From Bacteroidales bacterium (lineage in GTDB: Bacteria; Bacteroidota; Bacteroidia; Bacteroidales; UBA12077), in the NCBI GenBank assembly GCA_030637515.1, contig DAOWGM010000034.1, positions 1 through 50,191 on the forward strand: a DNA stretch of 50,191 nt. Reading direction: 5' to 3'. The notes beneath the pieces are model-generated. The model saw only the letters and a list, made by a program, of their open reading frames with translations, was not told where the DNA came from and made no database searches. Of this stretch, positions 1 to 50,191 are shown in pieces. The stretch's first letter is position 1. Each line of letters begins with the position of its first letter. The position numbers and the translations under genes were made by a program.

Positions 1-1074
1 CCTCTGGCAATAAAACGACTTAAAATTGCTATTGAACAAGCTCGTGAATTTGGATTGCTTGGTAACAACCTTTTTGGAACCGATTTTGAATTCGATATTG
101 AATTAAGATATGGTGCTGGTGCTTTTGTTTGTGGCGAAGAAACATCGCTTATTCATTCAATGGAAGGTTTACGTGGTGAGCCAACAATTAAGCCTCCATA
201 TCCGGCAGAAAAAGGTTACTTAGGAAAACCAACTAACGTAAATAACGTTGAAACATATGCTAATGTACCTGTTATTCTAAGAAAAGGAGCCGATTGGTTT
301 AATACAATTGGTACTGAGAAATCAAAAGGAACAAAAGTTTTTGCTTTAGCAGGTAAGGTTAAAAATGTTGGACTTGTTGAAGTTCCAATGGGAACAACTT
401 TACGAGAAGTAATTTACGATATTGGTGGTGGTATCGAAAATGACAAGAAATTTAAAGCCGTTCAAACTGGAGGTCCTTCAGGTGGCTGTTTAACTGAAAA
501 ACACCTTGATACTCCAATCGATTTTGATAATTTAATTGCTGCTGGTTCTATGATGGGGTCAGGAGGTATGATCGTAATGGATGAAGATGACTGTATGGTT
601 TCAATGGCTAAATTCTATCTTGAATTTACAGTTGAAGAATCATGTGGTAAATGTTCTCCTTGTCGTATTGGGAACAAACGATTACACGAATTATTAGATC
701 GTATTACACAAGGTAAAGGCGAAATGGAAGATCTACAACGTTTACGTAATATGAGTTATGTAATTAAAGATACTTCTCTTTGTGGATTAGGTCAAACTTC
801 TCCAAACCCAGTTCTTTCAACTTTAGATAATTTCTATGATGAATATGTATCGCATGTTACCGATAAGAAATGTACTTCAGGACAGTGTAAAGATCTTATG
901 ACATATTTTGTTATCGAAGAAAACTGTGTGGGTTGTACTGCTTGTGCCAGAGTTTGTCCGGTAGGAGCAATTACAGGAGATAAGAAAGAAGCTCATTACA
1001 TTAATCCTGAGATTTGTATTAAGTGTGGAGCATGTGAAGAGAGATGTAAATTTGATGCAATCATTGTAAAATAA
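1..1074 (+). CDS. hydB: [FeFe]-hydrogenase NADH/flavin subunit HydB (5' end outside window)
   Basis: This is the diaphorase subunit of a trimeric, probably electron-bifurcating, [FeFe] hydrogenase; it binds NAD(H) and FMN and passes electrons to HydA in the cytoplasm. The reading frame is open from base 1, so 357 C-terminal residues are visible and roughly 250-290 N-terminal residues are missing. Visible NuoF-like features are GAGAFVCGEET (flavin site), the NNVET segment, the [4Fe-4S] motif ESCGKCSPC with a later CGLG cysteine, and a C-terminal 2x[4Fe-4S] ferredoxin domain with two CxxCxxCxxxC motifs. The fused ferredoxin distinguishes HydB from plain NuoF. It is followed 14 bases later by hydA, then hydC, as one operon. 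The TTG at base 55 is internal to the gene and is not a start. Confidence 0.95.
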   Translation, partial: PLAIKRLKIAIEQAREFGLLGNNLFGTDFEFDIELRYGAGAFVCGEETSLIHSMEGLRGEPTIKPPYPAEKGYLGKPTNVNNVETYANVPVILRKGADWFNTIGTEKSKGTKVFALAGKVKNVGLVEVPMGTTLREVIYDIGGGIENDKKFKAVQTGGPSGGCLTEKHLDTPIDFDNLIAAGSMMGSGGMIVMDEDDCMVSMAKFYLEFTVEESCGKCSPCRIGNKRLHELLDRITQGKGEMEDLQRLRNMSYVIKDTSLCGLGQTSPNPVLSTLDNFYDEYVSHVTDKKCTSGQCKDLMTYFVIEENCVGCTACARVCPVGAITGDKKEAHYINPEICIKCGACEERCKFDAIIVK

Positions 1075-1088
1075 TAAATTTTAGGACG

Positions 1089-2864
1089 ATGGAAAAAGTA
1101 AAATTAACTATAGATGATAAGCTTATTGAAGTAACAAAAGGTACTACTATTCATAAAGCAGCCAAAGAATTAGGAATTGATATCCCTGTGCTTTGTTACA
1201 TGAATCTTGAAGATTTAAATATTGAAAACAAACCAGGTGGATGTCGTATTTGTGTAGTTGAAGTTGAGGGAAGAAATAATTTAGCTCCTTCATGTTCAAC
1301 TGAAGTTTGGGATGGTATGGTAGTTCATACACATTCAATGCGTGTTATTAACGCACGTAGAACAGTAATGGAATTTATTCTTTCTGATCACCCAAAAGAC
1401 TGCTTAACTTGTGCAAAATCAGGAAACTGTGATTTACAAGATATGGCTGTTAAATTAGGTGTTCGCGAAATTCCTGGACAAGAATATGCAGAAATGTCTG
1501 AATATAAAATCGATTTCTCTCCATCAATTATAAGAGATCTTGATAAATGTATTATGTGTCGTCGTTGCGAAATGATGTGTAACGATTTTCAAACCGTTGG
1601 TGCACTTTCTGCATTCCACCGTGGATTTGAAGCTGCTGTTGGACCTGCATTTGAAATGGAACTTGAAGATTCTCCTTGTACATATTGTGGTCAGTGTGTG
1701 GCTGTTTGTCCTACTGGAGCATTAACTGAAAAAGATCATACAAGAGATGTTATCAATGCACTTGCTGATCCTACAAAAACAGTTATTGTACAAACGGCTC
1801 CTGCAGTTAGAGCTGCTTTGGGTGAGGAATTTGGAATGGAGCCGGGAACATCAGTAACTGGCGAAATGGTTGCTGCATTGCGTCGTTTAGGATTCGATCA
1901 CGTTTTCGATACTGATTTCGCTGCCGATTTAACTATTATGGAAGAAGGTACTGAGTTATTAGATCGTTTAACGAAGCATTTAAATGGCGATAAAGATGTT
2001 AAATTACCAATTCTTACTTCTTGTTGTCCTGCCTGGGTTAGCTTCTTTGAGCATAACTTTCCAGAAATGAGTGATATACCTTCTACTGCGCGTTCTCCAC
2101 AACAAATGTTTGGAGCAATTGCAAAAACATATTTTGCTGATAAAATCAACGTAAAAAGAGAAGATTTAATCGTTGTTTCTATTATGCCATGTTTAGCTAA
2201 AAAATATGAAGCTCAACGCGATGAGTTTAAAGTAGACGGAAATCCTGATGTTGATTTCTCAATCTCAACTCGCGAGTTAGCTCATCTTATTAAAGAGGCA
2301 AACCTTGATTTAAATACATTACCAAAAGAAGACTTTGATAAGCCACTTGGCGAATCTTCAGGTGCTGGTGTTATTTTTGGTGTTACAGGTGGTGTTATTG
2401 AAGCTGCTACTCGTACTGCATATGAATTACATACAGGTAAAAAACTTGAAAAAGTAGAATTTGAACAATTACGTGGTTTCGAAGCTGTAAGAAAAGCAAC
2501 TGTCGATTTTGATGGTACTCCAATTAATATTGGTATAGCACACGGATTAGGACATGCTCGTAAATTGTTAGAAGATATAAAAGCTGGAAAATCAGAATTC
2601 CACGCAATTGAAATTATGTCTTGCCCTGGTGGTTGTATTGGTGGCGGTGGTCAACCATTGCACCATAGCGATTCTGGTATTTTGAAAGCACGTACAAAAG
2701 CAATTTATGCTGAAGATGCTGGTAAACCAATCCGTAAATCTCATGAGAATCCTTACATTATTAAACTATACGAAGAGTTCTTAGGAAAACCAATGAGCGA
2801 AAAAGCACATCATTTATTACATACTTGTTATTTCGATAAGAGTAGAAAAATTGAAATTAGCTAG
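1089..2864 (+). CDS. hydA: [FeFe]-hydrogenase catalytic subunit HydA (canonical)
   Basis: Catalytic subunit (591 aa) that interconverts protons and H2 at the H-cluster. Domains in order: N-terminal [2Fe-2S] plant-type domain (Cys36, 52, 55, 69), His-Cys [4Fe-4S] motif (His101, Cys105, 108, 114), 2x[4Fe-4S] ferredoxin (Cys154-164 and 197-207), then the H-cluster domain. All three signatures are intact: TSCCPAW (residues 310-316, including the proton-relay Cys312), MPCLAKKYE (366-374) and a third motif with ligands Cys511 and Cys515 in CPGGCIGGGGQP. The proton-path pair Glu286/Glu289 is also present. Length and domain order match the HydA of bifurcating HydABC enzymes, whose partners are NAD(H) and ferredoxin. 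It lies between hydB and hydC. This is the functional reference against which the altered paralog at 25535-27253 stands out. Confidence 0.97.
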   Translation: MEKVKLTIDDKLIEVTKGTTIHKAAKELGIDIPVLCYMNLEDLNIENKPGGCRICVVEVEGRNNLAPSCSTEVWDGMVVHTHSMRVINARRTVMEFILSDHPKDCLTCAKSGNCDLQDMAVKLGVREIPGQEYAEMSEYKIDFSPSIIRDLDKCIMCRRCEMMCNDFQTVGALSAFHRGFEAAVGPAFEMELEDSPCTYCGQCVAVCPTGALTEKDHTRDVINALADPTKTVIVQTAPAVRAALGEEFGMEPGTSVTGEMVAALRRLGFDHVFDTDFAADLTIMEEGTELLDRLTKHLNGDKDVKLPILTSCCPAWVSFFEHNFPEMSDIPSTARSPQQMFGAIAKTYFADKINVKREDLIVVSIMPCLAKKYEAQRDEFKVDGNPDVDFSISTRELAHLIKEANLDLNTLPKEDFDKPLGESSGAGVIFGVTGGVIEAATRTAYELHTGKKLEKVEFEQLRGFEAVRKATVDFDGTPINIGIAHGLGHARKLLEDIKAGKSEFHAIEIMSCPGGCIGGGGQPLHHSDSGILKARTKAIYAEDAGKPIRKSHENPYIIKLYEEFLGKPMSEKAHHLLHTCYFDKSRKIEIS

Positions 2865-2894
2865 TTGAAATTTTAAAATTGGAGGATTATATCA

Positions 2895-3383
2895 ATGTCA
2901 AATATAAAAGTTAAAGTAAAAGAAAAGGACTTAAATAAGATTAAAGAAATCTGTAAGTCTTTTAACAACGAACAAGGCGAACTTATTAATGTTCTTCATA
3001 AAACACAACAGCATTTCGGGTATTTACCAGCTGAAATTCAAGAAGTTGTTGCTCAGGAATTAGAAATGTCTGTTGCCAAGGTTTATGGTGTTGTAACGTT
3101 TTATTCGTTTTTCACAATGTTACCTAAAGGTAAATTTCCTATTTCAATTTGTACTGGTACAGCTTGTTATGTTCGTGGTGCAGATAATGTATTACAAGAA
3201 TTCAAACGTCAATTAGATATTGAAGTTGGTGAAACTACTGATGATGGAAAATACTCTTTAAGTTGTCTGCGTTGTGTTGGAGCATGTGGTTTAGCACCAG
3301 TTGTTTTAGTAGGCGATAAGACTTACGGAAGAGTTTCTCCGGAAGGAGTGAAAGAAATTCTTGCCGAATATCAAGATTTATAA
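2895..3383 (+). CDS. hydC: [FeFe]-hydrogenase thioredoxin-like [2Fe-2S] subunit HydC
   Basis: NuoE-like small subunit (162 aa) of the HydABC complex that carries one [2Fe-2S] cluster in a thioredoxin fold and passes electrons within the complex. The four ligands are visible: Cys86 and Cys91 (CTGTAC) and Cys127 and Cys131 (CVGAC). The helical N-terminus ends in VYGVVTFYSFF, typical of NuoE. A strong GGAGG at 2881-2885 precedes the ATG. The gene is last in the operon hydB-hydA-hydC and is followed by a rho-independent terminator. Gene order here is B-A-C, whereas the second copy in this window is C-B-A, so the two operons are not simple recent duplicates. Confidence 0.95.
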   Translation: MSNIKVKVKEKDLNKIKEICKSFNNEQGELINVLHKTQQHFGYLPAEIQEVVAQELEMSVAKVYGVVTFYSFFTMLPKGKFPISICTGTACYVRGADNVLQEFKRQLDIEVGETTDDGKYSLSCLRCVGACGLAPVVLVGDKTYGRVSPEGVKEILAEYQDL

Positions 3384-3440
3384 TTTTAGGTTTTAATTAG
3401 GGTTAGGTAATTTTTGATTACAATCAAATTTTTCCATAAA

Positions 3441-3468
3441 AAGCATCTCGTTTTCGGGATGCTTTTTT
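3441..3468 (+). terminator. Rho-independent terminator after hydC
   Basis: A 10-bp stem AAGCATCTCG / CGGGATGCTT (one G-T pair) with a TTTT loop is followed by a T-run. It ends the hydBAC operon and separates it from the lipid-type cluster. The stem core matches the terminator at 14515-14544. Confidence 0.85.
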
Positions 3469-3555
3469 ATTTCAATTTATGTATACTGCTTTACAGAAAA
3501 CTTGGTACAAGATATCTTTTAAAATATTTGAATAATATTTTATTTGACTTTCGTT

Positions 3556-3563
3556 TAATTTTG
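3556..3563 (+). promoter_or_regulatory. Possible -7 box for the lipid-type operon
   Basis: TAATTTTG fits the Bacteroidota -7 consensus TAnnTTTG and lies 33 bases before the UbiA start. A TTTG at 3527-3530 is too far upstream (25-base spacer), so the -33 element is weak or missing. The rest of the 213-base gap holds only the hydC terminator. Confidence 0.35.
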
Positions 3564-3596
3564 GTAAATTGTATCATAAACAAATGATAAAATTCG

Positions 3597-4529
3597 ATGA
3601 CTGAGAAAAAAATGTCCTTTTTAAAACGTTTTCTAATTTATCAAAAAGAGCGATTTCCCCTTGTTCAAAACAGTATGTTTTTAGCGGCCTTTTCATTTTC
3701 AGCTATTTCGTATTCACGTATATGTAGAGGAGAAGAAGGATTTGTTCAAATGAAATTATTCGTTTCGGCTGCAATTACAACAATTACTTTATTTTTTTTA
3801 TTGCGTATTGCAGATGAATTTAAGGATAGAGAAGAAGATGCAAAATACCGACCTCACTTACCTGTTCCGAGAGGTTTGATTTCTTTTAAAGAACTTAAAA
3901 TTATGGCAATAATTACATTAGTTATTCAAATAATAATTAATGTGATACTAACACCTAAAATGCTGATTTGGCTACTTATTCCACAATTTTTCTTTTTGCT
4001 TATGCTTAAAGAATTTTTTATATCAAAATGGTTAAAAAAGAATTGGTCGATATATGTATTATCTCATATGTTCTTTTTTCCTGCAATCGATATTTATTCA
4101 AGTGGAATGGACTGGTATATGGAAGGTCCGGGGTATGCTCCATTCGGAATGTTTTTCTTTTTTCTGGTATCTTATATGAATGGAATAGTGTGGGAAATAG
4201 GTAGGAAAATTAAAACTAAGGAAGAGGAAGAGCATAATAGTTACACCAAACTTTATGGAACCAGAAGGGCTGTTTGGATATGGATTACTTCAATTAGCGT
4301 TGCTTATATTTTTAGTTTAATGGCCGCGTACTATGTTAATTTTGGATGGTTGGGAGCATTTATATTATCTTTTATTTATTTATCTTCTTTGGTATATGGT
4401 ATAATTTTTCTTTTTCACAGAACAGCTAAGTTGTCAAAATTAATTGAAATGGCTTCTGGTAGTTGGGGGTTATTTATGTATTTAACCTTAGGAGCATTAC
4501 CTATGTTAATTCAACTTTTGAACAACTAA
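3597..4529 (+). CDS. UbiA-family prenyltransferase
   Basis: Integral membrane protein (310 aa) with about eight hydrophobic segments. The UbiA superfamily transfers a prenyl chain from a polyprenyl diphosphate to an aromatic or other acceptor using Mg2+ held by Asp-rich motifs. The first motif is seen exactly as DxxxDxxxD (Asp73, Asp77, Asp81), followed by RPHLPVPRG, the usual RP..RG continuation. A second acidic/charged loop follows WEIGRKIKTKEEEE in the place of the second Asp motif. It is the first gene of a same-strand run of eight genes. The acceptor cannot be told from sequence; a lipid or quinone-like acceptor is possible. It does not look like the housekeeping menaquinone enzyme MenA in context, because no men genes are nearby. 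Confidence 0.8.
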   Translation: MTEKKMSFLKRFLIYQKERFPLVQNSMFLAAFSFSAISYSRICRGEEGFVQMKLFVSAAITTITLFFLLRIADEFKDREEDAKYRPHLPVPRGLISFKELKIMAIITLVIQIIINVILTPKMLIWLLIPQFFFLLMLKEFFISKWLKKNWSIYVLSHMFFFPAIDIYSSGMDWYMEGPGYAPFGMFFFFLVSYMNGIVWEIGRKIKTKEEEEHNSYTKLYGTRRAVWIWITSISVAYIFSLMAAYYVNFGWLGAFILSFIYLSSLVYGIIFLFHRTAKLSKLIEMASGSWGLFMYLTLGALPMLIQLLNN

Positions 4530-4564
4530 AAGTTAAAATAAACCGTTGATAAGATTGAGATAAG

Positions 4565-7159
4565 ATGAAAAGCATAATTAAGCCTGGAGATGAAATTCCT
4601 AAAAGTATTGGAGGAAAAGCGAAAAACCTTTTAGAAATGGTATCCCATGGGATACCTACTTCACCTTTTATTGTTGTTCCGGATACATGGTTTGAATCTC
4701 TTTGTAAGACTGGATTAGTTTCAGAATCGGGTATTCCATATTTTGATAAGATAAAAATCCCTGAATCAGTACTAAGTGAAATAAAGTGTAGTCTCAGTGA
4801 TGATTGTAAGTATGTTGCAGTACGATCATCGTACAGAGATGAAGACTCGGACAAATATTCTTATGCAGGACAATTTAAAACAAAGCTTTTTGTTCCTTTT
4901 GAAAAACTAGAAGAGGCAATATTGGAGGTCTGGGCATCAGTAAAAAGTAAGGAAGTACAAGAGTATTGCAAAACACATGGACTAAAGCCGTATAATTATT
5001 TATCTGTAATTATACAAGAAATGATACAGCCAACGGTTTCAGGAGTTGCTTTTAGCATGAATCCTGTAACTGGCCATCGCAAGCAGAAATTAATAAATAC
5101 GGTATTTGGATTAGGCGAAGGTTTGGTATCGGGCGAGCTTAAAAGTGATCAGTTTATAGTAACTAATAATAAAATTGAGCAAGAAATAACATCAAAAGAG
5201 CATCAGTTTGTATTTGATAAAGATTCAGGTTTTGGAATTGTTCAAGAAATCATTGAGGCAGATAAAAGAGATATTCCTACAATTTCTAAAGAACAAGTTG
5301 AAATCATCTGTCAAAAACTGGATTTGCTAAAAAATCTGTTTGGTAAACATCAAGATATTGAATTTGCCTTTTTAGGCGACAAATTATACATACTTCAATC
5401 ACGACCGATAACAAACTTGCATAAATTATCTGAAATAAACGGACGATATATTGTTTGGGACAATAGTAATATTGTAGAATCATATCCCGGAATAACGTCT
5501 CCACTTACTTTTTCATACATTATTCAACTTTACGATAGGGCATACAGGCAATTTGTTGAATTAATGGGGGTTTCACAAAAAGAAATTGAGAAGAATAGTG
5601 ATTATTTTGCTAATATGCTGGGTTATCTAAATGGGCGAATATATTATAATTTAAGGTCGTGGTATAAAATGATAGCGATGCTGCCAGGATATTCATTTAA
5701 TGCTCGTTTTATGGAAAAAATGATGGGGGTTAAAGAGAAATTTGATCTTGACGATGTAGTACAAAAATCAAAATTCAAAGATTTTTTTAGGATTATATAT
5801 ATGATATATAGTATTTTAAAAAACTCTATAACTCTTGAAGCTCAAAAGAGAAAGTTTACTCGTTTCTTTAATAATTTGGAAACTTCATATATATCAATAG
5901 ATCCTGATTCATTAACTGCTGATCAGATAATGGCATTATATAAAAAGCATGAAAATCTTTTATTGAAAAATTGGAAAGCTCCATTAGTGAATGATTTTTT
6001 TGCCATGATTTACTTTGGATTACTTCAGAAATCGATGTCGGGTTTATTTGGGAAAGAAACTAATATTCATAACGATCTTTTGTTTGATATAAAAACTATA
6101 ATAACAACAGAACCGGCAGAATTAATTGAAGAGATTGTTTTAAAAATATTCGAAACAGAAAGCTTCTACACACTATTCAAATCAAATTCAGCAAAGGAAA
6201 TATTATATGCTTTATTAGATGATAAAAAATATGAATTGATAAACGACCAAATCATAAGTTATATAGATAAGTTTGGAGATCGACAAGTTGGTGAACTAAA
6301 ATTAGAAACAAAGACATACAGACATCATCCAGAAATGTTTATCTCTGTTTTACAATCATATATTCTAAGAGATCGTAAACCTTCCTTACTTCAAAGAAGA
6401 TCCGAATCTAAAATAAGAGTTGAAGCTGAAAGAAAAGTTCGTAAGAGATTAAGATTTAAACCATTTAAATATATTTTAATAAAACATATTACAAGGAGGA
6501 CAAGAAATTTAGTTAGTGGACGCGAGAACCTACGATTTTATCGAACCAGAGCTTTTGGCTCATCACGGCTAATCTTTTTAACGCTTGGAAAAATCTTTTA
6601 TAGTGAAGATCTATTAAGTAAACCTGAAGATATTTTCATGCTTACTAAGGACGAAATTTTTAGTTTTATTCAAGGTACTTCTGCTAACTATAATTTAAAA
6701 GATTTGGTTAAAATAAGAAATTCTCAATTTGAAAAATATTACCAAGAACCTGTTCAAGGTGAAAGAATAAAAACGCATGGAATCGTCTATCAAGGCAATT
6801 CATTTTATCAGGAAAATCCTATTATAACTACTATAGATGGATTAAAGGGTATAGGTTGTTGCAAAGGTATTGTAAAAGGTAAGGTAAAAATAATTTCAAG
6901 TCCAGAACAAGCTTTATGTATGGATGGAGACATATTAGTAACCACTACAACCGATCCGGGATGGGTAACAATTTTTCCTTCAATATCCGGTATTTTGGTT
7001 GAAAGAGGGAGTTTGCTTAGTCATGCTGCTATTGTTTCTCGAGAAATGGGAATTCCTTGCATAGTTGGAATTAATGGACTTACTGAAAAGCTTAAATCCG
7101 GAGATTATATTGAAATGGATGGAGAAAAAGGAATTGTTAATATTGTAAATGAGCAATAA
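4565..7159 (+). CDS. Rifampin-phosphotransferase-like dikinase (PEP-synthase family)
   Basis: 864 aa. The N-terminal ~300 residues are a PEP/pyruvate-dikinase ATP-grasp domain (GGKAKNLLEM near residue 17, then VAVRSSYRDED). The C-terminal ~80 residues are the swivelling phosphohistidine domain, with GSLLSHAAIVSREMGIPCIVG placing the catalytic histidine at residue 820. A long middle region (about 300-760) is unlike the PEP/pyruvate-binding barrel, which would normally lie after the His domain and is absent. This order and length match rifampin phosphotransferases (ATP-grasp, substrate domain, His domain), which split ATP to AMP and phosphates and phosphorylate a hydroxyl group. The substrate here is unknown. 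Neighbours suggest a lipid or isoprenoid alcohol, but that is inference. It is followed directly (stop then ATG) by the DUF3419 gene. Confidence 0.8.
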   Translation: MKSIIKPGDEIPKSIGGKAKNLLEMVSHGIPTSPFIVVPDTWFESLCKTGLVSESGIPYFDKIKIPESVLSEIKCSLSDDCKYVAVRSSYRDEDSDKYSYAGQFKTKLFVPFEKLEEAILEVWASVKSKEVQEYCKTHGLKPYNYLSVIIQEMIQPTVSGVAFSMNPVTGHRKQKLINTVFGLGEGLVSGELKSDQFIVTNNKIEQEITSKEHQFVFDKDSGFGIVQEIIEADKRDIPTISKEQVEIICQKLDLLKNLFGKHQDIEFAFLGDKLYILQSRPITNLHKLSEINGRYIVWDNSNIVESYPGITSPLTFSYIIQLYDRAYRQFVELMGVSQKEIEKNSDYFANMLGYLNGRIYYNLRSWYKMIAMLPGYSFNARFMEKMMGVKEKFDLDDVVQKSKFKDFFRIIYMIYSILKNSITLEAQKRKFTRFFNNLETSYISIDPDSLTADQIMALYKKHENLLLKNWKAPLVNDFFAMIYFGLLQKSMSGLFGKETNIHNDLLFDIKTIITTEPAELIEEIVLKIFETESFYTLFKSNSAKEILYALLDDKKYELINDQIISYIDKFGDRQVGELKLETKTYRHHPEMFISVLQSYILRDRKPSLLQRRSESKIRVEAERKVRKRLRFKPFKYILIKHITRRTRNLVSGRENLRFYRTRAFGSSRLIFLTLGKIFYSEDLLSKPEDIFMLTKDEIFSFIQGTSANYNLKDLVKIRNSQFEKYYQEPVQGERIKTHGIVYQGNSFYQENPIITTIDGLKGIGCCKGIVKGKVKIISSPEQALCMDGDILVTTTTDPGWVTIFPSISGILVERGSLLSHAAIVSREMGIPCIVGINGLTEKLKSGDYIEMDGEKGIVNIVNEQ

Positions 7160-8254
7160 ATGAAATCCGGACACTTACATAAAGTTTCATTTGATAAAAT
7201 ACGATATGCTAATTGTTGGGAAGATGCAGATGTTTTAATAGAAGCAATAAACCCAAAAAAAGATGATGTTATATTATCTATTGGATCTGCTGGAGATAAC
7301 TGCTTTACATTGTTATCTGAGAGTCCCGCATCTGTAATTGTATACGATATAAGTAAAGTACAGCTCTTTTTAATTGAGCTTAAAAAGGCATCATTTCAGG
7401 CATTAAAGTATACTGAATTCTTAAATTTTTTAGGATTTATAAATTATGATAATCGGGAACAGGTATATCAAAAGCACATTAGAGCTATTATTTCATCGGA
7501 TGCTAGAGGGTATTGGGATAATAACATTCAGTTAATTCAAAAAGGAATTATTTTTTGCGGAAAATTCGAAAAATATTTTCTAAGCTATAGAAAATGGATT
7601 CAGCCCTTACTAGCTTCAAAATCAACAATTAATAAGTTTTTTTCCGAATCAGCTGATGAAAAATCAATAGTTAAATTTAAAAAAAGATTATCTAAACCAA
7701 TATTAAAAGGCTTGTTTAGTTTATTCTTTGGGAAACATGTAATGGGGGCTGTTGGACGTTCTCCAAGATTTTATGATGAAGTTCAAATTGATTCATCAAA
7801 ATATCTGTTAAATAAATTTTCAGAGTTTATTCTTAGAAAGGATAGCTACAAAAACCACTATATTCATTTTATTGCAAAAGGTTACTTTTCACCAGTTTTA
7901 CCACATTATGCCAGAAAGGAAAATTTTGAAAATATTAAAAATAATTTATCAATACTTACGTTAAAACAAGGCTATTTGGATGATGGCATAGAAAGAGAAA
8001 AGGGAATTACTGCTATTAATTGCTCCGATATTTTTGAATATATGAATGTAGAACAGATTAAAAAATTCACGAATCTTCTAATAAATAAATGCGATAAAGG
8101 CACAAGAATTGTCTATTGGAATCTCATGGTTGATAGGTATTTGTCTGATATACTTCCTGAGAGATTGAGTTATTCTAAGGATATATCACAAATTCTGACA
8201 GAAAAGGATAAGTTATTTTTTTATAAAAGATTTATCCATGAAACTATTATATAA
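7160..8254 (+). CDS. DUF3419/BtaA-like aminocarboxypropyl transferase
   Basis: 364 aa. The N-terminal part has RYANCWEDADVL followed by ILSIGSAGDN (residues 38-47, SAM-binding glycine loop) and VYDISKVQLFLIELK. This pattern is typical of the DUF3419 family, whose known member BtaA moves the 3-amino-3-carboxypropyl group of SAM onto diacylglycerol to start betaine-lipid synthesis. Partner BtaB-like N-methyltransferase sequence is not seen in this gene or next to it, so the product may not be a betaine lipid. The ATG follows the upstream stop codon without a gap, indicating tight translational coupling. Family assignment is fairly secure; the reaction is inferred. Confidence 0.75.
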   Translation: MKSGHLHKVSFDKIRYANCWEDADVLIEAINPKKDDVILSIGSAGDNCFTLLSESPASVIVYDISKVQLFLIELKKASFQALKYTEFLNFLGFINYDNREQVYQKHIRAIISSDARGYWDNNIQLIQKGIIFCGKFEKYFLSYRKWIQPLLASKSTINKFFSESADEKSIVKFKKRLSKPILKGLFSLFFGKHVMGAVGRSPRFYDEVQIDSSKYLLNKFSEFILRKDSYKNHYIHFIAKGYFSPVLPHYARKENFENIKNNLSILTLKQGYLDDGIEREKGITAINCSDIFEYMNVEQIKKFTNLLINKCDKGTRIVYWNLMVDRYLSDILPERLSYSKDISQILTEKDKLFFYKRFIHETII

Positions 8255-8265
8255 TAAGAGAAACA

Positions 8266-8949
8266 ATGAAATATAATTTGAATAATATCAATGATATTCA
8301 TGCCTTATTAATTATGGGAGGTGTATTTGTTGTTATTATTGGAGTAGCTGAAATTTTAAAGAGAAAATTAAAAGTCAAAAGTGAGTATAGTCGAAAATTT
8401 ATTCATATTGCTATTGGGATGGTTTGCGTGTTAGCTCCTTTTAGAATTATGAACCATTGGTATGTTCTTACTCTTACAGGTATTTTTATTTTATTTTTGT
8501 TTAACGATCGTAAAGTAAAATATATTTCTTCTTTACAAGTAAATAGAAAATCACATGGAGACATACTCTTACCTATTACAATTTATTTAAACTATCTTTT
8601 ATTTAGATATTATGGATTTCATCCTGTTTTCTATTTGCCTCTATTAATACTATCTATTAGCGATCCTGCGGCATATTTTGGAGGAGAATTATTCAATAAA
8701 AGCAAAAAATCATTACCAGGCTCAATTTCATTTTTCATCACGGCTTTAATTGCTACCTGGATTTTATTTAGTATTTGTAATTTACAACCAGCAAGTCATA
8801 AAATATTATTGACATTATCTTGTGCGGTGCTTGGAACCCTTGTTGAGTCCATTAGCTTAAAGGGTTGGGATAACATCACTTTGCCAATTACACTTGGTGT
8901 AATTTTAATCATTTACTTTGAATATATAGCTCAATATGGAATTAATTAA
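8266..8949 (+). CDS. Polyprenol/diacylglycerol kinase-like membrane protein (CTP-dependent type)
   Basis: 227 aa with about seven membrane segments. It carries marks of the dolichol kinase / phytol kinase / Dgk1 group, which use CTP to phosphorylate lipid alcohols: SRKFIHIAIG near residue 43, KSHGD near residue 95, LSISDPAAYFGG, KKSLPGSISFF and ESISLKGWDNITLPI. These elements are also shared with phosphatidate cytidylyltransferases, which are usually longer. It lies between the DUF3419 gene and the GNAT gene and overlaps the latter by 14 bases. Role inferred: phosphorylation of a lipid alcohol used or recycled by this pathway. Confidence 0.7.
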   Translation: MKYNLNNINDIHALLIMGGVFVVIIGVAEILKRKLKVKSEYSRKFIHIAIGMVCVLAPFRIMNHWYVLTLTGIFILFLFNDRKVKYISSLQVNRKSHGDILLPITIYLNYLLFRYYGFHPVFYLPLLILSISDPAAYFGGELFNKSKKSLPGSISFFITALIATWILFSICNLQPASHKILLTLSCAVLGTLVESISLKGWDNITLPITLGVILIIYFEYIAQYGIN

Positions 8950-9946
8950 GACTCTGCCTGGAGATTTTAATTTTAAGGAATTTGTTAATGTTCCTGAGAA
9001 ATTACATCCTATGAATTTTATTGCTCACAAAGAATTTGAACGTATAAATACGGAGTTTTTGGAGTCTTGTTATTTGGTAAAAGATGGTGCTAAACTTATT
9101 GGAAGCATTGCCCTTTATAATAATCCAGGTCATTATTATAAAGGAGAAAGAACTTGCTGCGTAGGATATTTTCATTGTACTAATGATGAAAAGATTGTAA
9201 AAATATTGGTGGATGCAATTACAGAAGATGTCAAAAGGCTTAATATTAACTATGTAATTGGTCCAATGAATGGAACTACATGGGAATCATATCGCTTCAG
9301 AATTAGTGATAATCAATTTCCTTTTTTTCTTGAAACCGCTAATCCTATTTACTATAATGATTTATTTAAAGCATCAGGATTTTTTGAGATTCAAACATAT
9401 TATTCATATTTATTCAATGAACTAGAACCTAGAAATGAATCTTCATTAATAAGAGAAAAGCAATTTGTCGAAAAAGGAATTATTTTTCGAGATATCAGAC
9501 CTGAAAATTATGCTGAGGATATGCGCAAAATATTCGATCTGTGCTTAATTAGTTTTAAAAATAATTTGTTTTTTACACCTTATACTTGGGAATCTTACAT
9601 TGAAAAATATAAACTTTTGGAATCATTTGTTAAGCCGGAATTGACAATGATTGCTGAAGACGAAAATAAAAATGTGGTAGGATTTATTTTTATTGTAGAC
9701 GATATCTTTTGTCAGTCGGCTAAGCGATTTGTCTCAAAGACTTATGCTGTACATCCTAATGAAAAATATAAAGGGTTGGGTGGCGTAATTCTACAGCGAA
9801 TGACCGAAAGACTGATAAAGTTAGGATATACTTCTGGTATACATGCCTATATTATGGATGGTACAGTTTCTTCAATTGTGTCATCAAAAAACTCTGAAAT
9901 ATTAAGAACTTATAAATTATATGCTCTTAATCTAAATAATAATTAA
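8936..9946 (+). CDS. GNAT-superfamily acyltransferase-like protein
   Basis: 336 aa, soluble. The conserved segment GPMNGTTWESYRF (residues 109-121) is typical of a large group of uncharacterised two-part GNAT proteins. The C-terminal third has KTYAVHPNEKYKGLGGVI, a good match to the acetyl-CoA-binding loop (basic residue, then GxGG). The start overlaps the end of the kinase-like gene by 14 bases, and the stop codon abuts the ATG of the adenylate-forming ligase, so the three genes are probably translated together. An acyl or amino-acyl transfer to a lipid head group is plausible next to the ligase, but the substrate is unknown. Confidence 0.6.
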   Translation: MELIKTLPGDFNFKEFVNVPEKLHPMNFIAHKEFERINTEFLESCYLVKDGAKLIGSIALYNNPGHYYKGERTCCVGYFHCTNDEKIVKILVDAITEDVKRLNINYVIGPMNGTTWESYRFRISDNQFPFFLETANPIYYNDLFKASGFFEIQTYYSYLFNELEPRNESSLIREKQFVEKGIIFRDIRPENYAEDMRKIFDLCLISFKNNLFFTPYTWESYIEKYKLLESFVKPELTMIAEDENKNVVGFIFIVDDIFCQSAKRFVSKTYAVHPNEKYKGLGGVILQRMTERLIKLGYTSGIHAYIMDGTVSSIVSSKNSEILRTYKLYALNLNNN

Positions 9947-11443
9947 ATGAAACCAAATATAATTGAAATACTGGATAATATTTCGAAGGAGTATCCTGAA
10001 AAGCTTGCTATTATTGATAAAAATAGAGCGATTACTTTTGGTGAATTAGAGTCGGAATTAAAAAAGACAGCTCAATATTTTTTGAGCAAAGGGATTGTTA
10101 AAGGAGATAATGTTCTTGTTTTTGTTCCAATGTCTATAGATTTATATAGGGTTTCTCTCGCTTTAAATTATATAGGTGCTACGGCGATTTTTATAGAAGA
10201 TTGGATTACGTTTAAACAGTTAAAATGGTGTTGCCAGAAATCTAAACCAAAGGCAATTGTTACGACCTCAAAAGGCTTATTATTTTGTCGATTTACAAAA
10301 TCATTAAAACAATTAGATTTAAAAATAAACCATAACAAACATAGTAGCACAGAACAAATAAAAGAACCAGTAATCAATGAACCTGAGGCGATAGCAATAA
10401 TCAGTTTTACAACAGGAAGTTCAGGTGTGCCTAAAATGCTTTCAAGGAGTTTTGACTTTTTAACTCAACAGTTTTATACATTAAGTAAAGTTAAAAATAG
10501 CAGTTCAAGCGATATTGAACTAATAACAATTCCGGTGTTTTTGTTTTTGAATTTAGCAATAGGAGTAACATCTGTAATAGCTGATTTTAATATATTAAAA
10601 CCAGATAAAATAGACTTTAAGAAAATAGAATCACAAATTACAAAACATAATGTAAATGGAATTTGTAGCTCTCCTTCTTTTGTAATTAAGTTAGCCCAAA
10701 GTATAACTGAAAGTGGAATAAAATCGAGTATTCGGAAAGTAATTACAGGTGGAGCTCCAGTTTTTCCTGATGATGCAACGGTGTTATGTAATACATTTTC
10801 AGAAGCAGATATATTAATACTTTATGGTGCATCGGAAGTTGAACCTATAAGTACTATTGAGGGTTTCATACTTTCGGAAAAAGCTGAGGATATTGAAAAA
10901 GGTTTAAATGTCGGGATTATTCATCCTGAAACTAATGTGAAAATTAAACCTTTAAATAAAAGTACAACAGATAACTCCGAGTTGATTAGCAATATTATCG
11001 GCGAAATATTAGTTTCTGGGTCAAATGTGTTATTAAATAATTTGGAGAATTTTACTAATTCTAAGAATAATAATAAAGATGATAAGTTATGGCACTTTAC
11101 GGGAGATACTGGTTATATAAATAGTTCGAACGAACTTATCTTAACAGGACCTTTATTAGCTATTTTAAGACACAAAGATCGATATTGGTCACCTTTTATT
11201 TTTGAAGGAATAACAAAATCAATTGAAGGAATTGAGAAAACCACTCTACAAAAGATAGATAATAAATTAGTTGCTGTAGTACAAATAAATAAAAGTTTTA
11301 ATAGAAGTGTTATAATGGAAAAATTGAATGCTCTGAATTTTCCATTGGATAAAATTGTATTCATACCTCAAATGCCCAAGGATCCAAGACACAACGGGAA
11401 AATTGATTACATTAAGTTAAAAAAGATAATTCATAAAATATAG
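9947..11443 (+). CDS. Adenylate-forming acyl-CoA/acyl ligase
   Basis: 498 aa, ANL superfamily: activates a carboxylic acid as acyl-AMP and transfers it to CoA or a carrier. Visible core motifs are FTTGSSGVPK (A3, residues 154-163), YGASEVEP (A5), GDTGYINSSNELILTG (A7) and a C-terminal NGKIDY whose Lys485 sits where the catalytic A10 lysine belongs. The usual arginine-containing A8 hinge is altered to LAILRHKDRYW. No carrier-protein domain is fused and none is encoded next door, so CoA or a carrier from elsewhere would be the acceptor. The start is directly after the GNAT stop codon. Substrate chain type cannot be read from the sequence. Confidence 0.75.
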   Translation: MKPNIIEILDNISKEYPEKLAIIDKNRAITFGELESELKKTAQYFLSKGIVKGDNVLVFVPMSIDLYRVSLALNYIGATAIFIEDWITFKQLKWCCQKSKPKAIVTTSKGLLFCRFTKSLKQLDLKINHNKHSSTEQIKEPVINEPEAIAIISFTTGSSGVPKMLSRSFDFLTQQFYTLSKVKNSSSSDIELITIPVFLFLNLAIGVTSVIADFNILKPDKIDFKKIESQITKHNVNGICSSPSFVIKLAQSITESGIKSSIRKVITGGAPVFPDDATVLCNTFSEADILILYGASEVEPISTIEGFILSEKAEDIEKGLNVGIIHPETNVKIKPLNKSTTDNSELISNIIGEILVSGSNVLLNNLENFTNSKNNNKDDKLWHFTGDTGYINSSNELILTGPLLAILRHKDRYWSPFIFEGITKSIEGIEKTTLQKIDNKLVAVVQINKSFNRSVIMEKLNALNFPLDKIVFIPQMPKDPRHNGKIDYIKLKKIIHKI

Positions 11444-11524
11444 CTAATAGAAGTATTGGTTTAACTAATTGATTTTCTGTAGATAAATCAGTAATTTTAT
11501 TAATTCATTAAAATAAACCTTGTC

Positions 11525-12217
11525 ATGAAAGCAAAACCACATTACATTTTCGTATTATTCTTGCTTTTTTTTGCAGGAATTCAATCGCAAGCCCAGGAGA
11601 AAATATTAGCCGGAGAGAAATGGCAACAACTCACTGAAAAAGAATTTCTAGTTGACTTTTTTAAAGATTTCTTTATAAATCTTGGTGTAGAAGTACAGGA
11701 AACAGGTGAAAGAATTACTGTAATGCATCAAGGTGATCATTTTAAAATCGTTGAGGGAATTGATGAAAATATAGTAGACTACATCCTTCCAATTCGTACG
11801 CAAAACATTGTTAATTTAATAAATCATGCAGAAGATGGAAAAATTGATGAAATGGAAACGTATAAAATTGTAGCCTTGTTATTTACACCAATGACCGCAA
11901 TGACACTACAAAATCCATTAATGACTGAAAATCTTCCAAGGTTTTTTAATAAAATTGAAAATAACATACATGTAACTCTCACTAGTCCAGATAAATCAGA
12001 ATCTGTTTCACATACCTTAATATATATAAATAAAGAATGGATTGTAATTTCAGGATTACATGGTACTCCAAAAAGAATATTTAACTTAAATATTGAACAA
12101 GGTGTAGATTATCAAAAACATGTATTTGAAGCAATTAATACAAATACAAAGAAAAATTGGAAAACGTTTAAAAAGTGGTATTTGGGATGGCGTAAAGAGG
12201 TTTCAGTTGCAGGTTAA
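11525..12217 (+). CDS. Secreted protein of unknown function, partner of the MMPL exporter
   Basis: 230 aa with a clear signal peptide (basic start, hydrophobic stretch, cleavage after QSQAQ), so it is exported to the periplasm or beyond. No catalytic motif is recognised. The mature part is mixed alpha/beta with no cysteines. A small periplasmic protein directly before an RND/MMPL exporter recalls MlaC- or SCP2-like lipid carriers, but the sequence similarity I can see is not enough to assign either family. It follows the ligase by 81 bases and precedes the exporter by 9 bases. A lipid-shuttling role is inference only. Confidence 0.6.
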   Translation: MKAKPHYIFVLFLLFFAGIQSQAQEKILAGEKWQQLTEKEFLVDFFKDFFINLGVEVQETGERITVMHQGDHFKIVEGIDENIVDYILPIRTQNIVNLINHAEDGKIDEMETYKIVALLFTPMTAMTLQNPLMTENLPRFFNKIENNIHVTLTSPDKSESVSHTLIYINKEWIVISGLHGTPKRIFNLNIEQGVDYQKHVFEAINTNTKKNWKTFKKWYLGWRKEVSVAG

Positions 12218-12226
12218 TATTTTCTT

Positions 12227-14506
12227 ATGCTATATCAGATATTTAATTCTATTACTCAGGCAATATTAAAGTTTCGAATTTTAATTTATGCAATAATATT
12301 ATTTTTAATTGTTGTTGCTGTATTAATGTTGCCAAATCTCAAAATCGACAATAGTATAAGTTCATGGTATGCCGAAGATGATCCTACGTTGTTAGAATAC
12401 AATCATTTTCTGAATACTTTTGGAAATGATGAAGTCATAGTAAGCTGTATTAGTGATTCTTTACCTTATTATAACTCAAAAAGAATACAATCTACCATTA
12501 ACTTGGTAAAAGATATTGAAAAAGTTGAGGGAATTGCTTTTGTAACTTCATATGTAAATATACCTTATAAATACATAGGAGATCGGTATGAAACACTATC
12601 AGAATTCAATAATGATTTTACCTCTGTTCCTAACGAAGCTTCAATTCAAAAGTGGATGGAAGCAAATACCTTAAAGAATCAACTTATTGGGGAATCTTCA
12701 GAATACATTATCATTTATGTTTGGCCTGATACACTTGAAATAATTGAACAAAGCAGGGATAAAATAATTTCAAATATCGATTCAATATGCACTGCACCAT
12801 TTAACGGAAATAAAGCACATATTGCAATGGGTGGGACAGGTGTTATCTACAATGGTATTAATAAAGTTATACTTACCGAAGGATCATATTTCATGATTTT
12901 TTCTTATTTAATTCTGATACTTACAATGATAGTTGTTTCCAGAAGTTATTTTATAACGCTGTTGACTTTTATAATTATAACTGTTGCTACAACTTTATTA
13001 TTTGGATTTATGGCTATTTCCGGAAAATCCATTAATACAGTTACCTTAGCACTTCCGCCATTAATAATGGTTATTGGAGTTTCAAATATTGTACATTTTA
13101 CGCTTCATTCCCGACAAAAATTAGGATCTGGTACTAATAGCTCTTCTATCATTTTGCCTGTACTTGCAACCATTGCTATTCCGGTAATCTTTAATATGAT
13201 TACAACTGCTGGCGGTTTTTTCTCATTAACTACTGCATCTGTTGGTATTACAAGAGATTATGGTTTGTTAGCTGCAGTAAGTATAATATTAGTTTCCGTT
13301 CTGTCTTTTATAGCTATTATTATATTCCACAAACGAATATTTAAAATCAATTTATCGTTTGAGATTACTCCAAGTATTAATAAGTTGGTAAAATACTTAA
13401 TGATATGGTCATATGATCATTATAAAAAAGTTATAGTTGTTGCATTAATGGTAATGCTTCTATCTGTTTGGGGAATTGTAAAGATCAATGTAGATACAGA
13501 ACCTTTAAGTTTTATTCCAAAGAAACATATAGTTCGCCAAGATCATGAACTCATTACTCAACAAATTGGGAATTATATTCCGTTAGAGTTTGTTGTACAA
13601 TTTAAAAAAGGAAATTGGCGGGCTAAACAAAATTTAAGTTTACTTAATGATATACAGAATATAATTGCTGCTGATAATGATGTTAATTCGACTCTATCTA
13701 TTGTAGACTTTGTGGTTGATGCTTATCAGAATACACCAGGTAAGAAATTAACAAACAATCAAGACTTATCAGATCTTTCACAGCAAAAGATTTTACTTAT
13801 TGGTAGTAAATTACTGAAAGAACCATTTATAAAAAGACTAAGTACCCGAAAAGGTGATGAAGTGCGTATTACGGCAACTATTCCTATGACTACAGCTAAA
13901 ACGTTTAAAAGTATTCATAACCGGATAAAGAATAAAGTGCAATCGCAATACGAAGATCAAATTAGTATTACACCAAGTGGTTATCTTCCGCTTTATTCGG
14001 CAATAGTTGATACAGTTTTAACCGATCAGATTAAAAGTATTTTAATAGCAATATTTGTAATACTGATTATAATTTTTATCATACTTCAATCTAAAAGATT
14101 AACTCTTATAGCCTTTCCTTCAAATATAATTCCTGTTTTATTAATACTTGGAACTATGGGTTTTTTTCATATTAATTTAGATATTGCAACTGTTACTCTG
14201 GCGGCTACTGTTCTTGGAATTATTGTGGATGATAGTTTACATATACTTTTTACATATAAAAAGTTATTATCAGAAGGACATTCATTAGTAGATAGCACTA
14301 AAATGGTTGCTAGCCTAACAGGCTCAGCTGTAGTAAGTACAAGTGTTATTCTAATGTTAGGATATTCTGTTATAGCTTTTAGCTCTGTTCCAATTCTTTC
14401 TGTAACAGGAATAATGATGATAATTGCAATAGGATCAGCTCTTTTGGCCGATTTGTTTTTACTCCCGGCATTAATTCGTCTTTTTATAAAAACAAGTAAA
14501 AGTTAA
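12227..14506 (+). CDS. MMPL/RND-superfamily lipid exporter
   Basis: 759 aa, inner-membrane transporter with two repeated halves. Each half has one N-terminal membrane helix, a large periplasmic loop (approximately residues 35-220 and 420-600) and a block of five further helices (approximately 225-370 and 610-755), about 12 helices in all. The second half has the HxNxDxATVTLAATVLGIIVDDS segment typical of MMPL/RND proteins, with acidic residues in the fourth helix of that half. The length (about 750 aa) fits HpnN/MMPL-type lipid exporters rather than the ~1030 aa drug pumps. Placed last in a lipid-type cluster and followed by a terminator, it is likely to move the product out of the inner membrane. 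Confidence 0.8.
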   Translation: MLYQIFNSITQAILKFRILIYAIILFLIVVAVLMLPNLKIDNSISSWYAEDDPTLLEYNHFLNTFGNDEVIVSCISDSLPYYNSKRIQSTINLVKDIEKVEGIAFVTSYVNIPYKYIGDRYETLSEFNNDFTSVPNEASIQKWMEANTLKNQLIGESSEYIIIYVWPDTLEIIEQSRDKIISNIDSICTAPFNGNKAHIAMGGTGVIYNGINKVILTEGSYFMIFSYLILILTMIVVSRSYFITLLTFIIITVATTLLFGFMAISGKSINTVTLALPPLIMVIGVSNIVHFTLHSRQKLGSGTNSSSIILPVLATIAIPVIFNMITTAGGFFSLTTASVGITRDYGLLAAVSIILVSVLSFIAIIIFHKRIFKINLSFEITPSINKLVKYLMIWSYDHYKKVIVVALMVMLLSVWGIVKINVDTEPLSFIPKKHIVRQDHELITQQIGNYIPLEFVVQFKKGNWRAKQNLSLLNDIQNIIAADNDVNSTLSIVDFVVDAYQNTPGKKLTNNQDLSDLSQQKILLIGSKLLKEPFIKRLSTRKGDEVRITATIPMTTAKTFKSIHNRIKNKVQSQYEDQISITPSGYLPLYSAIVDTVLTDQIKSILIAIFVILIIIFIILQSKRLTLIAFPSNIIPVLLILGTMGFFHINLDIATVTLAATVLGIIVDDSLHILFTYKKLLSEGHSLVDSTKMVASLTGSAVVSTSVILMLGYSVIAFSSVPILSVTGIMMIIAIGSALLADLFLLPALIRLFIKTSKS

Positions 14507-14514
14507 ATACGTGC

Positions 14515-14546
14515 AAAAAGCATCTCAATTTTGAGATGCTTTTTTA
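14515..14546 (+). terminator. Rho-independent terminator after the MMPL gene
   Basis: A perfect 13-bp stem AAAAAGCATCTCA / TGAGATGCTTTTT with a short ATTT-like loop runs into a T-tract. It closes the eight-gene cluster. Confidence 0.85.
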
Positions 14547-14568
14547 TTTCATTCTGTACTATTTCATG

Positions 14569-14592
14569 TTATTCTCGCGTAGGCGGGAATCT
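14569..14592. repeat. Intergenic palindromic repeat element (GCG-AGGCGGGAAT type)
   Basis: TTATTCTCGCGTAGGCGGGA and the next few bases form an imperfect palindrome that is far richer in G and C than its surroundings. It looks like a short dispersed intergenic repeat of the kind that begins TGTCATTCCCGC in many Bacteroidota genomes. Related but different elements occur at 33136, 44681 and 49652. Confidence 0.5.
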
Positions 14593-14646
14593 GTATTTTT
14601 GAGATTTATTTTTTGATTTTAGATTGCGACACATGCAGGTACAAAA

Positions 14647-14673
14647 AAAGCTGCCTCAATTGGGGCAGCTTTT
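14647..14673 (-). terminator. Terminator of the leftward lipoprotein gene
   Basis: Stem AAAGCTGCC / GGCAGCTTT with an inner TC/GG region and AATT loop; on the minus strand it is followed by a run of seven T. It lies just past the stop codon of the lipoprotein at 14692-15084. Confidence 0.8.
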
Positions 14674-14691
14674 ACTAAAGAAATTTATTTT

Positions 14692-15084
14692 TTATTTCTT
14701 GGTATAAGTTACTGTTAATTCAGTATCATTTTCGTCAATACTTTTGTATACAAATTTTGAATCTGTGAATTCTTCAAGATTATATATATCTACATCTGAA
14801 TCAGTTGAAATAGTAAGAACTTTTGCCGTTGTTAATGTCCATGTAATATCAATTGGTATTGATAATATAGTTTCAGTACCAGAGCCATCTTCGTTGAAAG
14901 TATATTCTGATAAAAGAGCTTGCATAAAAGCAGAAGCTGTTGCTTCGTATACACCATTAACTTCAACTCTTGAGCATTCCCAAGAGCCAATAATATTATC
15001 AGCATCAAAAACGTTCTCATCTTCTTTGTCGCAACTTACAAAAGCTATAGAGATAGCTAAAAATAGAAATAGTAATTTTTTCAT
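14692..15084 (-). CDS. Lipocalin-like lipoprotein
   Basis: 130 aa. A lipoprotein signal peptide ends in the lipobox AFVSC, so the mature protein is anchored by Cys19, with acidic residues (DKEDE) following as is common for outer-surface lipoproteins in this phylum. The mature part begins IIGSWECSRVEVNG and runs as beta strands with a YTFNEDGSGT turn, the layout of small lipocalin-like (DUF4923/lipocalin_4-type) proteins. Ligand unknown. It is a single-gene unit on the minus strand with its own terminator. Confidence 0.65.
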   Translation of the reverse strand: MKKLLFLFLAISIAFVSCDKEDENVFDADNIIGSWECSRVEVNGVYEATASAFMQALLSEYTFNEDGSGTETILSIPIDITWTLTTAKVLTISTDSDVDIYNLEEFTDSKFVYKSIDENDTELTVTYTKK

Positions 15085-15195
15085 TTAATTTGATTAATAA
15101 GCCTGCGAAGATAATTTATTCTTTAAATAAAGCAATAATCTAATCTTGTATTTTTTGTTATTAATTCAGTATCTTCAAACTTTTAATACTATAGT

Positions 15196-15702
15196 ATGAA
15201 AAGAACTTTTATAGCAATATTTTTAATTCTGTTTGCTGTTACCATTCAGGCACAGGAAAAAAGTATAACGAGTGAAGTAAGTACTTACTATTTTATTCGT
15301 CATGCCGAAAAAGTAAAGATAGAAAGCTCGGATCCGGAATTAAGCGCTGAGGGAAAATTAAGAGCAGTGAGATGGGCTGAAATATTTGAAAATATTTCTT
15401 TTGAAACAATATATTCCACCGATTATATCAGAACACGAAACACAGCTTTACCAACAGCGCAAAGTAAGGGCTTGGAATTGATCTTGTATCATCCGGGAAA
15501 AATAGATTATGAAAAGTTTTTATCCGAAACCAAAGGAAAAACTGTTTTGGTAGTAGGACACAGTAATACTACTCCCGCATTTGTAAACAAACTCATAGGA
15601 ACAGAAAAATACAAATTAATCGATCACGATAAATATGGTAATTTGTATATTGTTGAAATAACAGAAGGTACTGTTACTAATAAGTTGCTATATATAAATT
15701 AG
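15196..15702 (+). CDS. Secreted histidine phosphatase (phosphoglycerate-mutase fold)
   Basis: 168 aa with a signal peptide (cleavage near TIQAQ), so it acts outside the cytoplasm. The catalytic RHAE motif gives His36 as the phospho-acceptor, and VVGHSNT gives the second histidine His122. The size is that of the short SixA/PGAM-like branch. The gene stands alone and its last four bases overlap the end of the convergent flavoprotein gene. Substrate unknown. Confidence 0.8.
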   Translation: MKRTFIAIFLILFAVTIQAQEKSITSEVSTYYFIRHAEKVKIESSDPELSAEGKLRAVRWAEIFENISFETIYSTDYIRTRNTALPTAQSKGLELILYHPGKIDYEKFLSETKGKTVLVVGHSNTTPAFVNKLIGTEKYKLIDHDKYGNLYIVEITEGTVTNKLLYIN

Positions 15703-17231
15703 TTATTGATAATACTCATTGCAGCTTTCAATCCATCGGCTGCACTTGAAATAATTCCACCGGCATATCCACTTCCTTCACCAATCAAATATAGGTTTTT
15801 GAAACCTTCGCACAATCCGTTTTTTTCACGTAATACCTGTATTGGTGATGAGGTTTTGCTTTCGAGTCCCATAATATTTCCGGTTTCAAAACCTCTTATT
15901 TTGCGGCTAAATTCTTTCAAACTTTCACGCATTGATGAGCTTATGTCTTTAGGTAATAAATCCCAAAGAGGCGCTGGTAATAATCCTAAAGGGTAACTGC
16001 TTTCAGTACTTCGTGAAGGAGTTTTCTTATTTATAAATCCTTGAATGGAACAATATGGAGCCTTAAAGCCATCCGAATATTCGTAAAAAGATTTTTCAAG
16101 ATTCTCAAGCCAGTCGAGTGCTTCCAGTGCCGAAATTTCTTTACCGAGTAATTTCTCAAGATTAACTCCTGCAACGCATCCGGCATTGGCAAACTTAGCA
16201 TTTCGTTGGTATAAGCTCATACCATTTACAATATTTAAATTATCATAAGCAGAAGCTGGAACAATCATTCCTCCTGGGCACATACAAAAAGTATAAACAG
16301 GTAGCTTGCCATTTACATTTGAGGTAAGCCGATATTCGGCTGCTTTAATTCCGGGTATTCGTTTTTGTCCCCATTGAGCCTGATTTATTATTTCCTGTGG
16401 ATGCTCAACACGCGATCCAAGAGCAAAATTCTTAGTACGGAATTGTACACCGTGTTTAATAAGCATTCTATATGTCTCATATGCTGAATGTCCTGGAGCA
16501 ATTAAAAATAAGTTAGTTTCAAAGTCACCTTTGTTGGTTAAAGCAGCTGTTACTTTCCCATCTTTAACCTCAATATTTTCAAGCGTAGTTTCAAAAAGAA
16601 TCTTTCCGCCAATTTCAATAAACTCTTTGCGTAGATTTTTTACAATAACTTTTAAATTATCGCTCCCAACGTGGGGATGCGCCATGTATAAAATTTCTTC
16701 TGGTGCACCAGCATTAACGTAGCTTGATAATATAAATTTTCGCTCCTGCGAAATATGTTTCGACCGCGATGTAAGCTTCCCATCAGAAAAAGTTCCTGCT
16801 CCACCCTCTCCAAAAGAGTAATTGCTTTTAGAATCAAACTGACCTGTTTTCTCAAAATTATCTATTCCATGAGTTCTTTTTTCAACATCGGTACCACGTT
16901 CAATTATTGTTGTATTAAACCCAACCTTTTGTAGAGCATAAGCAGCAAAAAAACCAGCTGGACCACTTCCTACAACAATAGCTTTTTCGTCTCTCTTTTT
17001 GTATGAAATATTTAATTCAGGTATTTGATCCGGTTTTTCTCCTTTTATTTCTTCAGAATTAATACTTACAGTTACAACCCAATGAATATTGGATCTTTTC
17101 CTGGCATCAAGGCTTTTATTTTCAATTGAGTAAGTAAAGTCTTGTATATTTAACTCTTTGCTGATTTTTTTCTTAAGCTGTTCAGGAGTAAAATCAGTAG
17201 GTAATTTAAGTGAAATCTTTTTGTAACCCAT
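15699..17231 (-). CDS. FAD-dependent dehydrogenase, COG2509 family
   Basis: About 510 aa from the ATG at 17231; an upstream in-frame ATG at 17273 would add 14 residues that do not resemble the family start (MGYKKISLKL is the usual kind of beginning). The N-terminal ~85 residues form a small extra domain, then AIVVGSGPAGFFAAYALQKV binds the FAD ADP moiety, FGEGGAGTFSDGKLTSR follows near residue 155, and the C-terminus has LIGEGSGYAGGIISSAADG, the second FAD contact. This matches the widespread, uncharacterised COG2509 flavoproteins of anaerobes. It is monocistronic and convergent with the histidine phosphatase gene. Confidence 0.8.
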   Translation of the reverse strand: MGYKKISLKLPTDFTPEQLKKKISKELNIQDFTYSIENKSLDARKRSNIHWVVTVSINSEEIKGEKPDQIPELNISYKKRDEKAIVVGSGPAGFFAAYALQKVGFNTTIIERGTDVEKRTHGIDNFEKTGQFDSKSNYSFGEGGAGTFSDGKLTSRSKHISQERKFILSSYVNAGAPEEILYMAHPHVGSDNLKVIVKNLRKEFIEIGGKILFETTLENIEVKDGKVTAALTNKGDFETNLFLIAPGHSAYETYRMLIKHGVQFRTKNFALGSRVEHPQEIINQAQWGQKRIPGIKAAEYRLTSNVNGKLPVYTFCMCPGGMIVPASAYDNLNIVNGMSLYQRNAKFANAGCVAGVNLEKLLGKEISALEALDWLENLEKSFYEYSDGFKAPYCSIQGFINKKTPSRSTESSYPLGLLPAPLWDLLPKDISSSMRESLKEFSRKIRGFETGNIMGLESKTSSPIQVLREKNGLCEGFKNLYLIGEGSGYAGGIISSAADGLKAAMSIINN

Positions 17232-17334
17232 ATTTATGATATTGTTAATGCAAATATCAGTGGAATATAACAATAAACAAAAACATCTAAATTTAAAATA
17301 TTGAAATGTGTAAGAGTAATATTAAAAAATGAAG

Positions 17335-17351
17335 TTGGCACGATAATTGTT
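17335..17351 (+). promoter_or_regulatory. Possible sigma-54 promoter
   Basis: TTGGCACGATAATTGTT has the -24 element TGGCACG and a -12-like TTGT with exactly ten bases between GG and GT, as sigma-54 promoters need; the -12 GC is GT here. It lies 42 bases before the secreted protein gene at 17393. Confidence 0.35.
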
Positions 17352-17392
17352 TTGTTGAAATAAATTATTTATTAACTAATAAACAGAATGTT

Positions 17393-18067
17393 ATGAAAAA
17401 AATTACTCTAATTTTTGCCTTTATTTCAATTTCAATTTTTGCTTCGGCACAAGTTGAATATTTCAAATTTTTTTATGATGATTTTAATAACACACAAACT
17501 TATCGTTTAAGTCCGGCTCCATACATAACAAGTTTTGGTGAGTATAGTGATTCTTTATCCACACTTTTTAATGGAGTTGACTTTTATGAGCTAAACGGAG
17601 AATATTTTCCTGTAAAAAGCTGGGCCGATTATTATTACTGGTACACTCAGTCATACTATTGGTTATTTGTGAATCCTGAGAAATATGAACATCATTATTT
17701 AGCTAAAAATAATAAAGAAATGGTAAAATATATCTTTAGTGACAATTATAAAACAGATAAATATCCTTCAGCGATAATGGTTTACATAATGGGTGATGAA
17801 GATAATAAAGAGTATCTATGTGAGAATATGCACAAATTTATTAGTGTGGATGAAATTCCAGAGGTTGTTGAAAAATTAAGCCAAAAACCAGAAAATGTTG
17901 ATTATAGCAAGGAGAGAGAGACCAAATTGGATCAAATGGAAATAATTACTGGTAAGTCTGAAAAAATTTATCTGAGAAATGGAAATTCTGAGTTGAAACA
18001 GGAAGAAAAACAATCAACAACAAAAACCACAGTGCCGAAAGGCAAAAAGAATTTAGAAAAAAGATAA
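17393..18067 (+). CDS. Secreted hypothetical protein rich in aromatic residues
   Basis: 224 aa with a signal peptide (IFASAQ cleavage). The middle is unusually rich in Tyr, Trp and Phe (for example WADYYYWYTQSYYWLF around residues 80-95). The C-terminal ~45 residues are charged and low complexity, ending in a Lys-rich tail. I recognise no family and no catalytic motif. It has its own terminator and a possible sigma-54 promoter upstream. Confidence 0.6.
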   Translation: MKKITLIFAFISISIFASAQVEYFKFFYDDFNNTQTYRLSPAPYITSFGEYSDSLSTLFNGVDFYELNGEYFPVKSWADYYYWYTQSYYWLFVNPEKYEHHYLAKNNKEMVKYIFSDNYKTDKYPSAIMVYIMGDEDNKEYLCENMHKFISVDEIPEVVEKLSQKPENVDYSKERETKLDQMEIITGKSEKIYLRNGNSELKQEEKQSTTKTTVPKGKKNLEKR

Positions 18068-18090
18068 TTGCTAATTGCTTTATTTATTTT

Positions 18091-18127
18091 AAGATGTTAA
18101 ACTATAATAAGTTTAACATCTTTTTTA
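18091..18127 (+). terminator. Rho-independent terminator
   Basis: Perfect 12-bp stem AAGATGTTAAAC / GTTTAACATCTT with an 8-base loop, then a T-run. It ends the secreted protein gene at 17393-18067. Confidence 0.85.
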
Positions 18128-18239
18128 TTTTCCAAAAATTAAAAAGAATTTGTAATTGATTATTAAAGTTTTCGACTCTTCATTTTCTTTTTGTAATTTC
18201 AAGCCTCAAAATGATTGCATAATTTTAAATAATGATAAT

Positions 18240-18914
18240 ATGAAAAGAATAGTTTTTTTGATTTTAATAGGTGTAATGATGATTGCTGAATCATCAGCAC
18301 AAAGAGGGAAAAGGAATCGATTAGAAAATAAAACTGATTCAGTTAGTTATGCCATTGGGGTTAGTTTTGCAAACTCAATGAAAAATTTAAATATCCCTGA
18401 GTTGAATCTGGAAAAAATTTACATGGCTATTGGAGAAGTAATTAATAATGAAGAAGCTAAATTAACAGTAAGTGAGTCACAAAAGATTATTCAGGCTTAC
18501 ATGACTGAGTTAAAGGAATATCAGATAAAAGAGAACTTGATTCGTGCTAATGAGTTTTTAGAAAAGAATAAAAAAAGAGAAGGTGTTATTGTTTTACCAA
18601 ACGGATTGCAATATGAAGTTTTGCTGGAAGGATCAGGAGAAAGTCCGGTAAGCACAAGTAAAGTAAAAACACATTACAAAGGTACTTTGTTGGATGGTTC
18701 TGTTTTCGACAGTTCATATGATAGGGGTGAACCTATTGATTTTCAATTGGGAAGAGTTATTAAAGGTTGGCAGGAAGCATTAAAATTAATGAAACCTGGA
18801 GCAAAGTGGAAGCTTTATATTCATCCTGATTTAGGATATGGAGAAAGAGATACAGAAGATATTCCTGCTAATTCATTGTTGATTTTTGATATAGAATTAT
18901 TAAGTGTTGAATAA
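18240..18914 (+). CDS. FKBP-type peptidyl-prolyl isomerase, exported
   Basis: 224 aa from the ATG at 18240, chosen because it begins a clean signal peptide (MKRIVFLILIG to SSAQ); a longer in-frame start at 18156 would bury it. An N-terminal dimerisation-type domain (DSVSYAIGVSFANSM) is followed by a full FKBP domain from about residue 118: VKTHYKGTLLDGSVFDSSY, VIKGWQEAL, and LGYGERDTEDIPANSLLIF. This is the Mip/FkpA layout of periplasmic folding helpers. Eight bases later comes the cupin gene, so the two probably share a transcript. Confidence 0.9.
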   Translation: MKRIVFLILIGVMMIAESSAQRGKRNRLENKTDSVSYAIGVSFANSMKNLNIPELNLEKIYMAIGEVINNEEAKLTVSESQKIIQAYMTELKEYQIKENLIRANEFLEKNKKREGVIVLPNGLQYEVLLEGSGESPVSTSKVKTHYKGTLLDGSVFDSSYDRGEPIDFQLGRVIKGWQEALKLMKPGAKWKLYIHPDLGYGERDTEDIPANSLLIFDIELLSVE

Positions 18915-18921
18915 TCCAGTT

Positions 18922-19392
18922 ATGAACGATCCAGATTTTTTAATTCAGAAATATCAGCTACAGCCTCACCCTGAAGGCGGTTACTATCGAGAGGTATACA
19001 GATCTGATCAAGAGCTTTTATCTCCTGTTGTAAACGAAAAAAGAAATACGGTATCGCATATTTACTTTTTATTAAAACAGGGTCAGTTTAGTAGGTTTCA
19101 TAGAGTGTTGCACGATGAAATTTGGAATTTCTATGGAGGTTCTCCTTTAAAAATTATCGAATTTGATGGAATTAATATAGAAGAGAAAATTATTGGGAAA
19201 GAGAATGAATCATATTTTTCAGTAATACAAGGAGGAGTATTTCAGGCTGCAGAATCAACGGGAGAGTTTTCTTTTGTTGGTTGTTCTGTAGCTCCTGGAT
19301 TCGATTTTAAAGATTTTTCGTTTTTAACAGATGAGCCTGAAATGTTAGCATCAATAAATAAAAAATATCCGGAGTATAAAAGCTTGGTATAG
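18922..19392 (+). CDS. Cupin_5 (DUF985) protein
   Basis: About 156 aa. It has the DUF985 pattern: LQPHPEGGYYREVYRS at the start, then HIYFLLKQGQFSRFHRVLHDEIWNFY, where the histidines and glutamate would bind the cupin metal, and GSPLKIIEFDG. The ATG at 18922 is preferred over a GTG at 18904 that overlaps the FKBP gene, because the domain begins right after it. Function of the family is unsettled. The 109 bases that follow it hold nothing I can identify. Confidence 0.8.
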   Translation: MNDPDFLIQKYQLQPHPEGGYYREVYRSDQELLSPVVNEKRNTVSHIYFLLKQGQFSRFHRVLHDEIWNFYGGSPLKIIEFDGINIEEKIIGKENESYFSVIQGGVFQAAESTGEFSFVGCSVAPGFDFKDFSFLTDEPEMLASINKKYPEYKSLV

Positions 19393-19501
19393 AAAAGTCT
19401 TAACCGAAAGATTTTGTAGATAATTCTAACTCAAGGGTCAAGCCTAATTGTGGGAGTGTCGATTTGATCTACGGATGTATCAATAAAAATTCCAAAAAGA
19501 A

Positions 19502-20686
19502 TTAAATAAACTTCATACTAACTTCTTTCAGGAATTTACTTTCAAGTATTTCAGCAATTCTACGAACAACGGTTCTTCTTATCTCAAGTTCAATAGGTAA
19601 ATTCGGATCTTGATGTGCTATATTTACTCGGGTTCCTATGATGAACTGAATTTCATCACTTTCTTTAATAAGCTTTACAATCTGGTCGGCAGGACCTTTA
19701 CCAAGAATATAGTTGTTGTTATATACTTTTAATAATTCAGCTACTTTGCTCAGTGTAAGAATCCCTTCTGTTACTAAATCAATTCCATTCATGTACGAAA
19801 CGGGAGGTAAGTCAGGATCATGAAATTCAAACCCATCTTCAATTTCAAGCTCCAATTCACGAGAAATTATATCACCGGTAGTTGCTCCACAGAGTATTTT
19901 CTTACCTTCAAAATTTCTTACAGCATCAGCCAGTTCTTTGTCATTCTCTTCTTCATAAGGAGGACCAGTACAAATCAATAATTTTCGTGGTTCTCTGAAA
20001 TATACAGAAGCACAACTGGTGTCATCCTTTGATCGGTATCCATCATTTTGGTATGCAACATTTACAATCTTTCCAGCTAATCTATTAGCAGAAATCTGAG
20101 GTTTATTCTTAATTATTTTCTCGGTAAAACTTTCAAGATTATCATGTCCCCAACCAAAAGGAAATTTATCTGTTCCTAATCCTGATTGTGTAATGCCATC
20201 GCTGCAAAAAACTATTCTATCTTCTTTTTGAGCATAAAACGTACAGTTTTTTAAAACTTTACCCGCATTATTTTCAGTTTCTAATACAACACATTGCCAT
20301 CCTGGGTTAAATATCTTTTTATCTCTTATGATTATTGTTTCAGGATTATCGTATTCTAAAATTGTAGTTTTTCCATCAGCCTCAATGTCAATTATAGTAA
20401 ATGTAGAATAACTGATTTGTCTTTTACTACAAACCGGAAGTGTATTCATAATTATATCAGCAATTCGATTTACATCTTTATGTTCTTTTGTGAAATTAAG
20501 AGCCATGGTTGAAGTAAGAGTGGCTAGCATGTTGGCCTTTATTCCATGTCCCATTCCATCTGAAAGAACAATGACAGTTCTTTCTTCAGATTTAATCTTT
20601 TCTGAAAGAAAAACATCACCACAAATGCGTTCTCCTTCATGGTTTTTTTGCTGACAATCAACTTCTATATAAAACTTGTTATCCAT
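19502..20686 (-). CDS. SpoIIE/PP2C-type phosphatase linked to the hydrogenase sensor
   Basis: 394 aa. Residues 1-230 are a SpoIIE-type PP2C serine/threonine phosphatase with metal-binding aspartates in ICGD, LSDGMGHG, FCSDG and KDDTSC. Residues 230-394 form an additional domain of unknown role (starting LLICTGPP), seen with hydrogenase-linked phosphatases. It is the last gene of the leftward operon, only two bases after the HydS-type sensor. A phosphatase directly after HydS is also known from the Thermotoga hyd operon, so regulation of a phosphorylated target in response to the sensor's redox state is a fair inference. No kinase or anti-sigma partner is encoded in this arm. Confidence 0.8.
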   Translation of the reverse strand: MDNKFYIEVDCQQKNHEGERICGDVFLSEKIKSEERTVIVLSDGMGHGIKANMLATLTSTMALNFTKEHKDVNRIADIIMNTLPVCSKRQISYSTFTIIDIEADGKTTILEYDNPETIIIRDKKIFNPGWQCVVLETENNAGKVLKNCTFYAQKEDRIVFCSDGITQSGLGTDKFPFGWGHDNLESFTEKIIKNKPQISANRLAGKIVNVAYQNDGYRSKDDTSCASVYFREPRKLLICTGPPYEEENDKELADAVRNFEGKKILCGATTGDIISRELELEIEDGFEFHDPDLPPVSYMNGIDLVTEGILTLSKVAELLKVYNNNYILGKGPADQIVKLIKESDEIQFIIGTRVNIAHQDPNLPIELEIRRTVVRRIAEILESKFLKEVSMKFI

Positions 20687-20688
20687 TA

Positions 20689-22548
20689 TTACTCTTTCTT
20701 ATTCATTTTATATAGTTCAATAATGGAATTAAGCATTTGTTCTGTTTCCGATGCTCCTTCGCCTAAAAGGAAACCGATTTTTTGAACCATAGTCAGGTTT
20801 TTATCAATTACATCAGTCACTCTTTTTAAAACTTCCTCTTTTCTAACTTCAGGAGAGTACATATCACGGAAAACTGCCCCAACAATCTTATCCTTTCGTA
20901 TGGTAAATACGGAAAGGTTAAGTAGATTTTCATCGATATGAACATCGCGGTTTAAAATATTTTCTTTTGTAGAAAATACATTTGAAAACAAATGGTATAC
21001 GTTAAATGGAAGCAAAGTTTTAAGATCAGCTCCAACTAGTCCTGGAATAACTTCATCTATTGCTTTAGCTTCCTCACCAAGCATTTCAATAAAACTATTG
21101 TTTGATTGTATTATTTTAAGATTTTTATCAATTATCACTACTCCTGAAGGTAACTTCTGAAGCATGCTGCTTACTGTATCGGAGGCTTCTTTTGCTGTTT
21201 CTTTTTCCTTTTGAGCAATTTGTTCCGATTCCTGCAAAGCTTTTTGGGTCTGAGCCAATTTCTCATTAGTTGTTTTTAATGCTTTAATATAATCATGTCT
21301 ATTTCTTAATGAATAAGTCAAACACATATCTACCTTTGCCAAACCTTTTGCAACAGCTGTTGCAAAATCACGACAAGTATTATATCCGCATGCATTACAT
21401 CCTAAATCAGGGTCCTTACCTTCTTTGCCTATGGCTTTAAGAATCTCTTGAATTTTATCTTCGGAAGGAGTTTCTATCCTCTGATCATCAGCTTTAAATG
21501 TTCGCGAATAATCTAATTGCCAGAATTTATCAACTTCAGTTTTCCATTTCTTTAAATCAAATCCTTTGAGGCGTTTGTTTGCGTAATCCGTAACTCTTGT
21601 ATGACGAATATATTTTTCTCCCCCTTTACTTGTTCCAGGTCCCATAAGGCAGCCTTCACAGAAATACAAATTAAAGTGTTTTTTAATAGTTTCTATGTCC
21701 TTACTAAATTGTTTGGTTGCATTGATAATATTTGATGTGCCTTCCGCAGTAATAACTTCTCCTGTTAAGAGGTCTTCGCTAATATCAGCAGCCTGTAAAA
21801 GTCCATTTGAAATTGGAAATAAAGACCCTTTGTATCCTATTGGTGGATCGAATTCTGAAAACTCAACTGTTCCTTCGTGAATATCTCTTTCAGTAAATAA
21901 TTTCCTTAGTTCCTGGAATGTAATTACTGCATCAATTTTTCCATCATCCTTAAATAATAAAGCCTCGTCTTTGCTATCAATGCATGGACCTATATATGTA
22001 ATTTTACAATCCTTTCCATATAGTTTTCGAGCAATCTTTGCAGATGCAATCATGGGTGAAATCAATGGTGCAAGATTATCTATAATTTCAGGTTGAAATT
22101 TTTGGATATGCTGAACTACAACAGGACATGCACTTGAGATATAGTATTTTCCTTTAAAGTTTTTAAGTAATTCAGCATATTTTAGGGCAATTATATCAGC
22201 ACCGAATGAAACCTCGTTTACATAATCAAATCCTAAGTGCTTTATCATTTGAACAAATTTCCTGTAATCTGTAATATCATGAAACTCTCCTGAAATGCTG
22301 GGAGCTACAATAGCAACCTTTTTTTCATTTGATTTTAAAACATCTTTTGTTTCATCTAATGAATCGCGATAGACAATTGCGTCTTCTGGACAAACAGAAG
22401 TGCAATTCCCACATCCAATACATCTTTCCGGAATAATTCGTGCATAGTCTTTATTCAATTTTACTTCAATGGCATTTACAGGACAAACACGAACGCATGA
22501 GTAACTTAAATTACATTTATCTTTTATTATTTCTACAATTGGCTTCAT
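20689..22548 (-). CDS. HydS-type [FeFe]-hydrogenase-like sensor with PAS domain
   Basis: 619 aa. Order: N-terminal ferredoxin domain (Cys12, 18, 22 and Cys43, 46, 49, 53), a hydrogenase large-subunit-like domain (about 75-330), a [4Fe-4S] domain (CNACGYNTC, Cys384, 387, 392, then Cys409), a coiled coil (about 420-460) and a PAS domain (about 460-565). The H-cluster signatures are of the divergent sensory kind: SSACP (Cys141, with Ala in place of the proton-relay Cys), IGPC (Cys189) and CEGCLMGPG (Cys297, Cys300). The first ferredoxin cluster has Ser15 where the paralog has Cys. It therefore looks like a redox or H2 sensor, not an enzyme. Its output is probably the phosphatase encoded two bases downstream. 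Confidence 0.85.
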   Translation of the reverse strand: MKPIVEIIKDKCNLSYSCVRVCPVNAIEVKLNKDYARIIPERCIGCGNCTSVCPEDAIVYRDSLDETKDVLKSNEKKVAIVAPSISGEFHDITDYRKFVQMIKHLGFDYVNEVSFGADIIALKYAELLKNFKGKYYISSACPVVVQHIQKFQPEIIDNLAPLISPMIASAKIARKLYGKDCKITYIGPCIDSKDEALLFKDDGKIDAVITFQELRKLFTERDIHEGTVEFSEFDPPIGYKGSLFPISNGLLQAADISEDLLTGEVITAEGTSNIINATKQFSKDIETIKKHFNLYFCEGCLMGPGTSKGGEKYIRHTRVTDYANKRLKGFDLKKWKTEVDKFWQLDYSRTFKADDQRIETPSEDKIQEILKAIGKEGKDPDLGCNACGYNTCRDFATAVAKGLAKVDMCLTYSLRNRHDYIKALKTTNEKLAQTQKALQESEQIAQKEKETAKEASDTVSSMLQKLPSGVVIIDKNLKIIQSNNSFIEMLGEEAKAIDEVIPGLVGADLKTLLPFNVYHLFSNVFSTKENILNRDVHIDENLLNLSVFTIRKDKIVGAVFRDMYSPEVRKEEVLKRVTDVIDKNLTMVQKIGFLLGEGASETEQMLNSIIELYKMNKKE

Positions 22549-22571
22549 AACATAATAATTCTAAGTACACA

Positions 22572-22817
22572 TTAATCTTTCATGAAAATACTATCGAGTA
22601 GAAAGATGATGTTGTCTGGTGAAACATTCTGATACTCTTTACTGTCTATTTTTAAAATAGGACCGTTTTCACAGTTCCCATAGCAATGATTTCCGTGAAA
22701 ATATATTTTATCTTCTAACTGATGATTTTTAATATAATCTTTAATTAAATGAACAGTTTTCTTGTTACCTCTCGAAAAGCAGGAACTCCCAAGGCATATT
22801 TCAATCTCTTTTCTCAT
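22572..22817 (-). CDS. Thioredoxin-like [2Fe-2S] ferredoxin
   Basis: 81 aa. CLGSSC (Cys8, Cys13) and CYGNC (Cys45, Cys49) give the Cx4C plus Cx3C set of a thioredoxin-like [2Fe-2S] protein, the same fold as HydC's cluster domain but without its helical N-terminus. It is first in the leftward operon, 23 bases before the HydS-type sensor. A similar small protein begins the Thermotoga hyd operon. It probably passes electrons to or from the sensor. I found no good -7 box for this arm in the 290-base intergenic region. Confidence 0.8.
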   Translation of the reverse strand: MRKEIEICLGSSCFSRGNKKTVHLIKDYIKNHQLEDKIYFHGNHCYGNCENGPILKIDSKEYQNVSPDNIIFLLDSIFMKD

Positions 22818-23027
22818 TAGTATTTATTAGAAAAATTGAACCTGATTTTAGTTTCAGAATTTAATTGCAAGATAGCCATTTTATTTGATTTTAGTATAAT
22901 GATGCTGAGTATGTTGTAGGGTATAAAAATAATTTTCCATGATCAAAGCTTAAGTACGAGAGTGTTAAATGCCAGGTAGTCAGTAATTAAGGAGTATGGC
23001 GCGAAAGTGTTGCGGCCGAAACAAGAA

Positions 23028-23045
23028 GTGTTAATAAAATAACAA
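23028..23045. promoter_or_regulatory. Rex-like operator 1 before hydC2
   Basis: GTGTTAATAAAATAACAA fits the Rex palindrome TTGTTAA-N4-TTAACAA at 12 of 14 defined bases, with perfect TGTTA/TAACA arms. A rex gene lies in the downstream operon. Confidence 0.65.
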
Positions 23046-23062
23046 TGTTCAAAAAATAACAA
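23045..23062. promoter_or_regulatory. Rex-like operator 2 before hydC2
   Basis: ATGTTCAAAAAATAACAA fits the same palindrome at 11 of 14 bases and directly abuts operator 1. It covers the expected -33 region of the promoter whose -7 box starts at 23071. Confidence 0.5.
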
Positions 23063-23070
23063 TAAATTAC

Positions 23071-23078
23071 TATATTTG
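23071..23078 (+). promoter_or_regulatory. -7 box of the hydC2 operon promoter
   Basis: TATATTTG is an exact match to the Bacteroidota -7 consensus TAnnTTTG, 35 bases before the ATG at 23114. At the right distance upstream the -33 element is only TTC, inside Rex-like operator 2. Confidence 0.6.
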
Positions 23079-23113
23079 TAATATTGAGAAAACAGTTATA
23101 ATTCATTTTGTTT

Positions 23114-23575
23114 ATGCCAGAAGTAGAAAAAATATTGGAAAATTACCCTTTCGTTCAGAGAGATGATTTAATCCCTATTCTTCAGGAGATTCAAGATGAA
23201 ATTGGGTTTTTATCTGAAGATGCTATTGTAAAGGTGGGAAAATATCTGGATATACCTACAAGCAAAGTGTATGGCTTAGCTACTTTTTATAATCAGTTTA
23301 GATTTGAAGCTAAGGGGAAATACCATATTCGGATTTGTAACGGAGCTTCTTGTCACGTAAATACAAATTCATTGATTCTGAATGAACTTCATAAGAAATT
23401 AAGACTCAGAAATGGAGAAATTACGAAAGATGGTATTTTTAGTTTCGAAGAAACAACATGTATGGGAGCTTGTGGATTTGGTCCGATATTAGCTATCAAT
23501 GATAAGTATTATACTAAAGTGAATGTCAAAAAACTCAATGAGGTAATTGAATTTTACATGAATCTGGAAGAATAA
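23114..23575 (+). CDS. Second HydC (thioredoxin-like [2Fe-2S] subunit)
   Basis: 153 aa from the ATG at 23114; a TTG two codons earlier is less likely. NuoE-like layout: helical N-terminus ending KVYGLATFYNQF, then a complete [2Fe-2S] ligand set Cys75, Cys80 (CNGASC) and Cys116, Cys120 (CMGAC). It leads the rightward operon hydC2-hydB2-hydA2 and begins five bases before hydB2. Of the three subunits of this second complex, it is the one that keeps all its expected ligands. Confidence 0.9.
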   Translation: MPEVEKILENYPFVQRDDLIPILQEIQDEIGFLSEDAIVKVGKYLDIPTSKVYGLATFYNQFRFEAKGKYHIRICNGASCHVNTNSLILNELHKKLRLRNGEITKDGIFSFEETTCMGACGFGPILAINDKYYTKVNVKKLNEVIEFYMNLEE

Positions 23576-23579
23576 ATTT

Positions 23580-25529
23580 ATGTCTGAAGCAAAAGAAAAT
23601 AAATATAAAGTTTTTCTGACTGAAAAGTTTATAAATAATTTAAACGGTTCTTTAGAAAAAGAAGACATAGAGATAATTGCCGAAATTAAACGCGAAAAGA
23701 TCAGAAAACCGGTAATTACAATTGGATCAAATAGTCCATCTCTTATTGCAGGAGCAGATGAATTAAAATTAAGTATTAAGGAATATATTAAGGAAAGAGA
23801 AATTGATGCAGATCTTGTTGAGGTAGGAACACTTGGAATGACATCTCTTGAACCTATTATTTCAGTTCAACTTCCAGGAAAAACCAAATTGTTTTTTAAA
23901 AATGTTGCTTCAGAAAATATTATTTCAATACTCGACGGTACTTTTAATAATTATATTCAGGAGGAGAATGTTCTGGGTCAGATCAGAAATGAAATACTGG
24001 AATCCTATGAGCGTATTCCATATCTTGATGAACTTGCATATTTTCAGAATCAGCAGCGTTTAAATTTAAAAAACTGTGGGTTTATTGATCCGAATTCTAT
24101 TGAAGAATATCTGGCACATGACGGCTACAAATCATTTTTTGAAACAATTTATAAAAATACACCTGAGGAAATTTGTGATATAATTGAGCAAAGTAAACTT
24201 CGTGGTCGAGGAGGAGATGGATATCCAACCGGGAAAAAGTGGAAAATTGCTTTAGAAACGGTTAGTGAGCAAAAGTATTTAATTTGCAATGCTGGGGAAA
24301 GTGATCCTGGGGCTTTTATGGAGCGATTGTTAATAGAGAGTGATCCGCATAAAGTAATAGAAGGAATTGCAATTTCTGCGTATGCAATTTCTGCACAAAA
24401 AGCATACATTTATATTGAATCAGAATATTCATTGGCAATTGAAAGATTAAAAAATGCCATAAAACAAGCAAAGGACTATGGTATTTTAGGTCACGATATT
24501 TTGCAAAGTGGATATAATCTGGATATTATAATTCGAAAAGGAGCAGGTGCATATGTTTGTGGTGAAGAAACAGCATTAATTAGTAGTATCGAAGGAGAAA
24601 GAGGAAGACCGCGCTCAAAACCTCCTTATCCTGCAATCAAGGGATTGTTTGGAAGACCAACTGTAGTAAACAATGTTGAAACTTTGGTAAATATTCCGTT
24701 AATTATTGACAAAGGAGCTGAATGGTTTTGTTCTATCGGAACAGAAGAAAGTAAAGGTACAAAAGTCTTTTCAATATCAGGTAAGGTAGGAAATCCTGGA
24801 CTTGTTGAAGTTGAAATGGGAACCAAACTGAGAGATATTATTTATAGAGTTTCTGGAGGAATAGCAAATAGTAAAAGATTTAAAGCGGTTCATATTGGCG
24901 GACCTTCAGGAGGATGTCTTTCTGAGGAACACTTGGATACTCTTATTGATTATGATGCGGTTTTATTAACGGGAACTTCCTTAGGATCAGCAGGTATGGT
25001 TGTTCTTGATGAGGATAATTGTATTCTTGATAATGTAAAATATTATATGGATTTTCTGCAAAAGGAAAGTTGTGGAATCTGTATTCCATGTAGAGAAGGA
25101 ACTCGAAGAATGCATGAAATACTTGAAAATATTACAAAAAAACCAAAGGACGAAAACGGAAATACAACATTGCAGCGATTTAAGGGTGTTATGCAATTGG
25201 AGAATATAGCTGAAGTATTAAAAGATACTTCTTTGTGTGGACTAGGTCGAAAAGCAGCAAATCCTGTATTAAGCACATTAAAGTGGTTTCGAAATGAATA
25301 TGAAGAGCATATTTTTGAGCGAAATTGTGAAGCAGGTGTATGTCAGGAATTAAGAACATTTGAAATAAATGTGGAAGCTTGTAATGGTTGTACTATATGT
25401 GCCAAGAAATGTCCTTCTGATGCTATATTTGGGACACCTCAAAATGCTCATTTTATTGTTCAGGATAAATGTATTGGTTGTGGTATTTGCTTTGATACCT
25501 GTAAATTTTCCGCAATCATTAGTAAGTAG
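23580..25529 (+). CDS. Second HydB-like flavin subunit with degenerate N-terminal domain
   Basis: 649 aa. The N-terminal thioredoxin-like domain (about 40-125) is present in length and shape but has no cysteine: the first Cys in the protein is residue 166, so its [2Fe-2S] cluster must be missing. The NuoF-like core follows: RGRGGDGYPTGKKW (208-221), NAGESDPGAF (237-246, where NADE is usual), GAGAYVCGEET (321-331) and NNVET. The [4Fe-4S] ligands Cys498, 501, 504 and 553 are intact, as is the C-terminal 2x[4Fe-4S] ferredoxin (Cys601-611 and 631-641). The change of the conserved Asp to Gly239 removes an FMN-contacting residue known in NuoF. Spacing of 5 bases to hydA2. Confidence 0.9.
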   Translation: MSEAKENKYKVFLTEKFINNLNGSLEKEDIEIIAEIKREKIRKPVITIGSNSPSLIAGADELKLSIKEYIKEREIDADLVEVGTLGMTSLEPIISVQLPGKTKLFFKNVASENIISILDGTFNNYIQEENVLGQIRNEILESYERIPYLDELAYFQNQQRLNLKNCGFIDPNSIEEYLAHDGYKSFFETIYKNTPEEICDIIEQSKLRGRGGDGYPTGKKWKIALETVSEQKYLICNAGESDPGAFMERLLIESDPHKVIEGIAISAYAISAQKAYIYIESEYSLAIERLKNAIKQAKDYGILGHDILQSGYNLDIIIRKGAGAYVCGEETALISSIEGERGRPRSKPPYPAIKGLFGRPTVVNNVETLVNIPLIIDKGAEWFCSIGTEESKGTKVFSISGKVGNPGLVEVEMGTKLRDIIYRVSGGIANSKRFKAVHIGGPSGGCLSEEHLDTLIDYDAVLLTGTSLGSAGMVVLDEDNCILDNVKYYMDFLQKESCGICIPCREGTRRMHEILENITKKPKDENGNTTLQRFKGVMQLENIAEVLKDTSLCGLGRKAANPVLSTLKWFRNEYEEHIFERNCEAGVCQELRTFEINVEACNGCTICAKKCPSDAIFGTPQNAHFIVQDKCIGCGICFDTCKFSAIISK

Positions 25530-25534
25530 TTGTT

Positions 25535-27253
25535 ATGGTAATAGATATAGAAGTTAACAGCAAAAAGATTCAGGCTAAAACGGGTGAAACTATTCTTGAG
25601 GCACTCAATCGTAATGGAATAAAAGTTCCAACAATGTGTCGTATGGAGGGGTTTTCATCAACCGGAGCATGTCGTTTGTGTGTAGTTGAAGTTGAAGGTA
25701 AATCTGGTTTAATTCCTTCTTGTTCGCATCCAATTCTTGAACCTATTAAAATAAAAACTCATTCTCAGCGCGTAATTAGTGCAAGGAAAATGATTGTCGA
25801 ATTATTATTATCAAATCATCCTGATGACTGCTTGTATTGTATTCGTAATGGAAATTGTGAACTTCAGAATTTAGCTGTTGAGCTAAATGTACGAGAACGT
25901 AGAATCTCAGGCGAAAAATCAAAAGCAAACTCAGATCATTCCAGTCCAGGAGTTGTAAGAGATCCATCAAAATGTATTTTATGTGGTCGTTGTGTAAGAG
26001 TTTGTGATGAAATTCTTGGTGTTTCTGCTTTTGAATTCATGAAGCGTGGAAATCAAACGGCGATTGCAACAAGTATGAATAAAGATTTGAACTTTTCAAA
26101 TTGTGTAAATTGCGGACAATGTATTTTGCTTTGCCCAACAGGAGCCTTACACGAAAAAACAAATTTTGATATTGTTCAGGATATGATTAGTAATCCTGAA
26201 ATAAAGGTAATAGCACAATATTCACCTGTAATTTCATTGTCATTAGCAGAAGAAATTGGATTACGAACAGGAAAAGATATAAACGGTATTTTAAATGCTG
26301 TATTAAAAAGAATTGGTTTCGATAAGGTTTTTGATAATTCGTTTGGTGCAGATTTAGCAATTTATGAGCAAGCAGCAGAGTTGGCTGATCGTATTAATAA
26401 TGATGAAAACCTTCCGATGATAAATAGTAATTGTCCAGCTTGGATAAAGCACATGGAACAGACTCATCCGGATATGATTGATCATGTTTCAACTTGCAAA
26501 TCACCACAACAAATGTTAGGCGCATTGATAAAGAGTTATTACGCCGAAAAAGAGAAAATATCACCTGATAAAATTTATACGGTTTCTATAACACCTTGTA
26601 CAGCAAATAAATTTGAGGCTCAACGCGAAGAAATGACGCATAAAGGAGTATCAGATATTGATGTTGTAATTACAACAAGAGAACTGGTAAAATTAATTCA
26701 TCTATATGGTATTGATATGCAATCTTTAGATGAAGAAATGCCTGATCCTCCTTTTAATACAAGAAGTTCGGTTGGGAAAATGGTTTCTGTTACAGGTGGA
26801 TTATCTGAAGGAATAGTAAGAACATTAAGCTATCATTTGAATGGGAAGGAGCTAAGTAACCTTAAAATTCCGAAGCTTCGCGGATTTAAAGATCAAAAAG
26901 CAGCAATTGTAAAAATGGCTAATAAACAGGTGTTATTTGCAGCTGCTAATGGGCTCAAGCATGCCGAAGAACTTATTAAAGAAATAAGAGAAGGCAAAAG
27001 TAATTATCATTATATTGAAATAATGGCTTGTCCAAACGGTTGTATTAACGGAGGCGGTCAACCATTTAATAATGATGAAAAAATATTAAAAAACAGATTA
27101 AAAGCAATATATGATCTGGATGAAAAGGAAGCTATAAATGTGGCTCATAAAAACTCAAATGTAATTGAACTTTATAATGAGTTTTTAGGTGAACCATTAA
27201 GTAAAAAATGTAGAAAGTTGTTACATACAAAATATACTCAAAGAGATATTTAA
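25535..27253 (+). CDS. Second HydA-like subunit with altered H-cluster pocket
   Basis: 572 aa with the full HydA domain order: [2Fe-2S] (Cys35, 46, 49, 63), His-Cys cluster (His95, Cys99, 102, 108), 2x[4Fe-4S] (Cys147-157 and 190-200) and H-cluster domain. The four H-cluster ligands remain (Cys300, 355, 499, 503). However, signature L1 is NSNCPAW with Asn299 replacing the proton-relay Cys, L2 is TPCTANKFE with Thr353 and Asn358 replacing Met and Lys, and Gln279 replaces a proton-path Glu; Glu282, Arg286, Ser319 and Met497 are kept. Numbering happens to equal that of the Clostridium enzyme CpI. A cluster probably binds, but normal H2 turnover is doubtful. Neighbouring sensor genes suggest a signalling role (inference). 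Confidence 0.9.
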   Translation: MVIDIEVNSKKIQAKTGETILEALNRNGIKVPTMCRMEGFSSTGACRLCVVEVEGKSGLIPSCSHPILEPIKIKTHSQRVISARKMIVELLLSNHPDDCLYCIRNGNCELQNLAVELNVRERRISGEKSKANSDHSSPGVVRDPSKCILCGRCVRVCDEILGVSAFEFMKRGNQTAIATSMNKDLNFSNCVNCGQCILLCPTGALHEKTNFDIVQDMISNPEIKVIAQYSPVISLSLAEEIGLRTGKDINGILNAVLKRIGFDKVFDNSFGADLAIYEQAAELADRINNDENLPMINSNCPAWIKHMEQTHPDMIDHVSTCKSPQQMLGALIKSYYAEKEKISPDKIYTVSITPCTANKFEAQREEMTHKGVSDIDVVITTRELVKLIHLYGIDMQSLDEEMPDPPFNTRSSVGKMVSVTGGLSEGIVRTLSYHLNGKELSNLKIPKLRGFKDQKAAIVKMANKQVLFAAANGLKHAEELIKEIREGKSNYHYIEIMACPNGCINGGGQPFNNDEKILKNRLKAIYDLDEKEAINVAHKNSNVIELYNEFLGEPLSKKCRKLLHTKYTQRDI

Positions 27254-27268
27254 CTATTTAAGCATTTT

Positions 27269-27553
27269 ATGAGTAAAGAAAGAAACACAAAAAGAGATCT
27301 TGTTTATACTGTTAAAAACAGATGTAGAGTATGCTATACCTGTGTTCGAGAGTGTCCTGCAAAAGCAATTAAAATAATTAATGGTCAAGCTGAAGTACTA
27401 AACGAGCGTTGTATTGTTTGTGGTAATTGTACAAAAGTTTGCAGCCAGGGCGCTAAAGTGTTTTTAAATACAACAGATAATGTTTTTGATTTACTAAAGT
27501 CTAACAAAAAAAAATATAGCAATAGTAGCGCCGAGTTTTCCTGCAGAATTTAA
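27269..27553 (+). CDS. HydS-histidine kinase, 5' fragment (before frameshift)
   Basis: 94 codons: a 2x[4Fe-4S] ferredoxin domain with both clusters complete (Cys19, 22, 25, 29 and Cys48, 51, 54, 58), then the first strand of a HydS-type hydrogenase-like domain. The frame leaves the family sequence at a run of nine A (27506-27514) and stops soon after. Removing one A gives KSNKKNIAIVAP, which aligns without gaps to KSNEKKVAIVAP of the intact sensor at 20689-22548 and joins the downstream fragment into one 663-residue protein. The tail of about a dozen residues after the A-run is therefore out of frame and not meaningful. Confidence 0.8.
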   Translation: MSKERNTKRDLVYTVKNRCRVCYTCVRECPAKAIKIINGQAEVLNERCIVCGNCTKVCSQGAKVFLNTTDNVFDLLKSNKKKYSNSSAEFSCRI

Positions 27554-27584
27554 AGAAATATCAAATTACAAGATTTTCGTTTCA

Positions 27585-29261
27585 ATGGTACGATCAATAG
27601 GTTTTGATGTTGTTTCGGAAGTAGCATTTGGTGCTGATTTGGTTGCAAAAAAATATAAAGATTTAATTGATCAGGGGAATGATAAGACTTATATTTCCTC
27701 TGATTGCCCAGCTGTTGTTTCTTATATTGAACATTATCATACAGCTTTAGTGAAAGATTTAGTCCCGATTGCATCTCCTATGGTTGTAATGTCGAGAGTA
27801 ATGAAAAAGAAATATGGCGAAGATATCAATATAACATTCATTGGTCCGTGTGTCGCAAAAAAATCAGAATCGGATGAAGTTGATGAAATGATAACCTTTA
27901 CTGAGTTGCGCGATATTTTTGAAGAAAAAGGAATTACACAAAAAACAGTAAAGCCTACGGAATTTGATCCTCCACTAGGAGGAAAAGGTGCAATTTTTCC
28001 TATAAGTAGAGGTCTTCTACAAACAGCAGGTATTACAGATGATGTTTTTGATGGAAATATTATTGTTGCCGAAGGTAGAAACAACTTTCAGGAAGCAATT
28101 AGCGAATATGAAGACGGATTGATAAAATCGCAACGTTTAGAATTACTTAGTTGCGAAGGATGTATTATGGGACCTGGAATGAAGAGTAAGGGAAAACATT
28201 ATGCCCGAAGAATTCTTGTGAACAATTATGTGCAAAAAAAGATAAGCTCATTAAACGAAGAAGAGTGGCAAAGTCATGTAGATGAATATATTAATATCGA
28301 TTTAACTGCAAAGTTTGAGCAAAAAAGAAAAGATTTAAGATTTCCTGATTTAAACGAAGTTAAAAAAGTGTTGGAGTCTCTTGGCAAGCTAGATCCAAAA
28401 GATCATTTAAATTGTGGTGCTTGTGGTTATGATTCATGTGAGGAGCATGCCACTGCTATTGTTCAGGGATTAGCTGAAAACGAAATGTGCTTGCCTTTTA
28501 CTATCGAAAAATTACATAATTCTGTAAATGAATTGGCAGTTACAAACGATAAGTTAACATCAATTCAGCAGGCTTTAAGACAATCTGAGAAAATGGCAAG
28601 TATGGGGCAATTATCAGCTGGAATTGCACATGAATTAAATAATCCTTTGGGTGTTGTAATAATGTATGCCAATATATTGCTTGAAGAAACATCAAAGGAT
28701 TCAGCTGTTTATAAAGATCTGAAGCTAATTGTTGATCAAACAAACAGATGTAAAAAAATAGTTGGAGGCTTACTTAACTTTGCCCGTAAAAATCAGGTAA
28801 ATGCAAGTAAAACTAATATAATTGCACTTTCGGAACAATGTATAGATGCAATTGTCGTTCCGAAAAATATTAATATTAAGATTGATTCTTCAGAGCTTAA
28901 AGATGCTTACGCAATGCTTGATCACGAACAAATGACGCAAATTATTACAAACCTTTTGAAAAATGCGATTGATGCTATGATTGAAAAAGGAGAAATAGAA
29001 ATTATGCTTGAAGATGACAATAATAATGTGATATTTAGAGTGAGAGATTCTGGTATTGGAATTGAATCTGAAAATATTGATAAAATTTTCGAGCCATTTT
29101 ATACAACAAAAGATATTGGAAAAGGTACCGGATTAGGACTGGCTACTGCATATGGAATTGTAAAAATGCACAAGGGTAAAATTACTGTTGAATCAAATAC
29201 TAATACAGACATTGGTCCAACAGGGACAGAGTTTAAAATATCATTACCAAGATTTCAATAA
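27585..29261 (+). CDS. HydS-histidine kinase, 3' fragment (after frameshift)
   Basis: 558 codons from the first ATG after the shift; the coherent frame begins near 27516, so the family sequence starts before this ATG. It has the sensory hydrogenase-like domain with SSDCP (Asp for the proton-relay Cys, Cys41), IGPC (Cys89) and CEGCIMGPG (Cys190, Cys193), then a [4Fe-4S] domain (Cys277, 280, 285, 302), a short coiled coil, and a histidine kinase core: phospho-acceptor His349 in AHELNNP, N box NLLKNAIDAM, DSGIGI and GTGLGLA. No PAS domain is seen, unlike the paralog. It would read redox state or H2 and signal to the receivers encoded just after it. Whether it is made depends on the frameshift being an error or being bypassed. 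Confidence 0.8.
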   Translation: MVRSIGFDVVSEVAFGADLVAKKYKDLIDQGNDKTYISSDCPAVVSYIEHYHTALVKDLVPIASPMVVMSRVMKKKYGEDINITFIGPCVAKKSESDEVDEMITFTELRDIFEEKGITQKTVKPTEFDPPLGGKGAIFPISRGLLQTAGITDDVFDGNIIVAEGRNNFQEAISEYEDGLIKSQRLELLSCEGCIMGPGMKSKGKHYARRILVNNYVQKKISSLNEEEWQSHVDEYINIDLTAKFEQKRKDLRFPDLNEVKKVLESLGKLDPKDHLNCGACGYDSCEEHATAIVQGLAENEMCLPFTIEKLHNSVNELAVTNDKLTSIQQALRQSEKMASMGQLSAGIAHELNNPLGVVIMYANILLEETSKDSAVYKDLKLIVDQTNRCKKIVGGLLNFARKNQVNASKTNIIALSEQCIDAIVVPKNINIKIDSSELKDAYAMLDHEQMTQIITNLLKNAIDAMIEKGEIEIMLEDDNNNVIFRVRDSGIGIESENIDKIFEPFYTTKDIGKGTGLGLATAYGIVKMHKGKITVESNTNTDIGPTGTEFKISLPRFQ

Positions 29262-29277
29262 TATTAAGAAAAAAGTT

Positions 29278-29673
29278 ATGGGAGATGTAAAAAAAACTGT
29301 ACTAATTGCTGATGACGATGAGGATTATTTATTTCAAATGAAAATGTATGTTGAAAGTTTTGGTTTTAATGTAATAACAGCCGATAATCAAAAAGAAGCT
29401 GAGATTTTGATCCAAAATACAAAACCAGATCTTGCAATATTTGATTTAATGATGGAAAACGACGATAGCGGATTTATACTTTGTTATAAAATGAAAAGAA
29501 GACATCCAAAAGTTCCTATTATTCTTGCAACGGCTGTAGCATCAGAAACGGGTATTTCATTTGGTGTAGATACCGATTCTGATAAAAAATGGATAAAAGC
29601 GGATCTGTATCTGGAAAAAGGCATCAGGAAAGACCAATTACACAAAGAAATTAATAAATTGCTAAAAATATAA
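29278..29673 (+). CDS. Single-domain response regulator
   Basis: 131 aa from the ATG at 29278, 16 bases after the kinase stop; an earlier in-frame ATG inside the kinase gene is not favoured. CheY-like receiver only: acidic pocket ADDDED (11-16), phospho-acceptor Asp56 in IFDLMM, Thr85 in ATA and Lys114 in LEKG. There is no output domain, so it acts by protein contact or as a phosphorelay step. It is the likely partner of the HydS-histidine kinase. Confidence 0.85.
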   Translation: MGDVKKTVLIADDDEDYLFQMKMYVESFGFNVITADNQKEAEILIQNTKPDLAIFDLMMENDDSGFILCYKMKRRHPKVPIILATAVASETGISFGVDTDSDKKWIKADLYLEKGIRKDQLHKEINKLLKI

Positions 29674-29687
29674 TAAACGATTATTCG

Positions 29688-30806
29688 ATGGAGAAATTAA
29701 AGGTAATGGTGGTAGATGATGAGCCGGGTATAAGGTCTGGTGTGAGTCGAATATTAAATAATTTTACGGTGAGTTATCCATTTATGGATACTGATATTGG
29801 ATTTGATTTAATTGAAGTTGGAACAGGAGAAGAAGCAATTGAAAAAGTAAAGTCTGAACATATTGATATTGTTTTATTAGACAATAAGTTACCTGGCATT
29901 TTAGGAACCGAAGTTCTTGAATATATCAATAAGAATAATCCTGAAATATTGGTAATGATGATAACATCTTATGCATCGCTTGAGTTGGCTGTAAAAGCTA
30001 CTAATAATGGAGCATATGATTTTATTCCTAAACCATTCACTCCTCAGGAATTGAAATCTTCCTTGGAGAATGTATCCAAACACCTTTTTCTGCGTGGAAT
30101 GACCAGAAAAATGAATAAGGAAGGAAAAGAAATTCGTTTCCAGTTTTTATCTGTTTTATCACATGAACTTAAAGCACCTTTAAATGCAATTGAAGGTTAT
30201 TTGCGCATAATGCAAGATAAAGAAAATGGTGATGATATTGCTTCTTATGATCAGATGATAGACAGATCATTACAACGAATTAAAGGAATGAGAAACCTTA
30301 TAATGGATCTCTTGGATTTAACTAAAATTAATTTTGAAAGGAAAACAGAGAAATTTCAGAATCTTAATTTAGGTGAAATTGCACAATTATCAATCGAAGC
30401 AATGAACCCATATGCAATACAAAAAGATGTAAAAATTTCTTTAAGTGATGAAGAAAATATTGTTTTAAAGGCAGATCCAGGTGACATTGAAATTATTTTT
30501 AATAACCTGATATCCAACGGAGTAAAATATAATAAGGATGGAGGTACTGTTGATGTCAAACTTATTAAAACCGATAATAAGGTAAATATAATTGTGAAAG
30601 ACACAGGAATAGGATTATCAAAAGAAGAATCAGATAAGTTGTTCCATGAATTTTTTAGAGTTAAAAGTGAACAAACAAGACACATTACGGGTAGCGGATT
30701 AGGTTTATCTATTGTAAAAAGAATAGCCGATCTTTATATGGGAGAAATTAAGGTTGATAGTACTCCCGGAGTTGGATCATCGTTTACTGTAATCTTGCCA
30801 ATGTAA
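29688..30806 (+). CDS. Receiver-histidine kinase hybrid
   Basis: 372 aa. A receiver comes first (DDE at 10-12, Asp65, Thr93, Lys115), then a histidine kinase with His159 in LSHELKAPLNA and a HATPase domain (NLISNGVKYN, DTGIGL, GSGLGLS). There is no membrane segment, so it is cytoplasmic. A receiver in front of a kinase means its activity is probably set by an upstream phospho-donor, here likely the HydS-linked kinase. Its own target is not evident, as no DNA-binding response regulator is encoded nearby. It ends 42 bases before rex. Confidence 0.85.
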   Translation: MEKLKVMVVDDEPGIRSGVSRILNNFTVSYPFMDTDIGFDLIEVGTGEEAIEKVKSEHIDIVLLDNKLPGILGTEVLEYINKNNPEILVMMITSYASLELAVKATNNGAYDFIPKPFTPQELKSSLENVSKHLFLRGMTRKMNKEGKEIRFQFLSVLSHELKAPLNAIEGYLRIMQDKENGDDIASYDQMIDRSLQRIKGMRNLIMDLLDLTKINFERKTEKFQNLNLGEIAQLSIEAMNPYAIQKDVKISLSDEENIVLKADPGDIEIIFNNLISNGVKYNKDGGTVDVKLIKTDNKVNIIVKDTGIGLSKEESDKLFHEFFRVKSEQTRHITGSGLGLSIVKRIADLYMGEIKVDSTPGVGSSFTVILPM

Positions 30807-30848
30807 TTTTTTTTTGTAAATTGACAAACAATATCAAATTTAAATATT

Positions 30849-31475
30849 ATGAACAGACTTCCCGAAAAGACAATAGGCAGATTAAGTGAGTATCGTAGGA
30901 CATTACTAAATTGTCTGGCGAAAGGGAAAACACATATTTATTCTCACGAACTTGCTAATTTACATAACATAACAGCGGTACAAGTGCGTCGGGATATAAT
31001 GTTGATTGGTTATTCAACAACACTTAAAAAAGGTTACGATGTTAAAGCTTTAATTGACGTTATTGGTGATATAATTGATACTGAAAAAGGGCTTAATGCA
31101 GCAGTTATTGGTGTTGGTAATTTAGGAAGAGCAATCACAACGTATTTCCAGGGAAAACGAACAAAACTAAAAATTGCAGCTACTTTTGATACCGATCCAG
31201 ATAAAACAAATCGTGTTATATCAGGAGTTAAGTGCTTTCCAATGTCCGATTTAAGTAAGATTATTAAAGACCAAAACATTTCAATAGGGGTACTTACTGT
31301 ACCTCCTGAAGATGCTTCTGCAGTTGCCGAAATGCTTATTATGGCTGGCATAAAAGGAATTCTGAATTATACTTCAACACCATTAAATGTTTCGCCAAAC
31401 GTTTATCTCGAAGAGTATGATATGATTACTTCTCTTGAAAAAGTAGCTTATTTTGTAAAAGAGAAAAACGTATAA
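30849..31475 (+). CDS. rex: Redox-sensing transcriptional repressor Rex
   Basis: 208 aa. N-terminal winged helix (TIGRLSEYRRTL, then ITAVQVRRDI, the family's recognition-helix region) and a C-terminal Rossmann domain with GVGNLGRAI for NAD(H). Rex binds DNA when NADH/NAD+ is low and lets go when NADH rises, so it matches fermentative NADH load to hydrogenase expression. Rex-like palindromes are found before this operon (23028-23062) and before the maturation genes (41910-41927). The gene is downstream of the sensor kinases and 35 bases before the RibF-like gene. Confidence 0.92.
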   Translation: MNRLPEKTIGRLSEYRRTLLNCLAKGKTHIYSHELANLHNITAVQVRRDIMLIGYSTTLKKGYDVKALIDVIGDIIDTEKGLNAAVIGVGNLGRAITTYFQGKRTKLKIAATFDTDPDKTNRVISGVKCFPMSDLSKIIKDQNISIGVLTVPPEDASAVAEMLIMAGIKGILNYTSTPLNVSPNVYLEEYDMITSLEKVAYFVKEKNV

Positions 31476-31510
31476 TTACCACTGTCTTAACTTGAAATCA
31501 GAACCTTTAG

Positions 31511-32443
31511 ATGCAGATTCACAGGAATTTTGAAAGCTTAAGCAGAATTAAGAATGCAGTAGTTACTACGGGTACATTTGATGGTGTTCATATCGGACAT
31601 AAAGTAATCATTGATAGACTTAATTTCTTAGCAAATAGTATTCAAGGTGAGTCGGTATTAATTACCTTTCATCCGCATCCACGAAAAGTTCTTTATCCTG
31701 ACACAGCTGGTAAAGACCTAAAGCTAATCAATTCTCAAAAAGAGAAAATACATTTACTTGAAAAAACAGGATTAGATCATTTGGTTATTCTCAATTTTAC
31801 CCGAGAATTTGCTGAAACAACTTCACAAGAGTTTGTTGAAGAAATCCTTCTCGGCAAGCTTGGTGCAAAAATTATTATTGTTGGATTTAATCATCATTTT
31901 GGACATAATCGTGAAGGTGATTATTCTTACTTATATGAATTAACAAAAACACATGATTTTCGTGTTGAGGAGATTCCTGAACAGGATTTGGAGAACGAAA
32001 CAATTAGTTCAACAATTACACGTAAAGCTCTCACTGAAGGGCGTGTTCAAAGAGCAAATGCATATCTCGATCATTTTTTTATTATCTCTGGTGATTTAAT
32101 AAAAGGGAGTCAAAAGTGTAGAGAACTTGGTTTTTCAACGCTAAAATTAGTTGTTGAAGAAGTTGAAAAAATTGTACCAAAAGATGGCGTTTATGCGGTA
32201 GGAGTTGAGTCTGAAGGAAGAAGGCTTAGGGGAATGCTAAATATAAAAACCAAAGATGAAGAAGCAAAACCCGATATTCAGGTTCATGTTTTTGATTATT
32301 ATTCTGAATTTGTTTTAGAAAATAAAAATGCCACTGTTACTTTTCACAAAAGAATGCGCGATGAACTTAATATTGATGATTCAAAAAAACTTAAAGATCA
32401 ATTAGAGATTGATAAAGCAGAAATCGAAGAACTGATATATTAG
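31511..32443 (+). CDS. RibF-like FAD synthetase with degenerate flavokinase domain
   Basis: 310 aa. The N-terminal FMN adenylyltransferase domain looks intact: TTGTFDGVHIGHKVI, HPHPRK, VGFNHHFGHNREGD and ISSTITRKAL. The C-terminal riboflavin kinase domain keeps its length and frame (RELGF, DGVYAVGV, GMLNI, VHVFDY, RMRDEL) but its active-site motif PTAN is STLK, NIG.RPT is NIKTKDE, and the catalytic Glu before VH is Gln. It could make FAD from FMN but probably cannot phosphorylate riboflavin. It is 35 bases after rex in an operon full of flavin and Fe-S proteins, so it may be a specialised paralog; a normal RibF is expected elsewhere in the genome. Confidence 0.8.
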   Translation: MQIHRNFESLSRIKNAVVTTGTFDGVHIGHKVIIDRLNFLANSIQGESVLITFHPHPRKVLYPDTAGKDLKLINSQKEKIHLLEKTGLDHLVILNFTREFAETTSQEFVEEILLGKLGAKIIIVGFNHHFGHNREGDYSYLYELTKTHDFRVEEIPEQDLENETISSTITRKALTEGRVQRANAYLDHFFIISGDLIKGSQKCRELGFSTLKLVVEEVEKIVPKDGVYAVGVESEGRRLRGMLNIKTKDEEAKPDIQVHVFDYYSEFVLENKNATVTFHKRMRDELNIDDSKKLKDQLEIDKAEIEELIY

Positions 32444-32515
32444 AAATCAATATATGTTTCTTGCAATATTTTTATTCTAATACAGTTTGACATCCTAATT
32501 GTAACAGATAACATA

Positions 32516-33121
32516 ATGAATATAAAAACATTACTTTACTTTGGTTTTTTAAGTCCAATAATTTTCTGGATAACAACATATGTTTGTGGTCTAATGATAC
32601 AAGATTATAATCATTTATCAGGAATGGTTAGTCAATTAGGAGCACTCGGTACAAATTCTCAATATTGGTTTACCATAGGCTTAGTAATATCTTCAGTTCT
32701 GAATATATTTACTGTTATTGGTTTGTACAAAGTCTGTAAACTTTTAGAATTGAGTTTAATCCCAATATTTTTTCTGTTGTTGTATTCATTTTTGGCAGGT
32801 CCTGCAATTATTCCAATGCCCTTAAGGTTACACGGGATTGTAGGTATTCCTTTTCCTTTTCTAATGTTATCTCCACTTTTTAGCCTTATTATATGGAGAG
32901 CAAAGGAGCAATTATTAAAAATAAGAGAAGTGGCAATCTTCAGCCTTCTAATTATGTTACTTGGCTTTTTAATTTTTTTCCCTGATGTATTAAATGGATA
33001 CTTTGGGTTAAAACAACGATTTTTATACATAGGATGGTCATTCTGGTCAATCTATTTGAGTTATAGATTTTTGCAGTTAATAGATATTAATAAAAAGGAG
33101 GTTGAAGAATTAATTTACTAA
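32516..33121 (+). CDS. DUF998-family membrane protein
   Basis: 201 aa with about six membrane helices. The start (GFLSPIIFWITTYVCGL) followed by YNHLSGMVSQLGALGTNSQYW matches the DUF998 family, whose function is unknown. It stands on the same strand as the RibF-like gene, 72 bases later, and may or may not share its transcript. Confidence 0.65.
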   Translation: MNIKTLLYFGFLSPIIFWITTYVCGLMIQDYNHLSGMVSQLGALGTNSQYWFTIGLVISSVLNIFTVIGLYKVCKLLELSLIPIFFLLLYSFLAGPAIIPMPLRLHGIVGIPFPFLMLSPLFSLIIWRAKEQLLKIREVAIFSLLIMLLGFLIFFPDVLNGYFGLKQRFLYIGWSFWSIYLSYRFLQLIDINKKEVEELIY

Positions 33122-33135
33122 AGAAGGTATTTTTA

Positions 33136-33217
33136 TTGTCATTCTGATCCCGATTAATATCGGGAGAAGAATCTATTCCAGTAAAATGAGATATTTCGTT
33201 TCACTCAATATGACAGT
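33136..33217. repeat. Intergenic repeat with hairpin (TGTCATTCTG...TATGACA)
   Basis: Begins TTGTCATTCTG and ends AATATGACAG, with an internal perfect hairpin CCCGAT-TAAT-ATCGGG (33149-33164). The element at 44681 is built alike (CCCGATA hairpin, ending AATATGACA), so this is a dispersed repeat family. Confidence 0.6.
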
Positions 33218-33250
33218 TTTATTTTTACTTGTTAGTGTAAGCCTATAACT

Positions 33251-33284
33251 AAAAAGCCTGACAAGTATTAAACTAATCAGGCTT
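33251..33284 (-). terminator. Terminator of the leucine-rich-repeat gene
   Basis: Stem AAGCCTGA / TCAGGCTT (33254-33261 with 33277-33284). On the minus strand it is followed by five T and lies just beyond the stop codon of the leftward gene. Confidence 0.7.
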
Positions 33285-33304
33285 CAATATTTTATATAAA
33301 ACTC

Positions 33305-36300
33305 TTATTCCTTTATAATTTTTGATGAAAAGCTTCCTTTATCAGTTCTCAATATAACAATATAAATTCCACTCGTAAAACCATATAAATCAACTACTTC
33401 ATTTTGTTGAACATGATCTTTTTCAAAAACTGTTTTACCCGTAATATCCGTAATTTCTATTTTTTGAATATTGTTTTCTGAGAAATTAATACTTAAAATT
33501 CCCTTTGTAGGATTTGGATAAATAGTGAAATCTTCTAAAGTAATAATGTCATCTATTGATGTTACAGCACTACAATCTGCTTCATCATTTACAAAATTAG
33601 ATGCTTCATCTATTGTCCAATCAGATAAATAATCTGCTGATTTATCATCAACATAAATACAAGTTAAATCAGGATTTCCGGAAGCATCAAAACTTGTTAT
33701 TTTTGTATTGTTTCCATTTTGGATATCCAAACTTATTAAATTATTAGAACTGCAATTTAGATTTACTAATTCTGTATTTATAAATAAATCTAAACTTGTT
33801 AACTGGTTATCGCTACAATTCAGGCCAGTTAAAGCAATAAAATCTTCTATACCCAGTAAACTAACAATGGTTTCAGAACTCAAATTAATGCTTGTGATTG
33901 TGTCAATACTTGCTGAAGGAACATAATCATTTAAATCTCCAGAATCAAAACCTAAATCAATTAATGCTTGTTCAAAGTTATCGTCGGGAACAAATGTCAT
34001 TAAAGCAAGACATTCTGTTTCATCATTAACAAAATTAGATGTCGCATCTATTGTCCAATCTGAAAGATATGCTCCGTCTTTGTCATCAACATAAATACAT
34101 GTTAAGTAAGCATTGTCTGAAGCGTCAAAAGTTAAAACATTTTCATTAAACCCATTCCTAATATCTATACTTGAAAGTTGATTAGAACTGCATTCCAAAT
34201 ATTTTAAAGATACTGAAGATACATCTAAAATTGAAAGCTGATTAATAGAACATTTTAAACCCCATAAAGCCTTATTTGATGATACGTCCAAACTTGTAAG
34301 TTGATTATCGCTACAATTTAACCGACCTAAATCTGTATTTGCAGATACATCTATACTTATAAGTTTATTACTATAGCAAGACAGCTCAGTAAGAGCTGTA
34401 TTTGTGGATAAATCCAATCCTGAAATCTGATTTTCAAAACAATACAGTAGAGTTAAAGCAGTATTTGTAGATACATCTATATTTGTAAGTAGATTATTAT
34501 GGCAACTTAGCCCTTTTAAAGCCGTATTTGCTGAAACGTCTATATGTGAAAGTTGATTAGAAAAACAACTTAGCCAATCTAAAGCGGTATTTGAAGATAA
34601 ATCTAGACTTGTTAATTTATTGCCAAAACATTCCAGAGAAGTTATAAGTGTATTTACTGATATATCCAAACTTGTTAATTGATTATTACTACATTTCAAT
34701 TTTCTTAAAGCTATATTTGCTGATACATCCAGACTAATTAGTTGGTTATAATTACAGGCAAGATACTCTAAAGTTGTATTTTCTAAAACATTCAAATTTG
34801 TTAATTGATTCCAATCGCAATTAAGGTACTCTAAAGCTGTGTTTTCTGATACATCCAAACTTGAAAGTTGATTATCTTGGCAATATAGTTCAGTTAAAGC
34901 TATATTTAATGATACATCTAAACTTGAAAGTTGATTGGAACTGCAAGCTAGTTTAGTTAAATTTGTACATGTTGATGTGTTAATAACTGCAAATTGATTA
35001 TCAGAGCAATTCAGTTCAATTAAAGAATTATTTGAAGATAGATCCAAGCTTGTTAATTGATTAGTATAGCAATCCAATTCAATTAAAGCATTATTTGAAG
35101 ACACATCCAAACTTGTGAGTTGATTATTAGTACATTGTAAATGAGTTAAAGCAATATTTTTTGATAGTTCCAAGCTTGTTAATTGATTATAAGAACAATT
35201 CAGAGACATTAAAGCTTCATTTGATGATAAATTCAAACTTGTTAACTGATTAGAACTACAACTTAAATTAGTTAAAGCCGTATTCGCAGAAACGTTCAGA
35301 TTTGAAAGTTGGTTAAAATAACAAGATAATGTTGTTATGGCTGTGAAATCTTCAATTCCTGTTAAGTTGCTTATATTTTTAGAGCTTACATTTAAAGATG
35401 TAATACTGCTAATATTAGCTGTTGGTACATAATCATCTAATGCACCTGTATCATAACCCAAATCAATTAATGCTTGTTCGAAATTATCATCGGGAACATA
35501 AGTAATAGTACTACATTCAAGTTCTGAATTCAGAAAATCTGCTGTTGCATCTTTTGTCCAAGTTGAAAGATATGCTCCGTCTTTATCATCAACATAAATA
35601 CAGGTTAAACCAGTATTGTCAGAAGCATCAAAGTCTGTGATATTCACATTATTCCCATTTCTAACATCTAAACTTGTTAACTGATTAGAACTGCAATTTA
35701 AATCAATTAGAGCTGTATTTGATGATACATCTAACTTTATTAGTTGATTAGAATAACAATCCAAATTAGTTAAATCTATATTTGCAGATACATCCAGATC
35801 TGTTATTTGATTACCATTGCAATACAGTTTAGTTAAAGCTATATTTGATGATATATCCAGACTTAAAAATTGATTATAACTACAAGATAACCAGTTTAAA
35901 TCTGCTTTTGATGCTAAATCCAAACTTGAAAGTTGATTAGACTTACAATTTAGTGTAGTTAAGTTTGCATTTGCTGAAATATTCAAACTTGAAAGCTGAT
36001 TATAACTACAATCTAACCAGGTTAAGGCCAGACTTGATGATATATCCAAACTTGTTATTTGATTAGAAGAACAATCCAGATACATTAAATCTACATTTGC
36101 AGATAAATTCAAACTCGTTAGTTGATTAGAATTGCAGCTCAAATCCGTTAAAGCTGTATTTGCAGAAACATCCAAATTTGAAAGTTGGTTAATACTACAA
36201 GATAATCTTGTTAAGGCTGTAAAATCTTCAATACCAGTTAAATCGCTGATACTTTTAACGTCTACATTTAAAATTGTAACTCCGTTTATATTAGCAGTTG

Positions 36301-36457
36301 GTACATAATCGTCTAAAACTCCTGTATCATAACCCAAATCAATAAGTGCTTGTTCGAAATTATCATCGGGAACATAGGTTGTTTGTGCACTTGTTTCTAT
36401 TGTTATTATTGCAAATAGTAAAATGAATAATAAATAGTATAATTTTCTCATAATCAA
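33305..36457 (-). CDS. Secreted leucine-rich-repeat protein with type IX sorting domain
   Basis: 1050 aa. Signal peptide ends at ETSAQ. Three modules each start with VPDDNFEQALIDLG (near residues 28, 324 and 823) and continue with an IxDLTGIEDF cap and runs of 21-residue leucine-rich repeats of the form NxxLxxLxCxxNQLxSLDVS. I count about 9, 19 and 2 repeats. Each module closes with TCIYVDDK..YLS.WT. The last ~75 residues are a Por/type IX secretion sorting domain (FTIYPNPTKGILSI, ITGKTVF, GIYIVIL), so the protein is carried across the outer membrane and attached or released. The conserved Cys in every repeat is a feature of this bacterial LRR type. Adhesion or ligand binding is likely. An ATG two codons in is an alternative start. 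Confidence 0.9.
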   Translation of the reverse strand: MIMRKLYYLLFILLFAIITIETSAQTTYVPDDNFEQALIDLGYDTGVLDDYVPTANINGVTILNVDVKSISDLTGIEDFTALTRLSCSINQLSNLDVSANTALTDLSCNSNQLTSLNLSANVDLMYLDCSSNQITSLDISSSLALTWLDCSYNQLSSLNISANANLTTLNCKSNQLSSLDLASKADLNWLSCSYNQFLSLDISSNIALTKLYCNGNQITDLDVSANIDLTNLDCYSNQLIKLDVSSNTALIDLNCSSNQLTSLDVRNGNNVNITDFDASDNTGLTCIYVDDKDGAYLSTWTKDATADFLNSELECSTITYVPDDNFEQALIDLGYDTGALDDYVPTANISSITSLNVSSKNISNLTGIEDFTAITTLSCYFNQLSNLNVSANTALTNLSCSSNQLTSLNLSSNEALMSLNCSYNQLTSLELSKNIALTHLQCTNNQLTSLDVSSNNALIELDCYTNQLTSLDLSSNNSLIELNCSDNQFAVINTSTCTNLTKLACSSNQLSSLDVSLNIALTELYCQDNQLSSLDVSENTALEYLNCDWNQLTNLNVLENTTLEYLACNYNQLISLDVSANIALRKLKCSNNQLTSLDISVNTLITSLECFGNKLTSLDLSSNTALDWLSCFSNQLSHIDVSANTALKGLSCHNNLLTNIDVSTNTALTLLYCFENQISGLDLSTNTALTELSCYSNKLISIDVSANTDLGRLNCSDNQLTSLDVSSNKALWGLKCSINQLSILDVSSVSLKYLECSSNQLSSIDIRNGFNENVLTFDASDNAYLTCIYVDDKDGAYLSDWTIDATSNFVNDETECLALMTFVPDDNFEQALIDLGFDSGDLNDYVPSASIDTITSINLSSETIVSLLGIEDFIALTGLNCSDNQLTSLDLFINTELVNLNCSSNNLISLDIQNGNNTKITSFDASGNPDLTCIYVDDKSADYLSDWTIDEASNFVNDEADCSAVTSIDDIITLEDFTIYPNPTKGILSINFSENNIQKIEITDITGKTVFEKDHVQQNEVVDLYGFTSGIYIVILRTDKGSFSSKIIKE

Positions 36458-36500
36458 TAAATTAAAGGGTTGTTTTTTAAAGGATTTTTAATAGGGTATA

Positions 36501-36531
36501 CAAAAGTAATTATTAAAAAGTATTATGCAAA
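36501..36531 (-). promoter_or_regulatory. Promoter of the leucine-rich-repeat gene
   Basis: On the minus strand: TTTG (-33), 19 bases, then TACTTTTG (-7, exact TAnnTTTG). The -7 box is 44 bases before the start codon. Confidence 0.7.
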
Positions 36532-36609
36532 TTATTGAAGTTTAATTAAATTAATTTAGAAAATGGATTGATAACATTAAACTTTGAACCTGTAACTTTA
36601 AACTAAATT

Positions 36610-37323
36610 TCATTCCATCACATCCCAAATCATATTTTTAAGTTTCACAATTTCAGGGTTGTTTAATGTTCTATCTTTTTCAGTAATGGTAAAATGTTTT
36701 TTTATTTGCACCGGAGCTTTACTAAAAACATAAATATCATTTCCAAGAAGCAAAGCTTCATCTATATCATGTGTTACAAAAAGCACAGTTCTTTTATCTA
36801 ATTGCCAAATTCGTCTGAATGCTTTAATTAAATTCAGTTTTAGTTTTAGATCGAGTGCTTTGAGTGGCTCATCCATTAAAATTAGATCCGAAGAATATGA
36901 AAAAGCACGTGCAATTGCAACACGCTGTTTCATGCCGCCGCTTATTTTTGAAGGATAATAATCTGCAAAATCTTCAAGTTCAACAAGTCTTAAATACTTT
37001 TTAATTATCTCGTTTTTTTCTTCTGTTAATTTCTGATTTTTAATAACAAACGAAATGTTTTCTTTTACAGTTTTCCAGGGAAGTAGCCTTGGCTCCTGAA
37101 AAATGTATGAAATTACCTTATCATCAAAACCTGAAAAATCTCCAGAGTCCTTTTCAAGTGTATCACTAATAATATTTAATAATGTTGTTTTTCCACAACC
37201 CGATGGTCCCAGAATACAGGTAATTGTATTTTCTTGAATCTCAAAATCAAAATCTTGAAAAAGATTTATTTTTTGAAATGATTTATTTAGATTTTTAATT
37301 TTTAAAGACATATCTATTTCCAA
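36610..37323 (-). CDS. ABC transporter ATP-binding protein (NitT/TauT type)
   Basis: 237 aa. Walker A GPSGCGKTT (39-47), Q-loop FQEPRLLPW, signature ISGGMKQRVAIARA (127-140), Walker B LILMDEP (147-153) and H-loop THD are all present, so it should hydrolyse ATP. The FQEPRLLPW Q-loop is typical of the nitrate/sulfonate/taurine family. The start overlaps the permease gene by 10 bases; an alternative ATG at 37311 (MSLKIKNL) would avoid the overlap. It is the last gene of the leftward uptake operon. Confidence 0.9.
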   Translation of the reverse strand: MEIDMSLKIKNLNKSFQKINLFQDFDFEIQENTITCILGPSGCGKTTLLNIISDTLEKDSGDFSGFDDKVISYIFQEPRLLPWKTVKENISFVIKNQKLTEEKNEIIKKYLRLVELEDFADYYPSKISGGMKQRVAIARAFSYSSDLILMDEPLKALDLKLKLNLIKAFRRIWQLDKRTVLFVTHDIDEALLLGNDIYVFSKAPVQIKKHFTITEKDRTLNNPEIVKLKNMIWDVME

Positions 37324-38066
37324 ACAACAATTCGTTTTTCTGTTTTTCGTATAATTAATTCAAATAAATAGCTAATTATAATAGCAATAATGGTCCATGC
37401 AATTACTTCATTTACAAGCAGAAATGTTTGTGCTGTTTGCATGAAAGTACCAATCCCAAATTGTGGTTGACTTAATACTTCACCAATAATAACTGCTCTC
37501 CAACCAAAACCCATAGCACTTGAAACTCCTGAAAATATAAACGGAGTTATAGCAGGTAAATAAACTTCTTTTATAATTTTTATTTTATCTACTTTATATA
37601 TTGTAGACATTTCAATCAGTTCAGGATCAATATTTTTTATTCCATCAATTACATTTGTGCATATAAAGGGAAACATAGTTAGAAATGCAATAAATATCGC
37701 TACCGTTTCTACATTAAACCATATCAGAGCAAGTAATATTAAAGAAATAACAGGAGTAGATCTTATTGTTACTAATATAGGTTTTAAAAAGGCATTAAAT
37801 GAACTATTAATACCGGCAAAAACTCCTAAACTAACTCCTAAAATAAATGATATTGCAAAACCTGCGATTCCTCTTAAAATGGTAGCTGAAATAATTAGCA
37901 AGAAACCTTTCGAGCTAAGTAGCTTAACAGTAGTAAGTAATGTCGATTCAGGAGAAGGTAGAATCAATTCTGAATTGTAAAAAACAGAAGCAATTTTCCA
38001 TATTACGATTAAGATAATAGTCGAAATCAACGAAATAATTCTTGTTTTCGTTAAGCTTATTTTCAT
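37314..38066 (-). CDS. ABC transporter permease (NitT/TauT type)
   Basis: 250 aa with about six membrane helices. The cytoplasmic coupling loop is visible as EMSTIYKVDKIKIIKEVYLP followed by ITPFIFSG, the EAA motif region of the SsuC/TauC/ThiX-like permeases. It pairs with the ATPase it overlaps and with the substrate-binding lipoprotein upstream in the operon. Confidence 0.88.
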   Translation of the reverse strand: MKISLTKTRIISLISTIILIVIWKIASVFYNSELILPSPESTLLTTVKLLSSKGFLLIISATILRGIAGFAISFILGVSLGVFAGINSSFNAFLKPILVTIRSTPVISLILLALIWFNVETVAIFIAFLTMFPFICTNVIDGIKNIDPELIEMSTIYKVDKIKIIKEVYLPAITPFIFSGVSSAMGFGWRAVIIGEVLSQPQFGIGTFMQTAQTFLLVNEVIAWTIIAIIISYLFELIIRKTEKRIVVWK

Positions 38067-38140
38067 TTAAAGGATGCTTTAATCTGAAGGAAAATTACAA
38101 ATAAATTTGGTATAAAGATTCTTTATTTGTGTTAGTTTGA

Positions 38141-38533
38141 TTATTTATTCAGATACTCATTTATTTTTTTAAGCAGAAATTCAGGTCTTACCGGTTTAGA
38201 GATATAATCATCGCAACCAAATTCTAGTGCAATAGCTTCATCATCAGATAGGGCATATGCAGTAAAGGCAATTATTGGTGTTTCGCGATTTACACTTCTA
38301 ATATATTTAGTCGCTTCCAAACCACCCATTTCAGGCATTCTTATATCCATTAAAATAAGGTTTATTTCAGGATTTTCTTTAAAAATCTGAACGGCCTGCT
38401 CACCATTTTCTGCATGAAAGACCTTTATTTTTGTCTTCTTTAAAGTCTTTTCAATAATAATGAAGTTTGTTATTTCATCATCAGCAACTAATATGCTTTT
38501 ACCGCTAAAGTCGTAATCTCTTGATGATTTCAT
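38141..38533 (-). CDS. Single-domain receiver inside the ABC operon
   Basis: 130 aa. Complete receiver: VADDE (16-20), phospho-acceptor Asp63 in LMDIRMPEMGG, Thr91 and Lys113 (ISKPV). It resembles receivers detached from hybrid kinases and has no output domain. It lies between the substrate-binding protein and the permease, an unusual place. Its kinase is not in this operon. Confidence 0.85.
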   Translation of the reverse strand: MKSSRDYDFSGKSILVADDEITNFIIIEKTLKKTKIKVFHAENGEQAVQIFKENPEINLILMDIRMPEMGGLEATKYIRSVNRETPIIAFTAYALSDDEAIALEFGCDDYISKPVRPEFLLKKINEYLNK

Positions 38534-38620
38534 ATAAAACGTATTTATATTTTCTTCTGATAAATGAAAATCAGACCACAGTTAAATAATACACTAAATT
38601 TAGTAAATATTTCTTAATGT

Positions 38621-39589
38621 TTAATATTTAAGATAAAAATTATCATCAGGAATCTTACTTCCAATAATATCAGGATTCATTTCATAAAATATTTTCAGGT
38701 ATTCTTCAATCTGATCTCGGATTTCAAATGCGGTTTTAAATTCCATATTTGAACGAGGAATAGCAGAAAAAGCAACTTCAGTATTTGGTAAAATACCATA
38801 TTCTACAATAAGTTTAGCAGCATCTTCTGGATTCTCATTTACCCATTTGTCTGATTGCTTATACGATTTTAATACTTGGTCTAATATGATCTTGTTGTTT
38901 TGAGCAAATTCACTTCTTACCATAAATGCTGTTTGTGCAATGTTAATATCTTCGTAAACCTTTTTCCATTCTTCATTTAAATCAAATATGGGATGAACAT
39001 TTTTATTCTTTTGCATTACCATACTAACTAAGGGCTCCGAAATAACTCCAAGATCAGATTGTCCTGCTGCAACAGCGTTTGCAAGATCTACATGAGTTGG
39101 AAAAGTATAATCTAAAATTAAATCCTGCTCAGGATTAATGCCATTTTTTATAAGCAGTTGTCTAAATAGCACGTCAGGAGTCATTCCTTTAGCCATCAGA
39201 TTTATTCTTTTTCCTTTAAGGTCTTTCCAATTGTTTATTGTAGTGTCGTTTCCGAATAAATATAAAGTTCCCCAAACCGGAATTGCTGCAAGTTGGTATT
39301 GAACACCTTTATTATAAAGAATAGCGCCCATAGTTGTTGGCAGAACAGCAAAGTCAACTTCGTTTTCGAGCATTAATTTTCGTACCTGAATTGGCTCATT
39401 ATAAATAACAACTTCAATATTTGATTCTTCAGCTTCATTCAAACTATCAATCATTTTTACCATTCCCATTGCTGATGGACCTTTTAGTGTGGCAATGGTG
39501 ATTTTATCTAAAGCTTTCTTATGATACGTTTGATTACAAGAGTTTAGAAATATGAATAGTATTAGAATTAAAGAAAAGAATCTTTTCAT
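38621..39589 (-). CDS. ABC transporter substrate-binding lipoprotein
   Basis: 322 aa. Lipoprotein signal with lipobox LNSC (Cys18). The mature part has the two-lobe NMT1/SsuA-like pattern: KITIATLKGPSAMGM, EVDFAVLPTTMGAILYN, LKGKRINLMAKGMTPDVLF and VAAGQSDLGVISEPLV. Such proteins bind small organic anions, thiamine precursors or similar ligands; the GPS..M start is typical of an uncharacterised branch. It follows the TonB receptor by 44 bases, which suggests that the ligand enters by the receptor and is handed on for inner-membrane import. Confidence 0.85.
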   Translation of the reverse strand: MKRFFSLILILFIFLNSCNQTYHKKALDKITIATLKGPSAMGMVKMIDSLNEAEESNIEVVIYNEPIQVRKLMLENEVDFAVLPTTMGAILYNKGVQYQLAAIPVWGTLYLFGNDTTINNWKDLKGKRINLMAKGMTPDVLFRQLLIKNGINPEQDLILDYTFPTHVDLANAVAAGQSDLGVISEPLVSMVMQKNKNVHPIFDLNEEWKKVYEDINIAQTAFMVRSEFAQNNKIILDQVLKSYKQSDKWVNENPEDAAKLIVEYGILPNTEVAFSAIPRSNMEFKTAFEIRDQIEEYLKIFYEMNPDIIGSKIPDDNFYLKY

Positions 39590-39633
39590 AATTGATAAGT
39601 ATTTTATTAGAATAACAAATTTAAGAAATCAAC

Positions 39634-41757
39634 TCACAAATTAAGTATTAATTTTAAGTAAGCGCTTCGTCCGGGTTGTACATGCCTTGTTCCGTAATAA
39701 TCACCATCTGATGCCCGAATTCCTGGATCCAAATATTCTTGGTTAAACAAGTTCTTTATTAGTAAAGAAAAAGATATATGATCGTTAAATAATTTTTTAC
39801 TTATAATCGATAAGTTCGATATATAATATCCATCAATTTCCTTAAAAGGATTTGTTTTGGAAGTATTTCTTTTGCCAACAAAATTTTCAGTGAAGTTGAT
39901 TGTAAATAAATCTTCTAAGTTATATCTGATAATTAAGTTTCCTTTATAATCAGCAATATTGGGAACATTGTATGATAACCCATTCTCTTTTTGAGTTGCA
40001 TCTTGCCAGGTAAAATTAGCAACACACGATAACTTACTTGAAAGTATTATATTTGTTTTTATTTCAGCCCCATAAATTTGAGCCGAGCCTAAATTCTGGT
40101 TTTGATAGTTTTCAATACCATCGCCGGTTACATCTCCAACAGCAACATTGGATACAATAATATTTGAAAAATCATTATAGAAAATATTTGTTTCAAATAA
40201 GATATCATCAGAAATATTAATAATTATTCCAGCTTCACTGCTAAATACCTTTTCAGGTTTTAAATCGGGATTTTGAACTCTTATGGTTGTTTCTGTAAAA
40301 AGCTCAAAACTGTTTGGAGCTCTATAAGCCGTGCCTGCCAGACCTTTTATTGTAATCTTATTGGTTGGTTGAATGATTAACCCAAGACGTGGATTTGTGG
40401 TTCCTCCATAAATGTTGTTGTAATCATATCTTACACCAAGTAATAAATTCGTTTGATTAAATAATTTAGTTTTTAAACGATACTGAGTAAAAATTGCACC
40501 ATTGTTATAGATATTAAAAACTCTTTCATCTTTATCGATAAGTTTCATTATAGTGTAATCTGTATTATCCGATAAAATATCAGATTTTCTATAGCCACCT
40601 TCTACATTATTTTGTTCAATTTGAATACCTGTAACTAAGTCGTGATTTTTATTAAAAATGTGATTTACACGGAATTCTCCTCCCAAACTATTCGACCAGT
40701 GTGCATAAACATCGCGAGAAAATTTATCATCTCCTAAATAGTTATATTCATAACTATCAACATCAATCTCTGTTATTCTATAATAAACGTTAATATTTAG
40801 ATTCGTTTTTTGATTAAAATTATGAGAGAAATTTAAAAATGATGATTGTGTGTTACTATGCCATGATCCGGCTTTTTCACCATTGATATCAGCTTGTGCT
40901 CCACCATACGATAGTCCTTCATTGTTTTCGTATCCATATCCGGGTAGATTGTAATAAGAAGGTGTATTTGAAAACTGACCTATTCCCATGGGCCTGTCAA
41001 ATCGGTTAAATCCAAATTCTATGTTTTTATATTTGATTCTACCAATTAGAGAATATGCATTTTCAACATTACTATTTGAATAATTTGGATGCCTTTCATT
41101 GAAAACAGGTCCATCGGTATTAAAAATTGATCCTGCAAAAGTATATTCAATATTTCCATTTTTTGAACCGGCAACAAATTTGTCGAATTTAGTGTTAAAG
41201 GAGCCATAACCTTTCTGATATTCAAAACCACTAATGTTTTCGCCTTTTTTTGTAATAATATTTATTATACCATTATATGCATTTGCTCCATATAAAGCAG
41301 ATGCCGGTCCCCAAATAACTTCAATTTGATCAATGTAGTGTAAACTATATTGTGGACCACCAAGCACGTTGCCTTCCAAAATGTTATTTTCAATGATGCC
41401 ATCTATCATTAAAAGAGTACGTTTGTTTTCAGCTCCATATAACCCCCTTTGTGCCCAAATTATTGGGAATGTCCCTTGAACATTTACTAAATCGAAACCC
41501 GGAATATCTTTTAAAACATCTTCAAGCGATTCATAACCCCGTTCTTTAATCTGTTCAGATGTAATTACCATTATTGTTGCAGGAGCCTCGTTAATTGGTT
41601 CTGCCATTTTTGAAGCAGAAGTAACAGAAACATTCATTAACTCTTGTAATGATAAATCAAATAAATAAGCAAGACTATCTTCTTCTTGTGCAAATATTTT
41701 TGAAAATAGAAGCACGAATATTAAAAGTAGAATATAAAATCGGCGAAAAGATGGCAT
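39634..41757 (-). CDS. TonB-dependent outer-membrane receptor (ABC-linked)
   Basis: 707 aa. Signal peptide, then a plug domain (about 40-165: INEAPATIMVITSEQIKERG, YESLEDVLKDIPG, IEVIWGPASALYGANAYNGIINIIT) and a 22-strand beta-barrel ending in an aromatic-poor ...AYLKLILNL. It has no N-terminal carboxypeptidase-like extension, so it is a classical siderophore/vitamin-type receptor rather than a SusC protein. It is first in the leftward operon with the ABC transporter and is divergent from the hydrogenase maturation genes. The ligand is not evident. Confidence 0.88.
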   Translation of the reverse strand: MPSFRRFYILLLIFVLLFSKIFAQEEDSLAYLFDLSLQELMNVSVTSASKMAEPINEAPATIMVITSEQIKERGYESLEDVLKDIPGFDLVNVQGTFPIIWAQRGLYGAENKRTLLMIDGIIENNILEGNVLGGPQYSLHYIDQIEVIWGPASALYGANAYNGIINIITKKGENISGFEYQKGYGSFNTKFDKFVAGSKNGNIEYTFAGSIFNTDGPVFNERHPNYSNSNVENAYSLIGRIKYKNIEFGFNRFDRPMGIGQFSNTPSYYNLPGYGYENNEGLSYGGAQADINGEKAGSWHSNTQSSFLNFSHNFNQKTNLNINVYYRITEIDVDSYEYNYLGDDKFSRDVYAHWSNSLGGEFRVNHIFNKNHDLVTGIQIEQNNVEGGYRKSDILSDNTDYTIMKLIDKDERVFNIYNNGAIFTQYRLKTKLFNQTNLLLGVRYDYNNIYGGTTNPRLGLIIQPTNKITIKGLAGTAYRAPNSFELFTETTIRVQNPDLKPEKVFSSEAGIIINISDDILFETNIFYNDFSNIIVSNVAVGDVTGDGIENYQNQNLGSAQIYGAEIKTNIILSSKLSCVANFTWQDATQKENGLSYNVPNIADYKGNLIIRYNLEDLFTINFTENFVGKRNTSKTNPFKEIDGYYISNLSIISKKLFNDHISFSLLIKNLFNQEYLDPGIRASDGDYYGTRHVQPGRSAYLKLILNL

Positions 41758-41904
41758 ATCGCAAGAAATTGAAACTAATACAAATTACAAATTAATAAGA
41801 AGAATGTCTACTCAGATTAAGATTTTTATATTTAATTTTATTAATCAGGCAATTCAGAACCTAAAAGATGTTAAATATCATTTTTTAGTTAAACAAATTG
41901 TATT

Positions 41905-41912
41905 TATCTTTG
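41905..41912 (+). promoter_or_regulatory. -7 box of the hydrogenase maturation operon
   Basis: TATCTTTG matches TAnnTTTG exactly, with a weak T-rich -33 region. Transcription would start about 90 bases before the TM1266-type gene. The Rex-like operator at 41910-41927 overlaps its last three bases. Confidence 0.55.
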
Positions 41913-41927
41913 TTAACTAAATAACAG
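41910..41927. promoter_or_regulatory. Rex-like operator before the maturation operon
   Basis: TTGTTAACTAAATAACAG fits TTGTTAA-N4-TTAACAA at 12 of 14 defined bases, with a perfect left half. Like the two sites before hydC2 it has A at position 12. Its place over the -7 box suits repression. Confidence 0.6.
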
Positions 41928-42006
41928 TAAAAACTATTTACTCTTTCTGAGAAACGGATACGTCTGTTTCAAGGTTAAAGAATAAATCTAATCCGGAGGA
42001 AATCTG

Positions 42007-42270
42007 ATGGAAAAGAGAATTGGAACCGCACTTATTTTAATTGAAAACAGTGATTCTGTTCAGCAAATGAACGAAATTGCTTTCAAACATTCCAACATTA
42101 TTATTGGTCGCCAGGGTTTGCCACGTAGCAATGGTCAAAACATTATTTCTCTTGTTCTTGAAGGTACAACTGATGAGATTGGTTCTTTAACCGGTCAGCT
42201 TGGACGCTTAAAAGGCATTCAGGTTAAATCAGTACTCTTAAAGAATATAAATAATGATGAAGACAGCTAA
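42007..42270 (+). CDS. TM1266-family iron-only hydrogenase system regulator
   Basis: 87 aa, small ACT/NikR-C-like alpha-beta protein. The sequence RIGTALILIENSDSVQQMNEI, HSNIIIGRQGLP and NIISLVLEGTTDEIGSLTGQLG matches the TM1266 family found next to hydEFG in [FeFe]-hydrogenase organisms and annotated as a putative system regulator; its mechanism is unproven. A good GGAGG at 41995-41999 precedes the ATG. It overlaps the TonB receptor gene by 17 bases and is first in the maturation operon. Confidence 0.85.
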   Translation: MEKRIGTALILIENSDSVQQMNEIAFKHSNIIIGRQGLPRSNGQNIISLVLEGTTDEIGSLTGQLGRLKGIQVKSVLLKNINNDEDS

Positions 42271-44647
42271 ACTTATTTTCCTTTTATTGTTTCCTTTGAT
42301 TTCTTTTTCTCAAAATTATGAGATAAAAGGAATTGTTGTTGATTCTGAAACCAATGAAAAATTGGGTGGAGTTCACGTGCAGTTAATTGGTAAAACCTAT
42401 ACCAGTAATTATTATGCAATCTCGAATTTGCAAGGTGAGTATGTTATTTCTGATATTGAAAATGGAGAATATCAGATTCTAACATCTTATGTTGGATATA
42501 AAAAAACGCAAAAGGATATAACAATTAACTCAAATCAGAATATTGATCTTTTATTAGAAAAAGAACTGATTGATATTGGTGAAGTAATTGTGAGTAGTAT
42601 GCGACAAGAGCAAAGGATTAAAGATGTTCCTGCGCCTTTAGAAATTGTTGATCAAAAGCAAATTGAGTTGTCATCTTCATTTACGGTTTCTGATGTTTTG
42701 GAACAAGAGTCGGGAGTGTCAATGGCTCGCGATGGAGTTTGGGCAACTGGGATAAATATTCGTGGATTAAATCAGCAACGCATTGTAATGTTAGTTGATG
42801 GAAATAGAATTGAAACTGCTACTGATTTAATGGCTTCCATGTCATTTTTTGATGTTGATGATATTGAGAGAATTGAAATAATAAAAGGTGCTTCATCGTC
42901 ATTGTACGGAACAGGAGCAATGGGCGGAATTGTAAATGTAATTACTAAGAATGCTTATTTTAATTCATCCAACTATTTTAATGGAAGTTTTAATGCTGGA
43001 TATAATTCGGTTAACGAATTATTTACGCGTAAACTGTCTTTTAAATCAGGATCGAAAAGATGGTATGTAAGTGTGAGTGGATCAATGCGCGATGCAAACG
43101 ACTTAAATACACCAGAAGGAATTATTCAAAATAGTCAGTTCGAGGATAAAAGCATTTCTGCAAGTTTTGGATTAAAAGTAAAAGAGAATCATACTTTAGA
43201 ATTAAAATATCAATATTTCGATGCTGATAATGTAGGTATTCCTGGTGGAGCAGCTTTGCCTGGACCATCAACTGCAACATATACCGATGCTAAGCGCCAG
43301 ATGGTTTCTGCTAATTATGAAATTAAAGATATTTCAGAATCTTTTAAATCTTTAAACTTTAGATATTTTCATCAATACATTGTTCGTGATGTTGATTTGA
43401 TTCCTAATATCTCAACACCTACTGAAACATCTATAACAACTCCGGAACTGTTTACTCCGAGCGGTGATCATACAACGGATGGAGCCCAAATCCAAACAGA
43501 TTGGAGTTTTAGTGAGAATAATAATTTTATTGCTGGAATAGATGTTTGGAGAAGAAAACTGGAAACCAGTCGTGAAAAATATATTAGAGTTGATGTTCTG
43601 GATTCAATAGGAGATATTGTTACCACAAACAATATAATACGTGGTGAAACTCCAATTCCAGAGTCTTGTTTTGGAAGTGCAGGATTGTATTTGCAAAACG
43701 AACAAAAGTTTTTTAATGATGATTTAAAACTGATAATTGGTGGTCGTTTAGATGGAATTAGAATTGCAAACGAACAAGCTTTTGATTACGATTATTTGAT
43801 AATGAATGGCACAAGAAATGATTCGCCCCCAAATCAGCGAATTACTTTCGAAGAAAACGAAGAATATAAATTATCGTGGAGTGCCAATTTAGGCATTTTG
43901 TATGCACTCACCGATGATTTAAATTTTAGTTTAAACGCCGGGCGATCATTTCGTGCACCATCCTTAGAAGAAAGTTTTAAATATATTGATTTAGGAAGTA
44001 TGGTTCGATTGGGCGATCCAAATCTTGATCCTGAAAAGGGTTATTCTTTAGATATTGGAATGCGAGTATGGAAACCAAAATTTCAGTTTAAAGTGAATGG
44101 TTTTATAAATTGGCTTTCAGATATGATTGTTGAAGAATCTGGAGAATTTATTTACTCATATACAACAGGTGCTGTAGATACTATTCCTGCTTTAATAAAT
44201 GCTAATGTTGATGAAGCAAGATTGTACGGAGTTGATTTAAGTTTTCAATATAATTTTTATGAAAGCTTTGTTGTTCATGGCGCTGGATCCTATGTGAGAG
44301 GCGAGAATCTTAAGAATAATACCAATTTGCCATTAATTACACCGGCAAATGGGCGAATAGGCATTAGATATAGCTTACCTAAATATTTTGGAGTTGATAT
44401 AGTAGCTATTGGATTTGCCGATCAAGATAAAGTAGCTGACGGTGAGAGGGAAACAAAGGGCTTTGCTCGTTTTGATTTCAAAGTAAATTCATCATTAATA
44501 AAAATTGATTTTGCAAAATTTCAGTTTTTTGGAGGAATAGAAAATATAGGAGATCGTGCTTATACAAATCACTTGGCAACTAATAGAGGTGCAATTAGCA
44601 TTGAGCCAGGAAGAAATTTTTATGTTAAAATGAAAGTTTTGTTTTAG
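42254..44647 (+). CDS. TonB-dependent receptor with carboxypeptidase-like N-domain
   Basis: 797 aa. Signal peptide (LISFSQ), a carboxypeptidase-regulatory-like domain (about 22-105: YEIKGIVVDSETNEKLGGVH), plug (about 115-230: RIKDVPAPLEIVDQKQIEL, IEIIKGASSSLYGTGAMGGIVNVIT) and a beta-barrel ending in YVKMKVLF. No SusD-like gene follows. It is embedded between the TM1266-type gene, with which it overlaps, and hydG, so it probably shares their regulation. Import of a metal complex or precursor needed for hydrogenase assembly is inference. A second ATG one codon on is equally possible. Confidence 0.88.
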   Translation: MMKTAKLIFLLLFPLISFSQNYEIKGIVVDSETNEKLGGVHVQLIGKTYTSNYYAISNLQGEYVISDIENGEYQILTSYVGYKKTQKDITINSNQNIDLLLEKELIDIGEVIVSSMRQEQRIKDVPAPLEIVDQKQIELSSSFTVSDVLEQESGVSMARDGVWATGINIRGLNQQRIVMLVDGNRIETATDLMASMSFFDVDDIERIEIIKGASSSLYGTGAMGGIVNVITKNAYFNSSNYFNGSFNAGYNSVNELFTRKLSFKSGSKRWYVSVSGSMRDANDLNTPEGIIQNSQFEDKSISASFGLKVKENHTLELKYQYFDADNVGIPGGAALPGPSTATYTDAKRQMVSANYEIKDISESFKSLNFRYFHQYIVRDVDLIPNISTPTETSITTPELFTPSGDHTTDGAQIQTDWSFSENNNFIAGIDVWRRKLETSREKYIRVDVLDSIGDIVTTNNIIRGETPIPESCFGSAGLYLQNEQKFFNDDLKLIIGGRLDGIRIANEQAFDYDYLIMNGTRNDSPPNQRITFEENEEYKLSWSANLGILYALTDDLNFSLNAGRSFRAPSLEESFKYIDLGSMVRLGDPNLDPEKGYSLDIGMRVWKPKFQFKVNGFINWLSDMIVEESGEFIYSYTTGAVDTIPALINANVDEARLYGVDLSFQYNFYESFVVHGAGSYVRGENLKNNTNLPLITPANGRIGIRYSLPKYFGVDIVAIGFADQDKVADGERETKGFARFDFKVNSSLIKIDFAKFQFFGGIENIGDRAYTNHLATNRGAISIEPGRNFYVKMKVLF

Positions 44648-44680
44648 CAATGTTAGAGTTAAATGTTAAAATATAAAGTT

Positions 44681-44759
44681 GTCACCCTGTCCCGATAGTT
44701 ATCGGGATATCGAAGGGTGAAAATAGAAGCTGTCACATTTCGACAAGCTCAATATGACA
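44681..44759. repeat. Intergenic repeat with nested hairpin
   Basis: Starts GTCACCCTG and ends AATATGACA. CCCGATA/TATCGGG (44691-44697 with 44700-44706) is nested within CACCCT/AGGGTG (44683-44688 with 44714-44719). It contains CGACAAGCTCAATATGACA, shared in part with the element at 49652. It lies inside the maturation operon, between the receptor gene and hydG, and could attenuate or stabilise the transcript. Confidence 0.6.
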
Positions 44760-44788
44760 AAAACGTATAAATATTAAAAACAATCTAT

Positions 44789-46216
44789 ATGAAATTTTAT
44801 CCAGAACAATACAAGATTAAGGATCAACGAATGAAACCATTTATTGATCCGGAAGAAATCTGGGATTTTATAAATAATTCAAAACCGACAAAAGAAAGAG
44901 TTCGTGAGATTATTGCAAAATCCTTAAATAAAGAAAGATTAAATCTGGAAGAAACAGCAGTCTTAATTAATGCAACAGATCCTGAATTAGTTGAGGAAAT
45001 AAAACAAGGAGCAAAAGATTTAAAAACGAAGGTTTATGGAAATCGTATTGTTCTATTTGCTCCATTGTACGTAGGAAATAAATGTACAAACAATTGTAAA
45101 TATTGTGGTTTTAGAGTAACTAATAAGGAAGCAGTTCGACAAACACTTTCTGAACAGGAATTAATTGCAGAAGTTGAAGCTTTGGAAGATAATGGTCAGA
45201 AAAGATTGATTTTAGTTTATGGTGAGCATAAGCATTATTCTCCTGAGTTTATTGCCGAAAATGTTAGAACTGTTTATGGTGTTAAAAAAGGAAATGGTGA
45301 AATCCGTCGTGTAAATATAAATGCCGCTCCTCTTGATATTGATGGATTCAGAACTGTAAAAGAAGCTGGAATTGGAACGTATCAGGTTTTCCAGGAAACT
45401 TATCATCCCGAAGAATATAAAAAATACCATTTAGGTGGTAAAAAAAGAGATTTTGATTACAGATTAACTTCTTTAGATCGTGCTCAAGAAGCAGGATTAG
45501 ATGATGTTGGAATTGGTGCTTTATTTGGACTTTACGATTGGAGATATGAGGTGTTGGCTATGGTTCGTCACACGAATCATTTTGAAGCTTGTTATAATGT
45601 TGGACCACATACTTTATCATTCCCAAGAATTCAGGATGCATCGTCAATTGATGTTGATCCAAAGTATATGGTTAACGATGACGATTTTGTGAAGTTAATA
45701 GCAATTTTAAGATTAGCAGTTCCTTATACTGGAATGATTTTAACAGCAAGAGAGTCAGAGCAAGTGCGCCGTGAAGTTATGGCTTTTGGTGTTTCCCAAA
45801 TTGATGGTGGAACTAAAATAGAATTAGGATCGTATCAAGAAAGTCAGAACGAAGAGCAAAATCTTAATCGTGAGCAGTTTGTTATTAGTGACAATCGATC
45901 ATTAGCTGAAATTATTGATGAGTTAATCGAAAATGAATATTTACCATCATTCTGTACAGCTTGTTATCGTTTAGGAAGAACGGGAGAACACTTTATGGAG
46001 TTTTCGGTTCCCGGTTTTATAAAACGATTCTGTACCCCAAATGCAATTTTAACTTTAGCTGAGTATATTGAAGATTATGCTACTCCTGAGACTGGTGAGA
46101 AAGCGTGGAAGATTATTGATAAAGAGATTAAAGGTTTAGATAATGAAAAAGTAGTTAGCCAATTAAATGAAAGAATTGCTAAAATTAAGAATGGCGAAAG
46201 AGATATGTATTTTTAA
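44789..46216 (+). CDS. hydG: [FeFe]-hydrogenase maturase HydG
   Basis: 475 aa. Radical-SAM tyrosine lyase that makes the CO and CN- ligands of the H-cluster diiron site. The N-terminal radical-SAM motif is CTNNCKYC (Cys99, 103, 106), and the C-terminal second [4Fe-4S] motif is CxxCx22C (Cys389, 392, 415) in FCTACYRLGRTGEHF, which separates HydG from the tyrosine lyase ThiH. The usual length matches. An alternative start 14 codons in (MKPFIDPEEIW) is possible. HydE and HydF are not in this window. It is followed by two small ACT-like proteins. Confidence 0.95.
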   Translation: MKFYPEQYKIKDQRMKPFIDPEEIWDFINNSKPTKERVREIIAKSLNKERLNLEETAVLINATDPELVEEIKQGAKDLKTKVYGNRIVLFAPLYVGNKCTNNCKYCGFRVTNKEAVRQTLSEQELIAEVEALEDNGQKRLILVYGEHKHYSPEFIAENVRTVYGVKKGNGEIRRVNINAAPLDIDGFRTVKEAGIGTYQVFQETYHPEEYKKYHLGGKKRDFDYRLTSLDRAQEAGLDDVGIGALFGLYDWRYEVLAMVRHTNHFEACYNVGPHTLSFPRIQDASSIDVDPKYMVNDDDFVKLIAILRLAVPYTGMILTARESEQVRREVMAFGVSQIDGGTKIELGSYQESQNEEQNLNREQFVISDNRSLAEIIDELIENEYLPSFCTACYRLGRTGEHFMEFSVPGFIKRFCTPNAILTLAEYIEDYATPETGEKAWKIIDKEIKGLDNEKVVSQLNERIAKIKNGERDMYF

Positions 46217-46323
46217 ATAGCAGTTGGCTTTTTGCCTTTAGCTTTTAGTTTTATATATTTATTTTAGATTTGGGAGTAAAAAACAAACTTTCAACCTTAA
46301 ACTTATAACTTTAAACTAATTAT

Positions 46324-46584
46324 ATGACTGAAAAAAGAATTATCGGAATAAATGTTCTTGATCGTATAAAAGAAGCAGGTAGAACACAACAAGTTCTTAG
46401 TAAATATGCAACATCCATAAAAACGCGTTTAGGTTTTCATGAACTCTCGGAAGATATTTGTAGCAGAAATGGATTTGTAATTTTAGAGTTAACTGGAAAA
46501 ATTTCGGAATGGGATAGTCTTGAAAATGAGTTGAATGAAATAGGTGGAATAAATATTCAGAAAATGATCTTTGACTTGAGTTAA
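46324..46584 (+). CDS. Small ACT/NikR-C-like protein 1, after hydG
   Basis: 86 aa, alpha-beta protein of the same general shape as the TM1266-type protein at 42007. RIIGINVLDRIKEAGRTQQVL, IKTRLGFHE and GFVILELTGKISEWDSLENEL are the core. It is a close relative of the next gene, with a shared H-x6-C pair (His39, Cys46) that might bind a metal. Placement next to hydG suggests a hydrogenase-linked regulatory or assembly role; family function is unknown. Confidence 0.65.
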   Translation: MTEKRIIGINVLDRIKEAGRTQQVLSKYATSIKTRLGFHELSEDICSRNGFVILELTGKISEWDSLENELNEIGGINIQKMIFDLS

Positions 46585-46618
46585 TAAATTTTGTAACTTG
46601 ATAACCTAAAGTATAAAT

Positions 46619-46879
46619 ATGTCAAAAGAAACCAGAATATTAGGTATTTTAATTACCGACAGACAAAAAGAAGCAGGTAAAGTACAAAATGTACTTACTA
46701 AATATGGTTGTTCTATTAAAACCCGTTTGGGTTTGCACGAGGCAACAGATGATGTTTGTAGTACAAGCGGATTATTGTTGCTGGAACTTACCGGGGATGT
46801 TTCAGAAATGATCAAACTCGAAAATGAGCTGGTTGCCGTTGAGGGCACTCAAACTCAAAAAATGATTTTTGTGGATTAA
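46619..46879 (+). CDS. Small ACT/NikR-C-like protein 2, after hydG
   Basis: 86 aa, tandem paralog of the preceding gene (core RILGILITDRQKEAGKVQNVL, IKTRLGLHE, GLLLLELTGDVSEMIKLENEL, QKMIF ending). The H-x6-C pair is kept (His40, Cys47), with an extra Cys31. It begins 34 bases after its paralog and ends at a strong terminator. Duplicated regulators may sense two states or form heteromers (inference). Confidence 0.65.
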   Translation: MSKETRILGILITDRQKEAGKVQNVLTKYGCSIKTRLGLHEATDDVCSTSGLLLLELTGDVSEMIKLENELVAVEGTQTQKMIFVD

Positions 46880-46900
46880 ATTTTAGGGTATTGAAAATGA

Positions 46901-46935
46901 AAAGCGTGGATTTTAGGTATCCACGCTTTTTTCAT
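46901..46935 (+). terminator. Rho-independent terminator of the maturation operon
   Basis: Perfect 11-bp stem AAAGCGTGGAT / ATCCACGCTTT (46901-46911 with 46919-46929), 7-base loop, then T-run. The gap 46880-47197 holds this terminator, one promoter and nothing else that I recognise. Confidence 0.9.
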
Positions 46936-46956
46936 GCAATTTTTTGAGTAATTTAT

Positions 46957-46988
46957 TTTGCGCTTACTTAAAAATCTAATTACTTTTG
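46957..46988 (+). promoter_or_regulatory. Bacteroidota-type promoter before rsgA
   Basis: TTTG (46957-46960), 20 bases, then TACTTTTG (46981-46988): both elements match the consensus with ideal spacing. It would give rsgA a 5' leader of about 200 bases. Confidence 0.7.
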
Positions 46989-47197
46989 TAGTTCATGAGA
47001 TCAAATCTAATACACACTATTTCTTCGGAGCAATTAATGCTGGTATAAAGGCAAGTAATTGCAATCTTACAATTCAATAATACTATATTGATGATATTGC
47101 TGTACTTGCGTATTTCGTAAAATCAATACAACTAATTTAATATCCCTTATAAATGTTATATATTGGGTATTTTGGTATAATCCTATGAATTAATGAA

Positions 47198-48283
47198 ATG
47201 AAAAATAATTCAAATAAAAATAAATATACATTAGAATATCTAGGATATAATGAGTTTTTCGAAAATTTTAAAAAAGAACAAAACCTTGATTATTCTAATA
47301 TCGGGAGAGTTATCTCCGAGCACAAAGAAAGATATATAGTAAAAACACTAAATGGTGATTTCGAAGCCGAAATAGTTGGTAATTTAATTTATACAGCTAA
47401 AAGTCGAGCTGATTTTCCTGCTGTTGGCGATTGGGTTGGTATTGCTGAATACAACGAGGAAAAAGTTTTAATTTACTCAGTTTTTCCAAGGAAAACAATA
47501 CTTGAAAGATCTGCTGTTGGCAAATTCGGTGAAAAACAAATAATCGCAACAAACCTTGATTTTGCTTTTATAGTTCAATCCATAGATAGAGATTTTAGTA
47601 TAAATAGAATTGAACGATACTTAACAATCTGCAATAATTCAAAGGTAACACCAATTATTGTTATTAGTAAAGTGGATTTAATAAGCGATGAGCAACTATC
47701 TGGAATTATGAAATCCATTGAAGAAAGAATTAAAGGTGTTTTAATTTTTGCAATTAGTAATGAGACTCAAGCTGGTTTAGATGAATTGAAAAATTCCATT
47801 GAGAAGAACAAGACATATTGTTTGCTTGGATCTTCAGGTGTTGGAAAATCAACTCTGATTAATACAATTCTCGGGAAATCTTTAATGGAAACAGGTAGCA
47901 TAGGCGAAATTACTAATAGGGGAAAGCATGTTACGAGTCATCGTGAATTAATTGTTTTAGATGAAGGTGGAATTTTAATTGATAATCCGGGAATGAGAGA
48001 AGTTGGAATTGCAGATATGCAGGATGGAATAAAGCTTTCTTTTGAAGAGATCGATCAACTTTCTCGAAATTGTAGATTTAAAGATTGTACTCATACTCAC
48101 GAAAAAGACTGTGCTGTATTGGAGGCAGTGAAGAATGGCGAGCTTGATAATGCTTCTTATGAAAACTACTTGAAAATGGAACGAGAAAAAGATCATTTTG
48201 AATCAACGGAACTTGAAAAAAGAAGAAAAGGGAAGGATCTTGCAAGAATGATTAAGAAGGTTAAGAAAATTAAAAATAAATAA
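47198..48283 (+). CDS. rsgA: Ribosome small-subunit-dependent GTPase RsgA
   Basis: 361 aa. Circularly permuted GTPase that helps late 30S subunit maturation. An OB-fold N-domain (to about 110) is followed by G4 SKVD (157-160), G1 GSSGVGKS (211-218) and G3 DNPGMRE, and a C-terminal zinc site in CRFKDCTHTHEKDC. Length is usual. It is monocistronic, with a promoter upstream and a terminator shared with the convergent TolC gene. Confidence 0.92.
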   Translation: MKNNSNKNKYTLEYLGYNEFFENFKKEQNLDYSNIGRVISEHKERYIVKTLNGDFEAEIVGNLIYTAKSRADFPAVGDWVGIAEYNEEKVLIYSVFPRKTILERSAVGKFGEKQIIATNLDFAFIVQSIDRDFSINRIERYLTICNNSKVTPIIVISKVDLISDEQLSGIMKSIEERIKGVLIFAISNETQAGLDELKNSIEKNKTYCLLGSSGVGKSTLINTILGKSLMETGSIGEITNRGKHVTSHRELIVLDEGGILIDNPGMREVGIADMQDGIKLSFEEIDQLSRNCRFKDCTHTHEKDCAVLEAVKNGELDNASYENYLKMEREKDHFESTELEKRRKGKDLARMIKKVKKIKNK

Positions 48284-48287
48284 AAGA

Positions 48288-48314
48288 AAGAGTCAGGTAA
48301 CCAACCTGACTCTT
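48288..48314. terminator. Bidirectional terminator between rsgA and the TolC-like gene
   Basis: Perfect 11-bp stem AAGAGTCAGGT / ACCTGACTCTT with a 5-base loop, between two convergent genes. Confidence 0.75.
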
Positions 48315-48328
48315 ACCCTAACCACTAG

Positions 48329-49636
48329 TTATGCATTAAAATCATCAATAACACCACCAGTTAATCGTAGCAAAGTATGGTAACTTTGTATAAGATTGTA
48401 CATTGCACTTTGATAACTCATTGAAACATTCGAATACATTTGTTGTATGTCGCGGTAATTAAACGAGTTAATTGAACCGTTTTCAAATTTTTGTTTCGAT
48501 AATTCCATATTTAACTCAGCAGCTTTTAAGTTTTCTTCGGCAAGAGTTAAAAGTTCTTGCCTAACTTCGTATAATTCAAATTCCTGAGCTAACTGGTTTT
48601 TTAACTGTTGTTCCATATCAGTTGTTTCAATTTCAGAAATTTCCTGATTAATTTTTGCTGCTTGTAAAGCTCTTCGGCGCGATCCACCTTCGTAAATAGA
48701 ATAAGAAACACTCATGCTTAAGTTTGTATTGAATCCTGATGATGAATTATCCATATTATTCATGGTTTCATAATCCATTTCATTGTCAGAATACGACCCT
48801 GAAGCACCAGCTGAAATAGTTGGATAATAAGCACTTTTTGCTGATTTTATATCCAGTTTTGCCATTTCAAGATTTATATATTGATTTTTTAAAGTATTAT
48901 TATTAGCTAACATCTTTGTTTCTAAAATATTTCTGTTAAAATCCTTTGCAGCAATATCAAATGATGAAATGTAGGAATATTCTGTATCTAAGGTTTCAGC
49001 CATTAAACTGTTCAACTGTCTTTTCGAATTATTATATGATGATTTAGCCGACAAATAATTTGATTTATCTTCTAAATATGAATTTTGAGCTTGTAAAAGA
49101 TCATATGTAACTGAAGTTCCAAGCTCCTTTCTTTGTTGCTCTTGTTCGTAGCGATCTTCAGATAAGATCATATTTTTTTTAGCAATATTCATGTTGTTCT
49201 CTGCTAACAGAATATTGTAATAAGCCAGAATTACATCTACTATTGTATTCTCAACTGTTATAGCCAGATTTCCTTCCGACATTTTTTCTAATTCTTCTAA
49301 GCTCCTTTTTGTGATTTGTGCTCCAAATCCACGAAACAATACCCAGTTTAAATCAACAGAACCACTTAAATTAGTACTTTTATAATCATCATTATCGTTG
49401 GTATTCCAAGATTCGCTACCGGTTCCTATAAAACTTACAGTTGGCAGTGCACCTGTATTGCCCCAGTTGTTATTCAATTCATTTATTTCGTGAGATTTCT
49501 TTACGGTTACAATACCGTAATTGTTTTCTAATGCTTTATTTACTGCTTCTTCAATACTTAGTCTATTTAAATCTTGACTAAACAATGGAATGCTTGCTAT
49601 AAATAGTGCTATACTCATTATAATTTTCGTTTTCAT
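48329..49636 (-). CDS. TolC-family outer-membrane efflux protein
   Basis: 435 aa from the ATG at 49636, where a clean signal peptide begins (MKTKIIMSIALF to LFSQ). A longer in-frame start at 49678 would take its first residues from an intergenic repeat and is rejected. Two copies of the outer-membrane efflux domain are visible, beginning RLSIEEAVNKALENNYGI and with long helical stretches such as LQAQNSYLEDKSNYLSAKSS. TolC-like trimers form the exit duct for RND pumps, and an RND pump gene lies 120 bases upstream on the same strand. Confidence 0.9.
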   Translation of the reverse strand: MKTKIIMSIALFIASIPLFSQDLNRLSIEEAVNKALENNYGIVTVKKSHEINELNNNWGNTGALPTVSFIGTGSESWNTNDNDDYKSTNLSGSVDLNWVLFRGFGAQITKRSLEELEKMSEGNLAITVENTIVDVILAYYNILLAENNMNIAKKNMILSEDRYEQEQQRKELGTSVTYDLLQAQNSYLEDKSNYLSAKSSYNNSKRQLNSLMAETLDTEYSYISSFDIAAKDFNRNILETKMLANNNTLKNQYINLEMAKLDIKSAKSAYYPTISAGASGSYSDNEMDYETMNNMDNSSSGFNTNLSMSVSYSIYEGGSRRRALQAAKINQEISEIETTDMEQQLKNQLAQEFELYEVRQELLTLAEENLKAAELNMELSKQKFENGSINSFNYRDIQQMYSNVSMSYQSAMYNLIQSYHTLLRLTGGVIDDFNA

Positions 49637-49651
49637 TTTTGAGTTGTATTT

Positions 49652-49730
49652 GTTGTCATACTTTGACAAGCTCAGCATGACATGCTGGTAAAGATATAGT
49701 TGTCATACTGAGCTTGTCGAAGTATAAACA
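49652..49730. repeat. Inverted TGTCATACTGAGCTTGTCGAAGTAT-type repeats
   Basis: ATACTTTGACAAGCTCAG (49658-49675) and CTGAGCTTGTCGAAGTAT (49708-49725) are inverted copies with one mismatch, able to form a long stem. This is a dispersed intergenic repeat, here between the RND and TolC genes of one operon. Confidence 0.7.
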
Positions 49731-49755
49731 ACTATATCGTTAAAATTAATTTGAT

Positions 49756-50191
49756 TTAATATTCTTTATCCATTGCTTTACCTAACTTCACATCGATCTG
49801 ATGATTTATTACAGCAACTTCAATTGATTCCGGTACAATAGTTTCTTTACTGAATAAACTTTTAATTCTTACATTTAATCTATTCATAATTACAATTAGT
49901 AATGGAAGAATTAACAGTATAAATATGGTTCCGAATAATATTCCGTAAGCTAATGCAATTGCCATTGGAATAAGAAATTGTGCGTCGGGGCTATTTGCTA
50001 AAATCAAAGGCATTAACCCGGCTGTTGTTGTAACCGTAGTTAATAAAATTGGCCTGAATCTTGATTTCCCGGCATCAATTGCTGCATTTAAAACATTAAG
50101 CCCGTTTACAAGATTCTGATTATATTTTGAAATAAATATGATTGCATCGTTTATTACGGTTCCTGACAGAGCTATAAATCCCCATAAACTC
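49756..50191 (-). CDS. RND efflux transporter, C-terminal part (5' end outside window)
   Basis: The frame is open to the right edge, giving 144 C-terminal residues. SLWGFIALSGTVINDAIIF, AGKSRFRPILLTTVTT and TAGLMPLIL are the hallmarks of the last transmembrane block of the AcrB/CusA (HAE-1/HME) family. About 50 charged residues follow the last helix. With the downstream TolC gene it forms a tripartite pump; the adaptor gene would lie to the right. An ATG at 50013 is internal. Confidence 0.9.
   Translation of the reverse strand, partial: SLWGFIALSGTVINDAIIFISKYNQNLVNGLNVLNAAIDAGKSRFRPILLTTVTTTAGLMPLILANSPDAQFLIPMAIALAYGILFGTIFILLILPLLIVIMNRLNVRIKSLFSKETIVPESIEVAVINHQIDVKLGKAMDKEY

Follow-up and report, generated by a model that had tools for sequence, protein, structure and literature searches.

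The closest arrangement that we found in print to the locus described here is that of Hydrogenedentota BfuABC sub-types IV and V, in which the trimeric hydrogenase is encoded together with a group-C3 T subunit bearing a PAS or histidine-kinase domain (PMC11406978; here and below, published statements follow excerpts of the cited sources). The proton path of the group-A [FeFe]-hydrogenases is described as strictly conserved, and in the Clostridium enzyme CpI, the variants E279A/Q and C299A/S leave <1% of H2 release, while C299D retains 30-80% of the activity (PMC6226526). With regard to the electron-bifurcating (Bfu) enzymes, the [2Fe-2S] cluster B5 of HydB is said to be present in all of them (PMC9304861), the HydB [2Fe-2S] cluster (B1/B5) has been discussed as belonging to the bifurcation centre (PMC9499530, PMC9304861), and Ala, Met, Phe and GGPSG make up the bifurcation signature of HydB (Losey 2020, PMC7311640). 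The HydS sensors carry Cys at the relay position in 17% of the sequences, and Gly, Ser or Thr replaces Met353 (PMC10055695). TamHydS of group D has no group-A path, keeps Glu282, bears Lys for Arg286 and works slowly via a proposed other path (PMC10407848). H2 sensing is putative for HydS too (PMC8924675).

The window, i.e., the whole stretch of 50,191 nucleotides analyzed in this study, encodes HydC2 (23108..23575, +), a NuoE-like [2Fe-2S] subunit with four cysteines kept, HydB2 (23580..25529, +), the FMN/NADH subunit, and HydA2 (25535..27253, +) together and in this order. HydA2 is an intact open reading frame of 572 amino acids, assigned by family searches, the alignment with CpI and fold as a catalytic-type subunit of group-A [FeFe]-hydrogenase. 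Its domain order is an N-terminal [2Fe-2S] domain, a His/Cys cluster, two [4Fe-4S] clusters, the H-domain and the small-subunit domain, and the family search found neither a PAS nor a kinase domain in HydA2. HydA2 scored 423.1 bits against TIGR02512 ([FeFe] hydrogenase, group A), above the cut-off of 405.95, and 708.7 bits against NCBIfam NF040763 (group A6), below the cut-off of 765 (HydA1 in the same window scored 889.3). The AlphaFold model (mean pLDDT 78, with 82-97 in the ten-residue blocks of 211-500 and <55 in much of 91-200) and the top PDB fold match in Foldseek, T. kivui HydA 8a6t (TM 0.84; sequence E 5e-151), confirm the HydA fold only.

Since phmmer aligned residues 210-514 of HydA2 with CpI without a gap, the CpI numbering is usable as is, and HydA2 then reads Q279, E282, R286, N299, C300, S319, T353, C355, N358, E361, M497, C499 and C503. 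The L1 motif NSNCPAW (26423..26443, +) has Asn299 in place of the relay Cys and retains the ligand Cys300. The L2 motif TPCTANKFE (26591..26617, +) comprises Thr353, the ligand Cys355, Asn358 and Glu361, and the L3 motif EIMACPNGCINGGGQ (27017..27061, +) comprises Met497, the ligands Cys499 and Cys503, and Asn501. The codon for Gln279, which is Glu in the proton path of CpI, lies at 26369..26371 (+). Thus, the group-A proton path is incomplete with Q279 and N299, but E282 and S319 are retained, and the H-cluster ligands at 300, 355, 499 and 503 are all Cys as in electron-bifurcating HydABC. Further changes are N501 (usually Gly), S230 for Ala and V417 for Phe. The paralogue HydA1 (1089..2864, +) bears the canonical motifs IMEE, TSCCPAW and MPCLAKKYE. 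The sequence-only reading had named Gln279, Asn299, Thr353, Asn358 and the retained ligands by comparison with these HydA1 motifs, and both the motifs and the residues, in CpI numbering, are as it claimed.

The first genome scan detected five close HydA2 orthologues in Bacteroidales MAGs (71-91% identity) and one remote match (32%); the five were counted once, as they look identical to five records of the larger genome set. The family-level scan gave some match in all 25 genomes and full-length HydA2 in 16 besides that of the window, and HydA2 was found at E 1e-155 in 128 of the 393 genomes of the order-level scan. We fetched 140 loci and aligned 152 HydA rows. Removal of four partial rows (the HydA2 fragments L084, L085 and L086, and a stray fragment in L151) left 137 HydA2 including that of the window and 11 HydA1-type controls. 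The latter are canonical at E279, E282, C299, S319, M353 and K358 without exception (11/11) and include L202 (G113:C20), which is HydA1-like by phmmer score. Five more matches in the order joined later, each represented by the gene stretch alone, and stand outside the 137-row set; among these, G106 has Leu at the position of E361, and G400, in which HydA1 is present, has a HydA2 that passes a test on four residues yet lost E282 and S319. Outside the order, E 1e-155 was reached in 2 of 295 class and 19 of 296 phylum genomes, the own genome being counted in both. The 19 outside loci have TSCCPGW at L1 and MPC..KK[FY]E at L2, and E279 was read in 17 of them, the pattern giving no reading for L221 and L226. 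As the cut-off of E 1e-155 overlooks more diverged HydA2, the altered clade described below is probably undercounted.

The full set of E279, E282, C299, S319, M353 and K358 is carried by 56 of the 137 HydA2, and the remaining 81, the window's among them, lack it. These 81 altered HydA2 form one clade of Bacteroidales with the canonical rows rootward (SH-aLRT 98 in the IQ-TREE quick tree and 99 in the FastTree tree). Both trees were built without the trait columns and the columns beside them and carry long-branch warnings; the HydB2 tree (125 rows) gives the same split with one change. Among the 81, E279 is lost in 73, E282 in 20, C299 in 39, S319 in 21, M353 in 35 and K358 in 30. The sequence-only reading had proposed to see whether the four substitutions of the window co-occur in a clade. 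All four positions are non-canonical in 16 of the 137 HydA2, and these are scattered over several lineages, so that the substitutions do not form a unit. Within the genus of the window (13 full-length rows, window included), Gln279 occurs in all 13, Thr353 in four (the window, G024, G010 and G019), Asn358 in three (the window, G024 and G008) and Asn299 in the window only. The nearest relative, L068 (91% identity), has Cys299 together with Gln279, Thr353 and Asn358, and Asn299 is thus probably the latest of the four changes in this lineage, judging from these sequences. The codons around 299 read ATA AAT AGT AAT TGT CCA GCT TGG in the window and ATA AGT AGT TGT TGT CCG GGT TGG in L068, so that the change from Cys to Asn takes two base changes within one codon.

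Residue 299 is variable in the altered clade: Cys is retained in 42 of the 81, and the replacements are Ser (12), Asp (11), Asn (5), His (4), Ala (3), Arg (3) and Phe (1). Parsimony on the IQ-TREE tree (137 rows) demanded 14 changes between Cys and not-Cys at 299, 12 between Cys-or-Asp and other residues, 13 at M353 and 5 at E279; the corresponding numbers on the FastTree tree were 17, 14, 14 and 5. As 42 of the 81 have Cys299 and 11 have Asp, the residue with which CpI C299D is 30-80% active, relay loss is no rule of the clade, and a clade-wide loss of the relay Cys was rejected. C299 loss is strongly associated with the loss of M353 and K358 in raw counts, but the link with M353 loss was not significant after correction for kinship (11 independent pairs, median p 0.375, FastTree tree), and no tie of relay loss to the loss of M353, K358 or E279 was significant in independent pairs. 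At 299 and 353, part of the altered clade has converged on residues like those of HydS, with M497 kept. The natural Asp299 HydA2 (L088, L093, L095, L097, L098, L100, L107, L150, L160, L169 and L176) are the wild counterparts of CpI C299D, and Arg299 is found in L191, L194 and L195 (SRCPAL, SRCAAW and SRCPAW, respectively).

We calculated dN/dS with our own Nei-Gojobori script for ten pairs of our choice, some of the pairs other than that of the window and L068 having high dS. The window and L068 gave 0.082 for the whole gene and 0.074 for residues 210-515; five pairs of the altered clade gave 0.03-0.10 and four canonical pairs 0.03-0.06, and one canonical pair was saturated. A dN/dS of about 0.08 argues against the decay of HydA2, and the pseudogene reading was rejected on this ground. 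Likewise, the earlier suggestion of an electron-transfer relic fits poorly with these values and with the conservation of all 19 Fe-S and H-cluster cysteines in 81/81 altered HydA2, as well as in 56/56 canonical ones. We thus regard it as highly improbable that HydA2 is decaying or that Asn299 is an assembly or sequencing error. An error could be suspected from the adjacent HydS2-HK gene being frameshifted in an A run, from Cys299 in the nearest relative and from the source genome being an assembly of 185 contigs with an estimated contamination of 7.7%, but L068, which belongs to another genome, likewise has Gln279, Thr353 and Asn358, and relay loss recurs across many other genomes. The worry about an artefact of one genome stays with the Asn299 codon alone, which depends on this genome.

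The partner subunits changed along with HydA2. HydB2 of the window has Ser241 for Gly (24300-24302), assigned by motif to the NADH/flavin loop, and this position is Gly in 50/50 canonical copies but replaced in 75/75 altered ones (74 with Ser, 1 with Ala). The region around 241 presumably corresponds to the Glu-Ser peptide of complex I that moves with the redox state of the flavin. Three N-terminal cysteines are missing from HydB2 of the window, which has P53, T84 and T88 instead; all three are present in 50/50 canonical but only 39/75 altered copies. By our own mapping, we take these cysteines for the ligands of a [2Fe-2S] cluster that the T. maritima structure names B1 and the Bfu review B5, and HydB2 of the window would then depart from the Bfu enzymes in lacking B5. 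Loss of the N-terminal cysteines was seen in 17 of 25 altered copies with relay loss vs. 19 of 50 others, as raw counts that ignore the tree. None of the 75 altered copies has lost a HydB cysteine of the FMN-side and C-terminal clusters (481 to 641) or any of the four HydC cysteines. The residues of the bifurcation signature, mapped by motif, are present in HydB2 of the window (A245, M247, F397 and GGPSG at 440-444), and in the altered clade, A and M are each found in 63/75, F in 68/75 and Ser of GGPSG in 49/75.

These data bear on the idea that the H-domain is structural only and HydABC2 serves as a hub for NADH-ferredoxin electron transfer or docking, in which the H-cluster site need not load or react. 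The replacement of Gly241 in all altered HydB2 would suit such a hub, and so would the pattern of drift: of the positions invariant in canonical HydA2, the altered clade retains most in the three N-terminal cluster regions (fractions of 0.95, 0.93 and 0.90), fewer near L3 (0.87) and in the N part of the H-domain (0.75), and fewest in the middle part and the small-subunit part (0.67-0.68). Nevertheless, the four H-cluster ligands are kept in 137/137 HydA2 and M497 in 131/137 (75/81 in the altered clade), the H-domain is under the low dN/dS given above, and the HydB2 N-terminal cysteines are incomplete in 36 of the 75, so that the wiring varies too. Altogether, we consider the hub quite unlikely.

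The divergence of HydA2 is accompanied by the presence of HydA1. An orthologue of the window HydA1 (at least 980 bits) was found in 75 of the 136 genomes tested; canonical HydA2 occurs in 0/75 where HydA1 is present and in 56 of the 62 rows where it is missing. The six altered rows without HydA1 are those of G113, G382, G153 (twice), G085 and G339. Five of them are from an incomplete genome or one with HydA1 in a congener: HydA1 is found in the congeners of G382 and in a congener each of G153 (78% complete) and G339 (83% complete), and G085 is 70% complete. The sixth, G113 (98% complete), has a different group-A HydA on C20, which is 48% identical to HydA1. The order sample, with cut-offs of E 1e-250 for HydA1 and E 1e-155 for HydA2, comprised 66 genomes with both genes (65 with altered HydA2, and G400), 57 with canonical HydA2 but no HydA1, five with altered HydA2 but no HydA1, 82 with HydA1 only and 183 with neither. 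A strict partnership of HydA1 with HydA2 was rejected, since HydA1 occurs without a HydA2 match in these 82 of the 393 genomes. As the presence of HydA1, the residue loss and the change in neighborhood to HydS1/SpoIIE (see below) fall on one branch, they are associated but prove no cause, and being one event on the tree, the associations carry little statistical weight. Besides HydA2, the genome carries two group-A HydA genes, namely HydA1 and one at G000:C90. The motif of the latter (L001), TSCSPGW, places Ser at the site of the CpI ligand 300; the HydA1 chain of A. woodii does the same, and Ser at this position is common in Bfu sub-types (PMC11406978). The H-cluster maturase HydG is encoded in the window (44789..46216, +), and HydE and HydF are encoded elsewhere in the genome.

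HydABC2 is embedded in sensory genes. Upstream and divergent lie a sensory-type [FeFe]-hydrogenase homologue, HydS1 (20689..22548, -), with a PAS match just below the Pfam cut-off, and an adjoining SpoIIE-type phosphatase (19502..20686, -). We label HydS1 as putative group C from its architecture. The 559-base region between HydS1 and HydC2 (22549-23107) is likely a shared control region. Downstream, HydS2-HK is split into an N-terminal piece (4Fe-4S; 27269..27553, +), ended by the frameshift, and a main piece with the H-cluster domain, an FeS domain, HisKA and HATPase (27585..29261, +; frame open from ~27507). The frameshift lies in a run of nine A (27500-27520), the gene is a single frame in the relatives L006-L010, and the split is either a sequencing error or a recent break. 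Then follow a response regulator receiver (29278..29673, +; named from sequence, with the ATG start of our choice), a receiver and histidine kinase protein identified by family search (29688..30806, +), the redox-sensing repressor Rex (30849..31475, +) and, as the last gene of the conserved run, a gene at 31511..32443 (+) that we take from its sequence to be RibF-like, which neighbors HydA2 in 46 of the 61 loci of the altered clade that could be assessed.

Neighbors were called by phmmer with the window proteins (>80 bits, within 9.5 kb, on contigs long enough), the intact L007 copy being the query for HydS2. HydS1 lies beside HydA2 in 61/66 altered vs. 0/35 canonical testable loci, SpoIIE in 58/63 vs. 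0/32 and Rex in 59/64 vs. 4/39. HydS2 adjoins HydA2 in 61/72 altered and also in 44/46 canonical testable loci, and is therefore not special to the altered clade. A search for HydS1 in 36 canonical genomes gave a match in 34; the best match was beside HydA2, in the place of HydS2, in 31 and away from HydA2 in G370, G305 and G078. Among the altered loci, L103 and L203 are without HydS1, SpoIIE, HydS2 and Rex, L121 is without HydS1, SpoIIE and HydS2, and L175 has HydA2 alone. The 11 testable altered loci (out of 72) that lack HydS2 include the Arg299 loci L191 and L194. These two and L195, the third Arg299 locus, have HydS1 and SpoIIE, and HydS2 and the response regulators were not seen there (the contig of L195 is cut on that side). 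By pattern reading, the relay equivalent of HydS2 is Asp (SSDCP) in 59/62 altered and 37/46 canonical loci, like the active CpI C299D; the pattern gave no reading of the HydS1 relay residue in 45 of 62 loci.

The main rival to a signaling HydABC is that HydABC2 is still metabolic, being slower or biased in direction, with another proton route (water, Glu361 or replacement residues) and a low H2 flux beside HydABC1. It gains from TamHydS, which is slow without the group-A path (PMC10407848), from E282 in 61/81 and R286 in 72/81 of the altered clade and E361 in 137/137, from Cys or Asp at 299 in 53 altered copies, and from the bifurcation signature, intact in the window and largely so in the clade. 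On the other hand, E279 is lost in 73/81 and the Gln and Ala variants of CpI are <1% active, the clade drifts at positions 230, 353, 358, 417, 423 and 427 with Arg, His or Phe as the relay residue in some, and the sensory neighborhood goes with the residue change. We deem this metabolic role unlikely. It seems to us slightly better than an even chance, instead, that HydABC2 is a paralogous HydABC which no longer serves bulk catalysis and persists as a slow, H2- and redox-responsive partner of the adjacent sensory genes, although HydA2 lacks a PAS or kinase domain and keeps M497, both of which count against a sensory role. The sequence-only reading had foreseen a poor catalyst that may be a sensor. 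The former part holds by analogy with CpI E279Q and C299S/A only; as group D HydS is active without the group-A path, 'slow' is probably a safer forecast for HydA2 than 'dead'. The latter is favored, rather than proven, by the neighborhood and the HydS-like residues at 299 and 353.

We picture the partner of sensory genes as follows. In a lineage also carrying HydA1 as the canonical HydABC hydrogenase, HydA2 may have diverged, keeping the H-cluster site and most of the electron wiring but losing selection for fast proton transfer. How reduced the H-cluster is would be governed by NADH, acting via the FMN of HydB2, and by ferredoxin, acting via the Fe-S clusters. H2 would bind and be split, and proton exit would be slow because E279 and, in the window, C299 are gone, so that, rather than turning over, the H-cluster would rest in a reduced or hydride state that depends on H2. 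This state, or the slow electron flow, might be read by HydS1 and the SpoIIE phosphatase and/or by HydS2-HK and the response regulators, with Rex reading NADH/NAD+ in parallel. We infer the loading of the H-cluster, the slow turnover, the contact with HydS, kinase or phosphatase, and the output. The more specific proposal is that a heterotrimeric sensory HydABC evolved once in Bacteroidales from a group-A3 hydrogenase, freed from bulk catalysis in genomes with the paralogue HydA1, as an H2 sensor poised by NADH and ferredoxin and feeding the HydS1/SpoIIE and HydS2/kinase branches beside Rex. This proposal is tentative and rather doubtful at present. If true, the readings of H2 and NADH are combined in a single gene cluster.

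The group-A proton path has so far been studied mainly by mutation. Here, a natural series is offered by 81 HydA2 in which the path is dismantled to different degrees with the metal sites kept, and by 56 canonical relatives in the same order. With this series, it can be tested how much of the proton path is indispensable to an H-cluster protein, and whether bifurcating hydrogenases can be turned into sensors. For annotation, it is a warning that the presence of a HydABC operon in a member of the Bacteroidales is not in itself a sign of H2 production.

In the open-licence PMC literature (a search covering no bioRxiv and few subscription journals), we found no account of the altered clade, of the repeated relay loss or of the ties to HydA1, HydS1, SpoIIE and Rex. 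The Hydrogenedentota BfuABC resemble our locus in encoding the trimer with a sensory-type hydrogenase homologue, but their P1/P2/P3 motifs are in general conserved (P1 xTSCxPxWx), and the excerpt describing them makes no mention of a SpoIIE/HydS1 pair, Rex or proton-path loss (PMC11406978). HydA2 shares with the group C and D HydS of T. maritima and T. mathranii the replacement of the relay Cys with the ligands kept (PMC10055695, PMC10407848), and with group C HydS a small residue for Met353 (N299 and T353 in the window; PMC10055695). It differs in that HydS is a single chain with a signaling domain, whereas HydA2 is a group-A subunit of an NADH-linked trimer and has no such domain; moreover, Met497, kept in HydA2, is not conserved in group C HydS (Ser in TmHydS). 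The regulatory [NiFe]-hydrogenase, a slow-acting homologue of the hydrogenases with a histidine kinase at its side, has a sensing role; its protein family and metal site are unrelated to those of HydA2, and the likeness is an analogy only. With the electron-bifurcating HydABC (A3/BfuABC) of T. maritima, Thermoanaerobacter kivui and Acetobacterium woodii, the complex of the window shares the subunit set, the fold and the Fe-S cysteines, the latter completely in HydA and HydC and for the most part in HydB. Unlike them, HydA2 is without E279, the relay Cys, M353 and K358, and HydB2 has Ser241 and is without the three N-terminal cysteines.
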